In this document: piece by piece, positions 1 to 64,000 of the stretch
How the letters are laid out: each line of letters begins with the position of its first letter
How positions within the stretch are numbered: position 1 is the stretch's first letter
Source: Marchantia polymorpha subsp. ruderalis
Taxonomy: Eukaryota; Streptophyta; Marchantiopsida; Marchantiales; Marchantiaceae
Length of the DNA stretch: 64,000 nt
Reading direction: 5' to 3'
NCBI GenBank assembly: GCA_037833965.1
Contig: AP031351.1
Span: 31,446,501 to 31,510,500 of the forward strand
Program-made: the position numbers and the translations under genes
Notes under the pieces: generated by a model
What the model was told of the DNA's origin: nothing
What the model saw: only the letters and a program-made list of their open reading frames with translations
Database searches by the model: none

Positions 1-659
1 CGGAGTAGATTGGTTGTAGTAACGTTGAGAAGCAATTATGCAAGGAAGATAGTGACAATTTAGACAGTTGCCCATCTTTTCACACTTTGAATAGTTCTTG
101 ACTCTATCTTGTGGAGTGAGTCATGTAGCAGTCAAGGAGCTGGCCGAGTAGTCTTCAAAAGCTTACAGAGAGGTTTTTATTCAAATTTCCCCTCTTGGAT
201 GCAGTAAGATACAAGATTTAGATATCGAGTGAAAGAGAGTGGAACAAAATTTGTTCATGATATTAGTCATGATAGTTTACAAAAGATTACTTTGCTGAAC
301 TTGTCACTTTGTTCAGACACTTCCACCAGACGTGAGTTGCTGTGGGATATTCAACTATGATTTTTGCAGGTTAGATTATCACTATAATGTTGTAGTGATA
401 AACGGTAGTAGAAGATTTTACTTGGAGTTTACAAAGGTGGAGCCTTTTGTGAGGTGGGCTTTATACAGGTCTTACAGTTCCTTTCAGTTTTACTATGGTG
501 AATATACATCAGTGATTACTTACAGTAAAAAGTTTCCCGATGCTCATGTAAAACTTTGTGATAGTTTATAGTTAAACTATTTCTAGTTCCCACTTTAGCG
601 ATTTGGTTTTCAGATACTCTGTGAACGATCCTTGTACACAGTGGAGGTTTGACTTGTGA
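1..659. other. no gene recognised
   Basis: AT-rich sequence with frequent stops in all frames. A 79-codon open stretch at 332-571 on the + strand has no recognisable motif. It may be the upstream part of the retroelement remnant that ends near 1972. Confidence 0.4.
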
Positions 660-1022
660 AGAGACAATGCCGCTTGGAGACAAAGTGGGAGACAGTTTAC
701 CAGAAATTCAAACAGTGGAGGTCGTCAGCAGCGAGGAACGAGATCAAGAGCAGGAGGTGACGGTGCAGCCTCAAGTAGAAGAGAATCCGGTAAACACATT
801 TGTGGTAGAAACAAAAATTCTGGGTTAGATTGGGAGGAGGCACTAGCCGTAGAAAAACTTCTAGAGGAATCTGGCCTAGAGTACAGGATATGTGAGGATG
901 AGTTACTCGACCTTCCAAAGGATATTGCTGAACATTTGAGAGATCTTCAGTATGTTCAAGATTTTCTGTCAGAAGAAATTCTTGTACTAGAGAAATTTCT
1001 TGATAGTCTTAAAAAGGATTGA
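660..1022 (+). pseudogene. C-terminal fragment of an unrecognised ORF, probably retroelement-derived
   Basis: One frame is open from just after a TGA at 657 to a TGA at 1020, about 120 codons with no clear start. The first half is rich in Arg, Ser, Gly and Asn, like a nucleic-acid-binding Gag tail. The second half is acidic and leucine-rich (EEALAVEKLLEESGLEY, then LSEEILVLEKFLDSL) and probably helical. A purine tract and a candidate LTR start 165 bases downstream, which suggests a retroelement coding end. No family motif was recognised, so the function is unknown. Confidence 0.3.
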
Positions 1023-1176
1023 AAGCGAATACCTGTAGCTTGTAGAACGAAGGTACTGAAGGGATTGGGAGTTTGCACCCGGTCTCACTACTTGTAAACT
1101 TGATGTTTTGAAAGCATTGTAAATATATATATATGACGTAGTCAATATATTGAGCTTTCAGTGTGTAGTGTGTTTG

Positions 1177-1187
1177 TTGAGGGGGAG
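1177..1187 (+). other. candidate polypurine tract
   Basis: The sequence TTGAGGGGGAG sits immediately before TGTGACC. This arrangement is typical of the polypurine tract and 3' LTR border of plant Ty1/copia elements. Confidence 0.45.
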
Positions 1188-1972
1188 TGTGACCCTTGTG
1201 TGAAGGAGAAAAAAAAGAAGGAGAAAAAAAAAAAGAAGAAAAAAAAAGAAAAAAAAGGAAGTTTTCAAACAATTATTGTTTGCAATTTGATGGAAGAGGG
1301 CATCGTAGGCGATGCAGGCCCAAGTTGATGGCAGGCGATGGAGATCGAATCGGGATCGCAAAGCGATGCGATGTACCATGTGTGTTGTCTTGTTTTGTGT
1401 TGTGTTTACTTTAGACTGGAGAGTCGTTGCTAGCTGTTTGTTTGTGTTTGGATCATCTCTAGTCTTGCTTCTTGATGCGCGCCCGTGTAGGGGTGACGCT
1501 GATTTTTGGAGTAGTTTTACTCCTGTGTGCTGTCGATAAGGGGCTGGACTTGATCACCGGCCGACCTATCTATGTTTCTCTCACGGTGAGATTGGAGTGA
1601 TGACCAATAGACCGTGAGAGTCTTCTTGCTGTTATGACAGGTTAGGTTGCCCATACCCCTTAGTTAGTAGGGCTAGAGTAGCTAAGTGCGACATGACGTC
1701 AGGTGCCCATAGGGTTATTCGGTGGAGATCTGGCAGTGGTGCCACTTGAGGTTTCATCATCACGGAGCAGTCTAGTGGTCATGTTGAGGACCGCGGTGGA
1801 TTTACGTGGAGTGGTTTGAGGTATCGGCTACCTTAACCTATCTAGCCAGTTGTTGCGGAGGAGGACCATAGTGTTGCAGACTCACAATGTCTTCGGTGGT
1901 GATATCGTCCAGTGTTCCAACCCCATTGATTTGGGACATGGACGGGATGTACGGGGTCGTTGTGGTAACACA
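1188..1972 (+). repeat. candidate solo or 3' LTR (about 785 bp)
   Basis: It starts TGTGAC directly after the purine tract and a plausible end is GGTAACACA at 1972, giving TG...CA termini. It contains a long A/G tract (about 1200-1262). No second copy is in the window to prove the borders, so the end coordinate is tentative. Confidence 0.35.
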
Positions 1973-3318
1973 CTTTTTGTTTTTTTTGCAGAATTTAAAC
2001 AATTTTAGAAAACTAGTACCAAAGCAGTGTTTGTAGCTAGAGAAGGGTACGCTAAATAGAGTGGATTGATGAGATCGTCACGAGGGCACAAAGAATCACG
2101 TAGTCGGATGTACCAACGCCAACGTCTTCGGCGCCTTCGGCAAAAGCTCCTTTTCTGAGGTGTCTCTACTCACGCGCCTCCAGCGTATAAGGAAGCTACG
2201 TTTCCGGCGCAGACACCTCAGGAGGAGGTTTTGCTAAAGACGTCAGGAGAAGGGCCCGGACCTCTAAAGGCATCCGACCATGAGTGCGCCTTCGGCGGAG
2301 CGCCGCTAGCGCGGAAAGGGAAACCTTCATAACAATCGGGACACACGGTAGATCCAGTTGGTTGAAGTTGCATTAGAAAGAGCTCGGGACGCTCGTTCTA
2401 ACGAGTCCAAGAGCGTCGGAGATGGATCAGGAATGGAGAAGTTATGAGCGTCGGAAAACTCGTAGCCGGACATGCGCCGTTCGCGCTAGGGTTCACAGCC
2501 GGAAAGGATTCCCGTACGCCCTCGGCGATGCGCCTTCGGCGGAATCACGCGCTCATAGGAGGAAACCAACTGAGAGTCGGAAGCGCCTTTGGCGGCTGTT
2601 CATGGAAGGAAAGCGCCGGTCGGATGTACGCCTCCGACGTGGCGCTGACGGCCGGATGCGCTGGCATGAGTTGCGCTGACGGATATGCGCCGGCAGCAAC
2701 GGACGAGGCATAAAGGACAAAATAGGCGGTACGACTGCGCGCCGGCGTAATTCGCTCCGACTGGATGTGCGCCCCCAGCAAGGCGTCGACGGATAATGAA
2801 CGCACCAGCGGCGACACGCCTCCGGTGAGGGACGGGTTAGGAAAAGACAACAGGGCCGACGTATACCCTGCAGCGGACTCGAGTCCGGAAGGTGGCGGCG
2901 GCGGGAGAATTCAACGTTTAAGCATGCGAATGCGCGCAGTGCGGAGACGTGAATTCGCGCATGCAAAGGGCGAACCGTTAAGCCGTATAGCCGGCTGCGT
3001 ACGTTGCAACCAGTAAGAACGTTGGACGTTCTTGAAATCGGAGAAGAAAAGACTGCGCTCCAGTCTCATTCTCTCATTCTTGACTTTGCGATTTCCAGTT
3101 TCCAAGATTACGCGCAAGGGCGGAGCGACCTGCAGTGAGAGTAGAGAGTGCGGAGACGAGTTGCGCAAGGATCTTGGCGGACCTTGAAAGAATTGTGAGT
3201 AGCGATCTTGAACGAGCGCAGAGAGAGTGAGCAGTCAGTGCTTGAGTGGCCGACGCGCAGTGGCGATTGTGAGAGAGCGAGCGAAAGGGAGAACGATTGT
3301 GTGTGTGCAGGCAACGCA
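1973..3318. other. GC-rich, gene-poor leader region upstream of ORF copy A
   Basis: No protein was recognised. The stretch is much more GC-rich than the host DNA to the right. The short motif GCGCCTTCGGC recurs near 2130, 2286 and 2527, with a variant near 2582 and a related GCCTTCGGCGG inside copy A (about 4676). Several overlapping frames are open for 60-140 codons on both strands, as expected for GC-rich sequence with few stops rather than coding. The last 300 bases are probably the transcribed leader of copy A. A pyrimidine/TG-rich stretch ending in CAG at 3308-3310, just before the ATG at 3319, could be a splice acceptor. Confidence 0.4.
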
Positions 3319-5874
3319 ATGTCGAAGGTTCCCCAGCTGCGAGTGTCTCCACTCAGGGTGCCGCAGATCGGTCTACGCGCATTTCAAGATGTGCTGCTGA
3401 GGCTGAAGCTCGATTTTCTCCTATGGGGGTGGAACTGGACATGTCCGGAGATGGTGCGCGAGTATCTGCAGGAGAGACACAAGCCTTCTCGCGGATTCCG
3501 CCCACACCCAGAGAGATGGGACATTTGCAATTGGGCGCAGGTGTTGGGCAGGTGTGCCGGCGAGGAAGGGGATCTCCTCTTCGAGGCCGATAGCGTGAAG
3601 GTGTCCCAGGAGGAAGAAGTCTCTTACAATGAGCTCTTCAAAGTTGCCAGACATCCCAAGAACGGTTTCCGGACACGGGATTACAAGGATCGATTGCGGA
3701 GAAATGTCGCGACGGCATTGCTGCAGATATTGCAGCCGACCAAGACCGCTTACATGCATGGTTGGCAGGTAGAGTTTGTGGAGCTAGTGTTGTCAGGAGC
3801 TCCAGTGCATTGGGCACGGCTCCTGTGGAAGGTGACGCGCCAACATGCGCAAGAAGAGAAGGGAGGAACCCTCAATCATCTATCGCCTTACTTAATCGTG
3901 TTTTACCGGGCCATGGGATGTTTGACAAATGCTGAGAAAACACGGTTTCCACAGCTGACCCGGACTTATCCAGGTAGATATTCAAGGGAGGCCGAAGTAG
4001 ACACGGATCCGGACGAGGAACCTGCTAGTACGCCTCCGGCTCCGGCTCCAGCAAGAGCAGCAGAAGAACGTCGAAGTGAGCGCATTCCGCGAAAGCGGAA
4101 GTGGGATGAGAGACCTGAGGACAGGCAGCCGGAAGTGCCAGCTGCGCCGACTCGTGGTCGGCCCACCCCCGAGCCTCACAGTCGACCAAAACAGAGGGCA
4201 CGCAAAATGCCAACTGTTACTGAGGAGACCGGGCGAACTCCGACCCGGCGGAATCTCACACAGGAAGAGATAATCGCTCAGATCCTAGGGAAGACGGCAG
4301 ATACCTCTGCACAGAAGGCACCACGGCCTTCGGGAGGAGATGGACGGACTGACAGTCGGCCGACTGCGAGTCGGATGACTGAAGGCCGACAAGCGGAAGG
4401 AAGGCCAACTGAACGGCGCGTTGAACCGGACAGCAGGCCGGAAGCAGAAGAGAGTTTGGCTGACGAGCCAACAATCCTCAGAGGGTCGTCTTCGGCGGAA
4501 GGCACTTCCGGAAGAACGCCACCAGCAAGCAGGCCAAGTGGAGTCAAGACGCGCAGGGTGTATCCGACTTCCAGTCGGACAACTGCTGGTCGGCCGACTG
4601 CGAGTCGGACAACAGAGAGTCAGCCGGATCCGCCGACTGCGAGACGGACGGGGCCAACGACCAGTGTGCGGACGCCTTCGGCGGACGCACCTTCAGCAAG
4701 GACACCTTCCGCGCAGATTGCGCCGGAAGGACAGGCAGCAGAAGCGGGCGGTTCAAGAGTGACAAAAGTCACTGCGGCGTCGACCCCTTCACAAACCGAA
4801 GATCGAGCCGGAACAGGGGCTCAAGCAGTGGGATCTCCCACTGCCCTGGATATTTTAGCAGGCAGTGGAGCAGCAGTCGCAGCGGAAGCTGCTGCGCGCC
4901 ACAGTTCCAGGGAGTCGCCAAGGGATTCGGTGGCGACTGAAATCCTCGAGACTGAGGATGATACGAGCTCGGAAGAGCAGGAAGCGGATTCGGTGCAGAA
5001 AACGCCAACAGGGGTGCTGTGCGAACAGATAGTTCCACTCCTGCGATATCTGGATCGCAAGACATCCAAATACGCAAGTGCCTTAAAACCGCAGTCTTAT
5101 GTGGAGACTATCAGGCGAAGGACGAGGAGCAAGGTGGCAAAGTGGGCCTCTAGTTGCCAAGTATATGTGGATAGGAACACCGCCCTCCGACAACACCTGG
5201 CGGTCACCCAGAAGCTATACCAAGCCTTGCAGCAGCAGAAGGAGGATGCGGCGACGAAAAGTCAGGCGGATGCCGAACTAATACGGGCAAAGATCGAGTC
5301 GGAATTGCAGGAGGAACGGAGACAGAACCAAGTCCTAGCAGCCGAGCTTGCGCGCCAGACGCGCGCCTTAGAAGAAAGTCAAAGAGCCCGCAAGGAGGAT
5401 GAGGAGTTGTTGTGCAACTTGCAATCCGAGTGCTCGGATTTGAGGGCACAACGTGCGGGATTAGAAATGCAGCTGGCCGAGGTGGAGAGCAGCTGCAGGG
5501 CGCGAGGAGAGTTGGCGGCACAGGTGACTCGTTGTCTAAAAGGATACGCCCATTGGGAGGTGGCAGCTCAAGAGAGGATTACACTCCGGGAGTTCGAGCT
5601 TCGGGCGGCGGCGTTGACGGAGGGTGACAGTCGGAGTCGGCGGCGAGTGGCGAGAAAATTAGAAACCTTCTTGTAGGGTGCGCGCGACACTATGGCGCAC
5701 TTGCAGTCGGAAGTCACCACAGCGCTCCGACGCCTGGGGTTACGCAGCCGGTCGGAAGACTGGCAAGGTAGAGATAGTAAGCGGAGCAGTCCGGCGCGCA
5801 GGAGGCGCAGCACCGGATCTGCTGAGTGCAGTAGAATAGTTTGGTTTCGCGCAGATGCTGCGAGTGGTAGATAG
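3319..5874 (+). CDS. retroelement-associated coiled-coil ORF, copy A (in-frame TAG at 5674)
   Basis: This is the best-preserved copy of an unassigned protein family found four times here. I place the start at ATG 3319 because it aligns with the starts of copies B-D; the frame is open further upstream. Residues 1 to about 215 form a conserved globular part (LDFLLWGWNW, CAGEEGDLLFE, GWQVEFVELV, LSPYLIVFYRAMG). Residues 216 to about 560 are disordered, rich in Arg, Pro, Ser and Thr, with repeated GRPT/SRTTE-like units. Near residue 571 a second conserved block begins (VPLLRYLDRKTSKY), followed by about 150 residues of charged heptad-like coiled coil. A TAG at 5674 ends a frame of 785 codons, but the same frame reopens and runs to 5874, and its ALRRLGLRS matches VLRRLGVDV near the end of copies B and D. 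So the ancestral protein had about 850 residues. An LTR follows. Function unknown; its position resembles that of env-like or extra 3' ORFs of plant gypsy elements. Confidence 0.7.
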
Positions 5875-5931
5875 GATAGCGTAGTGCTAGTTAGGATTCT
5901 TTTGAGAGTATAAAGTAGATCAAGGCGTTTT

Positions 5932-5941
5932 GCCTGGGGAC
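5932..5941 (+). other. degenerate polypurine tract of copy A element
   Basis: GCCTGGGGA precedes the LTR and aligns in position with CCTTGGGGGG before the LTRs of copies B and D. The preceding sequence (GAGTATAAAG) also aligns with GTGAATAAAGAG of those copies. Confidence 0.4.
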
Positions 5942-5945
5942 TCTT

Positions 5946-6830
5946 CCAGTTTCGGAAGTGCAGATCAGGAACTCACTTTCTTGGCGTGTTTGTGCATTTT
6001 GGTCCTGGCACCACGTAGAGAAGCTGCAGCATAGCGAAGTTACCGTATGTTGTAGTTGAAGGCCTTCGGCTGAATGTTCAGAGCTGGCACCCGGTTAGAG
6101 ACTTGAGTAGTGCGGATCTGCACCTGCGGGTGATTTCTGATGCTCAGAGCCGGCTGCGAGTTAGATACTTGAACAGTTCCCCCTTACTCCTTCGAGTGAC
6201 ATATCCTGATTGTACTCCTACGGGAAGTTTCCCCTGAATGCCAATGTGAAGTTTCATTACTTCGTGTAAACCTTGGTTTGTAATTCAGGTTGTGTGTGTG
6301 TTACTGGATCGTGTTTTCAGTAAGTTCTCAGTCGGGTCTGCACTCCCTGCGTTTGGTGTGATAGTCGAGGGTGACGTCCACGGCGTATGTAGAGGCTTCG
6401 TTCCGAAGTGGGAAGTCCAGTCCGGGTAGCCCCGCTAGTTCCTGGCGGAAGGGCAGTAAAAGCCGGAGTGGGAGGCACTACCTGCAGAACCTCTGAGTGA
6501 ACTTGTGAGACACTTTCCTCCTGAAATCCGAAGCGGAGGTCCTGACCGACCTCCGAGTTGTGCTTTTTGCCAGTTTCAGGTGTGTGTGTGTGCGTTGAGT
6601 GACCAAGCTGTACCGTGCATCCTCCGAGCATCCTCCGAGTTGAGATCCTCCTCCGAGTCGAGCCTCCGAGTCGAGCACTGCAGTATTTCTGGGAGTGACA
6701 GTCGCCTAGAATTCAAACTCTACAAAAGTCTGTTAAACGTGACACTTTTACTCTGTGTGTTGCCTCTGTCCCTGTGGGTTCGATCTTTGTACCATCATAC
6801 TGCAGTTTTAGCCTTTGGTGGGTTATTACA
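5946..6830 (+). repeat. 3' LTR of copy A element (about 885 bp)
   Basis: The 3' border at 6830 is firm: its last 60 bases (CCTGTGGGTTCGATC... to GGTTATTACA) align with the ends of the LTRs at 14259-14757 and 24091-24587. An internal block (GGGAAGTTTCCCCTGAA near 6220) also matches those LTRs (GGGAAGTTTTCCCCCTGAA). The 5' border is uncertain, because no clean TG start follows the purine tract. It is longer than the roughly 500 bp sister LTRs, so it is a diverged subfamily or holds insertions. Confidence 0.6.
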
Positions 6831-8266
6831 GTCGTGAAGGGCTCTCGACGGTACTCCGGTGCAGTGGGCACCATCGAGCTTGATGATTTTATTCAGGAGT
6901 TCGACACGTGGTGTGATATGCAATTTCTGCGTAACCCCACGTTGTTTACACCCTTCTTTGCATGGAAGGGGTTATTCCAGCATTTGGAGGGGCCTCCCAT
7001 GGACGATTATCATGAGTTTGGGAGAGATTATGCTGCAGAGATTGATGCATGGAGACGCCATTGGTCTCTGAACTACTTATCCATTACCTAGGGTGGGGTG
7101 GGTACGAGTGGAGGTGCGAGTATCGGCATCAGTGGAGGTGCGAGTAGAAGCATCAGCAAGGGTACCAATGGAGCAATTGGCGCAACTGGTACCAATATCA
7201 GCAGCGGTACTGTTAGCATTGCTGGTGGCAGCACGAGTGGATATGCTAATGGCGTACCTTTGTTTAGCCCCATTCCAGAAGTTGAGGAAGAATTATCATG
7301 GGGTGAAGACGAAGAAGTTGAGAAGTCCCCAAGAGTTCGAGCGGAAGACTGGTGAGAGTCTTTGTGAGGCATACACTCGTACACGACGTCTGATCTTCGT
7401 TACTCACGGTGTGACTGAGGCACAAGCTGTCGAGTATTGGTATCGGATTCTGGACAGAGAGTTGCGAAGGAGAGTTCGTGATGCTACTCTTATGAGCGAC
7501 TCATCACCCACATTAGCCCATGTTTTTACTCTTTCTGAGAAGATTGAGCTGAACATGGTGGAGGAGAGGGTGATGACGTCTACATTTGCGAGGCACACGA
7601 CCACTACTTCGCGTATCCCACACATTACATCACAGTCTCGCCCCATGGGTGGTGGTGGTGGGAGTCGTGGAGTTCATACACGACATCCTTCAAGTCACAG
7701 AGAGCCTAGCGCGCGACCACCACTACCTTCATTTTCTGGCCAGCCACAAGGACCGTCATGTTGGACATGCGGAGGTGGTCACATGAGGAAGGATTGTCCC
7801 CCAGGAGAGAGAGGGACAAACTTCACAAGCTAGGCCACAGCCGGCACAGGTGACCTGTGATCATTGTCATCGACCAGGTCACCCTCGAAAGCGTTGTTTT
7901 GACCTTCATCCTGAGTTGCGATCTGGAGGTAGAGGTCGTGACGGTGATGCTTCACGAGGCCGAATTGGTCGAGGTGGCAGAGGCGGTAGAGGTATAGGTG
8001 CCATTGAGCGTACCACAGCTTGTGTTACTTCAGCCACAGAGAGCGCTATGGCTGCCCGGATTGAGCAGTTGGAGCAGAGACTTGCTTCTATGGCTGGTTT
8101 GGGGGCGAGCACTTCCACATCTTACGAGGGAAAGGATTTTTTTTGTTTGGCTAGTGCAGCACAGGTTGAGGCATCAGTTGCAGTGACCAGAGGTGGTGCT
8201 CGCACTTCAGAGCCACGTGGTGCAACTGTGGAGTTGGACCCTCAAAGGGATGAGCGTGGACGTTAG
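6831..8266 (+). pseudogene. Gag polyprotein, broken
   Basis: The first segment (to a TAG at 7089) reads as a helical Gag N-terminus (ELDDFIQEFDTWCDMQF, then AEIDAWRRHW). A Gly/Ser-rich linker follows in the same frame. A frameshift near 7300 moves the reading to another frame (SLCEAYTRTRRLIF, EYWYRILDRELRRRVRDA), which resembles the Ty3/gypsy Retrotrans_gag fold. A first knuckle, CWTCGGGHMRKDC (7770-7808), is one residue short of the normal C-x2-C-x4-H-x4-C. A second, CDHCHRPGHPRKRC (7856-7897), is perfect but in a third frame. It is followed by RGG-like repeats (GRGGRGGRG) that could bind RNA. At least two frameshifts and one stop make it non-functional. Family assignment rests on layout and knuckles. 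Confidence 0.65.
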
Positions 8267-8513
8267 TCTAGACTTCCCCAGTCCTTTTTGTTGTAGGAGA
8301 TGGGTAGCAGTTCATCTATGAGACCTGCACTGCCTAGTGACACTAGAGTGAGAACTAAAATTCTTACATCATCTGTTGTGGACGCAGACGTGCCATCTAG
8401 TGTAGTGATGCGGATGGCCACTTCAGTCTTGCGATCTTCATTGTTTTCAGCCACGGAGTTGATGGATTCTGGTATTGCTTTGGCTCAAGTATTTCGAGTA
8501 GCAGCCACGTCGT

Positions 8514-9137
8514 GTGAGCGTGGGAGAGTCACTGCTACGAGTGCCGAGATACGTAAGGACAAGGTTGAGGAGCCATCCTCAACGTCTACATTGTTTGAGG
8601 AGACGATTTGGCAGGCGGCAGCGGCAAAGGATGGAGTCCTTACTAGCTCGACCAGCCATTGATCGTGAGACAATTGTCCCTGGTGTGTGTATGGTGGACA
8701 ACCGGGGTGGCTTATTTCGCTTAGTGAGCTCTACCAGATAGGTGTATGTCCGAGCCAGAGTTTTGCTGGATTCTTGTGCACATCCCTTGATGTTGGGCAA
8801 GGCTGCATGCATTAGTTTGGGTATTCGGAGGTCAGAGTTGAAACCTTGCCCATTCCAGATCCTGACTTCACTTGGTGGCGCCAGCGATAGGTCTTATTTT
8901 ATGACCAGGAAGAGCATATCGGTGTAGTTGAGGCATGATCATGCTCATGATAGCTCGCAGTGTGGAGTTCGTGCGGTGGTTACATCAGCAGAGTCATATG
9001 ATGTGCTTGTTGGTGGAGCTGTGTTATATCCGATGGGTTTTCGGATGGACTATTGGACGGAGACTACTGCCTATCGTCCTGGTTGGCAGTCTGGCGATGG
9101 ACGTTTGAGCAAGCTGCCAGTGAGATTTATTTCTTGA
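8514..9137 (+). pseudogene. retropepsin-like aspartic protease domain, broken
   Basis: One frame, interrupted by TAG at 8739, TAG at 8925 and TGA at 9135. The sequence RARVLLDSCAHPLMLGK has the shape of a retropepsin active site (hydrophobic, D-S/T-G-A). The third residue is Cys instead of Gly, which one G-to-T change would give. Further on, SYDVLVGGAVLYPMGFRMDYW matches the usual retropepsin end, where a hydrophobic-hydrophobic-Gly block is followed by an inactive-state loop; only part of this is quoted as a motif (YDVLVG). Protease between Gag and the next enzyme is the expected gypsy order. Inactive as it stands. Confidence 0.5.
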
Positions 9138-9194
9138 GATCGACCTCTTAAGTCTTCATCTGCGATCTTAGCCTCCGTTGCGGGTTTCAGCGGA

Positions 9195-10490
9195 GTGCTT
9201 ACTTGGCCTGATGACTTGTTAGAGGGGAACATGTCAACCGACGATACTCCTGTCTATGAGGACGTGGAGGAGATTGTGAGCCTCGCAGTGGCAGTGTCAT
9301 CATCTTTGGATGTTCCACTGTGGAGTTCTTGGCAGGTTTTACAGTTGGAGGCTAATAGGTTGGTGAAGAAGGCTTGGAGTGAAGCCTCTTTACCAGCAGA
9401 GCGAGAGAGTGCTTCAGCTGATCGGCTAGTTGGTGGTTCTAGCGCATTGTCTCCATTGGTTACTACACCTATTGCATGGGAGTATTCCCCAGAGGGTGTT
9501 TGTTTACTGGATCTTTTTGGTGGGATCAGCACTGGTTTGGCTGCAGTGTTGCCGTAAGGTATTCTCGTACGGAGATACTGGTATGTGGAGAAGGACGAGA
9601 CTGCACGTCGAGTTTCTTCACAACATGTTGCACAGTTGATGCAGCAATTTCCTTCGTTGTTGCCGCGATCAGTTGTTCGAGGATATAAGAAGGCGTTACC
9701 TTCAGACATTTCGTTGCTGGGGGCGCCAGACCTTGACCGCGTTGGCCATATTGATAGGGTGATTGCGGGCTGGCCATGTCAGGGACACACACGCACTAAA
9801 CATGGGACAGGGTTGCATGATCCAAGATCTCGAATGTTTTGGAAGATGATGCGAGTGTTACGCCATCTCTAGGTGCAGCAGACACGTTCCCCAACATACA
9901 TTATGGAGAACGTACCATTGTTGGATGACACGCGGGCTCAGTTGCTAGCGAGTGTCCATCAGGTCCGAGCATGGATTGGTTCAGTAGTATTGTTGGATGC
10001 TGCGAGAGTTGGATCCCGTGCTCATCGTGCACGTTTATGGTGGACTAACCTTTTGCCACGAGAGATATTGCGTCATGCCTATGATTCTGTGCAGCGGGAT
10101 CCTACACTCACCGTTGACAGTATCTTGGATGTTTCCCGACACTCTCAGGTGGTGAGAGTTACTGATAGGTCACCTATGGCATTGGTGAACCGCGTAGGTC
10201 AGCCTAAGATGGCTTTACCTACATTTGTCAATTATCCGGCATCACATGCATATCGTGATGGTGGACCTGGAGTACTGTGGGACAGTACAGTACATTAGTT
10301 GATGGAGCCCAACGTTGATGAGAGAGAGCGTGCGATGGGATTTATGATTGGTGTAACCGTAGGTGCTACAGTTTCAGAGGCTTCGCGTCGTTAGGTTTTG
10401 AGTCAAGCTATGGACTTGAACTGCTTGACTTGGATTGTGAGCTTGGGTTTGGCGGAGCAACGCCGTTTGCGAGTTGATTTGGTGGTTAGT
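9195..10490 (+). pseudogene. retroelement-borne C5-cytosine DNA methyltransferase, broken by stops
   Basis: All catalytic blocks of a cytosine-5 DNA methyltransferase are visible in one frame and in canonical order. Motif I, the AdoMet loop, is LLDLFGGISTGLAAVL (about 9501-9550). Motif II is WYVEKDETARR (about 9575). Motif IV, VIAGWPCQGHT, has its catalytic Cys codon at 9777. Motif VI, YIMENVPLLD, has the ENV codons at 9906-9914. Motif VIII is SRAHRARLWWTN (about 10020), and motifs IX/X are DERERAMGF and SQAMDLNCLTWIV. The order I-IV-VI-VIII-X is unpermuted, so it is not the rearranged DRM type. The block RAHRARLWW and the SRMFW helix resemble the DNMT3-like branch. Stops at 9555 (TAA), 9870 (TAG), 10296 (TAG) and 10392 (TAG) break it. 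A spacer of about 90 residues separates it from the protease. The intact enzyme would act on element or host DNA in the nucleus, or on cDNA in particles; that is inference. Confidence 0.85.
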
Positions 10491-10499
10491 ACACCAAAT

Positions 10500-11735
10500 C
10501 AGTGTTAGTCTGGCAATTTCATGCAACGCGGTGTGGTTGTTGGTTGCATTATCCACGTTGAACTTTCCGACTAGGTGATGGATCTCGAAGTCATCGAGTG
10601 TAACCCAAAAGTGCTCGGCCTGGTTAATTCCCGAATGGGCATCTCGAAAACGATGGAACGATAGCAAGGCCGTATGCAGCACTGCTTCTGAATCAATCCA
10701 GTGTGCCACGATTGCCTAGTAGGCGTGACGGTTCGGTCCACTCCACATATCGAAGCTAAAGTGATCCTTGACCTCCGCCTGCCTTAGAGTCTCTTTAACC
10801 TTGTCCTTCATCTCTGTGTATAACGCCACGATGTATCGCTGAACTGTATCACCACTAAGCGGTAATGTTTCTTCGATTGCCGTGAAGTTTGGCTTGCATG
10901 CCGCCAAGTATTTTAATAGCCTTCGAAAGGACTCAGTCTCGCAACAGCGGAAGCTTCAAATAATTTTTGAAGAGAGGATTTTTGAAGAGAGTATAAGCTT
11001 CCGCTTTGTTTCTTCCGCTTTGTTTCTTCAAAAATCCATCGTGCAAAACAAAGCTGAAAGATATCCGCATTGAACTCAAGACTAGGTAGCTGCTGGCCGA
11101 AGGCAGCCTGGATTGTTTGTTGATGCTGCGGGGGTTCGCCTTCGTTGATTGACTGCCCATCCGAACCAACCTTATGGACCTTTTGAAGATGTTCGAGAGC
11201 GTTCTTCGTTGTGGACACTGCAAAGTGGACCGCGGTTTTTGGATTGGGGCATCTATTGCATCGCCATCTTGATCGTCCTTGAACGGTAATCTCACACCCG
11301 TTGATAGGACGCCAGATAATACTCTTCCGTGCCTTCTTCTTGCCCACAAACATATCCGGAATGGATGTGTTGTTCGTCTCATGGTCCCCGGCTTCGGCTG
11401 GATTGCTGCCGACAGTCGGAGGAAGAAGTCCGCTTGGAACAGACGAAAGCGCTGAGGAGCGTGACGATCCCGCTGATCTGTGGGCAACTTGGGCTATCCT
11501 CTGCCATTTGGAAGGGAGCGGTCGGATGCAACTGGTTGGGGGAGAGTATGGCGGCGTGAGAAAAGGGCAGCCTGAGGAGAGATGCCAGGCGTACGCTTTG
11601 CGGAGGAACCGGCAGAGTGTTGTGGTGAATTGTGAGGAAGCGGCAGGTGTTGCAATGAATTGAAGAGAGGGGGGGAGTTTGCCAGAGCCTGAGCGACAGG
11701 TGGAAGAAGAAGAATGCTCTAGAATCACCGCTCAA
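10500..11735 (-). pseudogene. hAT-superfamily transposase (zf-BED) fragment
   Basis: On the - strand an N-terminal BED-type zinc finger is seen around 11180-11340: aromatic residues, RWRCNRC, then ALEHLQKVH supplying the His pair. After a frameshift near 10910, the hAT catalytic region reads DHFSFDMWSGPNRHAY, then AHWID, DAHSGINQAEHFW and KFNVDNATNN; the last holds a catalytic Asp of the DDE core. A TAG splits this part at about 10713. The reading stops near 10500, so the C-terminal dimerisation domain is missing. Terminal inverted repeats and target duplications could not be fixed. The fragment lies between the methyltransferase element (+) and a gag on the same - strand. Confidence 0.7.
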
Positions 11736-11939
11736 ATTTTGTCTACGCTACAATCTCTCAACCCATCGACCCTTCGACCCTCCAACGCGCCTCAAAAAAC
11801 CACAGTCGACCGCAGTCGAACTGGATCACGGCGCTTCCAGACTGGATTGCACAATTCTACGCTAGTCCATCAAACCTGCCGACTAGACTGGACTACGCAA
11901 TCCGTCTAGTCCAGTTTGTAGTCCTGGACGGACCGTGGG
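11736..11939. other. junction between hAT fragment and gag remnant
   Basis: No coding similarity. It contains the near-repeats CTAGACTGGACTACGCAATCC and GTCTAGTCCAG, which could be the remains of transposon ends. No confident inverted repeat with the other edge near 10500 was found. Confidence 0.25.
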
Positions 11940-14178
11940 GAACACTGGTCGTCTTGCGACGAAGTCCGAAGTTCTTTGGCCGATTTATCCTTCTTCGCCG
12001 AAGACTCCTTCTTCACCGAAGACTCTGAAGTCTTCGGGGGAGCCCCTTACTTTGGCTCTCGTGACTCCGTCTCCTTTGAGTCCTTCTTTTTGGCACCCTT
12101 CTTGTCACACTTCGCCTTCTCCGAAGTGGTCTCCTTCTTCTGAGTGGCGCTTCGGGTTTCCACCCGCCCAACCATAGTCTCTTCGTCCGGCCATCAATTT
12201 TCATCGTCTTGTTCCTCCGAACTTAGTTCTACTTGGTTGACTTGCGCGTCCTCCTTCTGCGGCGGTGTGACGAATCGCACTTGTTGTCTTGCCACTCGAG
12301 ATTGATTACATTCTACTGTAGTATGCCCTTGCTGCCGGCAATTACTGCATAGAGGGATATAACCTCTTGGCTTTCGAGGATGCGGACAATTAGGAGCAAA
12401 ATGCCCGACATCGCCACAGTTGAAACAAGCGTTCGGAGGAGGTGGGCCTGCTGTAGCAGGCGGTGCCAATCTTCGTTGTGGCACCGTAGTAGCCACCTCC
12501 TTGGGCACAAAACGTGTTATATGAGCGGGCTGGATGGGGGTTGTCGGAGGCCCTTCCTGTACGGCATAAGCAACTTCTTCTGGGGCTTCTGTGTAATATC
12601 CCCCCGCTTCCCATGTGGGTACCCATTCTATTGCATTGACTGGGTATGTCCGGCATTCGACGTTCGCGTGGCCTACTCTGCCACAATTTGTACACTAGAG
12701 GTTGGGCCTTGCCCCAGTGAGGAACTTCCTCTTGTCTCGGCTCCCTACAACATGAACCTTCAAGTCAGCGAAGTCCTTTACTAAGGCATCCACCTTAGAT
12801 ACTATAGAGGTGGTGCCTTTCTCGGGGGCGGCCATCCGCCGGTTCTTTTTCTTACTTTCTTTCTTCGGCTTCCTCTCGTCCTCAGAAGAGGATGAGTCTT
12901 CTGATTCGCTCGACTCTGAGGATGCAAACGACTCACTGGACGAAGGTGAAGCAGCCCGTCTCTTCCGCCGACTGCTTTTAGATTTTCGCTCGTCTGGTAC
13001 CCGGCCTTTTGGACGCTTGTTTAGGGTAGATGTCTCAAAGGCCTCGGCGGAGGTAATCACCTCGTCAATAGTATCACACCTACAGCGTCGGCAGTAGGTC
13101 TCCATTTCCATTGGCAAGCCCGTTACATACCAATCGATGGCTTGTTGAGTGGAATAAGGCACTCCTTCTCCAATTTTTGGGATGCGATCCAGGAGATCTT
13201 AAAATCTCTCAGTATAGTCTCTCAGGTTTTCCTTGCGCTCCCTATGTAGGTTTCGCAACTTTGTCAACACTCGACTATCATATCCCAGTTCCCGGAACCT
13301 CTTCAAGAACTTCTCTCGGAGTTTAGCCCACGTGTCAATTCCCGTGGGAATCGTGCTCTTGTGGTTGTACCAACTTCGGGCTTTCTTCCGAAGCACGCTG
13401 GGGAAAATTGGCAATCTATCCGCTTCATTGTCTTCCTTATTGGTGATGGAGACCGACTCAAATAATTTGATGTATGCGTATGCATCGTCATTTCCTCTAC
13501 CCTTATATTTGGGGTAGGAGTGTTTAGTAAAGGGTTGACGATTTCCTTGCTGATCTCCCATCGATCGATCTGGTGGACCCCCGCCTCCGCCTCCTCCGCC
13601 ACCTGGTGGGTTTGGTGGTCCTCCTCTCTGCGAGCCTGGTGGAGATGGGGATTCTCCACCACTGCTTCCACCTCTTGAAGTGCCTCCGGAAGATCTTACA
13701 GAATTCGAATCCCTGAATAAGGTCGTGGGCCGAACAGGTGATGTCGACTGTTAGCAAAAAGATCTTTGTAGTTCTGCACCACAGTCTGCACTCGAGCCGT
13801 GTCTTCGGTTGGTAAATCCAACAGCATATGGAAGACTCTGGCGTCATCCGGTATGCCGAAGAGTGGTAAAGAGTACAATTGAGGTGAAGTTGGATCTTCT
13901 ACAGCCGTCAACTCATCAAGGGGTAAGAGGTGTGCATCGATCGGAATTGATGCCAACTTCTTCCGGACGTAGGCTTCGTGCGTAGATGGGAAATTCGCAG
14001 GTCGCCTCGTTTGCGGGGGTGCAATCACAGGCAGAAGGGGAATTGGTCTCTTCCCTTTCCCCTTTCCTTTCCTTTGATCCCGTTCTTGTGGATCTTCGGG
14101 ATCTTCCTTCTTTTCTTCTCGACGGAGATATCGCGCAGATCGATCGCTTACCTTCTTGAAATCATCTCTCGTCGACAT
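11940..14178 (-). pseudogene. Ty3/gypsy Gag with three zinc knuckles, broken
   Basis: It starts 49 bases downstream of the primer binding site (ATG at 14178). A 160-codon N-terminal part is basic (KGKGKGKR). After a frameshift near 13680, the Retrotrans_gag core reads ARSWYNHK, TWAKLREKFLKRFREL and LRNLHRERKENLRDY (13199-13561). It continues through SerGlu-rich sequence to three C-x2-C-x4-H-x4-C knuckles: CTNCGRVGHANVEC (about 12680), CFNCGDVGHFAPNC (about 12420) and CSNCRQQGHTTVEC (about 12340). A lysine-rich tail continues to about 11940. Stops at about 13199, 12695 and 12194 break it. The TAG just before the first knuckle fits CAG to TAG. It differs clearly from the Gag at 6831-8266. Protease and the rest of pol are absent. 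Confidence 0.75.
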
Positions 14179-14225
14179 TCATCGTGCATTGCTGCACACA
14201 CAACTTCTGTGTTTGACGCTCTATC

Positions 14226-14243
14226 TCCGGCAGCGGCGCCAAA
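14226..14243 (-). other. primer binding site, tRNA-Asp type
   Basis: On the - strand the sequence TGGCGCCGCTGCCGGAGAT follows the LTR by about 16 bases. It differs at only two or three bases from the complement of the 3' end of plant cytosolic tRNA-Asp. Tat/Athila-type gypsy elements commonly prime with this tRNA. Confidence 0.7.
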
Positions 14244-14258
14244 AGAAAAATTTATCTT

Positions 14259-14757
14259 TGTAATGACAGATAAATACCAAAATGGAGCATAATGATATAG
14301 ATCCGATCCCACGAGGATAGAAACAAACACAAAAGTCACGATTTGTCACCAGATAGCATTCTATTACGAAGTATTACTTCTTAAGCCAATGTTACTCCCA
14401 GAAGACACTACTCAGCTAGAGCCAAAGACTCACAGGGTAGTGCAAAACCGTATTCACAACCTGAACCTTTTCCAATCAAAACCTGTGAGAATCGAAAGCG
14501 ATCCCACACTTATATTTCAGGAGGAAAACTTCCCAGCACTGCATACATCTCAACACACTGACCCATAAACTCAGACCTGAACTTGCTTAAATCCCGCAGT
14601 AATCCCAGGCTATCCAAGACATCCAAGCTGAATACTCACAACTCCCGATGCGGTAACTTCGACCACCAGGAGCGCCCTATGCTCAATGCCTGGATCACAC
14701 ACCAGCACATAGACACACAGCGAAGACAAAATGACAGTTGAGACAAGCCAATAGACA
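14259..14757 (-). repeat. LTR (499 bp), TGTC...TACA
   Basis: On the - strand it begins TGTCTATTGGCTTGTC and ends TCTGTCATTACA. It aligns over its length with the + strand LTR at 24091-24587. It is followed by a primer binding site and gag, as a 5' LTR would be, and preceded by a purine tract and ORF copy B, as a 3' LTR would be. So one LTR serves both sides. Confidence 0.85.
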
Positions 14758-14773
14758 GAAAAACCCCCCAAGG
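14758..14773 (-). other. polypurine tract
   Basis: On the - strand CCTTGGGGGGTTTTTC ends at the LTR start. The same tract, CCTTGGGGGGGCTTTTG, precedes the LTR of copy D at 24075-24090. Confidence 0.65.
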
Positions 14774-14795
14774 AAAGAGCCTTGGGCCTCTTTAT

Positions 14796-17300
14796 TCACA
14801 ATGGCAAATCTGGAATATCAACCGCTTGAGGCGAATCGGCCTCAGGGACTGTGCCGTCTGATGTAACGGTTACAGCATCATCTGAACTACTCTCTACTCC
14901 TAATCTACGCAACACGTTTACAATCTCTACTTCTACATTCTGGCGCGCCTCATTCAATTCCTCTGAAAATGAATTAACTAACTCTACAATCTGTTTGTGC
15001 CCTACGGATCCGCTGGTCTTCGCGCTCATCAGCCGTCGCTCGAGTAGATCTAGCTTCAACCACTTCACCGAATCCAATCCCTACATCGCGAACCCGTTCA
15101 GGCACTTCTCTAACCGCAATCTCAACACGTCGGTTGAATCCTTCCGCAGCTGACGGTAGGCATCCTCTTCCTTTTCCATTCTCCTTTGCGACTCTTCCGA
15201 TCTCATCTCCGCCTTCCCTAACTGCTCTCGTAACCGTCGACAGTCAGATTCAACCTTTAATCTACATTCGACCTGCGAAGACTTGGCCGACTCGCAATCT
15301 GCCAATTTCTTGGCCCAATCCACTAACTCCTCATCATGCTTCTGGTTTCCCGCCGACAGACTTGCTGATAGCTCCTCCGCACGTCGGAATTCCATCTCAT
15401 ACTTCGCTTCAATCCCCGAGATTTTCCTACGAAGATCTTCCTCCGCCGTCTTTGTATCTGCGAGTTTGCCCTGAAGTTCTTCAGCGATACGAGCTTCTTC
15501 GGCTCTACGGGCTTCCAACTTAGCAAGTTCCTCGATGTGCATCTTCTCTCGCTTCTCCGCAGTAATGATCAGCCGCTCCGGTCTTTTACTTGCCGCCTCG
15601 TAAGCTTCCCTGGATTTCTCCAGTCTCGCTACCAAATCCACTATTACTTTCTGGACATTCTCATTGGAGATACGAAGTCCTCTACAGGCCTCCTCCATCT
15701 CTGCACAACGCCCGGATTCCTTCTATAGATTCTGCTGCAGTACTTTGCACTCATTTTCCTTCTTCCGAAGCTGGGCTTCTCGCTCTCGCACCAATGCAGT
15801 TGCGGACTCCCACTCCCTCTTTACTGCAACTGCTCTCTTGAGCTTTGTCCTATTCCTAATCATTGGTACATAGAATCCTGGCTCCTCTGTTATAGCATAC
15901 TTTCCTCTCTTCCCGTCCAAGTACTTCAACAATGGAACTACACTATCCTACACATTTCCTGAATTTAGAATTCATGAAATGTAATTTCTAATGTCTTCAC
16001 ATCTTCGCCCGAAGTCTTCTCTCCTTCTTCGGGTCTCACCTCTTTCACCGGAGATGTCGGCAGTGTAATGCACTCGGCTTCTATCACCGTCCCTCCTACC
16101 CTTGCGACAACCTGCTCCAGAATCTCATCGCTCAAAGTAAACTCCTTCTCTAGGTCCTCGTTCATCTTCATCTGTGATGTCCCTTCGCCTTGCGCAGACC
16201 GTGTCCGCTCCGAAGATAGAGAAATCGGACTTACCAATTCCGTTTCCTCCTTCAAAGGTTCTGCCGATATATGTGCCGGAACTTCGATTGACACCTCCGA
16301 AGGTACTCTGATCTCCACAGGTCGCATTACCTCGCTAGCTACGACTTTGGATGTGTCAATCGAAGTCAATAATTAAAATCAACAATTGGTGCCACCGTCT
16401 TCTCCACACTGCTATTTGACACCTCAACTGTCACCATCCTCTGTTTCGCCTTCTTCTTTGGTCTTGCGCGAGCTCTGTGCTGTCTGGCTCCACTTACATC
16501 CATATCCATCCTCCTTACCACGTGGGCCAATTCCTCCTCGTCATCACTCACGACCTTCCTTCTCTTTGTCAATCGTCTCTCTCGCTGCTCCTGCCTTTGA
16601 ACCACGTCCACCTGCACTGGTCCTCGAGCGGTTGTGTGTGTTGGAATTGACTCAGCCGTCAGGATTTCCCGCTCTCTCGAAAATCGTTTCTCTTCCTCCC
16701 TCGTAAGCAATCCCATCCCTCGATAGAAATTCACCAAAAAGGGAGTGATGTGATTGGTCAAAGGTCCCGTCCACCGGGAGCCGGCATTCACCCAGACAAG
16801 ATCATGGAAGATCCTTGCTCAATATACGCGCTGTCTCTTCAAAATGCGTTCAAAGAATCCTACTTGTCAGGCCGTCACATAAGTCGTGCGCACCGGCCGT
16901 AAGATGTGCATGATCCCTAACGCGATCGCCCTTCTCTTCGGAGCTTTGTAATTAACAGTCTTCCAATCTCGAAGAGAGGCCCGTAAGAGAATTCCTCGCC
17001 GCGCGTAAGTCCTACGCTATTCTTCTCAAATAGCAGATCTCCTTCGCTGCCCGCACAGGGTCCCAGTACCATCGTCCAATGTTCGATAGTCCACAGCATG
17101 GGATTACCGCGGAGCTCCTCGCCTTCGACCGTGCTCTTGTCCATAACTTCCTTGCTGATACTCGCTGAGACTCAATTCCAATTCCACAAAAGGAATTCAA
17201 GCCGCAGTTCCCTCAACTCGTGTCTGAAAGGTCTCAATCCCTCGTAAGGCATCTTCAAGGGAATCAATTTCCTCAACTTTCCACTCTTTTTGGGCGCCAT
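14796..17300 (-). pseudogene. retroelement-associated coiled-coil ORF, copy B
   Basis: ATG at 17300 opens MAPKKSGKLRK. The conserved N-terminus (LEFLLWNWN, MLWTIEHW, CAGSEGDLLFE) runs to about 16730, interrupted by a frameshift near 17172 and stops near 16880-16920. The middle (16366-16791) carries a basic nuclear-localisation-like run, RRLTKRRK, and an acidic DDEEE-like stretch. The C-terminal part (15965-14796) is a long Glu/Lys/Arg coiled coil (EAYEAASKRPERL, KLEARRAEEARIAEEL). It ends LPL-stop at 14796. Copies B and D share their last residues (SPQAVDI, LPL) and an AATAAA motif overlapping the stop. The polypurine tract and LTR follow directly. Confidence 0.8.
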
Positions 17301-17655
17301 GTCTTCAATTTGCGTTTCGCTTATCGCGGGTTGGCTCGATTGCAATTCCTCTCTCTCTCTCGCTCGTTCTTGCTTGATATAGCAATGTCGGCGCAAAGTC
17401 TCCTCGTATTGTCTTTACCTTTGAAGCCCTAACATTGCCTTCTCCCGCGCCTCGTAGAACTCTCGATGCGTGCGAGCATTGTCCGGCCCGTTGCATGATT
17501 TGAAATTGATTCCGATGTCTTCGCCGAAGACGCAGCTCTTTGTACGTCCTTGAAAGACTGCACCGAAGACGAATTCTAACTAATCCTATCATAACTCCTA
17601 TAAATCTACTCTTTCCAACTCACATACCTATCTTCTACACAAATATGTTTATGTT
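17301..17655 (-). other. conserved 5' leader of copy B
   Basis: Untranslated sequence that aligns with the leader of copy D (21057-21448), for instance GGAGTTATGATAGGATTAG and GGCAATGTTAGGGCTTCAA. It includes the palindrome GTCTTCGGCGAAGAC. A poly-A tract (17669-17685) lies just beyond it. Conservation of a roughly 350-base leader implies it was part of the mobile unit. Confidence 0.5.
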
Positions 17656-17705
17656 TTTGTTAATTTAAAAAAAAAAAAAAAAAGTAGGCCCCACAGTGGG
17701 TGAGA

Positions 17706-18210
17706 GTATGTTCTTAGCATGCAGAGCTCTTTCGGAGAGTTATGCCTGCAGCGTTTGATGAATCTTGCGATTGTTCAACATAGAGAAACGTTGCGATATG
17801 CAACCATTCGGGAAGGAGGTTATTGACCATCGATTCGTAGATTTCATGTGGGAGACTACGTTTATTTACAGCAGACTGCACCGACAGCAGGACGCACAAT
17901 CTTGCGAGTGGGGGAGGTGTTACCTTCTGGAGTTCTCCTGTTAGAGGGTCGTGACGGCGTTGTTTGGAAGGATCATGTGCGCAATTGTGCGCCATGCCAC
18001 CTCCCAAACGTAGATGGCACTATGGACCCAAGCTTAGCAATAGTACGTGTTGGCTTGAGGTGCATGCTGTGTGGATCAGCTGGTCAGGCGGCCCGTATGT
18101 TTGTGTGTGATATGTGCTCTAGGGGATGGCACATGTCGTGCCTAACTCCGCCTATCGATGTTATTCTGGTTGGACGATGGGTTTGTCCTCGATGTACTTC
18201 AGAGTGGTAG
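17706..18210 (+). pseudogene. integrase C-terminus fused to a PHD finger
   Basis: The reading frame runs from LQRLMNLAIVQHRETLRYA through one TGA at 17824 into RRFHVGDYVYLQQ. This is the usual end of gypsy integrase: a helix, then the basic SH3-like barrel opening F-x-V-G-D-x-V. About 70 residues later comes a perfect C4HC3 PHD finger: CMLC (18061-18072), VCDMC (Cys codons about 18106 and 18115), GWHMSC (His at 18130, Cys at 18139) and CPRC (18184-18195), then stop at 18208. PHD fingers usually read histone H3 tails, so this one could guide integration to particular chromatin, as chromodomains do in chromoviruses; that role is inference. A purine tract and LTR follow, as expected at the 3' end of pol. 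The upstream pol part is missing. Confidence 0.75.
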
Positions 18211-18362
18211 ATGACTTGATCTTCACATGTTATGAATTGCAGAAAGGCGACTAACGATGGAGCGACATAGCACCCGGCCTACTGGTTTGCGCACCCATGA
18301 AGGTGTATAGCATGTAGTTGTAGATAGGGCTACCTGGGAGTCAGGGGAACCTGACTGCCAGC

Positions 18363-18375
18363 TAGGGGGGGGCGA
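18363..18375 (+). other. polypurine tract
   Basis: GCTAGGGGGGGGCGAG directly precedes the repeat that starts TTGTGACATTC, about 150 bases after the end of the PHD-finger ORF. Confidence 0.6.
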
Positions 18376-19028
18376 GTTGTGACATTCGAGTGTGTACTCT
18401 CTCGCGCCTTATATGTGTGTATGTGTGCGTATGTGTATGTGAGTATCATGTCAGCGATGTAGGATGTATGGCGATACGTCTTCGCACGACAGCTGTCATG
18501 TAGTTTTTGGTTTTGCTAAAAATAGCGTCGAGCTTAGGGTTTCAGGTCGTAGGGTATAGGTCGGAGACGGCTCGAAGAACGTTAGTTCTTCAAGTCGAGC
18601 CTAGCGCGTTGGAAGTAGTGCCCGTGAGCGTCAGACCTGGAGCCTCAGAGTGTGGAGTGGGTTGGGCTTCACTATGTTTGTGACGGTGACCGTGACGGTT
18701 TTGCCAGTAGGGTAAACGACCGACGGGAATTCTAGTGGGGAATCTCCCGTTTATTTCAGTTGTGACATTCGAGTGTGTACTGTCTCGCGCCTTATATGTG
18801 TGTATGTGTGCGTATGTGTATGTGAGTATCATGTCAGCGATGTAAGATGTATGGCGATACGTCTTCGCACGACAGCTGTCATGTAGTTTTTGGTTTTGCT
18901 AAAAATAGCGTCGAGCTTAGGGTTTCAGGTCGTAGGGTATAGGTCGGAGACGGTGTGTGTGTATGTGTATGTGTATGTGAGTATCATGTCAGTGATGTAG
19001 GATGTATGGCGATACGTCTTCGCACGAC
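18376..19028 (+). repeat. tandem, partly overlapping LTR copies
   Basis: Copy 1 starts TGTGACATTCGAG near 18377 and runs about 380 bases. Copy 2 starts with the same bases near 18760 and is nearly identical to copy 1 for about 200 bases. A third partial copy (about 18955-19028) repeats the TGTGTATG microsatellite and GCGATACGTCTTCGCACGACA. The last one joins directly to the leader of ORF copy C. The repeat unit follows a purine tract, so it is read as the LTR of the integrase-PHD element, multiplied by recombination or slippage. Confidence 0.6.
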
Positions 19029-19158
19029 AAGGGCAGCGAGGGTAAGGGCAGAAAGAGGAGCATTCTCGCCGACATTGCGATATTGAGCGAGAATAAATGA
19101 GAGTGAGAGAAGGCGTAATGGATCTAACTTGCTAGCAGCGAAGACGCAAATTGAAAAT
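19029..19158 (+). other. truncated leader of copy C
   Basis: Aligns with the last 130 bases of the copy D leader (GCCGACATTGCGATAT, CTTGCTAGCAGCGAAGACGC). Its upstream part is replaced by the LTR fragment ending at 19028. Confidence 0.5.
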
Positions 19159-20712
19159 ATGGCGCCAACCAAGACGACCAAGGTGCGGAAATAGGTTCCG
19201 CTGAAGGTGCCTTACAAAGAATTGCGACCCTATAGACGGAAGCTCAGCAAATTGCACCTCGATTTACTCCTATGGAATTGGAACTGCATATATGCGAGTA
19301 TTTGCAAGGAGATCATGGACAAGAACCGGAATGAGGGTGAGGATCTCCGAAGCAATCCAATGATGTGGACGATTGAGCATTGGACGAGTGTGTTGGGGCC
19401 GTGTGCAGATCGCGACGGAGATTTCATGTTCGAGAAGGATAATGTGAAGATAACTCGCGCGGAAGAATTTACTTTCGCCCCACTCTTCAAGAACGTGCGA
19501 TCAGAAACGAATGGGTGGAAGACCGCCGATTATAAGGATCCGATGAGGTGCGCGATTGTGTTGGGCATCTAAACCCTAAATATCTTGCAACCGCAGCGGA
19601 CGACGTATGTCACGGCTTGGCAGGTCGGATTCTTCAAGCGGGTTATGAAGGGAAATTGGGTACATTGGGCGAGAATCTTTGACGATCTGGTATAGATTAA
19701 CGCGAGCGCCCGATGGGAAGAACCATTTGTGAATCACTTGACCCCGTACATCGTGAATTTCTATTGAGGGATGGGACTACTCACGAAGGCCGAGGAAAAG
19801 TGATTCCCGAAGGAAAGGAAAATTCTAGCGGTCGAGTCCAGCGAAGGAACTGAGGAAGAAAACAATAGTCGACCAAGAGTGCCAACTCAGACAACAGCGC
19901 ACGGACAAGTGGAGGTGGACTTTCTGCCAACACGAGAGCGGCCAGAAAGGTAAATGGCAAAGAGGCGGAAAGATGACCGATGACGAAGAAGACCTGCTGA
20001 TGCAATCGCGAATGGCAAAAATTGAGATAGCGGGAATCTGGCAGTGAGGACTCGAGCTAGGCCGAAGAAGAAGGCGAATCGTGGGGTGGTGGTGCCCAAA
20101 TCTTCAGATATCAGTGTGGAGAAGACAATTGCGGCAACCGTAGCAATAGCCAAAGACAAGATTGACGAGCCAACACTTCAAGTGATGGAAGGAGGACCTT
20201 CGGCAATATCAGTTGAAGTTCCAAAAGATGTAGCAGTGGAACCTTCGGATGAGAGAAAAGAGACAATGAGTTCGAGTTTTCCATCTAAGGAGCTGACGCA
20301 ATTTGTGAGGAGTGAAGACATACCTCAACCAAAGACTAGTGAAGAGTTAGCAAAGGAGCTTACGTTGAATGAGACGATATTGGAGCAGATTGTTGCACAG
20401 GTTGGTGGGACGGTAGGAAACATCGTGGATATTTTGGAGCCGCCACCACCTGAGGAGGTAGTGAGACCCAAGGTAGCGACAAAGACTTTGGAGGAGAGAT
20501 CGCAGGCGATGGAAATTGCCTTCCCTGATTTTCTGCAAGATAGCGTAGTATCTTCATTGAAGTACTTAAACACGAAGAGGGAAAAGCATACTGTGAGAAG
20601 GGAGTCAGGATCGTATGTCGAGCTGATCAAGAATAGAATGAAGCTCAAGAGGGCAGTGGCAGTAAAGAGAGAGTGGGGTACTGCAACTGCGATGGCGAAG
20701 AAGCGAGCTGCA
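19159..20712 (+). pseudogene. retroelement-associated coiled-coil ORF, copy C (3'-truncated)
   Basis: ATG at 19159 opens MAPTKTTKVRK, then a TAG. The conserved N-terminal domain follows (LDLLLWNWN, MMWTIEHW, CADRDGDFMFE, TAWQVGFFKRV). A small insertion with telomere-like AAACCCTAAA sits at about 19570. TGA codons at 19765 and 19801 stand where copy D has CGA. The middle and the second conserved block (20044-20712: SVEKTIAATVA, FLQDSVVSSLKYLNTKREK, KLKRAVAVKREW) are open in one frame. Similarity stops near 20712, so the coiled coil and LTR are lost. Confidence 0.75.
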
Positions 20713-21056
20713 AGCTTGTTGGTTATCACACTAAGCTTATTCTATTGATGCATTTGTTCATTGTTGATGTGCACTAGAGGACCGATTCTTCCCTACTGCA
20801 CACTTAGTTCTCCCACCGCTGTCAAAAAAACAGTTGGTCTTCTCAACTTATACCATACTTCTGCTGCTCCAAAGCTTATTGTACTGATGCGTTTATTCAT
20901 CTTTCATAGTTATTCAACTTCGATTCATGCATGAGACGTCCTAGTTTTAATTTCATATGCATCTTGGTAATCTTGCATTATTTGGACTCTATATCACTCC
21001 TTGTTTTCATGTTACATAAGGGCTTGTGGTGCCTAGTTTTTTTGTTTTTCTTTAAA
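20713..21056. other. spacer without recognised gene
   Basis: AT-rich with two related blocks (near 20728 and 20875) sharing the words AAGCTTATT and TGATGC.TTTATTCAT. They may be the remains of a small inserted element between copies C and D. Confidence 0.3.
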
Positions 21057-21448
21057 AATCAACAAAACTAAAAGATATTTGTGTAGAAAGTAGTCGTACG
21101 AGTGAGAATGAGTAGCTTTTGAGGAGTTATGATAGGATTAGTTAGAATTTGCCTACGGCCAAAGATCTTTGGGTCTTCGGATCTTCGGCGCAACCTTTTC
21201 TGGATACTGCAAGAGCTGCGTCTTCGGCGAAGACATAGGATTCAATTTCAAATAGCGCAACGGGCTGGACGACGTTCGCACGCGTCGGCAATTCTACTGG
21301 ACGCGGAAGGAGGCAATGTTAGGGCTTCAAGGGTAAGGGCAGTACGAGGAGCCTTCGCGCCGACATTGCGATATCGAGCAAGAACGAGCGAGAGTGAGAG
21401 AGAGCGAAATCAACGACCTTGCTAGCAGCGAAGACGCGAATCGAAGAC
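21057..21448 (+). other. conserved 5' leader of copy D
   Basis: Aligns with the copy B leader (17301-17655). It carries the palindromic GTCTTCGGCGAAGAC near 21213 and ends 5' of ATG 21449. No coding motif. Confidence 0.5.
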
Positions 21449-24051
21449 ATGGCGCCCAAGAAGAGTGATAAGGTGTGGAAATTGGTTCCCTTGAAGGTGC
21501 CCTACGAAGAATTGCGATCCTTCAGACGTGACCTGAGCGAGTTGCGACTTGAATTCCTCTTGTGGAATTGGAATTGCGTCTCGGTGAGTATCTGTAAGGA
21601 GATAATGGATAAGAACGAGACCGAGGGCGTATCGATTCGAGGTAAACCCATGTTGTGGACAATTGAGCATTGGACGAAGGTGATGGGGCCATGCGCAGGC
21701 AGCGACGGAGACCTTTTGTTTGAGAGGAGTAGCGTGGGACTTACGCGCATTGAAGAATTCTCCTACGAACCACTCTTCAGTTCCGGGAAGCAGGGGACGA
21801 ATGGGTGGAAGACAGCGGATTACATAGATCCGAAGAGAAGAGCGATTGCACTGGGAATCATGCACATCTTGTGACCGGCGCCCATGACGTACGTGACGGC
21901 CTGGTAGGTAGGGTTCTTTGAACGAATCCTGAAGGGACAAAGAGTACACTGGACAAGGATCTTTTACGATCTTGTCTGGGTGAATGCGGGCTCCCGGTGG
22001 ACGGGATCATTGATCAATCACATCACTCCTTTTCTAGTGAATTTCTACCGAGGCATGGAGTTGCTTACGAGAGAGGAGGAGAAACGATTTCCGAAGAAGC
22101 GGGAAATCTTGACTGCCGAGTCCAGTGAAAGTACCGAAGACGATACCCGTCAACCCTCAATTCCACCACAGACGACAGTCCGAGGACCAGTTCAGATGGA
22201 CGTTGTGCAGAGACGGGAGAAGTAAGAGAGACGATTGGCAAAGAGAAGGAAAGTAGTGAGTGATGACGAGGGAGATTTGGCACTCGAAGTGAGAAGAACT
22301 GAAACATAAGTAGACGTAATCAGGCAGTCGAGAACTCTCTCGAGACCAAAGAAGAGGATGAATCGTGGGCTGGTGGCAGCTGAAGTGTCAGATAGCAGCG
22401 TAGAAAAGACAATTGCCCTGATTGTGAGTACATCCGAAGTCGTAGTGGGCGAGTCGACGCAACATGTGGAGATGGAAGGACCTTCGGGGGTGTTGATCAA
22501 AGTTCCAGCGGATGCACCAGCAGAACCTTTGAAGGAGCGAATGGAGATAGTAAGTCCGGATTCTCTGTCTTCGGAGCGAACACGATCTGCTGGGAGTGAA
22601 GAACACCACACCCGAAGATAAGCGAGGAATTGGTAAAGGAGTTAACGTTAAGTGACAAGGTACTTGAGTAGGTTGTTGCACAAGTTGGAGGGACGGTGGT
22701 AGATGCCACAGACATTGCATTGCCGTCATCTCCTTTGGAAGAGATGAGACTCGAAGAAGAGACGAAGACTTTGGAGGAGGAATCAAAGGAGTTAGTTGTT
22801 TCCTTCCGTGACTTCTTGCAGGATAGTGTGGTTCCATTACTGAAGTATTTGGACGGGAAGAGAGAGAAGTATGCTGTGTCGAAGGAGGCAGGATTCTATG
22901 TGCAGATGGTGAGGAACAGGACGAAGCTCAAGAGAGCAGTAGCTGTAAAGAGGGAGTGGGATTCCGCGACTGAATTGGCACGGGAGCGAGCGGCAAACTT
23001 GGCAACCGAGTGCGCGGCAGTAAAGGCGACATTGCAGGAGCGAGAAGCCCTGCTTCGGGAGAAGGAGATCGAGTGTGAAGTGCTGCAATTGAATCTAGCA
23101 AAGGAATCCGGAAGGTGTGCAGAGTTAGAAGAAACATGTGGAGTACTTCGTGTCCTTAATGAGAATGGACAAAAGATGACAGCGGATTTGCTCACGAGGT
23201 TGGAGAAATCTAGAGAAGCGTATGATGAGGCAGTCAAACGATCGGAGCGGCTGATCACAACTCTGGAGAGGTGAGAGAAGAAACATATCAAAGAACTTGC
23301 TACATTGGAGGCTCGAAGAGCCGAAGAAGTTCGTATCGCCAAAGAACTTCGGGGCAAAATCGCAGAGGCGGAGACGACGGAAGAAGATCTTCATAGCAAG
23401 ATTTTGGAGATTGATGGTAAATGCAAGGCGGAATTCCGACGTGCGGAGGAGATATCAGCAAGTTTGACGGAGGGAGTCCGAAAGCATGAGGAGGAGTTAG
23501 CGAATTGGGCCAAGCAATTGGCGGATTGTGAATCGGCCAAGACTTCGGAGGTCGAATGTAAATTGAAGGTTGAATCGGAATGTCAACGGTTGCGGGAGCA
23601 GTTAGGCAAGGCGGACATGAGATCGCAGGAGTCACAAAGGAGAATGGAAAAGGCAGAGGAGGCCTACCGTCAGCTACATGACAAGTCAACCGACGAGTTG
23701 AAGTTGCGTTTGGAGAAATGTCTGAACTGGTTTGCGATGTGGGGATTGCAAAGGGTGAAGTGGTTGAAGCTAGATTCACTTGAGTGGCGGTTGATGAGCG
23801 CCAAGACCAGCGGATCCGCAGGACACAAACAGATTGTAGAATTAGTTAAAACATTTTCATTGAATGATGAGTTGAATGGAGTTGAGGGATTGAATGAGGC
23901 ACGCCAGAATGTAGAAGTAGAGATTGTAAATGTGTTGCGTAGGCTAGGAGTAGATGTAAGTTCAGATGACACCGTAACCGCTACATCGGACGGCATAGCC
24001 CCTAAGACCGATTCGCCTCAAGCGGTTGATATTTCAGAGTTGCCATTGTGA
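21449..24051 (+). pseudogene. retroelement-associated coiled-coil ORF, copy D (full length, broken)
   Basis: This copy is complete end to end, about 868 codons. The N-terminus (MAPKKSDKVWK, LEFLLWNWN, MLWTIEHW, CAGSDGDLLFE) is open to a TGA at 21872. Then a TAG at 21905 stands in WQV of copies A and C, and a TAA at 22223 and a TAG at 22669 follow. The second conserved block (FLQDSVVPLLKYLDGKREK) starts near 22810. The coiled coil is open to a TGA at 23272 and from 23305 to the end (LNWFAMWGLQRVKWLKLD, NVLRRLGVD, stop at 24049). Compared with copies B and C the frame is almost intact; most breaks are single transitions. The LTR begins 40 bases after the stop. Confidence 0.8.
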
Positions 24052-24074
24052 ATAAAGAGACTCAATGCTCTTTC

Positions 24075-24090
24075 CTTGGGGGGGCTTTTG
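24075..24090 (+). other. polypurine tract
   Basis: CCTTGGGGGGGCTTTTG directly precedes the LTR start TGTCAATTGGC. Identical in layout to the tract at 14758-14773. Confidence 0.6.
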
Positions 24091-24587
24091 TGTCAATTGG
24101 CTTGTCTTGACTATAAACCTACATCCATTGTGTGCCTGTGTGCTGGTGTATGATCCAGACATTGGGCACAGTGCGCTCCTGTTTGTCGAAGTTACCGCAT
24201 CAGGAGTTGTGTGTATTCGGCTTGAATGTTCTGAGTAGCTGAGGGCTCCTTGGGATTTCAGCAAGTTCAAGTCTGAGTATTTGGGTCAGTGTGTCGGGCT
24301 GTATGCGATGCTGGGAAGTTTTCCCCCTGAAATATGAGTGTGGGGTCGCAAACGATTCCTACAGGTGTTGATTGGAAAAGTTTCAGGCTGTGAGTGTGGT
24401 TATGCACTACTCTGCGGGTCTTCGGCTCTAGCTGGGTAATGTCTTCTGGGAGTGGCATTGGCCTGAGAAGTTAAACTCCTTAATAGAATGCTATTCTGTG
24501 ACAAATCGTGACTTTTGTGGTTGTTTTGTCCTCGTGGGATCGGATCTGTACCATTATGCTCCATTTTGGTATTTGTCTGTCATTACA
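24091..24587 (+). repeat. 3' LTR of copy D element (497 bp)
   Basis: It begins TGTCAATTGGCTTGTC and ends TCTGTCATTACA, homologous along its length to the LTR at 14259-14757. Coding or leader similarity does not resume after it, so it marks the right edge of the retroelement cluster. The sequence just after it starts GGGCT, but the matching left flank is not in the window. Confidence 0.85.
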
Positions 24588-26320
24588 GGGCTCAAAGCCC
24601 TGCTGCAGACAAGGAAGCCAAATCTATATTATGTAACCAACCATCCTTCTCTATTTAGCTCAATTAGTCTTTCGGTTGAGTATCCTGCACACTTTGGATC
24701 TTTATTTGCGATTGTATCCAAAAAGTGAGTCTTAATTGCGTTTACATGGCTCAAGAGGCAAGCTCCTTCAAGATCTTTCCTGGGATGGTACATGACTGGG
24801 CAATTAAGTACGATGTAAATAGTCCTCGGTAGGTGAAATGTGCCCATGAAGACACGATAAGCTTGTTCAAGAAGTAAAAGTCCTAAATACATCACTGGGA
24901 GTTCTGTTCATCATTTCACATCCGTGGAGATGTATCAGAAGTTTGCAAATGTATACCTAGGTATACTAAAAAAATCTGAGAATGTCTATTTCCAGCAGAT
25001 AGTGAAGCAAACAAGCTAGTATTGAGGCCTGAATGATAAACACGAGAAAATTAAGCAAATAAAAAAGTACATAACAAATTTTGGAAGTGTTATTGTTTTT
25101 CTTCCAATGAATGCACTATTGGCAGTAGTACATCACCCAAGGGCTCCTTTGACTGAGTGCATCTGGTAGATTATTTACATGTAACTTGGGAATTCTGTTA
25201 TATAGCGTGTAGATAATGCACCTCATATTGCATTGCGTAAGTTTTAAAACATAGAGCCCCTTATGAATTCGTTAGGGAGAGTCTAACGCTCTTCTTCAGT
25301 TCCGTGATCTCTAAAGATGTATTATAGGTTTCTTGGCATATGACGTTATCGGATCTTACCTCTGTTTTGCCCCTTACAAATATTAGGATATTTTTGCTGA
25401 TTTCACTGTCGACTAAATCAAATATTTGCAATTGTGGTGAGGGGAACATTTTTTTTGTACTCAACCGCTTTAACTCGTAAATCACATGGCTTTCATGAGC
25501 AGTGTACATCTTTGAGTTTGCGACTCTCTCATGATTTTATTTCACAACAGGAAGACTGTCATCATTGAGTTAAATGAGTTGTGGGAGAGCTCCAGTGCGG
25601 GACTGAAGGGAGGATAATGTGATCTGGTGGTCCAAATGGTGATCGGTTGGTCCAATTGCTCTTCAACAGTGGCAAATCACATATCACAAACCGCAAATCA
25701 CATAGAAAGAATCTAAACAAATTCACAAAACGGTAACCGCCCGTGGATCTGAAATTCTGGCAGACCTTGAAGTTGCCTTCTAAGTGTTTTCAAGCTCTGT
25801 CTGCGCTATGGGACCATGTTCTCCGTTTCTGCACTGGAACGATTGTCGAACGCCCCTTAAGAATTGAAATAATGTCATAATCGCAGTTGGGCTCATGGAG
25901 ACTGCGTGACTTTTCCTTTTCTGCCTGTAATGGTTCCATAAGATGACGATCATCTGCAAGTACTCTCGGATAGCGCGAGGGCGAGTCAAAATCGAGGCCC
26001 GAGTGGCCTGATGTGCACAGAATGTATGATGCGAAAGGACAACGAAGCCAGAGCAGCAGCAGGATTAATGTGATAGTCGACACTTGTTCACATCGACTAA
26101 CCAGGGTGCATTGACTACAAGTTAATCGCTGTACCGGTGAACGGTGACACCGTCACGAAGGTCATCGTATGCCGTCAACCCCCGAGCATAAGGTCGGGGT
26201 TGCTTGCCTGCAGTCTTGCAAGGAGCCCAACTCTATAATGTTCAAACTACTTTATGTATTGTAAGCAACAAACTCTTTTTTTTATGATGATCTTTCTCAA
26301 CAACCTCAAGTTTCCCTGCC
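24588..26320. other. intergenic, no gene recognised
   Basis: AT-rich single-copy-looking sequence. Short open frames at 24629-24895 and 25790-26083 on the - strand have no known motif. A GC stem, CCCCGA...TCGGGG, occurs at about 26179-26198. Confidence 0.45.
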
Positions 26321-26324
26321 TATA

Positions 26325-26990
26325 AAACGGGTAGAAATCATGGAAATCATTCAATTCGATATCAAGACTGGGATCTTGAATGTTGAGTTCGCAGATATCT
26401 TTATGGAGCAATCGCACGGTCTACGAAAATTGGAGGAACAGCTTATTTGTAAGCTGACCAATGATCTATATGGATCGAAGCAATCATTCAAATTGTTCCT
26501 ACTTTGTCCTACATACGGAAAGAGAAGCCTCACCGCAACCAAATTTGTGGATTATGGATAGATGTGTGTCAAAGACAAGTCGATTTTAGAAGACGCTTTG
26601 AAGTATCTTCCAAGTATCTTTGACGGCACTTACAGAGTTGCATATTTATATGTAAGATTCTAGGTACAGATTATTACTTTGTCAAAGCAGATATGTATAT
26701 ATATCTTGAAAAGATTTGGATAATAAAATGCCCATGCGTTGAATACATCAACTGAAAAAGAAAAAGTTCAAGCATGTCCTTTGCAGAAGACAAACATTTC
26801 AGAAGAGCAATACGTTTTCAAGAAGCCATGGGATACTCGTGTTTGCAACGCCACAAGACTTGATTTACTTAATGTAGTACCAAGGATTAAAAGATCCATG
26901 AATCCAAGAAACACCAAAGCTTCAACCAAAGCCACTCTGGTGGGAAAAGCCAAGCAGTCAAGTATTCTATAGAATGAGTGAACTATTTAT
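26325..26990 (+). pseudogene. Ty1/copia reverse transcriptase fragment
   Basis: The frame at 26340-26561 matches the copia RT signature: QFDIKTGILNVEF corresponds to the usual QLDVKTAFLxGxL, FMEQSHG to YMEQPxGF, and DLYGSKQSFKLF to SLYGLKQxPRxW. The following 400 bases hold more short open stretches but no clear motif, and no LTR was seen. It is old and degenerate. Confidence 0.55.
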
Positions 26991-28323
26991 CGAGCTTATC
27001 TAAATGGGAGAGTCGAGATTATATCTTAAACTTTTATTACAATGGTGAAGATATTGATAGGTTCACTTGATTGGATCAAGTAGCTCTACACAAACTTGTT
27101 GAAGAAACTGACCTTTTTAACTCAATGACACTGCAGACTAAAAAAAGTCGCGGAAGCTTGAGTGGAAACTCTGATAAGGTTCAATTAGTTGTGTTTCGCC
27201 ATTCATATTATACCTGTGAGTATTTGAAATAAACGGGAGCATTCCGTATGTGTCGATCAATCCCAGTATCAACTTTGCTGTGAAGTAAACTCAAGTGTTA
27301 CTATCATGATTATAATGAAAGGGACTCCGTAGTACTGTTGGCTAGCCTTGCGATTCTCGTGAATTTCTGACCACCAATCGTCAGGCGTATTTTGTCTATG
27401 TATTTTTTGTGTCCACCTATTAATGTGGCAAGTTTCACTGCTGCATACTGAATCATTTCTGTTATGGACCAACTCGCTACAGTGAACTCGATTAAAAGCG
27501 TAGAATGGAACACAGCGAAATAGTAGCGATTGCCATCGGCGTGACAAAGTGCAGGACAGGCTGATGATGAATGGTCGGCAGTTTCATCCACCATGTTTCT
27601 GTATCATACTCGGGCTAATGGTCCCATAATGGACATGAAGTTTTCAGCCCCACTGAATTGATCTATGATGATAATATGGTTCTTGCTATGGAGGTTCTTT
27701 GCATAGTCCTTGTTCTTTTCTTCCATTGGTAATATTTTCCTCCATTTCATATTTGTTGTGCCTAGGGTGTTGAAGACCCGGCTTTCGGAAAATACAGTGA
27801 CAAATTTCCCAAATGGTCCCGAGACATGCTCGAAAAATGTGCTTTATAAAGATGTAGGTGAATGATCTATTTGTTCAGAAACAAGATGCTAGAAACAGGC
27901 CAAAAACGTGAGTAGCTCTCTTTAGTTCAAGCCGGAGAGCAACTGGATAGAGTCCTGGTGATTCTTTGGAGCAGGAACCACATACAACATGCCTACTGAC
28001 ACCTACGGCACAGCGTTACGTAGTTCCATATTCGTATATACGAGACGCAATGTGCACTATCCTTTCAACAGATTCAACCGATGCATCTTGACATAAAAAC
28101 ATATGAAGACAGATTCAGGGTCTACGAGGTGTATATGTCTTGGGGACATGGAGGACCTGCCAAAAGGGCGATATCCAGGCCAAGTCTCCGGGTTCCATTC
28201 GCAGCTCCTCCGGTGTTGGTGATCAGGCGTAAGTTGACTCCCTCATTGCGCTATCTTCATCATATACAATGACAGGTGCGTACTGCAAATCACAGAATGG
28301 ACATGGACAACGTTGTTACGAGT
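26991..28323. other. intergenic, no gene supported
   Basis: Stops in all frames except short open stretches. One - strand frame (27310-27594) is discussed among the rejected items. Confidence 0.4.
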
Positions 28324-31300
28324 TTAGAGGTGAACTGGCACAGCGTTGTAGTAAACATACGATGTGAACAGCCATGCTTGAATCACAATGACTGATTGAC
28401 ATAGAAACTGGGAGGAGACCAGTGCGAAACCAAGCTTACAGACCTCGTCTTCTTCTTCGCCTACGATGCTGTCCATGTCAAAAATCCATCCCAAGGTTGT
28501 CTCAAAAAGTTTTCTCAGTCGTTTCACCTGTGAAAAAAGGTGACGTTTCAGCCTATATTTGACTTTGATGAAAAAATGGACCAAAGCTCGCAGCCAGTAT
28601 TAGCCACTTCAGCACATGTCGAACATGAAAATGATGAACTGGTCAGAAAATACCTGTCGTAGAAGCTCGCCATTGACGGGAGTGGCATCTTTCAACATGT
28701 TTAAAAAGTCCTGCATTGTCAGCAGTGAATATCAGCGATTATAATGTTAATCATAAGGTTCGAAGTATCTGAACGTTTTCACTGGCTGATCATGTGGACT
28801 AGTGGTTTTCAACCGTAAAATTGACTAAACAAAGAGAAACCTCGCAATAAGTACATGTCGTTCTTTTAACTGCTTGACTGCAGAAGTACAGAGCAAGTAA
28901 GAGTATACTCAAAAGAGCATCTGACTGATGGTACAGGATTGAAGTTCAACAAAATGGCACTGTGAAGATCCGTATTAGTGCCTGGATTTAAAATTGTTTC
29001 TTCCGCGCTCGTCCTAAACCTGTAGCTACTTTGAAAACTCGGGCAAATTCAAGGGTCCCATGCGCATATATAAACCCGCTCCCCATCATTTCTAAGAATA
29101 GACCAGCACCATCGTGCAAGATTAGCTTCACTCACCTTCAAAAGCAATCTGAAAAAGTTATCGTCCGCCAACCAACCATCATCCATCAAAATTAAGTAAT
29201 CGTTGGGCCCTTTCTTTTCAGGCTGCAAACTCTGCTTCAGCTGCCAATATATAACCCCCAAAAACTGCGAAGGACAACAAATTATGTCAATTAAAGAAAA
29301 TTACAGTGCATACCCACTTCACATGATATCCGATGAAAAAACCAGCGTTTAAGGAGTTTAGAAGCTAAATTTCAGGGAACGAAGTGTCATACCTTACTAA
29401 AAAAGGTCGTCCGCATTCGCAAAGGCTGTCAGTAAAGGACATTTGCACAAAAAGATACGGATAAGGCTCCATGCTTAAGAAGTAAACCTAAAATTAAGAC
29501 AAAGGGCCAACCATACGTCGCAAATGCAACAGCACTCACCTGAAAAAGAAAATCTTACTACACAGGATCTAGCAATACGCAAAATAGATGACAAGCCGAG
29601 GTTATCAGGGTAGCACGTACCGCATCTTCACATCTGAGAAGAAGGCTCACGATTCCTTTCCACTGACCGAAAGCTTCAAGTGACTGGCCCATCTGTCAAT
29701 CAAAAAATATATGCAAGAATATGGCCCATTGTATGTAACGTCTTGTGTCAAGACACCATAAATTACCAAGATCTTACGGTACAGATCTATACGTTTCCAA
29801 GATACTGTTTCCAGATAATATCGATATTGTCTTTCAGCAGTACTAATGAGACCCTACACTCTGACAATACATTAAAATGAAGATAGTTGCTAGACTGTAC
29901 GTGAAGGTTTCATAAAACTTACAAGGAAGGCAATGAAACAGAATTGGAGTTCACCCAGAAGCAACTCTTCTTGCCCATCGAAGTCCTTTTGTAGAATACT
30001 CTCTAAAGCTTGACTCTGCAAGTAGAATACATTCACGTTATCCACTAATGTTGGAAAATTCATACGAGAGGACTACTATAACTCAGGATAGAAGTCCCAA
30101 CACCACTACATAAAGGCAAAGAGAAGCACGCAAAAAGGAGAGAAAGCATATGCATACAGTAAGCACACTAATTTACACAGAGTGCTGACCTTATCAATGT
30201 TCATTGCTGTTAATTCTGAGGCAGACATGCCTGCTTTTTTTATAAGGTGAGGCAAGTGAGTGTAGAAACATCTACCGCTACTTTTACTCTCTGCCTGACC
30301 TTTAGTGCTATTTGATATTGATGATGAGATGCGACTATCATTCTCTTTGTCTACTTTTAAAGGTTCTTCAGGCCCTTGCAGATCCGTGTTTTTTCTTAAT
30401 TGCTCAAATAACCGCTTTTCAGCAACGGTCTTTGGGGCATGCTGTACGAGTGAAGCCTCAGCCATAACTGATATGTCGCCATCAACAGGTTCTGCGTTTT
30501 TCACATGTTACATCATAGCTCACATGAGTTATTTACAAAACTTTGCTACAATCTGACAGAAACTTTCAAATAAATCTGGACGAATTCTTTTTGAAACACT
30601 GGCCCTCAGGGAAAAAACCTCAACCAAATTATCTATTTACACAAAACAGGAACTTCATGCATCATAAATACTTTGAAGCTCCGTGAGTGCGTAACAAACC
30701 TATTTTTTCAATAACCGTTGGAGATATGAAGTTTGTGAGACTCTGCCATATCTTGTGACGATCTAAGTCATAGGGTGCCAGCTGTCGGTCATATTCCAAA
30801 TTTCTAGCAGCCATGGCGAATCCTTCTTCCTGTAAAGAAACATCTGCGATATTTATGTTAGACAAATAAGAAGAAGAGAAGTCAACGGCAATACTTACAG
30901 ACATGGACAACGATAAGTGGTAGAGACAGAATGTGGATCTGAAGAAGTGTTTACCTCGCTGCTATCTGAAAACTTAACCAGCCGTTCCTCCTGTGTGTCC
31001 CACTTCCGCACAATCACCTACATGTCATCGATATACATGTAAAATCGTATATTAGGCAGTCATGCAACACAATCAGGCTAGTAGTGTCATTGTATATAAT
31101 TTCTAACCTTCCTTTCTGAACTCTGAGTTGATGTTGGAAGAATGAGTACCTCGGAAGGAGAAGCATGAATGAAAAACCCTGTCACTGGTGATGCATCGCC
31201 GCCGTGTCTGTTCACAATTGATCATGGTATCAGTTTGGGAAACTTCAGAGAGTATTTTGGCCGCGTTCTATCTACTTCGTGATGCCTCAGACCATACAGA

Positions 31301-32132
31301 AACTGTCATTGATTTTAAAAGCGTGTGCTTCAGTCCGTCAAAAGAGTGAGTCGTGATTAGACTTACAGAAAATACATGAGCCTAATTGCAGTAAAACTTA
31401 CTTGCTTCTCGCGCTATAATATACGAAATGCGGTCCTGGCAACAACATCTTGACTCCTTTGAAATTGGGTCCTACAAGAAACATCTAACAAGCAAATTGA
31501 CAATCAGTACCATCCGGATTATCCAAGACTGGGATAGCAATGCATAAGGATGTTCATTCATTCAGGTTTCATTGGTCGCCTTGACCCTTAAACAGTTGAA
31601 GCTCCATCAGAAGCAAGACTCTCAATTCTCACTCAAGAGTTAATTTTCAGCATAGAAATTCAGAGTAGAACATAGCAGAACAGAACACAATAAGAATCAT
31701 TGTGTTCTTGAAAACCGAAAAACTTCCGAAGCTCCAAAATGTACAAAAACAACAAAATAAACATACAACTCCTAACTCTTCGATAACTGATAGCCATCCT
31801 GTCATGAAAGGACTTGTTCAGGAAAACATCCACGTTCGGGAAAATACACGTCTATCGAACATTATAATGCCCCTCTTTGGTCTCTGTTTCTAACTGACAA
31901 AATGGCTCAAGCTTTTGGAACCTGTGAGGCCTAAATACACTTTGCTTCAATAGGAACTCCCATAATCAGGAAACCCAACCTGCGTATTGAGGCCGAAAGA
32001 AGAATTGGCAGGCATGCCAAGAATCAAAAGCATTGCACCGGATTTCACGAGCTCCAAAGCATCAGACTGATGCATATTGACCACATAAGGTGCCTCGTCC
32101 GGATCCATGATATCCTGGGAGCTCTTCCTCAT
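28324..32132 (-). CDS. AAR2: AAR2 family protein, U5 snRNP assembly factor (12 exons)
   Basis: AAR2 binds the spliceosome core protein Prp8 during U5 snRNP maturation. Coding exons, all GT-AG: 32132/32108-31980, 31484-31402, 31207-31108, 31017-30955, 30829-30700, 30491-30190, 30015-29923, 29692-29621, 29425-29393, 29264-29136, 28710-28654, 28527-28324. From ATG 32108 this gives 1395 nt (464 residues); an in-frame ATG at 32132 would add eight. Family landmarks in order: ALELVKSGAMLLILGMP, FGLNTQ, LVGPNFKGVKMLLPGPHFV (quoted in part), FFIHASPSEVLIL, WDTQEERLVKF, EYDRQLAPYD, CFYTHLPHL, QFCFIAFL, MGQSLEAFGQWK. Exon 9 is only 33 nt. The acidic GEEEDEV near the C-terminus is followed by a hydrophobic tail I cannot match to other AAR2 proteins. 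No break is seen in the frame. Confidence 0.9.
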
Positions 32133-34436
32133 CGACTCAAAGAAATTCTGGCACTCGATCGTCTAGTTCCGGATGAATCCAACAATCGTGACGAGTCCTC
32201 CGGCTCTACAGAAATTCAAAATTTCAGTAAATTCCACGAAGAACGCGACGTCCTCGAGCGACGAAAGGAGCTCTCAGAAAAATCAAAACGTCGAGGCCAA
32301 ACCAACTATTACGTGTCAATGTTCGGCAATGCATGGATTGTGATTTGTTTCACCAAGATTTGGATACAATTATTCTTTATAATGTAAATGTTTGAATGAA
32401 CGTTGATCAGATTTCAAACCATATTTTGTATTAAAAATCATTGTTTTTACCCATCATCATGTACATTTAAATTATTCATTTGATCTACGGTAAATCATGA
32501 GATTACAATTCATGAATTGTAATTATAATTGAATATAATATAATTGAATTCAACCTATTCTAGTGTTCCCATGCAATACAATAATAGTTTGTGTATTATA
32601 CAATTTCACATATGCAACAAACTTGTCCCGTATCAAAATTGTATTCAATGCAATGTATATGTGACAAAAATTATGATATATTTGAAATCAATATTATTGC
32701 GTTTTGAATAAGTTTGAATTCTAGTATAAGCTAAACATGCATACATTCAGATGTTACTTATTATTATCGAGCTAAACTTGTGTTAATAATGTAATATTTT
32801 TTTAATGATATATACTTTGTTAGTTGTGATTTATGCTTTGTAACTTTCTCTTCAATTTTTTCATTTTGTATTAAATATCACTTCTTAACAATATATTGTA
32901 CCACAATTTTTTAAAGTTTAAAAAAACTCTAAATATGCTTTTAGTGTATACTACGATTCCACTTACAATCTAAACATTTTTCCTAATCTCTTAATTTGTT
33001 CATGCCACATAAGTAAGTATGCATGTTTGTGTACCTTGATTATATTATGCGACCAAATTTCTTTATAGTTCACATCATATGTTAATTTTATCTTTTGTTA
33101 TTCAGTCTTGTCTTGATACAACCATATATATATATATTTATTATACATATGCATGATGTTACATAGACATAAATCTTCACTACCAGTTAGTTCATTTACT
33201 ATAGCATATTCACATGATTAAATATGTCTCATTATCTATTCCAAATTCACCAGATAATATTTTACAACGAAACTTTGGAGTTGATGTTTTACAAGACACA
33301 CCTTCGTATTATAAAACGCTTGCTATACATTACAACGGAATTTCATTAAGTTAAAGCTATATTTCGTTTGACAAACAGTGTGAATCTAAATTACACACAG
33401 TACACATAATAATGATACATATCATCATCTTATTATCCGATTGTTGAGATATTGATTGAGCAAAGATATCATTTTTAGGTCAAAATGATTGTGAGATCTA
33501 GTGATTAAAAATCCAAAATTAGATCAATCTTGAAAAATAATGGTAATGATAAGAGAATTTTTTTAATTAATCTGCAATTTATAATCTTTTAAAAAATGAT
33601 AAATTTGCAAAGAAAAAAAAATCTGGAATCTTTTTTATAGTAATTTCATTAAAATAGAATTGACATAAAATTGTGACAGGAAAATTGTATACTTTTTTAT
33701 CTGTGGATTTTTTAATGCTTTAATCTATATCCAATGCTTTTGTGAATTTTCTATTTTAACATTACTGGCATATCAATCTACTGGAATTTTCTTATAACTT
33801 TGATATCTACAAACAATATTTTGAATACAAGTCTCCTTAACTCCTAACGTTTTTTGTTTTGGTAAATTGGATGAGTGTCCATAAAAGAAAATTCAAAACA
33901 CGGTATGCAAAATGATGGGGATTGTGACCTATTCACTCAATTTCCCACATTGATGCAAGTGAAATTGCAAAATATGGGAATACTCGAGATAGCCCAATTT
34001 CAGTACAATTATGAACATTTCGTCTTGATATCCAATTTATTTAACCTATCTACGCCAAATGGTGAGGTGGAGAATACTAAAAATAATCACTTACCATCAT
34101 TGTTCACCTCATAAGGGATATGAATGAGATTTACGCGACGATCCGGAAGCTCTCGAGAAGCCGCAGAAGCCTCGGAGGGTGGACGAGGGCTGCTAGGATT
34201 TGCCCTGCCATAGAAGACAAGGGCAGAGAGAAAGGATCGCTCATTAGTTGTAGAGTGCAGACTTGACTTTGATTAGCAAGGATTCGGACCAGAGAACGGG
34301 AGTGTCTGTCCTATCTGTCTTCTGTACCTGGCGAATAGGCGCTGGCTTACTTCTTATTGGTTTCATTCTAACGAGTGCGAGACGTTTAAGACCTCCGATT
34401 GATCTTTCGCGTTGAGTGATCGACTTTTTCCAGAAA
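32133..34436. promoter_or_regulatory. intergenic region between divergent AAR2 and RPE promoters
   Basis: The region lies between two genes transcribed away from each other, so it should hold both promoters. The middle (32400-34100) is very AT-rich, with TATATA runs near 33123 and many TTTAAA words. The 300 bases before the RPE ATG are more GC-rich and look like a 5' UTR. No gene was recognised. An open frame at 33875-34114 has no known motif. Confidence 0.4.
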
Positions 34437-37013
34437 ATGGGTCACGATGCTGTGGCGCTGCCGACTCCGAAAATTTCACCATCTATGTTGTCTTCTGATT
34501 TTGCAAATTTGGCATCTGAGGCCAAGTTCATGGAGGATTGTGGGGCGGATTGGCTGCACATGGACATCATGGTATGTGTGAGAAATTTTTTTAGCTCGGA
34601 CTCTCGACAACAGATTTGCAATTTACTACACAGTTAAGGAAAATATTGTGATCTTCCGATGGAATAGCTATGGCCACCAGAGGCACCCTCACCGCTCAGA
34701 ATGGGAAGTAGAATTCTATGGTGCCCAATGTTTGGAAACAATGGTTGACTTTAATTTCGCTCATTAAATTTCCCGAGATTTTGAAGTTAATTGCTTAGGT
34801 TCTTAACGTCAAGCTTCTTCCTATCATCTGCTACTCTTTTTGTTAGGCGTATGACGTACTAGAGAGCTCAAACATCTCATTTCAGTGCTCGTCAATTTAA
34901 ATGCGGGGCTTTACACATATAATATGGTTAAACTCGACAAGACTCCTCTCAAACAATTGTTACTGTATGTTTGGATCTGATCGTGCAGGATGGGTAAGCA
35001 CCTCAGCATTGGAATGATAGATCTTCATCATGTAGTGGTATGCAATATCTCAGTTTTTTTGGCAGTAGTCAAGCTTTTATCTTCAACGTTTTTTGAGAAC
35101 TTTTTATTTCCCTCGTCTGTTTCCTTTTTTTTTTTATATCATTTTGTTCTTTTATTTCGTAACTCCTGCTGGAGACAGGCACTTCGTACCGAATTTAACC
35201 ATCGGGGAACCTGTAATCAAGGCGCTGAGGAAACATACGAAGTAAGTTGGAGCCACTTGGCATCGCAGTTGTTTTATTCTGAGAATTCGAAAGTTAAGCG
35301 ATTTAATATTTTACCTCGAGAGTCGAAGTTTTTGAAGTTAGTGCGTCTTCTCAAGTAAAGCATCTGGTCATCAGATAGTCTACGTGGATCGGTTTTTGCT
35401 TGAGATAGAGATTTGTCATACTTCTAGAGTTCTCGTGTTGATGAGCGTGAAATGTGAAGTATATGGAGGATATAAACAATAGCTCGTCTGGAACGAAAAT
35501 GATGCAGGGCATTTCTGGACTGCCACCTCATGGTGACAAATCCAGCTGATTATGTCATGCCCTTTGCGAAAGCAGGAGCATCATCATTTACCTTCCACGC
35601 AGAAGTAACCAAAGGTATATATATCGTAATCTTTTGCTTTCACAGAGACTTGTAGCAATAGGAGCTTTGTTTTTCCGGGCAGTCTATAGCAGGAATCTTG
35701 AGACACAGTTAGTCAGCGTATATCTCCCTTCGCTTTTGCTCTGGCTTAGGTGTATCTGTCATTCTTGTTTGAGTCCCATCAACTGAATGTCCGTGAACGA
35801 GAGAAAGTGAAGCTAATTTTCTGTGCTTGTGATTCTTTGACTTGTGGTCGATTGTCACCTGAGATCTTGCCTCATAGCCGTGAGGCAATTCTGGGCTGCT
35901 TTTTGAAGGAAGAGAACGTTTCTTTTCGCTGCAAGATGTTTTCATTCCATGTAAGAATGAAATTGTTTCTTCTCCATTTCCTACGCTTATTGAAACAGAT
36001 AGCTGGCCGGAGCTGATTAAAAGTATTAAATCTTCTGGTATGCAAGCTGGTGTGGCTATCAAGCCAGGGACACCCATCGAGGACATTTTTCCTCTTGTGA
36101 GTCATTTCAACCTGATTCAATAACCAAGGTTCTTAGCTTTCCTGTTCTGAAGCTCAAGGGGATTGCGCACCCTACTATCCCCTCAAGTAGAGTTTGATTG
36201 ATTGTTGAAGAGGACGATTTATTGGTCCAAGCTCTGAATTAAAACTCTTATTGCAGGTGGAAGGTGAGGATAGTGTGGACATGGTTCTGGTCATGACTGT
36301 AGAGCCAGGTTTTGGGGGGCAAAGCTTCATGCCAGATATGATGCCCAAGGTTAGTTTGCGAATTATCATCGGTCAACTTTTGTGTTGTTCTCTTGTCTTA
36401 GCAACTGAGCAGCCCGTTAATTGAACGGGTCATAAATCTGAAACTATTTGTTCAGATGTTTTAATGCTGATAGTCGTCCATGTGCATGTGTCAGGTGAAA
36501 GAATTGCGCCGTAGATACCCTAATTTGGATATTCAGGTATGGCACTCCGGCTGTCCATTACGTTGGGTTTGTTCATAGTTTCCACTCACATGCAGTTAAC
36601 AAGTGTTTGCGACCAATAATCAAATATTGATGTGCTTCCTTAGCTCGTGAAGGTCATGTTGCATGCTGTCTGAGTGCTCCGCTGCTAGGTTCTAGCCCTC
36701 AATAACATCATTGTAGAGTTCACTTAAGCGTTGACAGCATGACGAGATTCTTTCCTAGTAGATGCTGTAAATTGCCTGTAAACAAGATTTCGCCTGAGAA
36801 TATTGTAGCCACTGCAAAATGGATATTGAGTCCCTATGCGTACAGGTCGATGGCGGACTAGCACCCTCTACTATTGATCAGGCAGCTGCAGCAGGAGCTA
36901 ACGTGATCGTTGCGGGTAGCGCTGTATTCGGCGCCAAAGATCCTGCAGGCGTTATTAAGATATTAAGGAACAGCATAGAAAGAGCTCAATCTTCAAAAAT
37001 ATTTTTCCAGTAA
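34437..37013 (+). CDS. RPE: ribulose-phosphate 3-epimerase, cytosolic type (8 exons)
   Basis: Interconverts ribulose-5-phosphate and xylulose-5-phosphate in the pentose phosphate pathway. Exons: 34437-34571, 34989-34993, 35179-35241, 35508-35614, 35999-36096, 36257-36349, 36495-36536, 36846-37013; 711 nt, 236 residues, one open frame and GT-AG borders throughout. Motifs in order: [21 protein letters not shown], then [77 protein letters not shown]. The metal-binding HxD of strand 2 and the second His (CHLMV) and Asp (VDGG) are present. There is no N-terminal transit peptide, so it is the cytosolic isoform. Length matches plant cytosolic RPE. Confidence 0.95.
34989..34993 (+). other. RPE: 5-nt microexon of RPE
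   Basis: The bases GATGG are flanked by ...GTGCAG upstream and GTAAGC downstream. They supply Asp and two bases of Gly in the invariant MDGHF; the next exon adds the third Gly base (G-CACTTC). Without it the frame would shift and the conserved DG would be lost. Confidence 0.85.
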
Positions 37014-39799
37014 GAAGAGTTCCGTATCCATAGTATTGCTTTCAAGTCCAGAAAAGAAAACTATCTTGACAGAGCGAGGCATCATGCACTCTGGTGCAAA
37101 TTTGTACAGTCGATGTTGATCCCCTGATCTATTGGACTCTACATGAAGTTAGGAGCCTATTTACAACAATTTCGATTATTGACCAATAATCAGATTTCCT
37201 CAGTCAGGTTCGGCTTAGTAATGTGAACCCTATACGGAATTCAAAAGGCAAGTAGTCAATGCAAAGCACCTACTTCTATCATATTGTTGTAATGGAGCTT
37301 TCATTCAAAGTTCCAAGAGTGGAATGAGCATCCTACAAATCTGATTTCTCTCATGGGATCAATTCACGCGGTGTTTAAGAATGAGCTATCTGTGAGATTT
37401 CTGCGGTTGGATGTCGTGGATAATTGGATCGAGGTTTTATCTCCATATGGCTCATATCATGATTTTTGACTCAACCCATCTGTAGCACGGTTAACCACTC
37501 CACGTACATGCATGAAAGCGATATGATTCTCCTGTAAAATAAAAGCTCATCCGGGAGAGCTTTCATATAACATTATTCCAATTTATGTATCACTTAAATG
37601 TGCGACGATGATTGATGACAAGAAAAAGTCTTCAAGAAATAACCTATACAACTGTCCACGTGGAAATTACATATTCAGTAAAAAGGTTGTACGGTACATT
37701 CTTTGAGATGTGTTGTTGGAGCAATGCGCGCATTACAAGCTTTTTTTCACTTATCATCATGCTGGAAAAAACAGTTATCGTTATCCCAAGAATCAGTATA
37801 TACTACGATGAATTCTCGCTAATATTTTCAATATGCTTATATGTTTGAGCTCAAAAAAAGCTCTCTTTTGATCAATTTTTTCGTGATAGTTTTAATCCAG
37901 CCTTGTTAAAGTCTTAGCAATAATACTTCAAATTATTATAAAATATTATAGATTCAAGAAATTCTTGGATCATACTCTCAATTCAAGTTAAAAATCGGGA
38001 AAATTTTTTTTGCTTATTTTCGCAAAATCTGCTTCACATGACGTGGTGAAACACAAGCAACAATATTATCATGTTCGAAAGCTCATATATACTATTGTAT
38101 TGTACTCTTACGTCAGAGTGGAAAACAACAATAACAAGAATAAAGTCCAATCTCACGAACATATCAAGTTAACAAAGCCGACATTCATTGACATGGTGAT
38201 ATCGATGAATAGATCGTGTATGGTAGACGTGTGTTGAGTGTTTTGGCTTTTGAAAGCTATTTTGGGTCAAAAACTGATATGTTATCCTTTATTGTTGAGA
38301 ATGAGGAGAGTTTGGTGGTAAGCATGGACCTACATAACGACTTGGTGGTGTAAGAGTATATTACAACACAATCACACAAAGTACATGATGAATCTTTCAT
38401 TAAAGTCTAAACCAGCATACAGATCATTGTCACATACTCATCGCATGTTGGTTATCCTTTGTTGTGAAAGCATTAGAACAACTCATGTATGTTTGTAACC
38501 GCTAGTTATTAAATATACTTGCGGCTGCAAGTGTATTTAGAACACAACGGAATTTAGAGAAGTGATATGTGTGAATATCTTACCTGGAACTAAACTTCGT
38601 TCCAAAGAGACCAATACGACGCGTTAAGAGAATAGAACTTGAATTTATACATGTTTCCAACACTCAGGAAAACACAGTCCAAAGAGGTCTATCATAATTA
38701 GGTTATCCGCTTCTTAAATTGACAAATGATTGACATCATTATAATGTTCCAATATTTTCCAAAGTTCTAAGAATTATGTCTAGTTTATGATGGAAAAGAA
38801 TATTGTCATTGTTACAAGATAGTAATAAGATGGTAACCCACATGAAGTACTCTGATCTCAATCATTTTCACCACTCATGCGCCATTGGTTTAATAAATCT
38901 CATACAATCAATCAAAGTTATAGGTGAGAAGATTTACAGGAATCAGCTTCTCTTAAATCCTTTCTGCTTTTAAAACACTTGAGATTGAATAACAAACCGG
39001 TACAAACATATTTGAGTTGTTGTACTAGTTCAAGAATGGGATATGAAAATCCATTGAGTAATTTGACAATGGCCTATATGCTATTTTGGACTTCCATGGA
39101 TGATGTGGAATTTATCTCGGTCCAGGAAGATCAAACGGGGTGAAAAGCACGGAACTACGGAGATATGTTTTAATTTATTTTTTGAAAACGAGGATGCTTG
39201 ATATTTGGGGACAATTGAAAACTTGCTAGAAACAAACACTTATATCACACTGGCTTCTCTGGTAAAAGAAGACACATAGAAAACATTGACAGACCTACTT
39301 AACTAATAATATTATTGCAAATCTACTTACAAATTATTATTATTGCAAATCCTTGTTGCGGAGGATTATGAAGCAAAATTGTTTTGGTGATTGTAAGTTT
39401 TGCTAATTCTAGCACATGCAATGAGACATGTAATGTAAGGGGTCCGAGATGTCATAGCATCTTTTCTTTTCTTTGAGCTTCTATCTCTCCCAAACAAGTG
39501 GTGATAATAGCGCCAGTAGATAGATTTTATATAATCTTTTTTGAGAAAATGCAAAAAACACAAACATACACTACTGCACTTAAGGACCTGGTTTGCTACT
39601 GTGATCTATGTTCACAAAAACAAAACAAAATTTATTTATGAAAACCTAAAATGATCATTGAGAGCTTTTGCTAGCTCTTCTTTGTAGTGATAACATAACA
39701 TAAACCCTAATCATTTTAAAACTGAATCAAGTTAAAATAGATATTTTTTATATCATATGTCTTCTAAAACTCTCCACAGTAGTAACTTTGATAAACATA
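37014..39799. other. intergenic, no gene recognised
   Basis: Downstream of RPE. AT-rich, short frames only (largest 37612-37848 +, 38010-38237 +), with no motif. Probably the RPE 3' UTR followed by decayed repeats. Confidence 0.4.
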
Positions 39800-39839
39800 A
39801 CAGTTAGATTAGAATTATCATAAATCTTGATTTTTGCAA

Positions 39840-40290
39840 ATTTTTTTTATCAAACATTGCATATTTGATAAAGTGATACTTGATGTCAATGTATTTTATT
39901 ATATTTTCCATTATTTGAATTGTAACAAGATGTGATGCATTCTGACTATCACAATGAAAATTAACAATTTCATATCTCAATTATAAACCTATTCAATCAA
40001 ATAAATTATTTTGCTATCACTACATATTAAGTATTTGTTTTCAACTGAGCTACACAGTTTTGGAATTTAAATCTTCAACTAATGTTTCAATCATTAAGTG
40101 TAAACACATACATAATTTCTACTAGATCTTGTTCATAGTCAACATCAACTTAACTAAAACCCTAAACCCTAAACCTTTTTTAATCTAACTTGGATTTGAC
40201 ATTGTTTAATGAACTATCGTACAAAGTATCATGATTCTTAGTACTCTTTAGATATTTAAGAATTTATTTCAATTCTTTCCAATATATTTT
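39840..40290 (-). pseudogene. Ty1/copia RNase H remnant
   Basis: On the - strand, pieces in different frames recall copia RNase H in the right order: YLKSTKNHDTLY-like sequence, KFQNCVAQLKTN (for K-L-Q-S-x-V-A-L-S-T-T), then FHCDSQNASHLVT (for HCDSQSAIHLA) and YIDIKYHFIK (for KHIDIxYHFIRE). Many stops. A short run of CCCTAAA units lies inside at about 40158-40175. Confidence 0.55.
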
Positions 40291-40754
40291 TCATAGATTC
40301 GACATGTATTTTCTAACCTTGTCCATATTTGAAGTAATATCAAATCTTGTACATATCATCAAATACATGAAAATGTCCACAACTTTGTCATAGAAAATTG
40401 ATGACATCTAATACTTTTAAATGATTTTGATTGGATATGAAGCTACCAAAAACTTGAAGTTTGTACTCAGGAAAACCATACTTTAAAAAAAATTCTTTTT
40501 AGTATTATTTTTGAACTAAAATCATTTTGCTTAATCTTAAGTAGGATTCAGTTTCATAATGAATAAGAGATGTTAAATGTTCTCCTTGAATATTGTTTAA
40601 ATTTACTTCAGTAATATCTTTTGATTATTTTGAGAATTATACTTAAGTATAGTTGGTTGTTAGTAGAAATTCAAATCTTAACTGCAATCAATTTGTTTGA
40701 CTTTAGTTGAGATCAAATATCGCTATTGAAGAGAATTATTCAAAGTTACTTTGT

Positions 40755-41085
40755 AGTGCATAACTCAATTCACAACTAAAGCTGAATATATAGCAACAGC
40801 AGAAGTGACAAAGTAAACTATAAGAAAAAACATGTTTATCATTAAGATGAAATTAAAAGATGAGGTTTTATTTTTCATTATAATAATCAAAGTTTGTTAC
40901 ATATTGTTGCAAATTAAATGATGTATAGAAAAATGAAACATATCAACATTAGAGATGCAAAATCTAATAAAAGGATTGAACTAATAAATATTGATAATAA
41001 ATTGAATCCAGTTAACGAAATCGTTTCTTTGCAGACTTTTAATAAACATTATGCTTCTTTGCAAATTTTTCATAAAGAATAAATG
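40755..41085 (+). pseudogene. second Ty1/copia RNase H remnant, opposite strand
   Basis: On the + strand TKAEYIATAEVTK matches the copia TEAEYxAxAEAxK motif. FHYNNQSLLHIVAN and RKMKHINIRDA match HCDNQSAIxLAxN and RTKHIDIRxH. The intervening TAA stands where Gln is usual. Together with the previous item it gives two copia ends facing each other. Confidence 0.5.
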
Positions 41086-43848
41086 TAAAATTTATAATCA
41101 ATTCTTGTTAACTCTTTATACTTTTATTCAATCTTATTTGATTGCAATTTAGTTCTAGTTAGCTCTATGTTGAAGAGAAATTTATGTTAGGTTTAGTGTT
41201 AGAATTTTTCACAATATAATTATATATATTATGAAAATTATTATCCCCAAGACATGAGTTAAGGAGTAGATTATTAGTTTTAATCATTAATAAACTGATT
41301 TCAATTAAATTCATACTAGTTAGGATTTAGGAAAACTTTTAAAGAGCTTGAACATAACTTTACTTGAATATATAAATGCATGTACTAAGGCATAAATGAT
41401 AAGACTTGATCAACATGTTATCGAACAATACTCTACAGATTTGGTATGAAAGCTGATGATTTGTCTTATTCTGCCAAAATAAAATCCTCAAAAACTTGTT
41501 CAAACTTTACACAAAAAGAAGTAATTTTGATGACTTGATTCCAAATAAGGTTGTTTGAAAAGTGACAATCAGCTTCAAAAAGTGACAAAAATTGATACTC
41601 AACTACATCGTGAAGCTCAATATAAGACTGCATGTGAAATCAACGTTGTCACGTGCTATCCGTAAAGTCCAAACCCTCAAGGTATACTTGGATTCGACGC
41701 GAATCAGCTTATACATGTTACAGATGTTGAGCATCAAGGTCTCAAGTAGAGCGCAATTTGTAGGAATTGCGTTACGTCAACAAGGTTTGTAAAATACATC
41801 AAATAGAGAGCCTTAATGTTGGCTAATATGACATCCTTACGAACTAATTCTAAAACGGTATCGAGTTCCTTCACGGCTTTGGTATACTACTTCAGAGAAA
41901 AATAGAGAAAGGCTCTATTTTGAGATATTGCTTCCTACATTAGAAAATGCAAGCTCTTCACTGAGAAGCTCCACATGCGAAGTACTCATGGATCCATCTT
42001 CTTGTATTGACGAGAAATAATGACGTCATGCTTTTGATCGGATGACAGCACAGCTATAGGAGCGGGCTCCTGTAAGAAAAACATACACCGACGCTATTAG
42101 GAAAAAAAATGCTGACCGCCCTGAAAGCAGCAAGACCTCAAAGGTCTTGCGCTAGACTAGTTACGACTCGATCACATCATATTACGAATTTTAGACCCCT
42201 ATGCAACACACTTCGGGCTATCCACTGCTTCAATTGTCTCGAATTCTGATATCCACGGAACTAAGGAACCTGATATGCCAATTGTTACGAATTTCACAAA
42301 AAAGACAAAGAACAGAAACACACGCGCCAACACTAATCACTAAAGCTTTTCCTAGCCTAAGCTTCATAATATAAACCCTAACAAGGGTTAAATTAATCTA
42401 AGTTAAAATATATCCTCTAGAACGAAGAAAAAATAAACATGACCAGGTGCTAAACCTAAACCCTTAGACCCTAATGGTATATGGCGCAATTTACGGTTTG
42501 ATTTAAAGGAATTGGATAAAATACTAATTCATTATCGTAATTTTATTAATGATTTTTTTCCCAGAGGAAAAACCGTACAGGAGATGCTAGTTCAAGTACT
42601 CAAACCTTATGGCTTGAAAAAACTGCCGCTGCCGGTGAAAAACAAAATATTAAATCCCTCTAGAAATGACAACGAAGCGGGATTGGGAAGTTATTGGGGA
42701 TGTCAATAGAGAAATCGGAAATTTTAAAAGATCAAGCGCGATAATACATTGGAAGCAATGTAACATTGTTGTCAACATAACTACAATTCATCTAATTTTT
42801 TTTTAAAAATGGAATAATGCAGGTAGATTTTAAATATATGTATATGTATCAAATATGGATCTTACATACCTGACTGAGTTTATCAAACGCGAATTTCTGA
42901 AACAAAGAACAAGAAACTTTAAGACCAATCTGCAGTGCCCCTCCCCTGTTTTCTTTTTTATTCCATGCTAGGTTTCTTTGCAAAGTAAATGATGCGAGGG
43001 GAACAAGGAACCGAACTATGATCAAGAGCCTACTCCGAAAGCTGTCAATCAACAGCTTGGGACACACTATCCAGCAGTTGCTTTCCTTCCTCTATATGTG
43101 GCTTTCTGCACTGAAATACAATGTATGATACAAACAAACTGTTATATAAGAAGACTCAACATATTAATCTCAGTACATTTCTCGCGATTTCCGCAAGATA
43201 ATACTTGAGTCACACTTGAGTCCGCAGACAAAAGCAAATTGGATCTCTACACATTCAAGATATATTTTGGTGACAGTGGGCGATCCAGTGTTGAAACTTT
43301 GTGTCAAATTCTGGTTTGACAGTGGTAAATGGGATGGATGGTTTTGAAAAAAAACAGAATATTGTGGATGGGTTTCACTATAGGTGTTTCAGCTCGGAAA
43401 GAATATCTAATATACATGTTTGGAAACAAAGCTAATGTGATGCTGTATTGGTTTTAATAAACCTCTGAAGCCACCTAAACTTTTTTTTCTGGATCTTGTT
43501 AGACGCCCTTTCGTCCGTTGTACGACCGAGTCGAAGCTTTCTATCTCCCCTGACTATACAGTGATTGACAGTAGAAGCCAGACCTCAGTTCCTCAATTTC
43601 GACCATCTAATATCTACTGGCCATTCGAATCCTTATCACGGTGACTATGTACTTATGAGGGCATTTCATGTACCGGTTTCCTTGGAACCAACAACAAGAA
43701 CACATCCGCACACTCCCGCGTCTCTGAATATGGTAAGATGATGTACAAGTGAGGAAGGTGGAGCTGCCCCTTACTTGAAGGAGTGATTAGAACTAAACGA
43801 AATTGATTTCACGTCTGTACATCGTACGCCGGCCTAAAGCGAGGGGTT
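41086..43848. other. intergenic, no gene recognised
   Basis: AT-rich with short open frames (41592-41792 +, 42512-42709 +, 42849-43067 -), none with a known motif. Likely decayed transposon sequence and the 3' flank of the DUF1399 gene. Confidence 0.4.
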
Positions 43849-46800
43849 TCAAGTTTTTATAACTATCCCTTCCAGCTGCACACCACTCCCAGTTCGTCGA
43901 TCCTGCCTCCCTCCAATGCCCCCGCCAAAACCGACATAACTAGACGTTTCCTCAGCAAAAGATTTGCCCCCTTCCCAGTCAACTCCGACTCCACAGCTTG
44001 AGGCACAGTTACCACAACCATCAGCAGCATCATTCGAACCCAAGACCCCAGTGCTTGGAGCACCTTCCTCTGAAGACAAAACGTTCCCCGGATTCACATA
44101 CCACAACATCAGATTTGACTGAGACCTCGGATTCTCGATAACCACAGAGCCCCAATCTTTCAAGCCTGGTTTGGTTTCTTTTGCCCTTCTTCGCGCGTAT
44201 AGATTCTCATAGTTTTTCCCTCCCAGATCGGCCACGGATCTCAAAGTGCTAGTGCACAGGAGAAGGACAAGCAGAACATCTTCTTCCGGATATATCTCCA
44301 TTGCCGAGAGCTTCCAGTTGAACAACGCTGTCGCTTTCCCTTGAGGAGCATCAGGTGTATGGCGCACGAGTGTCACAAAGCCCTCTTCATCGTCTGCTGT
44401 AGCGCCTGGAACCTGGTACGCTAACTTCCTTCCATTGAGCAAGCGTACCTAAACCAAAAGACAGTCTTCAAGTAATCAGTGTTTAGATACAGATTGAGAA
44501 CTTTAGTCTGCCAGCTTTTGAGTTTTTGACTGAAAAAAAAGAACGCCACGGGTAGAATCATCAACCAGCGTTGAGATATCCAGATCACAACCCTATTACT
44601 CTAATCACTCAGTACTACTAAACAGCACTGCTATATTCACCGCAATTCTTCAGTGCTCTTGGCTCGCTAGAAGACGAAGGTTGACCGTTCGGTAGTTCGT
44701 GGGTAACAAAATGAGAAAGTTCAGAGGAATGGCTGAGATTAGGCAATGAACCATTGAATCTTCTACGCGGTCACCCATTCACACTCGCTATTTCCATTTA
44801 CTGATCAAACGAGTGGAGAATTATTGTCCTAGGAGTTTTAAAGAGTTCAAAAGCAGGTTCTGTGAGTACCAATCCATGTGAGGAACCATCGAGGGAAAAT
44901 ATGAGGTTACTTTCCCAATTTAGCTCCTCCATGGGTCGCGAGATTGTGAGCATCTCGCCTGACGACAGAGACCACCTGAGCTTGTACTGGCCGAGATCAT
45001 CAGCAAATGGGATAGCCGTTCCGACAACTTTCACTGCGCACATTGAGCAAACCAATATCCCGATACAGTTCACAATAGAAAATTTTCACACCGCAAACTC
45101 GAAGCAGGAGATTGGTTGTCAAGAAAATGCTCGGACAATAACGTCCAGAAGACACTACGAAAGTGCCCAAGCATTTCCTTGACAATAAGGTAATCTGGAG
45201 TAGAACTTTCATGGTATGGTTCCCGAACTCGAACGGCCCAGACTAGACTAGATATAATTCCAATAAACGACGCAGGGAATGAAAATAAACAAATAGAATA
45301 AGATGTAATCAGCGTTGGATTTACCAGGTGCTTTTCCAATAAATCCTGATATATAATTCCAGCCGCCTTCGCAAATATGGATAACCCTCTCGTTCCAATC
45401 TACCCCTACTGGCCGATCTTTGCCTTTTCTCCATATGCCTTTGGCGGCCCTGTGATGAGACATTCATACACAGACCGACTCGTCATCTTTTCGATAAAAT
45501 AAGGGTTTAGGCCTAAACCTTTCGTGTGTATTTTGTGAATGCCCAATCTCAATTACCCGATACGCCACTTCAAAACATATGAACATATATTATAAATAGG
45601 TTGTAGTGATCCTTTAAATTGGATGTTGATGAGGTTGCCATATGGCAGAGTTGATACCTGATGCGTATGACAAAGCATTCTTTGCCTCTATGATCAAGGA
45701 CTGTTCTTGACATCCAGCGCCCCTCTTGAGGCTGGTTCCTCCGCATTCTGAGGTACAAGGTTGAAATCATTTCTCCCTGATCATCTGTTACTCTATCAGG
45801 AACAGATTTGAGCAGATAAGGTGCAGGAACAGAGGGTGTGATTGATGCTCCGAGCCTTAAGGCAGCGCCTTGTGACAAGGCGTGATTATCATGAAAAAGT
45901 TGTCTCTTCTTGTCTTTCAGTTGGAACACTCGATCCACTGAAAGCAACGAAGACTCTTGTAATTCTTGCCAACTCAGAACTGATTCTCCCAGTTTAGTGG
46001 TCGTTGCCAAAGATTTGAAACAACTGCGAACGTGGCATCTAAGCTCGAGAATCACCCCTCTGGTACTCACTTCGCACTGTAGCAGCCATAATTTCTGCCA
46101 CTGTGGTTGTCGGATACCAGGAAATAACGGAATGTCCAGTTTCATAAGCTTGTGTGCATCTAGAGCTTTCAAGCGAAGGAAGAGGTCACCTCCTTCCTTC
46201 AAAGATATATCACCGACGGCGCTCTTGATCAGTAGGCACACCTGATTCATAAAACGAAACACACAAGCTGTAGTACATGGGTAAAAGTCTGAATTAAAGA
46301 GTACTCGAGCATATACTTGTCTCCTCTACAATCGACTTCTAGGTCCACACGGAGAAGAAGAGCTGAAGAGAAGGTATTCACCTCCACGACGTATCTTGGA
46401 CTGAGAATCTTGAGGTATTGATTTACGTCTTTCGGTTGATAACTCCAAGGTAAGGCTACGGGTACGCGTTCGAATCCGCCATCATCGGAAGGTAGAGGCG
46501 TGGGACTCAGCGGTTGCGTTCCTCGTGACATTGAACCGGCTTTTTCATAAGGCTGTCCGAAAGTATTTTCCCACAGTCGGGCAGTGTCTTGAAATCCCTG
46601 GTCAAGTTTCGTGTTTGGGCCTTTCTCAAGAGTATCATCATGATCCATAACACAACCCAGTAGGGCGTGAGTATCGTTGGCGTAAGCCAGTGGTGAAAGC
46701 TGCATAAGCAAAGAGGTGAAGAGCATGTCGTAGTCAGTGCAGGAATTCTCAGTTGTTATCATGAAGAACTCGTAGTCCAGGTCTGAAGTATTTTGCGACT

Positions 46801-49800
46801 TTTAAATCGGAATGTGTACTGATTTCAGCATGCTAATCTCCATAAAAAAAGACCTTTTTTCTGCCTTCCGTTCACCATATTCGTTCGGGGTTTCGCGTCA
46901 GTCTTCTGATATTAACATATACAACTACTTGTATGCTATCGATTGGCTCTATTACATCATAAACAAAATAATTGATAGCTAGAGAAATTTGGTGCGAATA
47001 GCCTGGATAGAATTTCTCCTACCTGATGAGAATGCCACATGAGGTCAATATCATAAGTCGGAACGCAAAGAATTTTCCCCTCCGACTTACGGAGTATATG
47101 CAGAAAGCATTTGTAACGCTGCAAAGCCGCTCGGAGAAATCTCTCGTCCCACATGTACGGTTGAGAGACCTGAACGCACGAGCAGGGAACCACTTCAAAG
47201 TCAAAGGGCTGTTTATCGAGCCATGCAAAATTTACTGACGGGCTATGTCGAACCATGTTACTATTTCCAATAGGAAGCTTGTTGCGAACACCCCTTACAC
47301 TGAAGGTGACGGGATAAATAGTAACCGGAGAGAGTTTGAATTGTGATTGCAAGGTTTACAACCTTTCGAAATCATGAGCACGTAGCCGCAGCGCATTCTC
47401 GCAGGTCCTTTCACCTCCTGTATCTCGAGATAGAGAACTCAGATCTCAGTGCTTAACTACCATACCATATATACCATTTGGACTTCGAAGTTCAATTTGA
47501 AACTTAGTTTCTATGGGAGTTCACGAATAAGGATAACAAGTCATCTCCTGTCTGCATCGCACAGGTAGCAATAGATTCACAGATTGGTGAATTTACTAAC
47601 CTGGAAATAGAATGAACTTTGCCTGGCGATAGCTGAAACCAACTGATTCTCTTCCGCCTCATCTTCCTCATTGTTGTCGTCGCTCTGCTCGTCTATGGGG
47701 TATACTTGACCGGTAGCGAGCTTGCGGATTTGAGGCAATATATCAAACGGCTCCTTTGGATAGCGCTTTATCCAAAGCTTACGACATCGATCGCGGGCGG
47801 AAGCCTCGCTCTCAGCGTCACTCAACATTGGAAAATCAATCACTTCATGAAAGACCGTGGAACAATATTTCCGGTAAGCCATCTGCACCAACATGCGCAG
47901 TACATAAGCCGAGGCTGTATGTGGACAAATTTGCTCTTGGATTCCTTATCAAATCCTCATCAGATCATTCCATCAAACGATCGATTACATGGAATAGACC
48001 TGGAGGTAGTAAATACTAATATCTTCATCAAACTTGCGAACTCATCAAGTGTATAGTGCAGTCATGATATACACTTGGTATACTAGCGCTCATGAACGCT
48101 GCCTCACCATGAATTTCATATCTCACACCACGAATTCATAGATATGTGGTATATTGCTCCGTAAAACAGACAGCTGTGTGTTGTGATTGATGCCGGAAGC
48201 ATTTCTGAAGACCCGAATAGTGAAGGAATGTAGTCAATCTCGCTGGACGAACTCCAAGAACTCTCGGCATGCAGCCGCTTAGTTCAAGACAAAAATTGGC
48301 TACTGTAGCGAGGAGCTAATAATAAGCTCATTGGGTAGAGAAACTAATAGTAAGCACTTAAGATTTGCAAAATGACAATTAATATATAGAGAGAAGTACG
48401 CACGTCAAGTATCTTCTGCAACATGACTAAAAACATGCACGCGATTTTTAAAATGCGTGCATATATATATCGCTACGGTGATTTAATAGCTAAGCTATTA
48501 GCATCATCATTGCTAAACTGACGAGTTATACACAGAGATGTCTTTTGCAGGAGGCCTTACCGGGTTGAGGCGATGGCAGTGCCAAACCCATTGTACGTCG
48601 AATGACGGAAGAAGAGCTTTGCTTCCTTCCCAATTAGCTCTCTTCCCTCGCTGGAAGCACTCAGCTGCTAAAGGCATCCAGAAATTGTAGTATCTGATTA
48701 CAATGTTGAGGCTGCCGTTAGTTTCACGTCAAATCACAAACGAGATAAAATTAGCCTCGGAATTGTCTTCCAAATCGGCTTTTACGATCCCCTAGTCCGT
48801 CAGATGCTTTAGTTACCCCTACCCGCAGACACATCTTGTAACTTTGCGTGCGATAATTGGTCACAAGTAAAAATCCCTTGAATGGTGTACGATGGATACA
48901 CTTGGCTTTAGTCAAATTGTCCGAAATCAACAATACAAATAATAACATAGAACCAATCGTGACGCAAAATTTTCTGTGCAGCATGATAACTTAGTAGAAT
49001 AATGTCCTTCTGGAACAGGTAGCTCTGAGATTCACTTCAAACAACTGATCATGCAGATATACTACAGAAGTTATATCTACTGCAGCATACAATATACGAC
49101 ATGTGAAGAGTGCAAGACAAACCGATCAGTGGAGTTACAACGTGTGCAATGCTACACGTAGTCGATCTCTAACCTTCCTCCCAACATTTGCTGCTGTGTA
49201 GGCATGACGTCTACCTGGTAGAAAATTTTGACAAAGGTACGCCTACTTGGTCGAAAATATGCACTTGCTCTCCGCGTGATGAAAGGGCTGCTACTTTGTT
49301 GGTGGCCTCAGGAGTGACGATTCACTTGAGAGAGGCAGTACCGCGTACCCCTTAAAGCTCATGCATTCTCTGGCGACAACCCGAAGGCTCATCAAGAGCA
49401 CTTTTTAATAAACCAAAGGGGCAATAGAAAATATTCCAAACAGTATTGGAGGGCCCCAACTATCTAAACGCACCGAAACAGTCGTTGTTGCCACGGCCAA
49501 AGCATGTAACCCGTTGATAGCACGGCAGAGCATTTTCGTACTCCGTCTATTGAAGCAAACGTTGTTCGGACAGGATTTAAAAATTGATGCTCAATTTTTT
49601 ATCGTAAATACACGGGGAGGTTGATTGGTTTCCAGTTCCTTATAGGTGCACTGTTTCACTTTGAAACAATGTATCAACGACTTCATACTCCTGATTAGCG
49701 TCGTCAACTCCGTCGTGGTCTCCTGCTCTGACCTTGTTCATCTGATATGAAAAAGGAGCGGACCAGGAAAGCTAGTGTTTTACATCCTGAGACTCCATGC

Positions 49801-52800
49801 AACTAGAATGTTATGTAGAACCCAGCAGTTGATTGGGTCAAGCAACGTATGTCCGTTCTGAACGGACTTATCATGAAACTTACTGTGTATATTTGTCCGT
49901 CAATACTGTTTTTGTCCTCTCTAACAAACTGATGTCATCAACTGATGCAGTCAGTACTGATACCCCATTCACGAGATAGACACACTTGTGAATGCAATTT
50001 CTAAACCTTCTCTACTCCCACACGATTTATTCTGGGGATAGTTGCTCGATACCAACAAAACTCATAGGGCCTTTCACATTGGGCTTATATGGGATAATCC
50101 CTTACACATCATGCGAGGGCCTATTCCCATATGTAAGCCTGCGCTCAGGTATATCAAACTTGTCATAATCTTTTCAATGGCTTAAGACGAAACCCTTCAC
50201 AAAGGTTTAGAACAAAACCATATGCTTGGCCTATGTTTTATCCGTACGGCTTGATGGGTGGCCTTAGAAACTTGTTTTTTCTTTGGTCATAACCGTATAA
50301 AGTCCTAGTAGTTACCCTCTTTCTTAGTTCCAGCAATACTTCTCTACACTTTTGAGGGCAAACAGGTTATACAAAAACTTGTCGTGTAGATCCGGGTTAA
50401 CATACCGACTTGAAGGAAACCTGAAAAGGAACTGATTTCTACGTAACCGTTGAGTTATCCCCGAGTATGCCACGCAGGCACCAGGCAAGATAAGGTAATA
50501 TCGCGCCAAATTTCCCTGCTTGAAACTTCCTGAAATCCCAAGTTTAAACCCTATATGAAAAGTACCGGAACCTAAGTTATTGCTGCGGCTAGATATTAGG
50601 GACGTTTACTTCTGTGCAACCAGGCCGTAGATACTCCAAGTTTTTAGGAAAGGATGCTTCGCCTTCCATAAAATGCCGTGCATTTGTAATTTTCTCTTTT
50701 GACACCAAAGAAAAACCAGGAGCTTGTAAGAACAAAACAGCCAGTAAATCAGCACGACTGTGGCCTCCCCACACCCTGACCAGTGTCTAGAACAAAGCTT
50801 TACAAAGTGCGGTTACTCTCAGTTGCTAGATATATATGATATTTCAAGCCAGGAGCAGGTGTAGAGGGAAAAATCAGGGGATAGTGGTTCGAAACCACAT
50901 CGCGATGATAGGCAATTGTGACATGCTCGCCTCTGGCAAATGTCTTGTCGAAGCCCGTGTGCGAGATGCATGTTCACGGAAGGTTCTCGAATCATCTACA
51001 GGCTGTTTGCGATGAAGATAATAATTTCATCGATCAATGATAATGTCCATGTCAAATGATCTCCATGACTCGAAGTATGTTCCTCTACAAAATTGTCCTT
51101 GTTCCTCAAGGTTCTGAAGGTCGTTTGTGGGACCCACCGACTACGTCGCCCTAGCATTACCTGCAGGCCTGCTCACGACTTCCTTGTTTCGTACGACACA
51201 ATCACGATCGTCATAACATCGTGCTTTCCAGATTTGCGTGCACCCAGTCAGTGGACACATCGCAGCCTCGATCAATTCCATTTTTCCCGGTGGGGTCAGT
51301 GTGCCAAACAGCCACTGCTTATGACTGCTCCTTTTTGAACAATTATAGTACAGCTGAGTCTCGAAACACGAGTATAGTCAAATTTCGTGCTCTACATGAA
51401 GTTAGACCAGTACGAAGCTTACATATGCATTCTTCTACCTTCAATACCGCCCAAAACTCGTCAGGAATTGGTTCGACGTTTGATTCGTGGATTTTCCGAC
51501 GTTGCCGAAACAGTTGGAATTCCACGTTACTCTCGACTGGAATCTACCTCTGTTACATTTTTTTGCTCAAGATGTACGGCAAACGCTGGAGATGCACGAG
51601 TTCATTGTGCGACTAGTCGAATGTTCAAAGGAAAGTCCCTTTGTTTGCAATTCACAGGACAGGATGGGAATCAATCTCGCATCTAGGATCCAGGAATATT
51701 CCACTAATATATTCAATATAACTTCCAAGCGTTTGAGGTTAGGCCTGCCAACAGATTCCTATCTTTTGGACTAAAAACGTGAAGGATTAATCGAGAAATC
51801 GACCTCTTGCAGCCATCTACGTTGAGATCTACGTATTGTTAGTTTGCGCCGGTTATAATCCAGCTATTTCCAACTTGGCCAGACTGGAACGCAGAAGCGT
51901 AGCAGGTTTAGGGACATCTGCATCCTGGAGAAATAAATTCAGCAAAAATATGAAGTCTACAAACGTTTTGATAGCGCACAGCAACCTCATATGCGCCAAA
52001 TCAATCTTCATTTAATTCTCCGCATGTCAGTGGAAAAGATTCGAGCGTCAAAAGTGATAATGATCGCGTATCATGCCAACACAACATGAGCAATCACAAC
52101 ACCACGTTCTAACTTTCCAAGAACATTCTCAAGCAGAGGCTGCATCGAATCTAGTGTCTCAAGGCTCATAAGAACACATGAAATGAGTTGTCCTACGAAA
52201 TTCAACACGAATAAGTTGTAACTAGTCACGCCTCAACGTTGAGAACTACGAAGGAATTCGATACTAAAGTAAGTTTGAATCACAAGACCCCGTTGCGGAA
52301 AGTTTCATGAGGGTAATGGTCTCCATCCGAGCACCGATCTATTTGATCAGAGAGAAAGCCGTTCGAGATCATGGCTTCACGAAAGACTAACACGGAAGTA
52401 TGTTATGGCGCTAAAGCAGTCTAAATTTGGACTGCGGGTTTTTTTCTACTCTCACTATTCGTGTATGTAGTGCAGGGAGAATGCTCAAAATGAGTGTCCT
52501 GATCGGAATTAGTAGCTGAACATTTCGAAGAAAATATACATAAGTTAATTATCTTGTCACTTGAAAGTGAAATGTGGATCAGAGTTCTGTAACGCTGAAA
52601 GTACTACTCTCCCCGCTCTCTTTCTCTCCTCTCAGCCAAACAAACAGAAAGTACAAAGTCATTCTACAAGACATGGGCAAACGAGATGATACAAAGGCTT
52701 TTGACAGAACAACGACAGTTCATAGGCAACTCGCGTGAAGATCAATCTCGCAATCGTACTCCATCCCAAAGGAGGACATACACCAGTTGGAATGCATACA

Positions 52801-53072
52801 GCAAGGTTGTACATTTTCGCTGGAGAAGTTAGGAATGTTAGCTTGTTTAGAATTCCCTATTCAGATATGAGCAGAGTAACACACCTTTTGATGGCGAGAA
52901 GTACTGCAGGACCTCGGTGTAGACCTGGAACACAATGCACCGCACGGAGAAAGCTCAGCTGGCGTTTGGCAGCTCCAATGAGATCTACACTTAAGTTGAT
53001 CTCCAAGGCAGCCAGGAGTTCGGATTCATATTCCTGTATTTCCTTCGAACCAGGAGCTGACATCTTGTCCAT
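43849..53072 (-). CDS. glycine-rich domain-containing protein, GRDP/DUF1399 family (9 exons)
   Basis: Exons with GT-AG borders: 53072-52885, 48693-48561, 47882-47601, 47169-47023, 46699-46382, 46241-45658, 45449-45325, 45033-44870, 44448-43849; 2541 nt, 846 residues, one open frame. The N-terminus matches the plant GRDP family: NLSVDLIGAAKRQLSFL, then VQWVWHCHRLNP, a VIDFP/KLWIKRYPKEPFD block and CVPTYDIDLMWHSHQ, the two tryptophan-His blocks of DUF1399. A C2-like or beta-rich middle follows (GGDLFLRLKALDAHKL, RGVILELRCHV), then VGTAIPFADDL, EGFVTLVRH and KATALFNWKLSAMEIYPEE. The tail has scattered Gly and Cys (SYVGFGGGIGG, CGNCASSCG) but no RRM. Arabidopsis relatives affect ABA response and development; the molecular role is unclear. 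Intron 1 is 4.2 kb, far longer than the others. Confidence 0.9.
48694..52884 (-). other. first intron of the DUF1399 gene (4.2 kb)
   Basis: Donor GTGTGTTA after AIK-AG, acceptor TTGTAATCAG. Short + strand open stretches at 51093-51774 lie inside and have no known motif. There is no LTR or transposase signature. Its size suggests old insertions. Confidence 0.6.
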
Positions 53073-56000
53073 TGATCAAATCCCGTATCACATAACAACC
53101 TCAGAGGTTGTTGAAGATTGAGCGTCACCTCGAATAGGCCAGGAGAGTTGAACCTTTCACTTCAATGAAAGTAAATTGGCAATTCAAGAACAGAATCTTT
53201 GAGAGCTTGGATACCCAGTCTGTGTTGTTGCTGGTGACAACCATTGGGTTGATTTCTGCAGCCAATTTTACGGAAGTTACTGGGTTGTATGCCAATCTTT
53301 CTTTTGATTATTGCCCATTGATCATGAAACGTAGAGATGAATGGCCAAGTCTCCAGTAAATGTCCGCTTGTACTTAGCGAGATCAGCATCTGCGGTGAGA
53401 CAACTTGAAGGCGCCCTCTTGAATTTTACTGACTGAACGTGGAGGCCTGCAACACATACATCTGGCCCAGAGTACACATCCTACTGAGACAGACATGCCA
53501 CTTCTCTTACAATTGGACTCCGAGTCCTACCCTGAGCTGATTTCCGTCTTTCTTGCCTTCAGCCGGATATATCACGATGTAAGATTACTGGCGCTCGCTT
53601 CCGAAGGTTCTTGCGAAGTTCGAGCGCAACGTGGATCTACTTCCTCTCGCTGACACGGCAACCCTGCAATACAAAATCCCACTCCCGAGCGTTCAAGCTT
53701 TCCTCGCTGATAGAACATGTGATCTGATTCTGACCAGTCGAAGAAAAATCTTCCTAGCGCTCCACAATTCTTACTCCGGAGGAAACTATTCTCCAACCCT
53801 CACTCGACAAACCACCTCGCCGACTACTCATTCTTTTCCTGCTTGCAGATCCGTATGCAATCTGATATTACGAACCATCATCTAATAAGACTGTCCTCGA
53901 AGTCGAGGAGATCTAACCCAGAACTTCTCTCGCATACGCTCTAGCTCTCTTCCCTGTGGGTGTGCGCTTTGTATTGGATCCCGATGCATCTCGCCCTCGG
54001 GAACACTTTCAGCTGACCCCTCACTCTATATCATGGTCCGAGATCACGGGTGATTTAAGGGCGGGGACCTCGCATTCACCCGATTCGCCACGTTACAACC
54101 CGACCCGAGCGTGGAATTGGAGGAACGACTTGTAATGGGTGTCGGTGGAATTGCTGAAGCCCACGAAATTCTTCACTGTACTGTACTATACTCGGGTATC
54201 CTTACCGTCCCTCGAAAAAACAACTACAGTAAGATCTACCTCCGACTTGGGAAAGATGTGACCAAATAAGGCCCTTTGCGTCCCAGCTCCAACTCAACAC
54301 CTACTTGCATGTTTTACGGCACATACTCAACGGGTCATCAAGCATCGTGGTATTCCTCTTCAGGAGTATGAGAATATCATAGACTATTGACAAGTCCGTT
54401 AGTTGTTTAATTCAACTATCTTAGCACGTACCATGCCAAAAAAAACATTACTGTGACTAGTAATTTATAATAACTCTTATTCACTCTGGTCTGGAATCTC
54501 ATCATTTGATACTTACATATGAATGTTCGGGAGAAAAAAAAAATATGATTTCCAGAGAGGATAACACTTGCAATAATTATGGTTCCCTAGAGGCTCCGCA
54601 TCATTCTATGAAATAAGTGACCATCGCTCCAAATCTCATCTTCAAAAATATAAACTTTGCGATAAGTAATAAATACTACCGGAAAAAAGGGTGTATGGGA
54701 TGAGTGTACTCTACTGGTTCAATTTGTGTTTTACAAATTATTTTTTTAAATAAAATCTGCACAGAATAACTATATCGATTTACATTTCACACATAATCAT
54801 TCGATGCTGTCTATAAAACCGAAAACCCCTTAAGTAACCTGAAAGAAATGCATTGCCTATCTATTACATGTGAATAAATCTTATGTCAGACTTCAATTCG
54901 TCGTTATGAATACTATTTGCTTCACGTTGATGAATAATTTCATTTTCTATTATTTGAATGAGATATCATCGTAAACTATTTTAACGGAAATTGATATTTT
55001 TTCAAAAAATTATCTTTTTTATATCATTTTTATATATTTTTTAAAATATATTTTATATTTAAATATTATTTGTAATATTTAATCTTATATAATGAAGTAT
55101 AATTTTAAATGCTAAGATTTCTTAATTCTGAATCCTTTTTTTTCAAAATATTACATACAGATTAATTCATATAAATTGATTTATTAAAATAAAAAAATTG
55201 TGAGCTTTTATCAGTTTGGTAAAATAATAATGAAGGAGTAGCGCTAAATTTGGAGTGTAAAAAAAACTAACTTATGTGGAAAAATACTATCATAAAAGCA
55301 TATAAAATTATTTTGGATTAAACAGAGATGTTGCTACATTATAAGTGCATGTGTAAAAAAAATATAAAATCTTTCACATATTTGTGTAGGCATATTCAAA
55401 GTATTAAATACGGAATATAAATTTGGATTTATTTATAAATTTTGAACTTTGATCATGTGATTAGTTTTTGCTTTAACTTTGAAGTTGATAATCCATAACT
55501 TCAACTTCAAAGTTGTTCAAATTATATTATTTTATTTTATTTCCTTATAAATGTACAAATTATCTTTGTATGAGAGTCGAAGGCTAAAAAATATATGAAT
55601 TTAGGAAATAAAATTTTATTGTTTTGTGTTGAAAATGGTGTTCGAACTGGAAATAAATGTTGAAAATACTGACCAATTCCATATTCTATAAGATGGAATT
55701 AGCTTTTGATTAAGTGGATGGAACAAATTTCTTGTGGTCAAAATACCCAAGCTTAAAATAGATAAATTGAATATGACAATATTGGATAAATAAATTACTC
55801 TCAAGAACTGAATTCAAAATAGTGATCTTTTCTACCCTATGATAAAGTGAACAAAACTGGACCGGTCTTCATATAACCCATAAAACTTAATAATAAGATA
55901 TGGGTGAGTTCTGGAACTCCTTGACTAGGGTTAAAATGAAAGGCGTGGAAGGCGTAAATAGTACATCTACGGCTCCAGTGCGATTCCAGTCGATTATTAG

Positions 56001-57588
56001 TTGATTCCAGTGCGAAATAGTATGTCTCCTTTTCACCCTGAGCTCCAAGCCCGTCGAACCTGTACGTCAACTGGCACTTGTTTCTCCATCGCAGTCATAC
56101 TTCTACCCCGTTGTTACGATACCTACGGCGAGTTACGGCGCTCGGGAGGTACAGTAGGTGCTGCAAATTAATTGTCGCAGGGATGGAGAACGTACAGTGT
56201 ACCTGAACACGCTACACGGGAGTTCTTCCACCATCTTCAAACTCCGTGCATGCCGCGGCAAAAGGTCTTTCATGAGCAAGGGCTGCCCAAGACTTGATTC
56301 ACAGGTACGGTCGTTACATCTCTATCACACATCGTTCGCAGTTCCACGAGAACCACATCTTTGTTCTTGTTAGAAAACTGACGCTTTCCGCTTACCATCA
56401 GTCCTTATACTCGTGATGGACAAACAACCATCATAAAATGGCTGACTTTATCGCTGTCCGTGTGAGTAGACACGACGTTGTTTAGTTTAGGGGTGTCGCA
56501 AATCGTAACTCTTGGGCCCCACTTTTTTTGCATAAAAGGCGTGGTCCGACCGATACGCTGTTGATTTTGTCTACCCATTGAAACTGCGGCAAGATGAGGT
56601 ATACCACCTTGAACATGATTGTTTACAGGCAACAAACCGGACTCGGCTTTTACGTCTCCGCTCCTGACGTGAATTGTCCACCACTAGCAGGCATCATTAC
56701 ATATTTGCATAAATTCCAGAAACAAAATCCAGTAGTTCTTTGGAAACGTATGATTTCACTAGCTTGGGCTTCTCCACAGAGCAACTCGAAACCTCTGGAA
56801 GTGTGCTGAGTAACTAGCACAGTGAAAATATATACAGTACTGAAACTGTATTACTGAAAATACAACTATACAGTAAGGAAAACGCACTACGTTTATTCAT
56901 TTACAGTGAAGTGGACAACTTTACATACTGCAATGTGGGGGAACTAATAAACTTGATCCACTCCATTTCGTCACTAGGCGTCAAGACGTCCTCTGTGGAG
57001 TGCACTTTCTAAAAAATTTGTTGCAGACAATTAACTGCCAAAACCTGACAAGTGCATCACATAACAGAGGGTCAAGAGTAGATATCCGCATATTCGCCAC
57101 GTTCGACTCGTAAAACCTTGCCCCTTTTTTGTGTTCAAGCTCCTCCGTCTTATGCGTAATGCAGAGAATTATTTACGTTAAATGCTGAGATAAGAGCTTG
57201 CAGTTCCGCACAATCAAGCCGGCTGAGAAGAATCACCTGCACAGTCACACCTGTGTCAGTTTTCCTCGTGGGTAATGTGATGGAACCGTAAATGGGTGAA
57301 GACCATAAAATACAGACTCAAGCCTCGATAAGTGACCATGACTTTACATGAGTACGAAAGTGACATGAACTAACCAACAGTCATGGAGGTCACCTGAAGG
57401 CCAGTCACCTACTTCGACTGGGCATCAATACTTCGAAGCTCCAACAACCAAGAAATAGTAAGTTCGTTATGGTAGGTTAGAGATTTTGGCCTGTCTAAGG
57501 CGACGGTCAAAGGGAGAACACCTCATATGGGCAATCGTCCTATGAAATACTGTAAATGTTTGAGGTGATGCATTGACCACCATGTCAC
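53073..57588. other. region between DUF1399 and TruA-like genes; no gene supported
   Basis: 53073 to about 54300 holds the DUF1399 promoter and some coding-looking + strand stretches (for example 53487-53600 and 53935-54135), none recognised. 54370-55830 is very AT-rich. 55900-57580 is more balanced, with short frames only. Confidence 0.35.
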
Positions 57589-59754
57589 TCATGAGACTGA
57601 GATAGCGAAAGAGTTCATGCCCCGCTGATTAGTAATCTGACGGTAACCCAAGCTCGTTTTCGGTATAGAGTCTGGTGGGAAGAAAAGTGCTTCATCATAA
57701 TGAACGGTCATCAAGTAAAGACCATGTGCGGGTGCAGTAGGGGCAAATTCAGCGAGCTTCTCCCTTTTCTGAGAGGCCAAAACATCAGAAACAGCTCTAA
57801 CAGAGGTGGTCCCTCTTCCGATTTCCAAAAGCAGCCCGACCTGCAACACGTCAGTATTGTATTGTCAATAGGCTGATTCCAGGCGGGGGACACTTTCTCC
57901 AATGCATTCTTCCTAACATATATATATATATACCCTAAACCCTACCCACTTGGCTAACATCGAGGCCATTCCTGAACAGTTTGTGAAAACCAGATGTGCT
58001 GAGATGACTGCTCAATTGACCGTCATTGAAGAGGATTACCATGTTACGAACTTGCTTATAGAAAAACCCAGTTCCCTCCACTTCGAAAATCAACTGCGGA
58101 CCCTGGAAAAAGCGATCAGCACAAATGATCCAATCAGCTGAGAATCCGAGGCTTAGGTACTCTTAAATCATAAGGCGTATGACTCCGATATGGATCAAAT
58201 CTACTTTTCGTAAAATTACGAAGTCCCCCTTCCACCCTTCTGTCCTCTTCCAAGACGTTCTAGATCTCACAATGGCGAAAAATTACAAAAAAACAGTTCT
58301 GTCGAGCAGATTAATATTGACTTCATATCAAGGAGAAATAAAAAAGAAGCCTATGGCCTACCACTGATTCAACGCTGAACTTGGTGATATTTCTGATCGG
58401 ATTATCAAGCACCCTTAGCGAAGTGTTCGCGAAAGCAGAAAAGTTGTGCTCTCCTGTTAGAAGCGACGCTGCTTCTCGCATGGAATCCATATCAATAACA
58501 TGAGGGAAGAAATAAGCATAGGAACGCTGGAATGGATCCATAACAGGGCCCAAGTCGGCCTTATACTTGTACGTTTTCCGAAGAGCCGAGTAGCGAGCGT
58601 GAAATTCAGGCTGCACAGCTCGAATTTCTCGTATCCGGACATCTTGCGGCAAAATCGAGTTCAGTGACGTATGTAGGGGTTCCAATTTCTTCAGCATAAA
58701 TGGAGTGCAGAAGTGTACAACCTAGATGCCCCGAACAATATTTCAGCAAACTGTTGCATTTTCCGTATAACAATTTAGAGCATATATTCAAAATAGTTTC
58801 TGAGACTAAAAACCCCTTGACTTGGAGGCTAAGAGATGATGATTATGGAGAATCAAGCCCACCGTGAACTGGCCTAAAACACGGCCGCTTGAACGCTTGT
58901 TTTTTAAAATGACAATGAAGATCCCGGAAATCGTAAAAGCGACTACTCACCTGACCCCAGGCATGAACACCAGCATCCGTACGACCAGCTGCCGTGAGAG
59001 CCAAATTTTCACGAGAACATCTCGTTATCTGAAAGAGAGCATCCTCAAGGGTCTTCTGTACTGTGATGTTTTTTGGCTGTATTTGCCAACCTGCGCATAG
59101 ATCCGGTTTATCTCATCAGACACAAATACTCGTCAAACCTGCCTTTGTCCGAACATAGTGACTCATAACCTACTTAAACATCTACCGTTCGACGTCCAGG
59201 CTGATCACACTACCATATCTGAACCCACAATCTACAGAGAAACGATGTAGCTGTAAAATCTTTCCAAAACCTGAGTATTTGCTTCCATCGTAGGATACAA
59301 CCATAGACCACTTCCAGCTGTCCACTTTTGGGATATCTCCATCTTCGATACGGTTATAATTCCCCTCTCCGGCCAGAGAAGCGGTAGATTTTATTCCTGA
59401 TAAGAACTGCAGCAACAATTTTTAATGCCATAAACTGGACTCACATCGCATCACATCACTGATGAGATTGAAGAGGGGAGCGAAATGCTAGTACCTCAGC
59501 GAATTGAGAGAATTTATAAAATATGATCTACAAGAGGACACGCCTGAGAAGCTGATACCACTTCACATACTAGTGGATTGATTAGATCCCGGTTCACTTA
59601 CTTTAGTTCCTGGCTTCTGATGATAGGTGCTTTGCACGACGTGAACGTTCATCTTTGACGGTGCAATGGCCACTGTACTTTTCCTCTTCGTCCCCTGAAA
59701 GTTCACTCTGATCGGAAGACTAACTGTTGTCACCCAGCATGCAGAAACCTCCAT
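57589..59754 (-). CDS. TruA-family tRNA pseudouridine synthase (6 exons)
   Basis: Converts uridine to pseudouridine in tRNA. Exons: 59754-59602, 59406-59271, 59090-58951, 58721-58362, 58102-58040, 57840-57589; 1104 nt, 367 residues, GT-AG throughout. Motifs in order: [16 protein letters not shown] (family opening YDGxxYxGWQ), then [17 protein letters not shown], whose Asp is the catalytic nucleophile. Next come [21 protein letters not shown] (RxxYxYR-type block), [31 protein letters not shown] and [11 protein letters not shown]. It ends [15 protein letters not shown] and a short tail. The N-terminal 50 residues are hydroxylated and basic with few acids and could be an organelle transit peptide. 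Length fits plant TruA-like proteins; which tRNA position it modifies cannot be told. Confidence 0.92.
57918..57933. repeat. (TA)n microsatellite in an intron
   Basis: A run of ATATATATATATATA in the last intron of the TruA-like gene, followed by TACCCTAAACCCTACCC, a telomere-like word. Confidence 0.7.
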
Positions 59755-61345
59755 GTTATCTGTTCTAGGGAATACGGCACAGAAACAATTTCCACACCAC
59801 CGTAATGTGCAACGAGATCGTTGGCATTAACTGAACAAGAATTCGGACACTGTCGCCTTCCTCGACGCAGGCGCCTGATTAGGCCAAGGTTACGGTTAGA
59901 CCGGCTGACGACTGACATTGGCTATATACAAGATAAATCTGGGGTACATGTATTCCGATAGAGGCTGCTCTGCCTACAACACAGAGCGACAACCTTCAAG
60001 GGCACATATGTGAGCAACTCAGTTTGACTGCAGCAAAATTTCCTCTCAGAACATCGACCCTTCCTCAGTCCGCACATCCCGTGCTGAGCAGGACAAGCAG
60101 GGGAGAATATTCTATCCGAACTGTAAGCTCAACAACAGCACCCTATCCCGTCATCTTCATCGCCGTTCATGCGGTCTAGATCATGGGCACCAATCCTTTG
60201 GCATATTGCAGAGCGATTTGATTACAAATGCACGCGATGTAATGAGCAATGTATCTGACCTTCGGGCGATTAAGGACTGGCACCAAAGACATCCCTCTCT
60301 CCTTCCTTAAGCCTCGAGCATCACATAGTATTTATAATTACGACGCATGAGACGAACTCTACGGAGTGGCAGATGTTGCCATTTTGATAACATCCTTTGT
60401 GTGCTGTTCGTTCTCCCAGGATTTAAGAATCCGAGTTATTAAGAGGTTTAATGAGCAATACTTTTCTTCTCCCTCATCCTTGGCACATACAAAGGGGCCA
60501 CTATCAGGCATCTTTAGAACATAGTTGCCAAAATCCTAGAATTCGCGCCAGCCATGAGCTGCATTCTTCGGTCTGAAATTTCCGGCGTTCACTGAGATTC
60601 TCAAACGAAAGTGTAGCGGTCGGGGGTAGATCTCTGATTCCACACCTTCGTCCATGAGGTCTTTTCAGGAATCGTATCCATCAAGGGGATACAATAATTA
60701 TATAACAATATATATATAATGAACTTAGAAAAGAAGTAACCAATGAACCCAGTGTGAATACTTGAAAGTAAGTATTTCTTCATTTTGAACCGTTACCCAG
60801 AGTTTTCTCACCTTCAGGTCTTATCAGTTTATGCAACCTGATCACAGTTATGTCCTCAGGTCTATGTTTGATCTTTCATAGCGCAAATCAGGGTCTATAA
60901 ATGCTTAACACTATTGAGAACAAAATTCACTCGTGAACCCTCGACCGGGAAAAAAGGTATCAAAAGGTATCATCACTGGGTCCTTTATATTCCCAGTAGT
61001 GACGGAGCGCTGACACTTTACATTTCAAAAGAAGAAGACAACCTCATATCCACGGGGTCTTTCCCATCCTTTTTTTGTTATCCACATGGACCCCGTTCCC
61101 ATCCAGACAGATGGTTAAGTATCTGGATGAGACTAAGGTGTTGAGAACAAAACTAGCCATGAAACTGCCCTGAATATCACAAAGCGCCACTCAATCTTTA
61201 CGCAATAAACCTACAATGTACTTCTTCACTGAGAGTAGTGAAGATAGCAAGACAGAATGTTGTTTCCAAAGGGCTCTTCAGTAAGCCCTCTACTCGGAAG
61301 TACCTATACAATGCACTGGTTCCACCGAATCCAGTCAATTACTGT
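59755..61345. other. intergenic between TruA-like and RTE1-like genes
   Basis: Contains the promoter and 5' UTR of the TruA-like gene on its left and the 3' flank of the RTE1-like gene on its right. A TATATATA run lies at 60709-60718. No open frame with a known motif. Confidence 0.4.
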
Positions 61346-62351
61346 TCAGCAGTGAATAACATCACTCATGCAATACGTCGCTATTAAGAACCAAGCAACC
61401 AAGAGACCAGAGAAAGCAGCCCAGCCTATAAGGAAAGGCCATCCAGCAATGAGGAGACCAACAGCCATAACCACAAAGAAAGGTCCAAAGGATCTCAGAA
61501 TCGCGGCGGAATTGACCCACCGACCTTTCAGTAACACCAACACTGCAATATCTATAATATTCCATCGGATAGAACCTTTATAAGCGAGTCGATTCATGCA
61601 GCTCGCTGTGAATGAATGACAGTTGCATGTAAAAAGGTTGTAAGATTTATGCTGATAGTTGTGCATGCCCATGCGCAACGCATCGTCCCACGATATACCA
61701 GTTCCCAGCTCCGAATGGGCAAAACCATTCTCGCAGGTGTGTCCAGATAGATGAGGAGGGAAACAACACTGCACACACACATAAACATCTGAGCCTTTTG
61801 TATGGTAGCTACACATATCTGTAGAAACCCACTGCGAATATAACCCACTTATCCGACCATTCCAAGACAAAGACGAAACCACTGCGAAGCAAAATCAATC
61901 TGCCTCCAAATCCACAGCAAAAGGTAAATGTTCTACTGATAAGCGAAAGAACAGCCGCTATTCTGATATTCATTGTTGTTTGCTTCGAGCACATAATCGA
62001 CTGGAAATTAATGCGACACGACCAAAGACGGAATGAATCAAGTCATTCAAGGAGTGTACGGACCTTATCGATATCGAGGCGGACGTATCTTGCGGTAGAA
62101 CCGAAAGCGAAATTGTCCACATTAACGAAGAATGGACCCGCAAAGTCAAGTATTACACCATCTTCTCTGCAAATTCCTACATGGCCAACAAATGGAGCAA
62201 GCCAAGCGACGACTGGCAGCGGAGTCCAAACCACACAGTATGGGAATCGGGATTTGGACGCATCTACAGGGGGCATCGCCGGGGAAACTTTGAACTCTTT
62301 CAGCTCACTATCTTCGGACAGACCTTCAGTGTCAGGTATAGAAAGAGCCAT
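61346..62351 (-). CDS. RTE1/TMEM222-like membrane protein (DUF778)
   Basis: Two coding exons, 62351-62064 and 61768-61346, 711 nt, 236 residues. The start at ATG 62351 is tentative: the frame stays open upstream to a possible CAG acceptor near 62432, so a further 5' exon could exist. Core motifs: [56 protein letters not shown], then [36 protein letters not shown] and [17 protein letters not shown]. The C-terminus has two hydrophobic spans ([18 protein letters not shown] and [14 protein letters not shown]). Arabidopsis RTE1 sits in Golgi and ER and promotes signalling by the ethylene receptor ETR1; its homologue RTH and animal TMEM222 share the fold. Whether this one acts on ethylene receptors cannot be read from sequence. 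Confidence 0.9.
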
Positions 62352-64000
62352 CACTCCCTTGGAAAAGTCGTTACGCTCAAACCTTCCAGTGAATTCAAAC
62401 TCAGAAACCTCCGTCGCCGTTACAGGCTCCTGCAGTATGGATCAACTCGCAGAAACAAACAAGAATCAGTAAACTGATAATGATATATAATATACACTTG
62501 CAGAATACACATCATCTTGTTCGTTCGAACAAATTCGCGAGACTTTATCAGGAAAGAGGAAAGCACACAAGTTGAGATCGTCATTCGGAGGACAAGGAAA
62601 GAGAGCTGACATGCATTTGGAACACATGAACTTTGTAGGAGCTACATTGGAAACTGTGATAGATATCTGCGTTCGGAAGATTCATTGAAGTTTAACAACT
62701 ACTGTGACGTCCTTAACTCAAACTGAACGTCCTCCAATTCACAAGTCAACACATCAGAAGTCCAAGCAACTGCGAGCATTCGAAGAATGCACTCGTATAA
62801 AACAAAATTTCGCGTGCGCTCGTTCATTTCAAAAGCGAACAAAGAAACCTAAATAAGCATGTAAATCCAACAGTTCCGATAGGTACATTTCCTTCAGTGA
62901 AATCTTTAATTCGTAGGACATCTTGGAAACATGAAATCGGTGTAGATGGCGAGAACAACAGAAGTAGATAAACAGTACTGAAACATCGAGTCTTGATTAC
63001 AGCAGGACAACTACATATACGAAAATTCGCTGGTGATCTAAAAGCTGGTGCTCTGCAATGCAAAACAGATCTTTCCGGAACTGAAGACTTAAAATCTTGC
63101 AACTCATTACTCCTCTGCCTCGATCACTACCCTAAATTGGCACGTCTACGTTTGAGTAAACAGATGTTCACAAGCTGACAGTGAGAATTTCAAGAGGATT
63201 CATAAGCAAACGAACTTAGGGAATGGGTAACGAAAACCACATGGAATGAAAGCCTTCGCTTAATCTAGATCAGAAGGCAGAGATAACTTGGACCAGATCA
63301 GGCAGATCAATACTCAGAGAACAATGGCGGTAGCACATCATGCTTCGATGCATTCCGTTAAGCGCCTCGCGCACAGGTCCAAGAGAACGAAATCCACCGA
63401 CAAAATTTCGGTGACTGCCGAGTCAAAGATTCTGATTAGAGTACAGGTAGAGCTCAAAGATATCAAAGGATCTCTGAAAGAGATGAACTAATTTGTAAGC
63501 AACAGGTTTTCCGAAGGCAATCAACTTTAGACTGAATCCCATCATTGAGCGGAACTACCTGTCTGTACTCAATTCTCCTCGTATTTCGGGCATGTGTCCC
63601 AAACAGGTCGTTATCCACACTTGAAAAGAATTGGTCTCCCACCCGACATGTCATGTCACTGCTCCATCATATTTGACTATCCGAAGGCGACTCCACTGCC
63701 CGATCTGGCGAGGGAATAAACGGAGAACCTTGACCAAGATACGTCAAGACACAATCACGGCATTGGACACTGGATGAAAGCCATCTATGTAAGCGGTTAA
63801 GAACGCTCGCTGTTTCGTCCTACAAAGACGCTACGAGAACAATAGGACAACTAAGATCGTAGACGAGAACGTAAACGAGGGGAAAACTGTTGCGTAAACC
63901 CTAAACCCTGAGTCGGGAACAGGAGATTTTCTATTTAGGAAACCCTCCAAAGACCCCAAGTAAATACTATCTTAAGGAGGAACCTGAAAATGTCCGAGAA
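62352..64000. promoter_or_regulatory. 5' region of the RTE1-like gene; no other gene supported
   Basis: Probably holds the promoter and a possible non-coding first exon. A telo-box-like double word, AAACCCTAAACCCT, lies at 63896-63909, a motif common in plant promoters of growth-related genes. Open frames at 62824-63102 and 63288-63491 have no known motif. Confidence 0.35.

What the first reader, a model, noticed from the sequence alone, without database searches (positions are those of the whole stretch)
9195..10490. LTR retrotransposon carrying its own C5-cytosine DNA methyltransferase
Seen: motifs I (LLDLFGGISTG), IV (GWPCQGHT), VI (YIMENVP), VIII (SRAHRARLWW) and IX/X lie in order in one frame, directly after a Gag with zinc knuckles and a retropepsin-like domain. 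Known: from memory, retroelement-borne methyltransferases were reported in dinoflagellates and in a charophyte alga. Inference: a related or separate capture exists in this plant lineage, and the element may have methylated its own DNA. The unpermuted order argues against capture of a DRM gene.
Basis: partly seen in the sequence, partly recalled or inferred. Interest (0 to 1): 0.92.

Follow-up and report, generated by a model that had tools for sequence, protein, structure and literature searches.

The report
Liverwort jumping gene carrying DNA methyltransferase
A high-copy, recently active jumping gene in a Marchantia-like liverwort genome carries its own DNA-methylating enzyme and, in two copies examined closely, pieces of the plant's own genes, although papers I could read place such elements in algae and not in land plants.

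Summary
Window 9438-10475 encodes an unpermuted DNMT3-type C5-cytosine methyltransferase (MT) between a Gag/protease and, in other copies, reverse transcriptase, RNase H, DDE integrase and a PHD finger. The window copy is dead: four in-frame stops in the MT frame, three frameshift-size indels, RT lost, two large insertions. The family is not: of 143 MT places taken as element copies, 27 lie in an uninterrupted 1348-1365-aa Gag-PR-MT frame. Of five copies with both ends found, four have 4-bp target duplications. Closest proteins are from Marchantia polymorpha; relatives occur in Sphagnum, Closterium, Klebsormidium and unnamed metagenomes, and RT and MT trees place them together. It extends the published Klebsormidium KnitGypsy-Dnmt3 lineage; a separate capture is unlikely. 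Features I found no report of: a UAG-CAA-CCA after the MT (TAG at 84 of 86 sites shown), a Tf1-like self-primer, a PHD finger, split repeats whose PPT and joints fit integration from a two-LTR circle, and a hypervariable region before gag that holds host sequence in two of the six copies examined, spliced cDNA in one. Self-methylation of the element's DNA is inferred, not shown.

The parts
1..1333 (+). Region before gag: copy-specific 5' part (about 1-450) and a leader (about 451-1331) shared by many copies
   Evidence: 1-1332 matches one other place at 92%; 451-1331 or parts of it (three times 273-1331) match the other scored places at 82-88%
1334..1956 (+). 5' part of the element body (start of the Gag region)
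   Evidence: 91.2% over 623 columns to another copy
1961..6830 (.). Nested insertion with TG...CA ends inside the element; GTCGT on both sides (1956-1960, 6831-6835); holds an 825-aa frame of unknown kind
   Evidence: junction read from the sequence; no terminal repeats of 60 nt or more were listed
6836..8266 (+). Gag, frameshifted; Retrotrans_gag-like stretch 7273-7443, CCHC knuckle 7759-7797
   Evidence: in another copy Retrotrans_gag E 0.015, below cut-off
8769..9038 (+). Retropepsin-like protease (DSGAQ ... LVGGVVLYPMG in the other copy)
   Evidence: RVP_2 only weak in the other copy (E 0.19)
9438..10475 (+). DNMT3-type C5-cytosine methyltransferase domain, unpermuted, with in-frame stops
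10497..17695 (.). Foreign DNA that replaces RT, RNase H and most of the integrase
   Evidence: the other copy jumps from 8097 to 10902 here
17696..18201 (+). Integrase tail and PHD finger (PHD 18034-18201)
   Evidence: (PHD E 5.6e-10)
18360..18376 (+). Polypurine tract (AGCTAGGGGGGGGCGAG) just before repeat B1
18377..18491 (+). Repeat B1; B|A junction palindrome GACAGCTGTC at 18488-18497
18494..18758 (+). Repeat A2, with TATA-like box and primer sequence (one mismatch) at 18584
18759..18874 (+). Repeat B2, joined directly to the end of A2 (A.B joint)
18877..19029 (+). Further partial A (18877-18952) and B (18953-19029)

Best explanation
A dead copy of a high-copy, recently active Gypsy-type retrotransposon of a Marchantia-like liverwort. 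SHOWN: family layout A-PBS-variable region-Gag-PR-MT-UAG-RT-RH-IN-PHD-PPT-B-A.B; MT of DNMT3 type, under constraint like RT and IN between subfamilies; shared ancestry with the MT elements of charophyte algae. INFERRED MECHANISM: transcription starts about 30 nt after a TATA-like box; the first 12 nt of the RNA fold back on the site just after repeat A and prime reverse transcription. Gag-PR-MT is the main product; leaky reading of UAG-CAA-CCA gives some RT-RH-IN-PHD, so the MT is made at Gag level and enters the particle. There it methylates cytosines of the new DNA before or during integration, so new copies arrive already marked; this could spare the host or stop early DNA being sensed as foreign. 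The cDNA (B-A-...-B-A) closes into a two-LTR circle which the DDE integrase opens at the B|A palindrome and inserts with a 4-bp duplication. The PHD finger tethers the integrase to H3 tails. Template switching onto packaged host mRNAs fills the region after the PBS.
Against: No expression, methylation or protein data. CpG observed/expected of nine bodies (0.68-0.74) is only slightly under that of window 24001-64000 (0.81), and C-to-T decay of the window copy is raised at both CG and CHG (9.3%, 11.5% v. 6.0% CHH), as host silencing would also give. c1 v. c2 shows little or no constraint (dN/dS 1.73 MT, 0.71 RT-RH, 0.97 IN), and recent pairs vary widely (MT 0.14-0.51, IN 0.11-0.84), which I read as decay after insertion. 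The MT model is poor at 260-300 (target recognition) and at 138-150, beside the catalytic PC (pLDDT under 50). Motif IV reads PCQ, unlike PCN of DNMT3A. c2, the fifth copy with both ends found, shows no matching TSD. One TAA and one CAG stand at the UAG site.
Confidence: 0.8

Rival explanations
1. A host methyltransferase gene or retrocopy landed once in an old retrotransposon; the element does not use it.
For: The window copy alone could look so: one decayed MT beside Gag.
Against: In the eight joined copies compared with c3 the MT lies in one piece with the body before it, and in c5 a small rearrangement follows just behind it; relatives from mosses and algae have it in the polyprotein too; constraint between subfamilies is like that of RT and IN.
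Confidence: 0.02
2. Independent capture of a DNMT3 gene by a liverwort Gypsy element.
For: Klebsormidium P0076 (with the unnamed P0099) is the first branch of the MT-before-RT side and has a long stem (0.94); no cellular plant DNMT3 was in the trees.
Against: RT tree (49 rows) and MT tree (58 rows) part the two domain orders at about the same place, and Marchantia lies among the MT-before-RT rows with Closterium and Klebsormidium; the split repeats reported for Klebsormidium recur here.
Confidence: 0.08
3. The MT acts on host chromatin or on rival DNA (viruses, other elements) rather than on its own DNA.
For: A PHD finger is encoded in the same element; PMC6338049 speculates on an antiviral role for such domains (passages read).
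Against: MT lies on the Gag side of the UAG, PHD at the far end behind IN, so most MT would be made without the PHD; no direct data.
Confidence: 0.2
4. The hypervariable region before gag is only a fast-changing 5' leader of the element, not captured host sequence.
For: Its last 530-880 bp and, in a set of 21 A1-PBS sites biased by how they were fetched, the first 157-430 bp in 13 of them are shared among copies; no donor was identified for c2, c3 and c7 (40 candidates scored each).
Against: c4 holds an ENTH-gene cDNA with five introns removed plus pieces of three further loci, one beside a SKP1-family gene; c8 holds 96-98% identical pieces of a 649-aa frame elsewhere.
Confidence: 0.15
5. The A ... 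B-A.B layout comes from recombination between neighbouring copies, not from integration of circles.
For: The window copy has an extra partial A and B.
Against: Copies at different sites, four with their own 4-bp duplications, end in the same way; the A.B joint is a direct end-to-end join in c1, c2, c8, c9 and the window, has one extra base in c7 and is shortened in c3.
Confidence: 0.2

Closest known systems
KnitGypsy-Dnmt3 of Klebsormidium nitens (de Mendoza et al. 2018, PMC5890265; first two parts of the text and section 9 read)
   Same: Gypsy domains, unpermuted DNMT3-type MT in the polyprotein, split direct repeats like DIRS, no introns, many copies
   Different: Here a liverwort host, UAG between MT and RT, PHD finger, self-primer, host sequence before gag; whether Klebsormidium copies have these was not tested here
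SymbioDIRS-Dnmt3 and SymbioLINE-Dnmt of dinoflagellates (same paper)
   Same: Retroelement-borne C5-MTs; the paper's abstract reports de novo CG methylation by retrotransposon DNMTs
   Different: DIRS with tyrosine recombinase, or LINE; here DDE integrase
Unnamed, probably algal, elements with order RT-RH-MT-IN-PHD
   Same: MT, RT, IN and PHD homologous
   Different: MT lies behind RT; they form the other side of the RT tree
Tf1 of fission yeast (recalled)
   Same: Start of the RNA complementary to the PBS
   Different: 12-nt match and sequence are this element's own; cleavage untested
Bs1 of maize (review PMC13317346, passages)
   Same: LTR-type element carrying parts of several host genes
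   Different: Here copies of one family with intact members carry different inserts between PBS and gag

Membership tests
KnitGypsy-Dnmt3 lineage | Gypsy pol with RT, RNase H, DDE integrase | tested here: met
KnitGypsy-Dnmt3 lineage | DNMT3-type MT with unpermuted motif order inside the polyprotein | tested here: met
   MT before RT in both, but a UAG follows MT here
KnitGypsy-Dnmt3 lineage | Split repeats A-coding-B-A-B | tested here: met
   against the figure legend
KnitGypsy-Dnmt3 lineage | Common ancestry of RT with Klebsormidium elements | tested here: met
   same side of a branch (98), not sisters; root of the tree not known
KnitGypsy-Dnmt3 lineage | Purifying selection on MT (paper: Ka/Ks < 0.2) | tested here: inconclusive
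   0.23-0.29 between subfamilies, decay after insertion included; one pair 1.73
DRM methyltransferases | Permuted motif order | tested here: not met
CMT / MET1 (DNMT1 type) | Closest similarity to DNMT1-type enzymes | tested here: inconclusive
   none named so among 34 PDB sequences at E 0.01, DNMT3 first; no tree with plant enzymes could be built
Standard LTR Gypsy element | Equal LTRs at both ends | tested here: not met
   left end A only, right end B-A.B
Chromovirus | Chromodomain behind integrase | tested here: not met
   PHD and no chromodomain at E 0.01 in the 375-aa C-terminal piece
DIRS / PAT | Tyrosine recombinase | tested here: not met
   rve integrase, no tyrosine recombinase in the pieces scanned
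Tf1-type self-primed elements | 5' end of RNA complementary to PBS | tested here: met
   12 of 12 nt in 6 of 6 copies; RNA start inferred from TATA spacing
Tf1-type self-primed elements | Primer cleaved from its own RNA | not testable with these tools
   needs RNA work
Type I readthrough (UAG CARYYA) | UAG followed by CARYYA | tested here: met
   UAG CAA CCA; motif as in PMC5382211 (passages)
Type I readthrough (UAG CARYYA) | Readthrough product made | not testable with these tools
   needs a reporter or peptide data

The most novel reading that the evidence does not exclude
A land-plant retroelement whose DDE integrase inserts a two-LTR circle, cut at an internal palindrome, after its own DNMT3-type enzyme has methylated that DNA, and which during reverse transcription regularly picks up host mRNAs between PBS and gag, so that one family works as a genome-wide shuttle of pre-methylated host cDNA.
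Probability: 0.3. Interest if true: 0.93.

Novelty: new variant of a known kind. Interest (0 to 1): 0.78.

Why it matters
A paper on the Marchantia methylome counts five host DNA methyltransferases in three classes (PMC5784723, passage), and a 2019 paper states that methylase-coding transposons are not present in land plants such as tracheophytes (PMC6338049, passages). Here a Marchantia-like genome has well over a hundred element-borne DNMT3-type copies, 27 of 143 examined with a full Gag-PR-MT frame. In a model plant with easy genetics this makes an open question directly testable: why would a transposon carry the enzyme that marks it for silencing? The repeat layout also offers a possible natural case of integration from circles, and the inserts a case of mRNA capture.

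Tried and rejected
Third protein search (profile with a DNMT3A segment): among the 109 proteins listed, those with an organism name are all Klebsormidium; no named cellular DNMT3 came up, so the wished-for tree with DRM, CMT and MET1 was not built. DNMT3A enters as one gappy, long-branched row (46% of columns) and roots nothing reliably. Donors of the inserts of c2, c3 and c7 were not identified. A tRNA primer was not tested; ARAGORN finds no tRNA gene in the window. My first reading that all five introns missing from c4's ENTH cDNA are GT-AG was wrong: four fit GT-AG (two without, two with one mismatch in 40), the fifth best fits GT..CG at the genomic locus. Literature: ten searches in open PMC papers only; by the titles and abstract starts listed, and the passages read, none reports an MT-bearing retrotransposon in a liverwort or moss; most subscription papers and bioRxiv preprints are not in that library. 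PMC12344493 (passages) mentions streptophyte elements only by citing the 2018 paper; PMC9985172 on liverwort transposons has no occurrence of 'methyltransferase'; PMC6453930 passages gave nothing on elements with an MT. PMC10952607 was seen as a listing only. The host name rests on protein names; the assembly itself is unnamed.

Full report
WHAT IS IN THE WINDOW. By alignment with another copy the MT domain is 9438-10475. The window copy is in pieces: body 1334-1956 and 6833-10496, then, after 7.2 kb of foreign DNA that replaces RT, RNase H and most of the integrase, the integrase tail, PHD finger and 3' repeats at 17696-19029. A first insertion (1961-6830) has TG...CA ends and GTCGT on both sides. 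Over 6833-10496 the body differs from c3 by six indels, three of them not multiples of three.

THE FAMILY. One search scored 40 of 381 candidates; the 39 besides the window match its MT at 91-92% over all or nearly all of the query. A DNMT3A segment gave 148 matches among 150 scored of 237 candidates. I left out five rows that looked like host exons by identity or reach; the other 143 I take as element copies from their alignment pattern, and 27 of them lie in a stop-free frame of 1348-1365 aa. Nine places were read in full (c1-c9). Layout in c3: A1, PBS, variable region, Gag-PR-MT (1361 aa), UAG, RT-RH-IN-PHD (1042 aa) in the same frame, PPT, B1, A2, B2. Pfam: DNA_methylase, RVT_1, RNase H, rve and PHD are above cut-off; Gag and protease only weak (RT and RNase H scanned in c4).

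MOBILITY AND AGE. Both ends were found in five copies; c3, c7, c8 and c9 have 4-bp direct duplications at the start of A1 and the end of B2, c2 does not; c4 and c5 have a left end but no right end in the range searched. A1 and A2 differ at 0 of 292 (c3), 0 of 236 (c4), 4, 1 and 1 of 292 (c7, c8, c9) and 11 of 283 sites plus gaps (c2).

RELATIVES. Searches listed 42, 62 and 109 proteins, with overlap: Marchantia polymorpha (best 95%), Sphagnum fallax (52%), Closterium, Klebsormidium nitens, Cymbomonas and many without organism name. Two orders occur, MT-RT-IN(-PHD) and RT-MT-IN-PHD. On an RT tree of 49 rows the order changes once (support 98; 0 of 500 shuffles as low). On an MT tree of 58 rows the RT-before-MT rows with Cymbomonas form one side of a branch (99); deep MT-before-RT branches are less resolved. 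This fits one old acquisition with one move of the MT, inherited with RT. Trees were the quick kind, without cellular plant enzymes; horizontal transfer was not tested.

UAG. A pattern spanning the stop, with the stop codon left free and up to two mismatches, has 167 places, reversed control 0; letters were shown for 86, all without mismatch: 84 TAG, one TAA, one CAG. Of nine joined copies eight have TAG at the aligned place; c5 is shifted there. The following CAA CCA fits CARYYA, the type I readthrough context of plant viruses (PMC5382211, passages).

PRIMING AND REPEATS. In 6 of 6 copies A1 holds AGTTCTTCGAGT, and the site right after A is its exact complement; in c3 it starts 30 nt after the first T of a TATA-like box. 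In 21 A1-PBS sites the primer stretch is exact in 17 and has one change in four. The exact PBS pattern has 147 places, control 0. A polypurine tract lies just before B1, and A ends at the PBS, so by retroviral logic the cDNA is B-A-PBS ... PPT-B-A. The integrated form A-PBS ... B-A.B is what a two-LTR circle gives if opened at the B|A palindrome GACAGCTGTC. The A.B joint, which this model makes anew in each cycle, is direct in c1, c2, c8, c9 and the window, has one extra base in c7 and is shortened in c3. This is inference from structure.

HOST SEQUENCE BEFORE GAG. PBS and UAG places (100 of 147 and 81 of 167 typed) form 50 pairs; 39 imply a PBS-gag region of 1.4-4.1 kb, nine 6-13.6 kb (insertions or mispairings) and two are negative (read as truncated). 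c4's region holds six blocks of an ENTH-domain gene at C7:3.73 Mb joined without the five introns between them (four fit GT-AG, the fifth GT..CG), antisense to the element; a 488-bp piece from the 5' side of a SKP1-family gene; and pieces of two further loci; short shared words such as GGAGG at joints suggest template switching. A second genomic place carries the same set at 98-99%. c8's 433-aa frame matches a 649-aa frame at C6:2.73 Mb (98%, 96% and a 75% repetitive piece) and a piece at C9:14.49 Mb (96%, 27 aa); that this locus is a host gene is inferred, and splicing was not shown there. For c2, c3 and c7 no donor was identified; c9 shares c8's first 1.19 kb. So host sequence is shown for two of six copies, spliced cDNA for one.

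MECHANISM. Placing MT before a leaky stop implies Gag-level amounts in particles; the 2018 paper's abstract reports de novo CG methylation by retrotransposon DNMTs. I take self-methylation of the new DNA as most likely (about 0.5 by itself), action on host or rival DNA as next. The PHD finger is nearest to CHD4, KMT2D, PHF12, PHF21A, DPF and KDM5 fingers, several of which read H3 unmethylated at K4 (recalled), hence the tether idea.

NOVELTY. MT-bearing Gypsy elements with split repeats are known from Klebsormidium. New here, as far as ten searches in open papers show, are the land-plant host, the UAG, self-primer, PHD finger, the circle reading of the repeats, and captured host sequence in such an element.

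Noticed in passing
14259-17683 and 21038-24587: Two copies of another element family in opposite orientation, 74-92% complementary over twelve blocks.
   Followed up: no
10916-11731 (-): 272-aa frame on the minus strand inside the second insertion, looks like a BED-finger/hAT-type protein by eye; not tested.
   Followed up: no
12194-13750 (-): Frames with several CCHC zinc knuckles by eye, Gag-like, from a different retroelement.
   Followed up: no
32001-34000, 38001-42000, 54001-56000: AT-rich stretches, GC 0.28-0.32, in a window otherwise 0.40-0.58.
   Followed up: no
P0038 and P0042, C-terminal parts: Relatives seem to carry a second methyltransferase-like stretch behind the PHD finger; seen by eye only.
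   Followed up: no
window 6833-10496 v. six copies: C-to-T changes are commoner at CG (31 of 335) and CHG (42 of 366) than at CHH (68 of 1136) sites, a methylation-linked decay pattern.
   Followed up: partly
L021:3125-3502: The shared leader holds a 126-aa frame without Pfam match; its end is shared by c4, c7, c8 and c9.
   Followed up: partly
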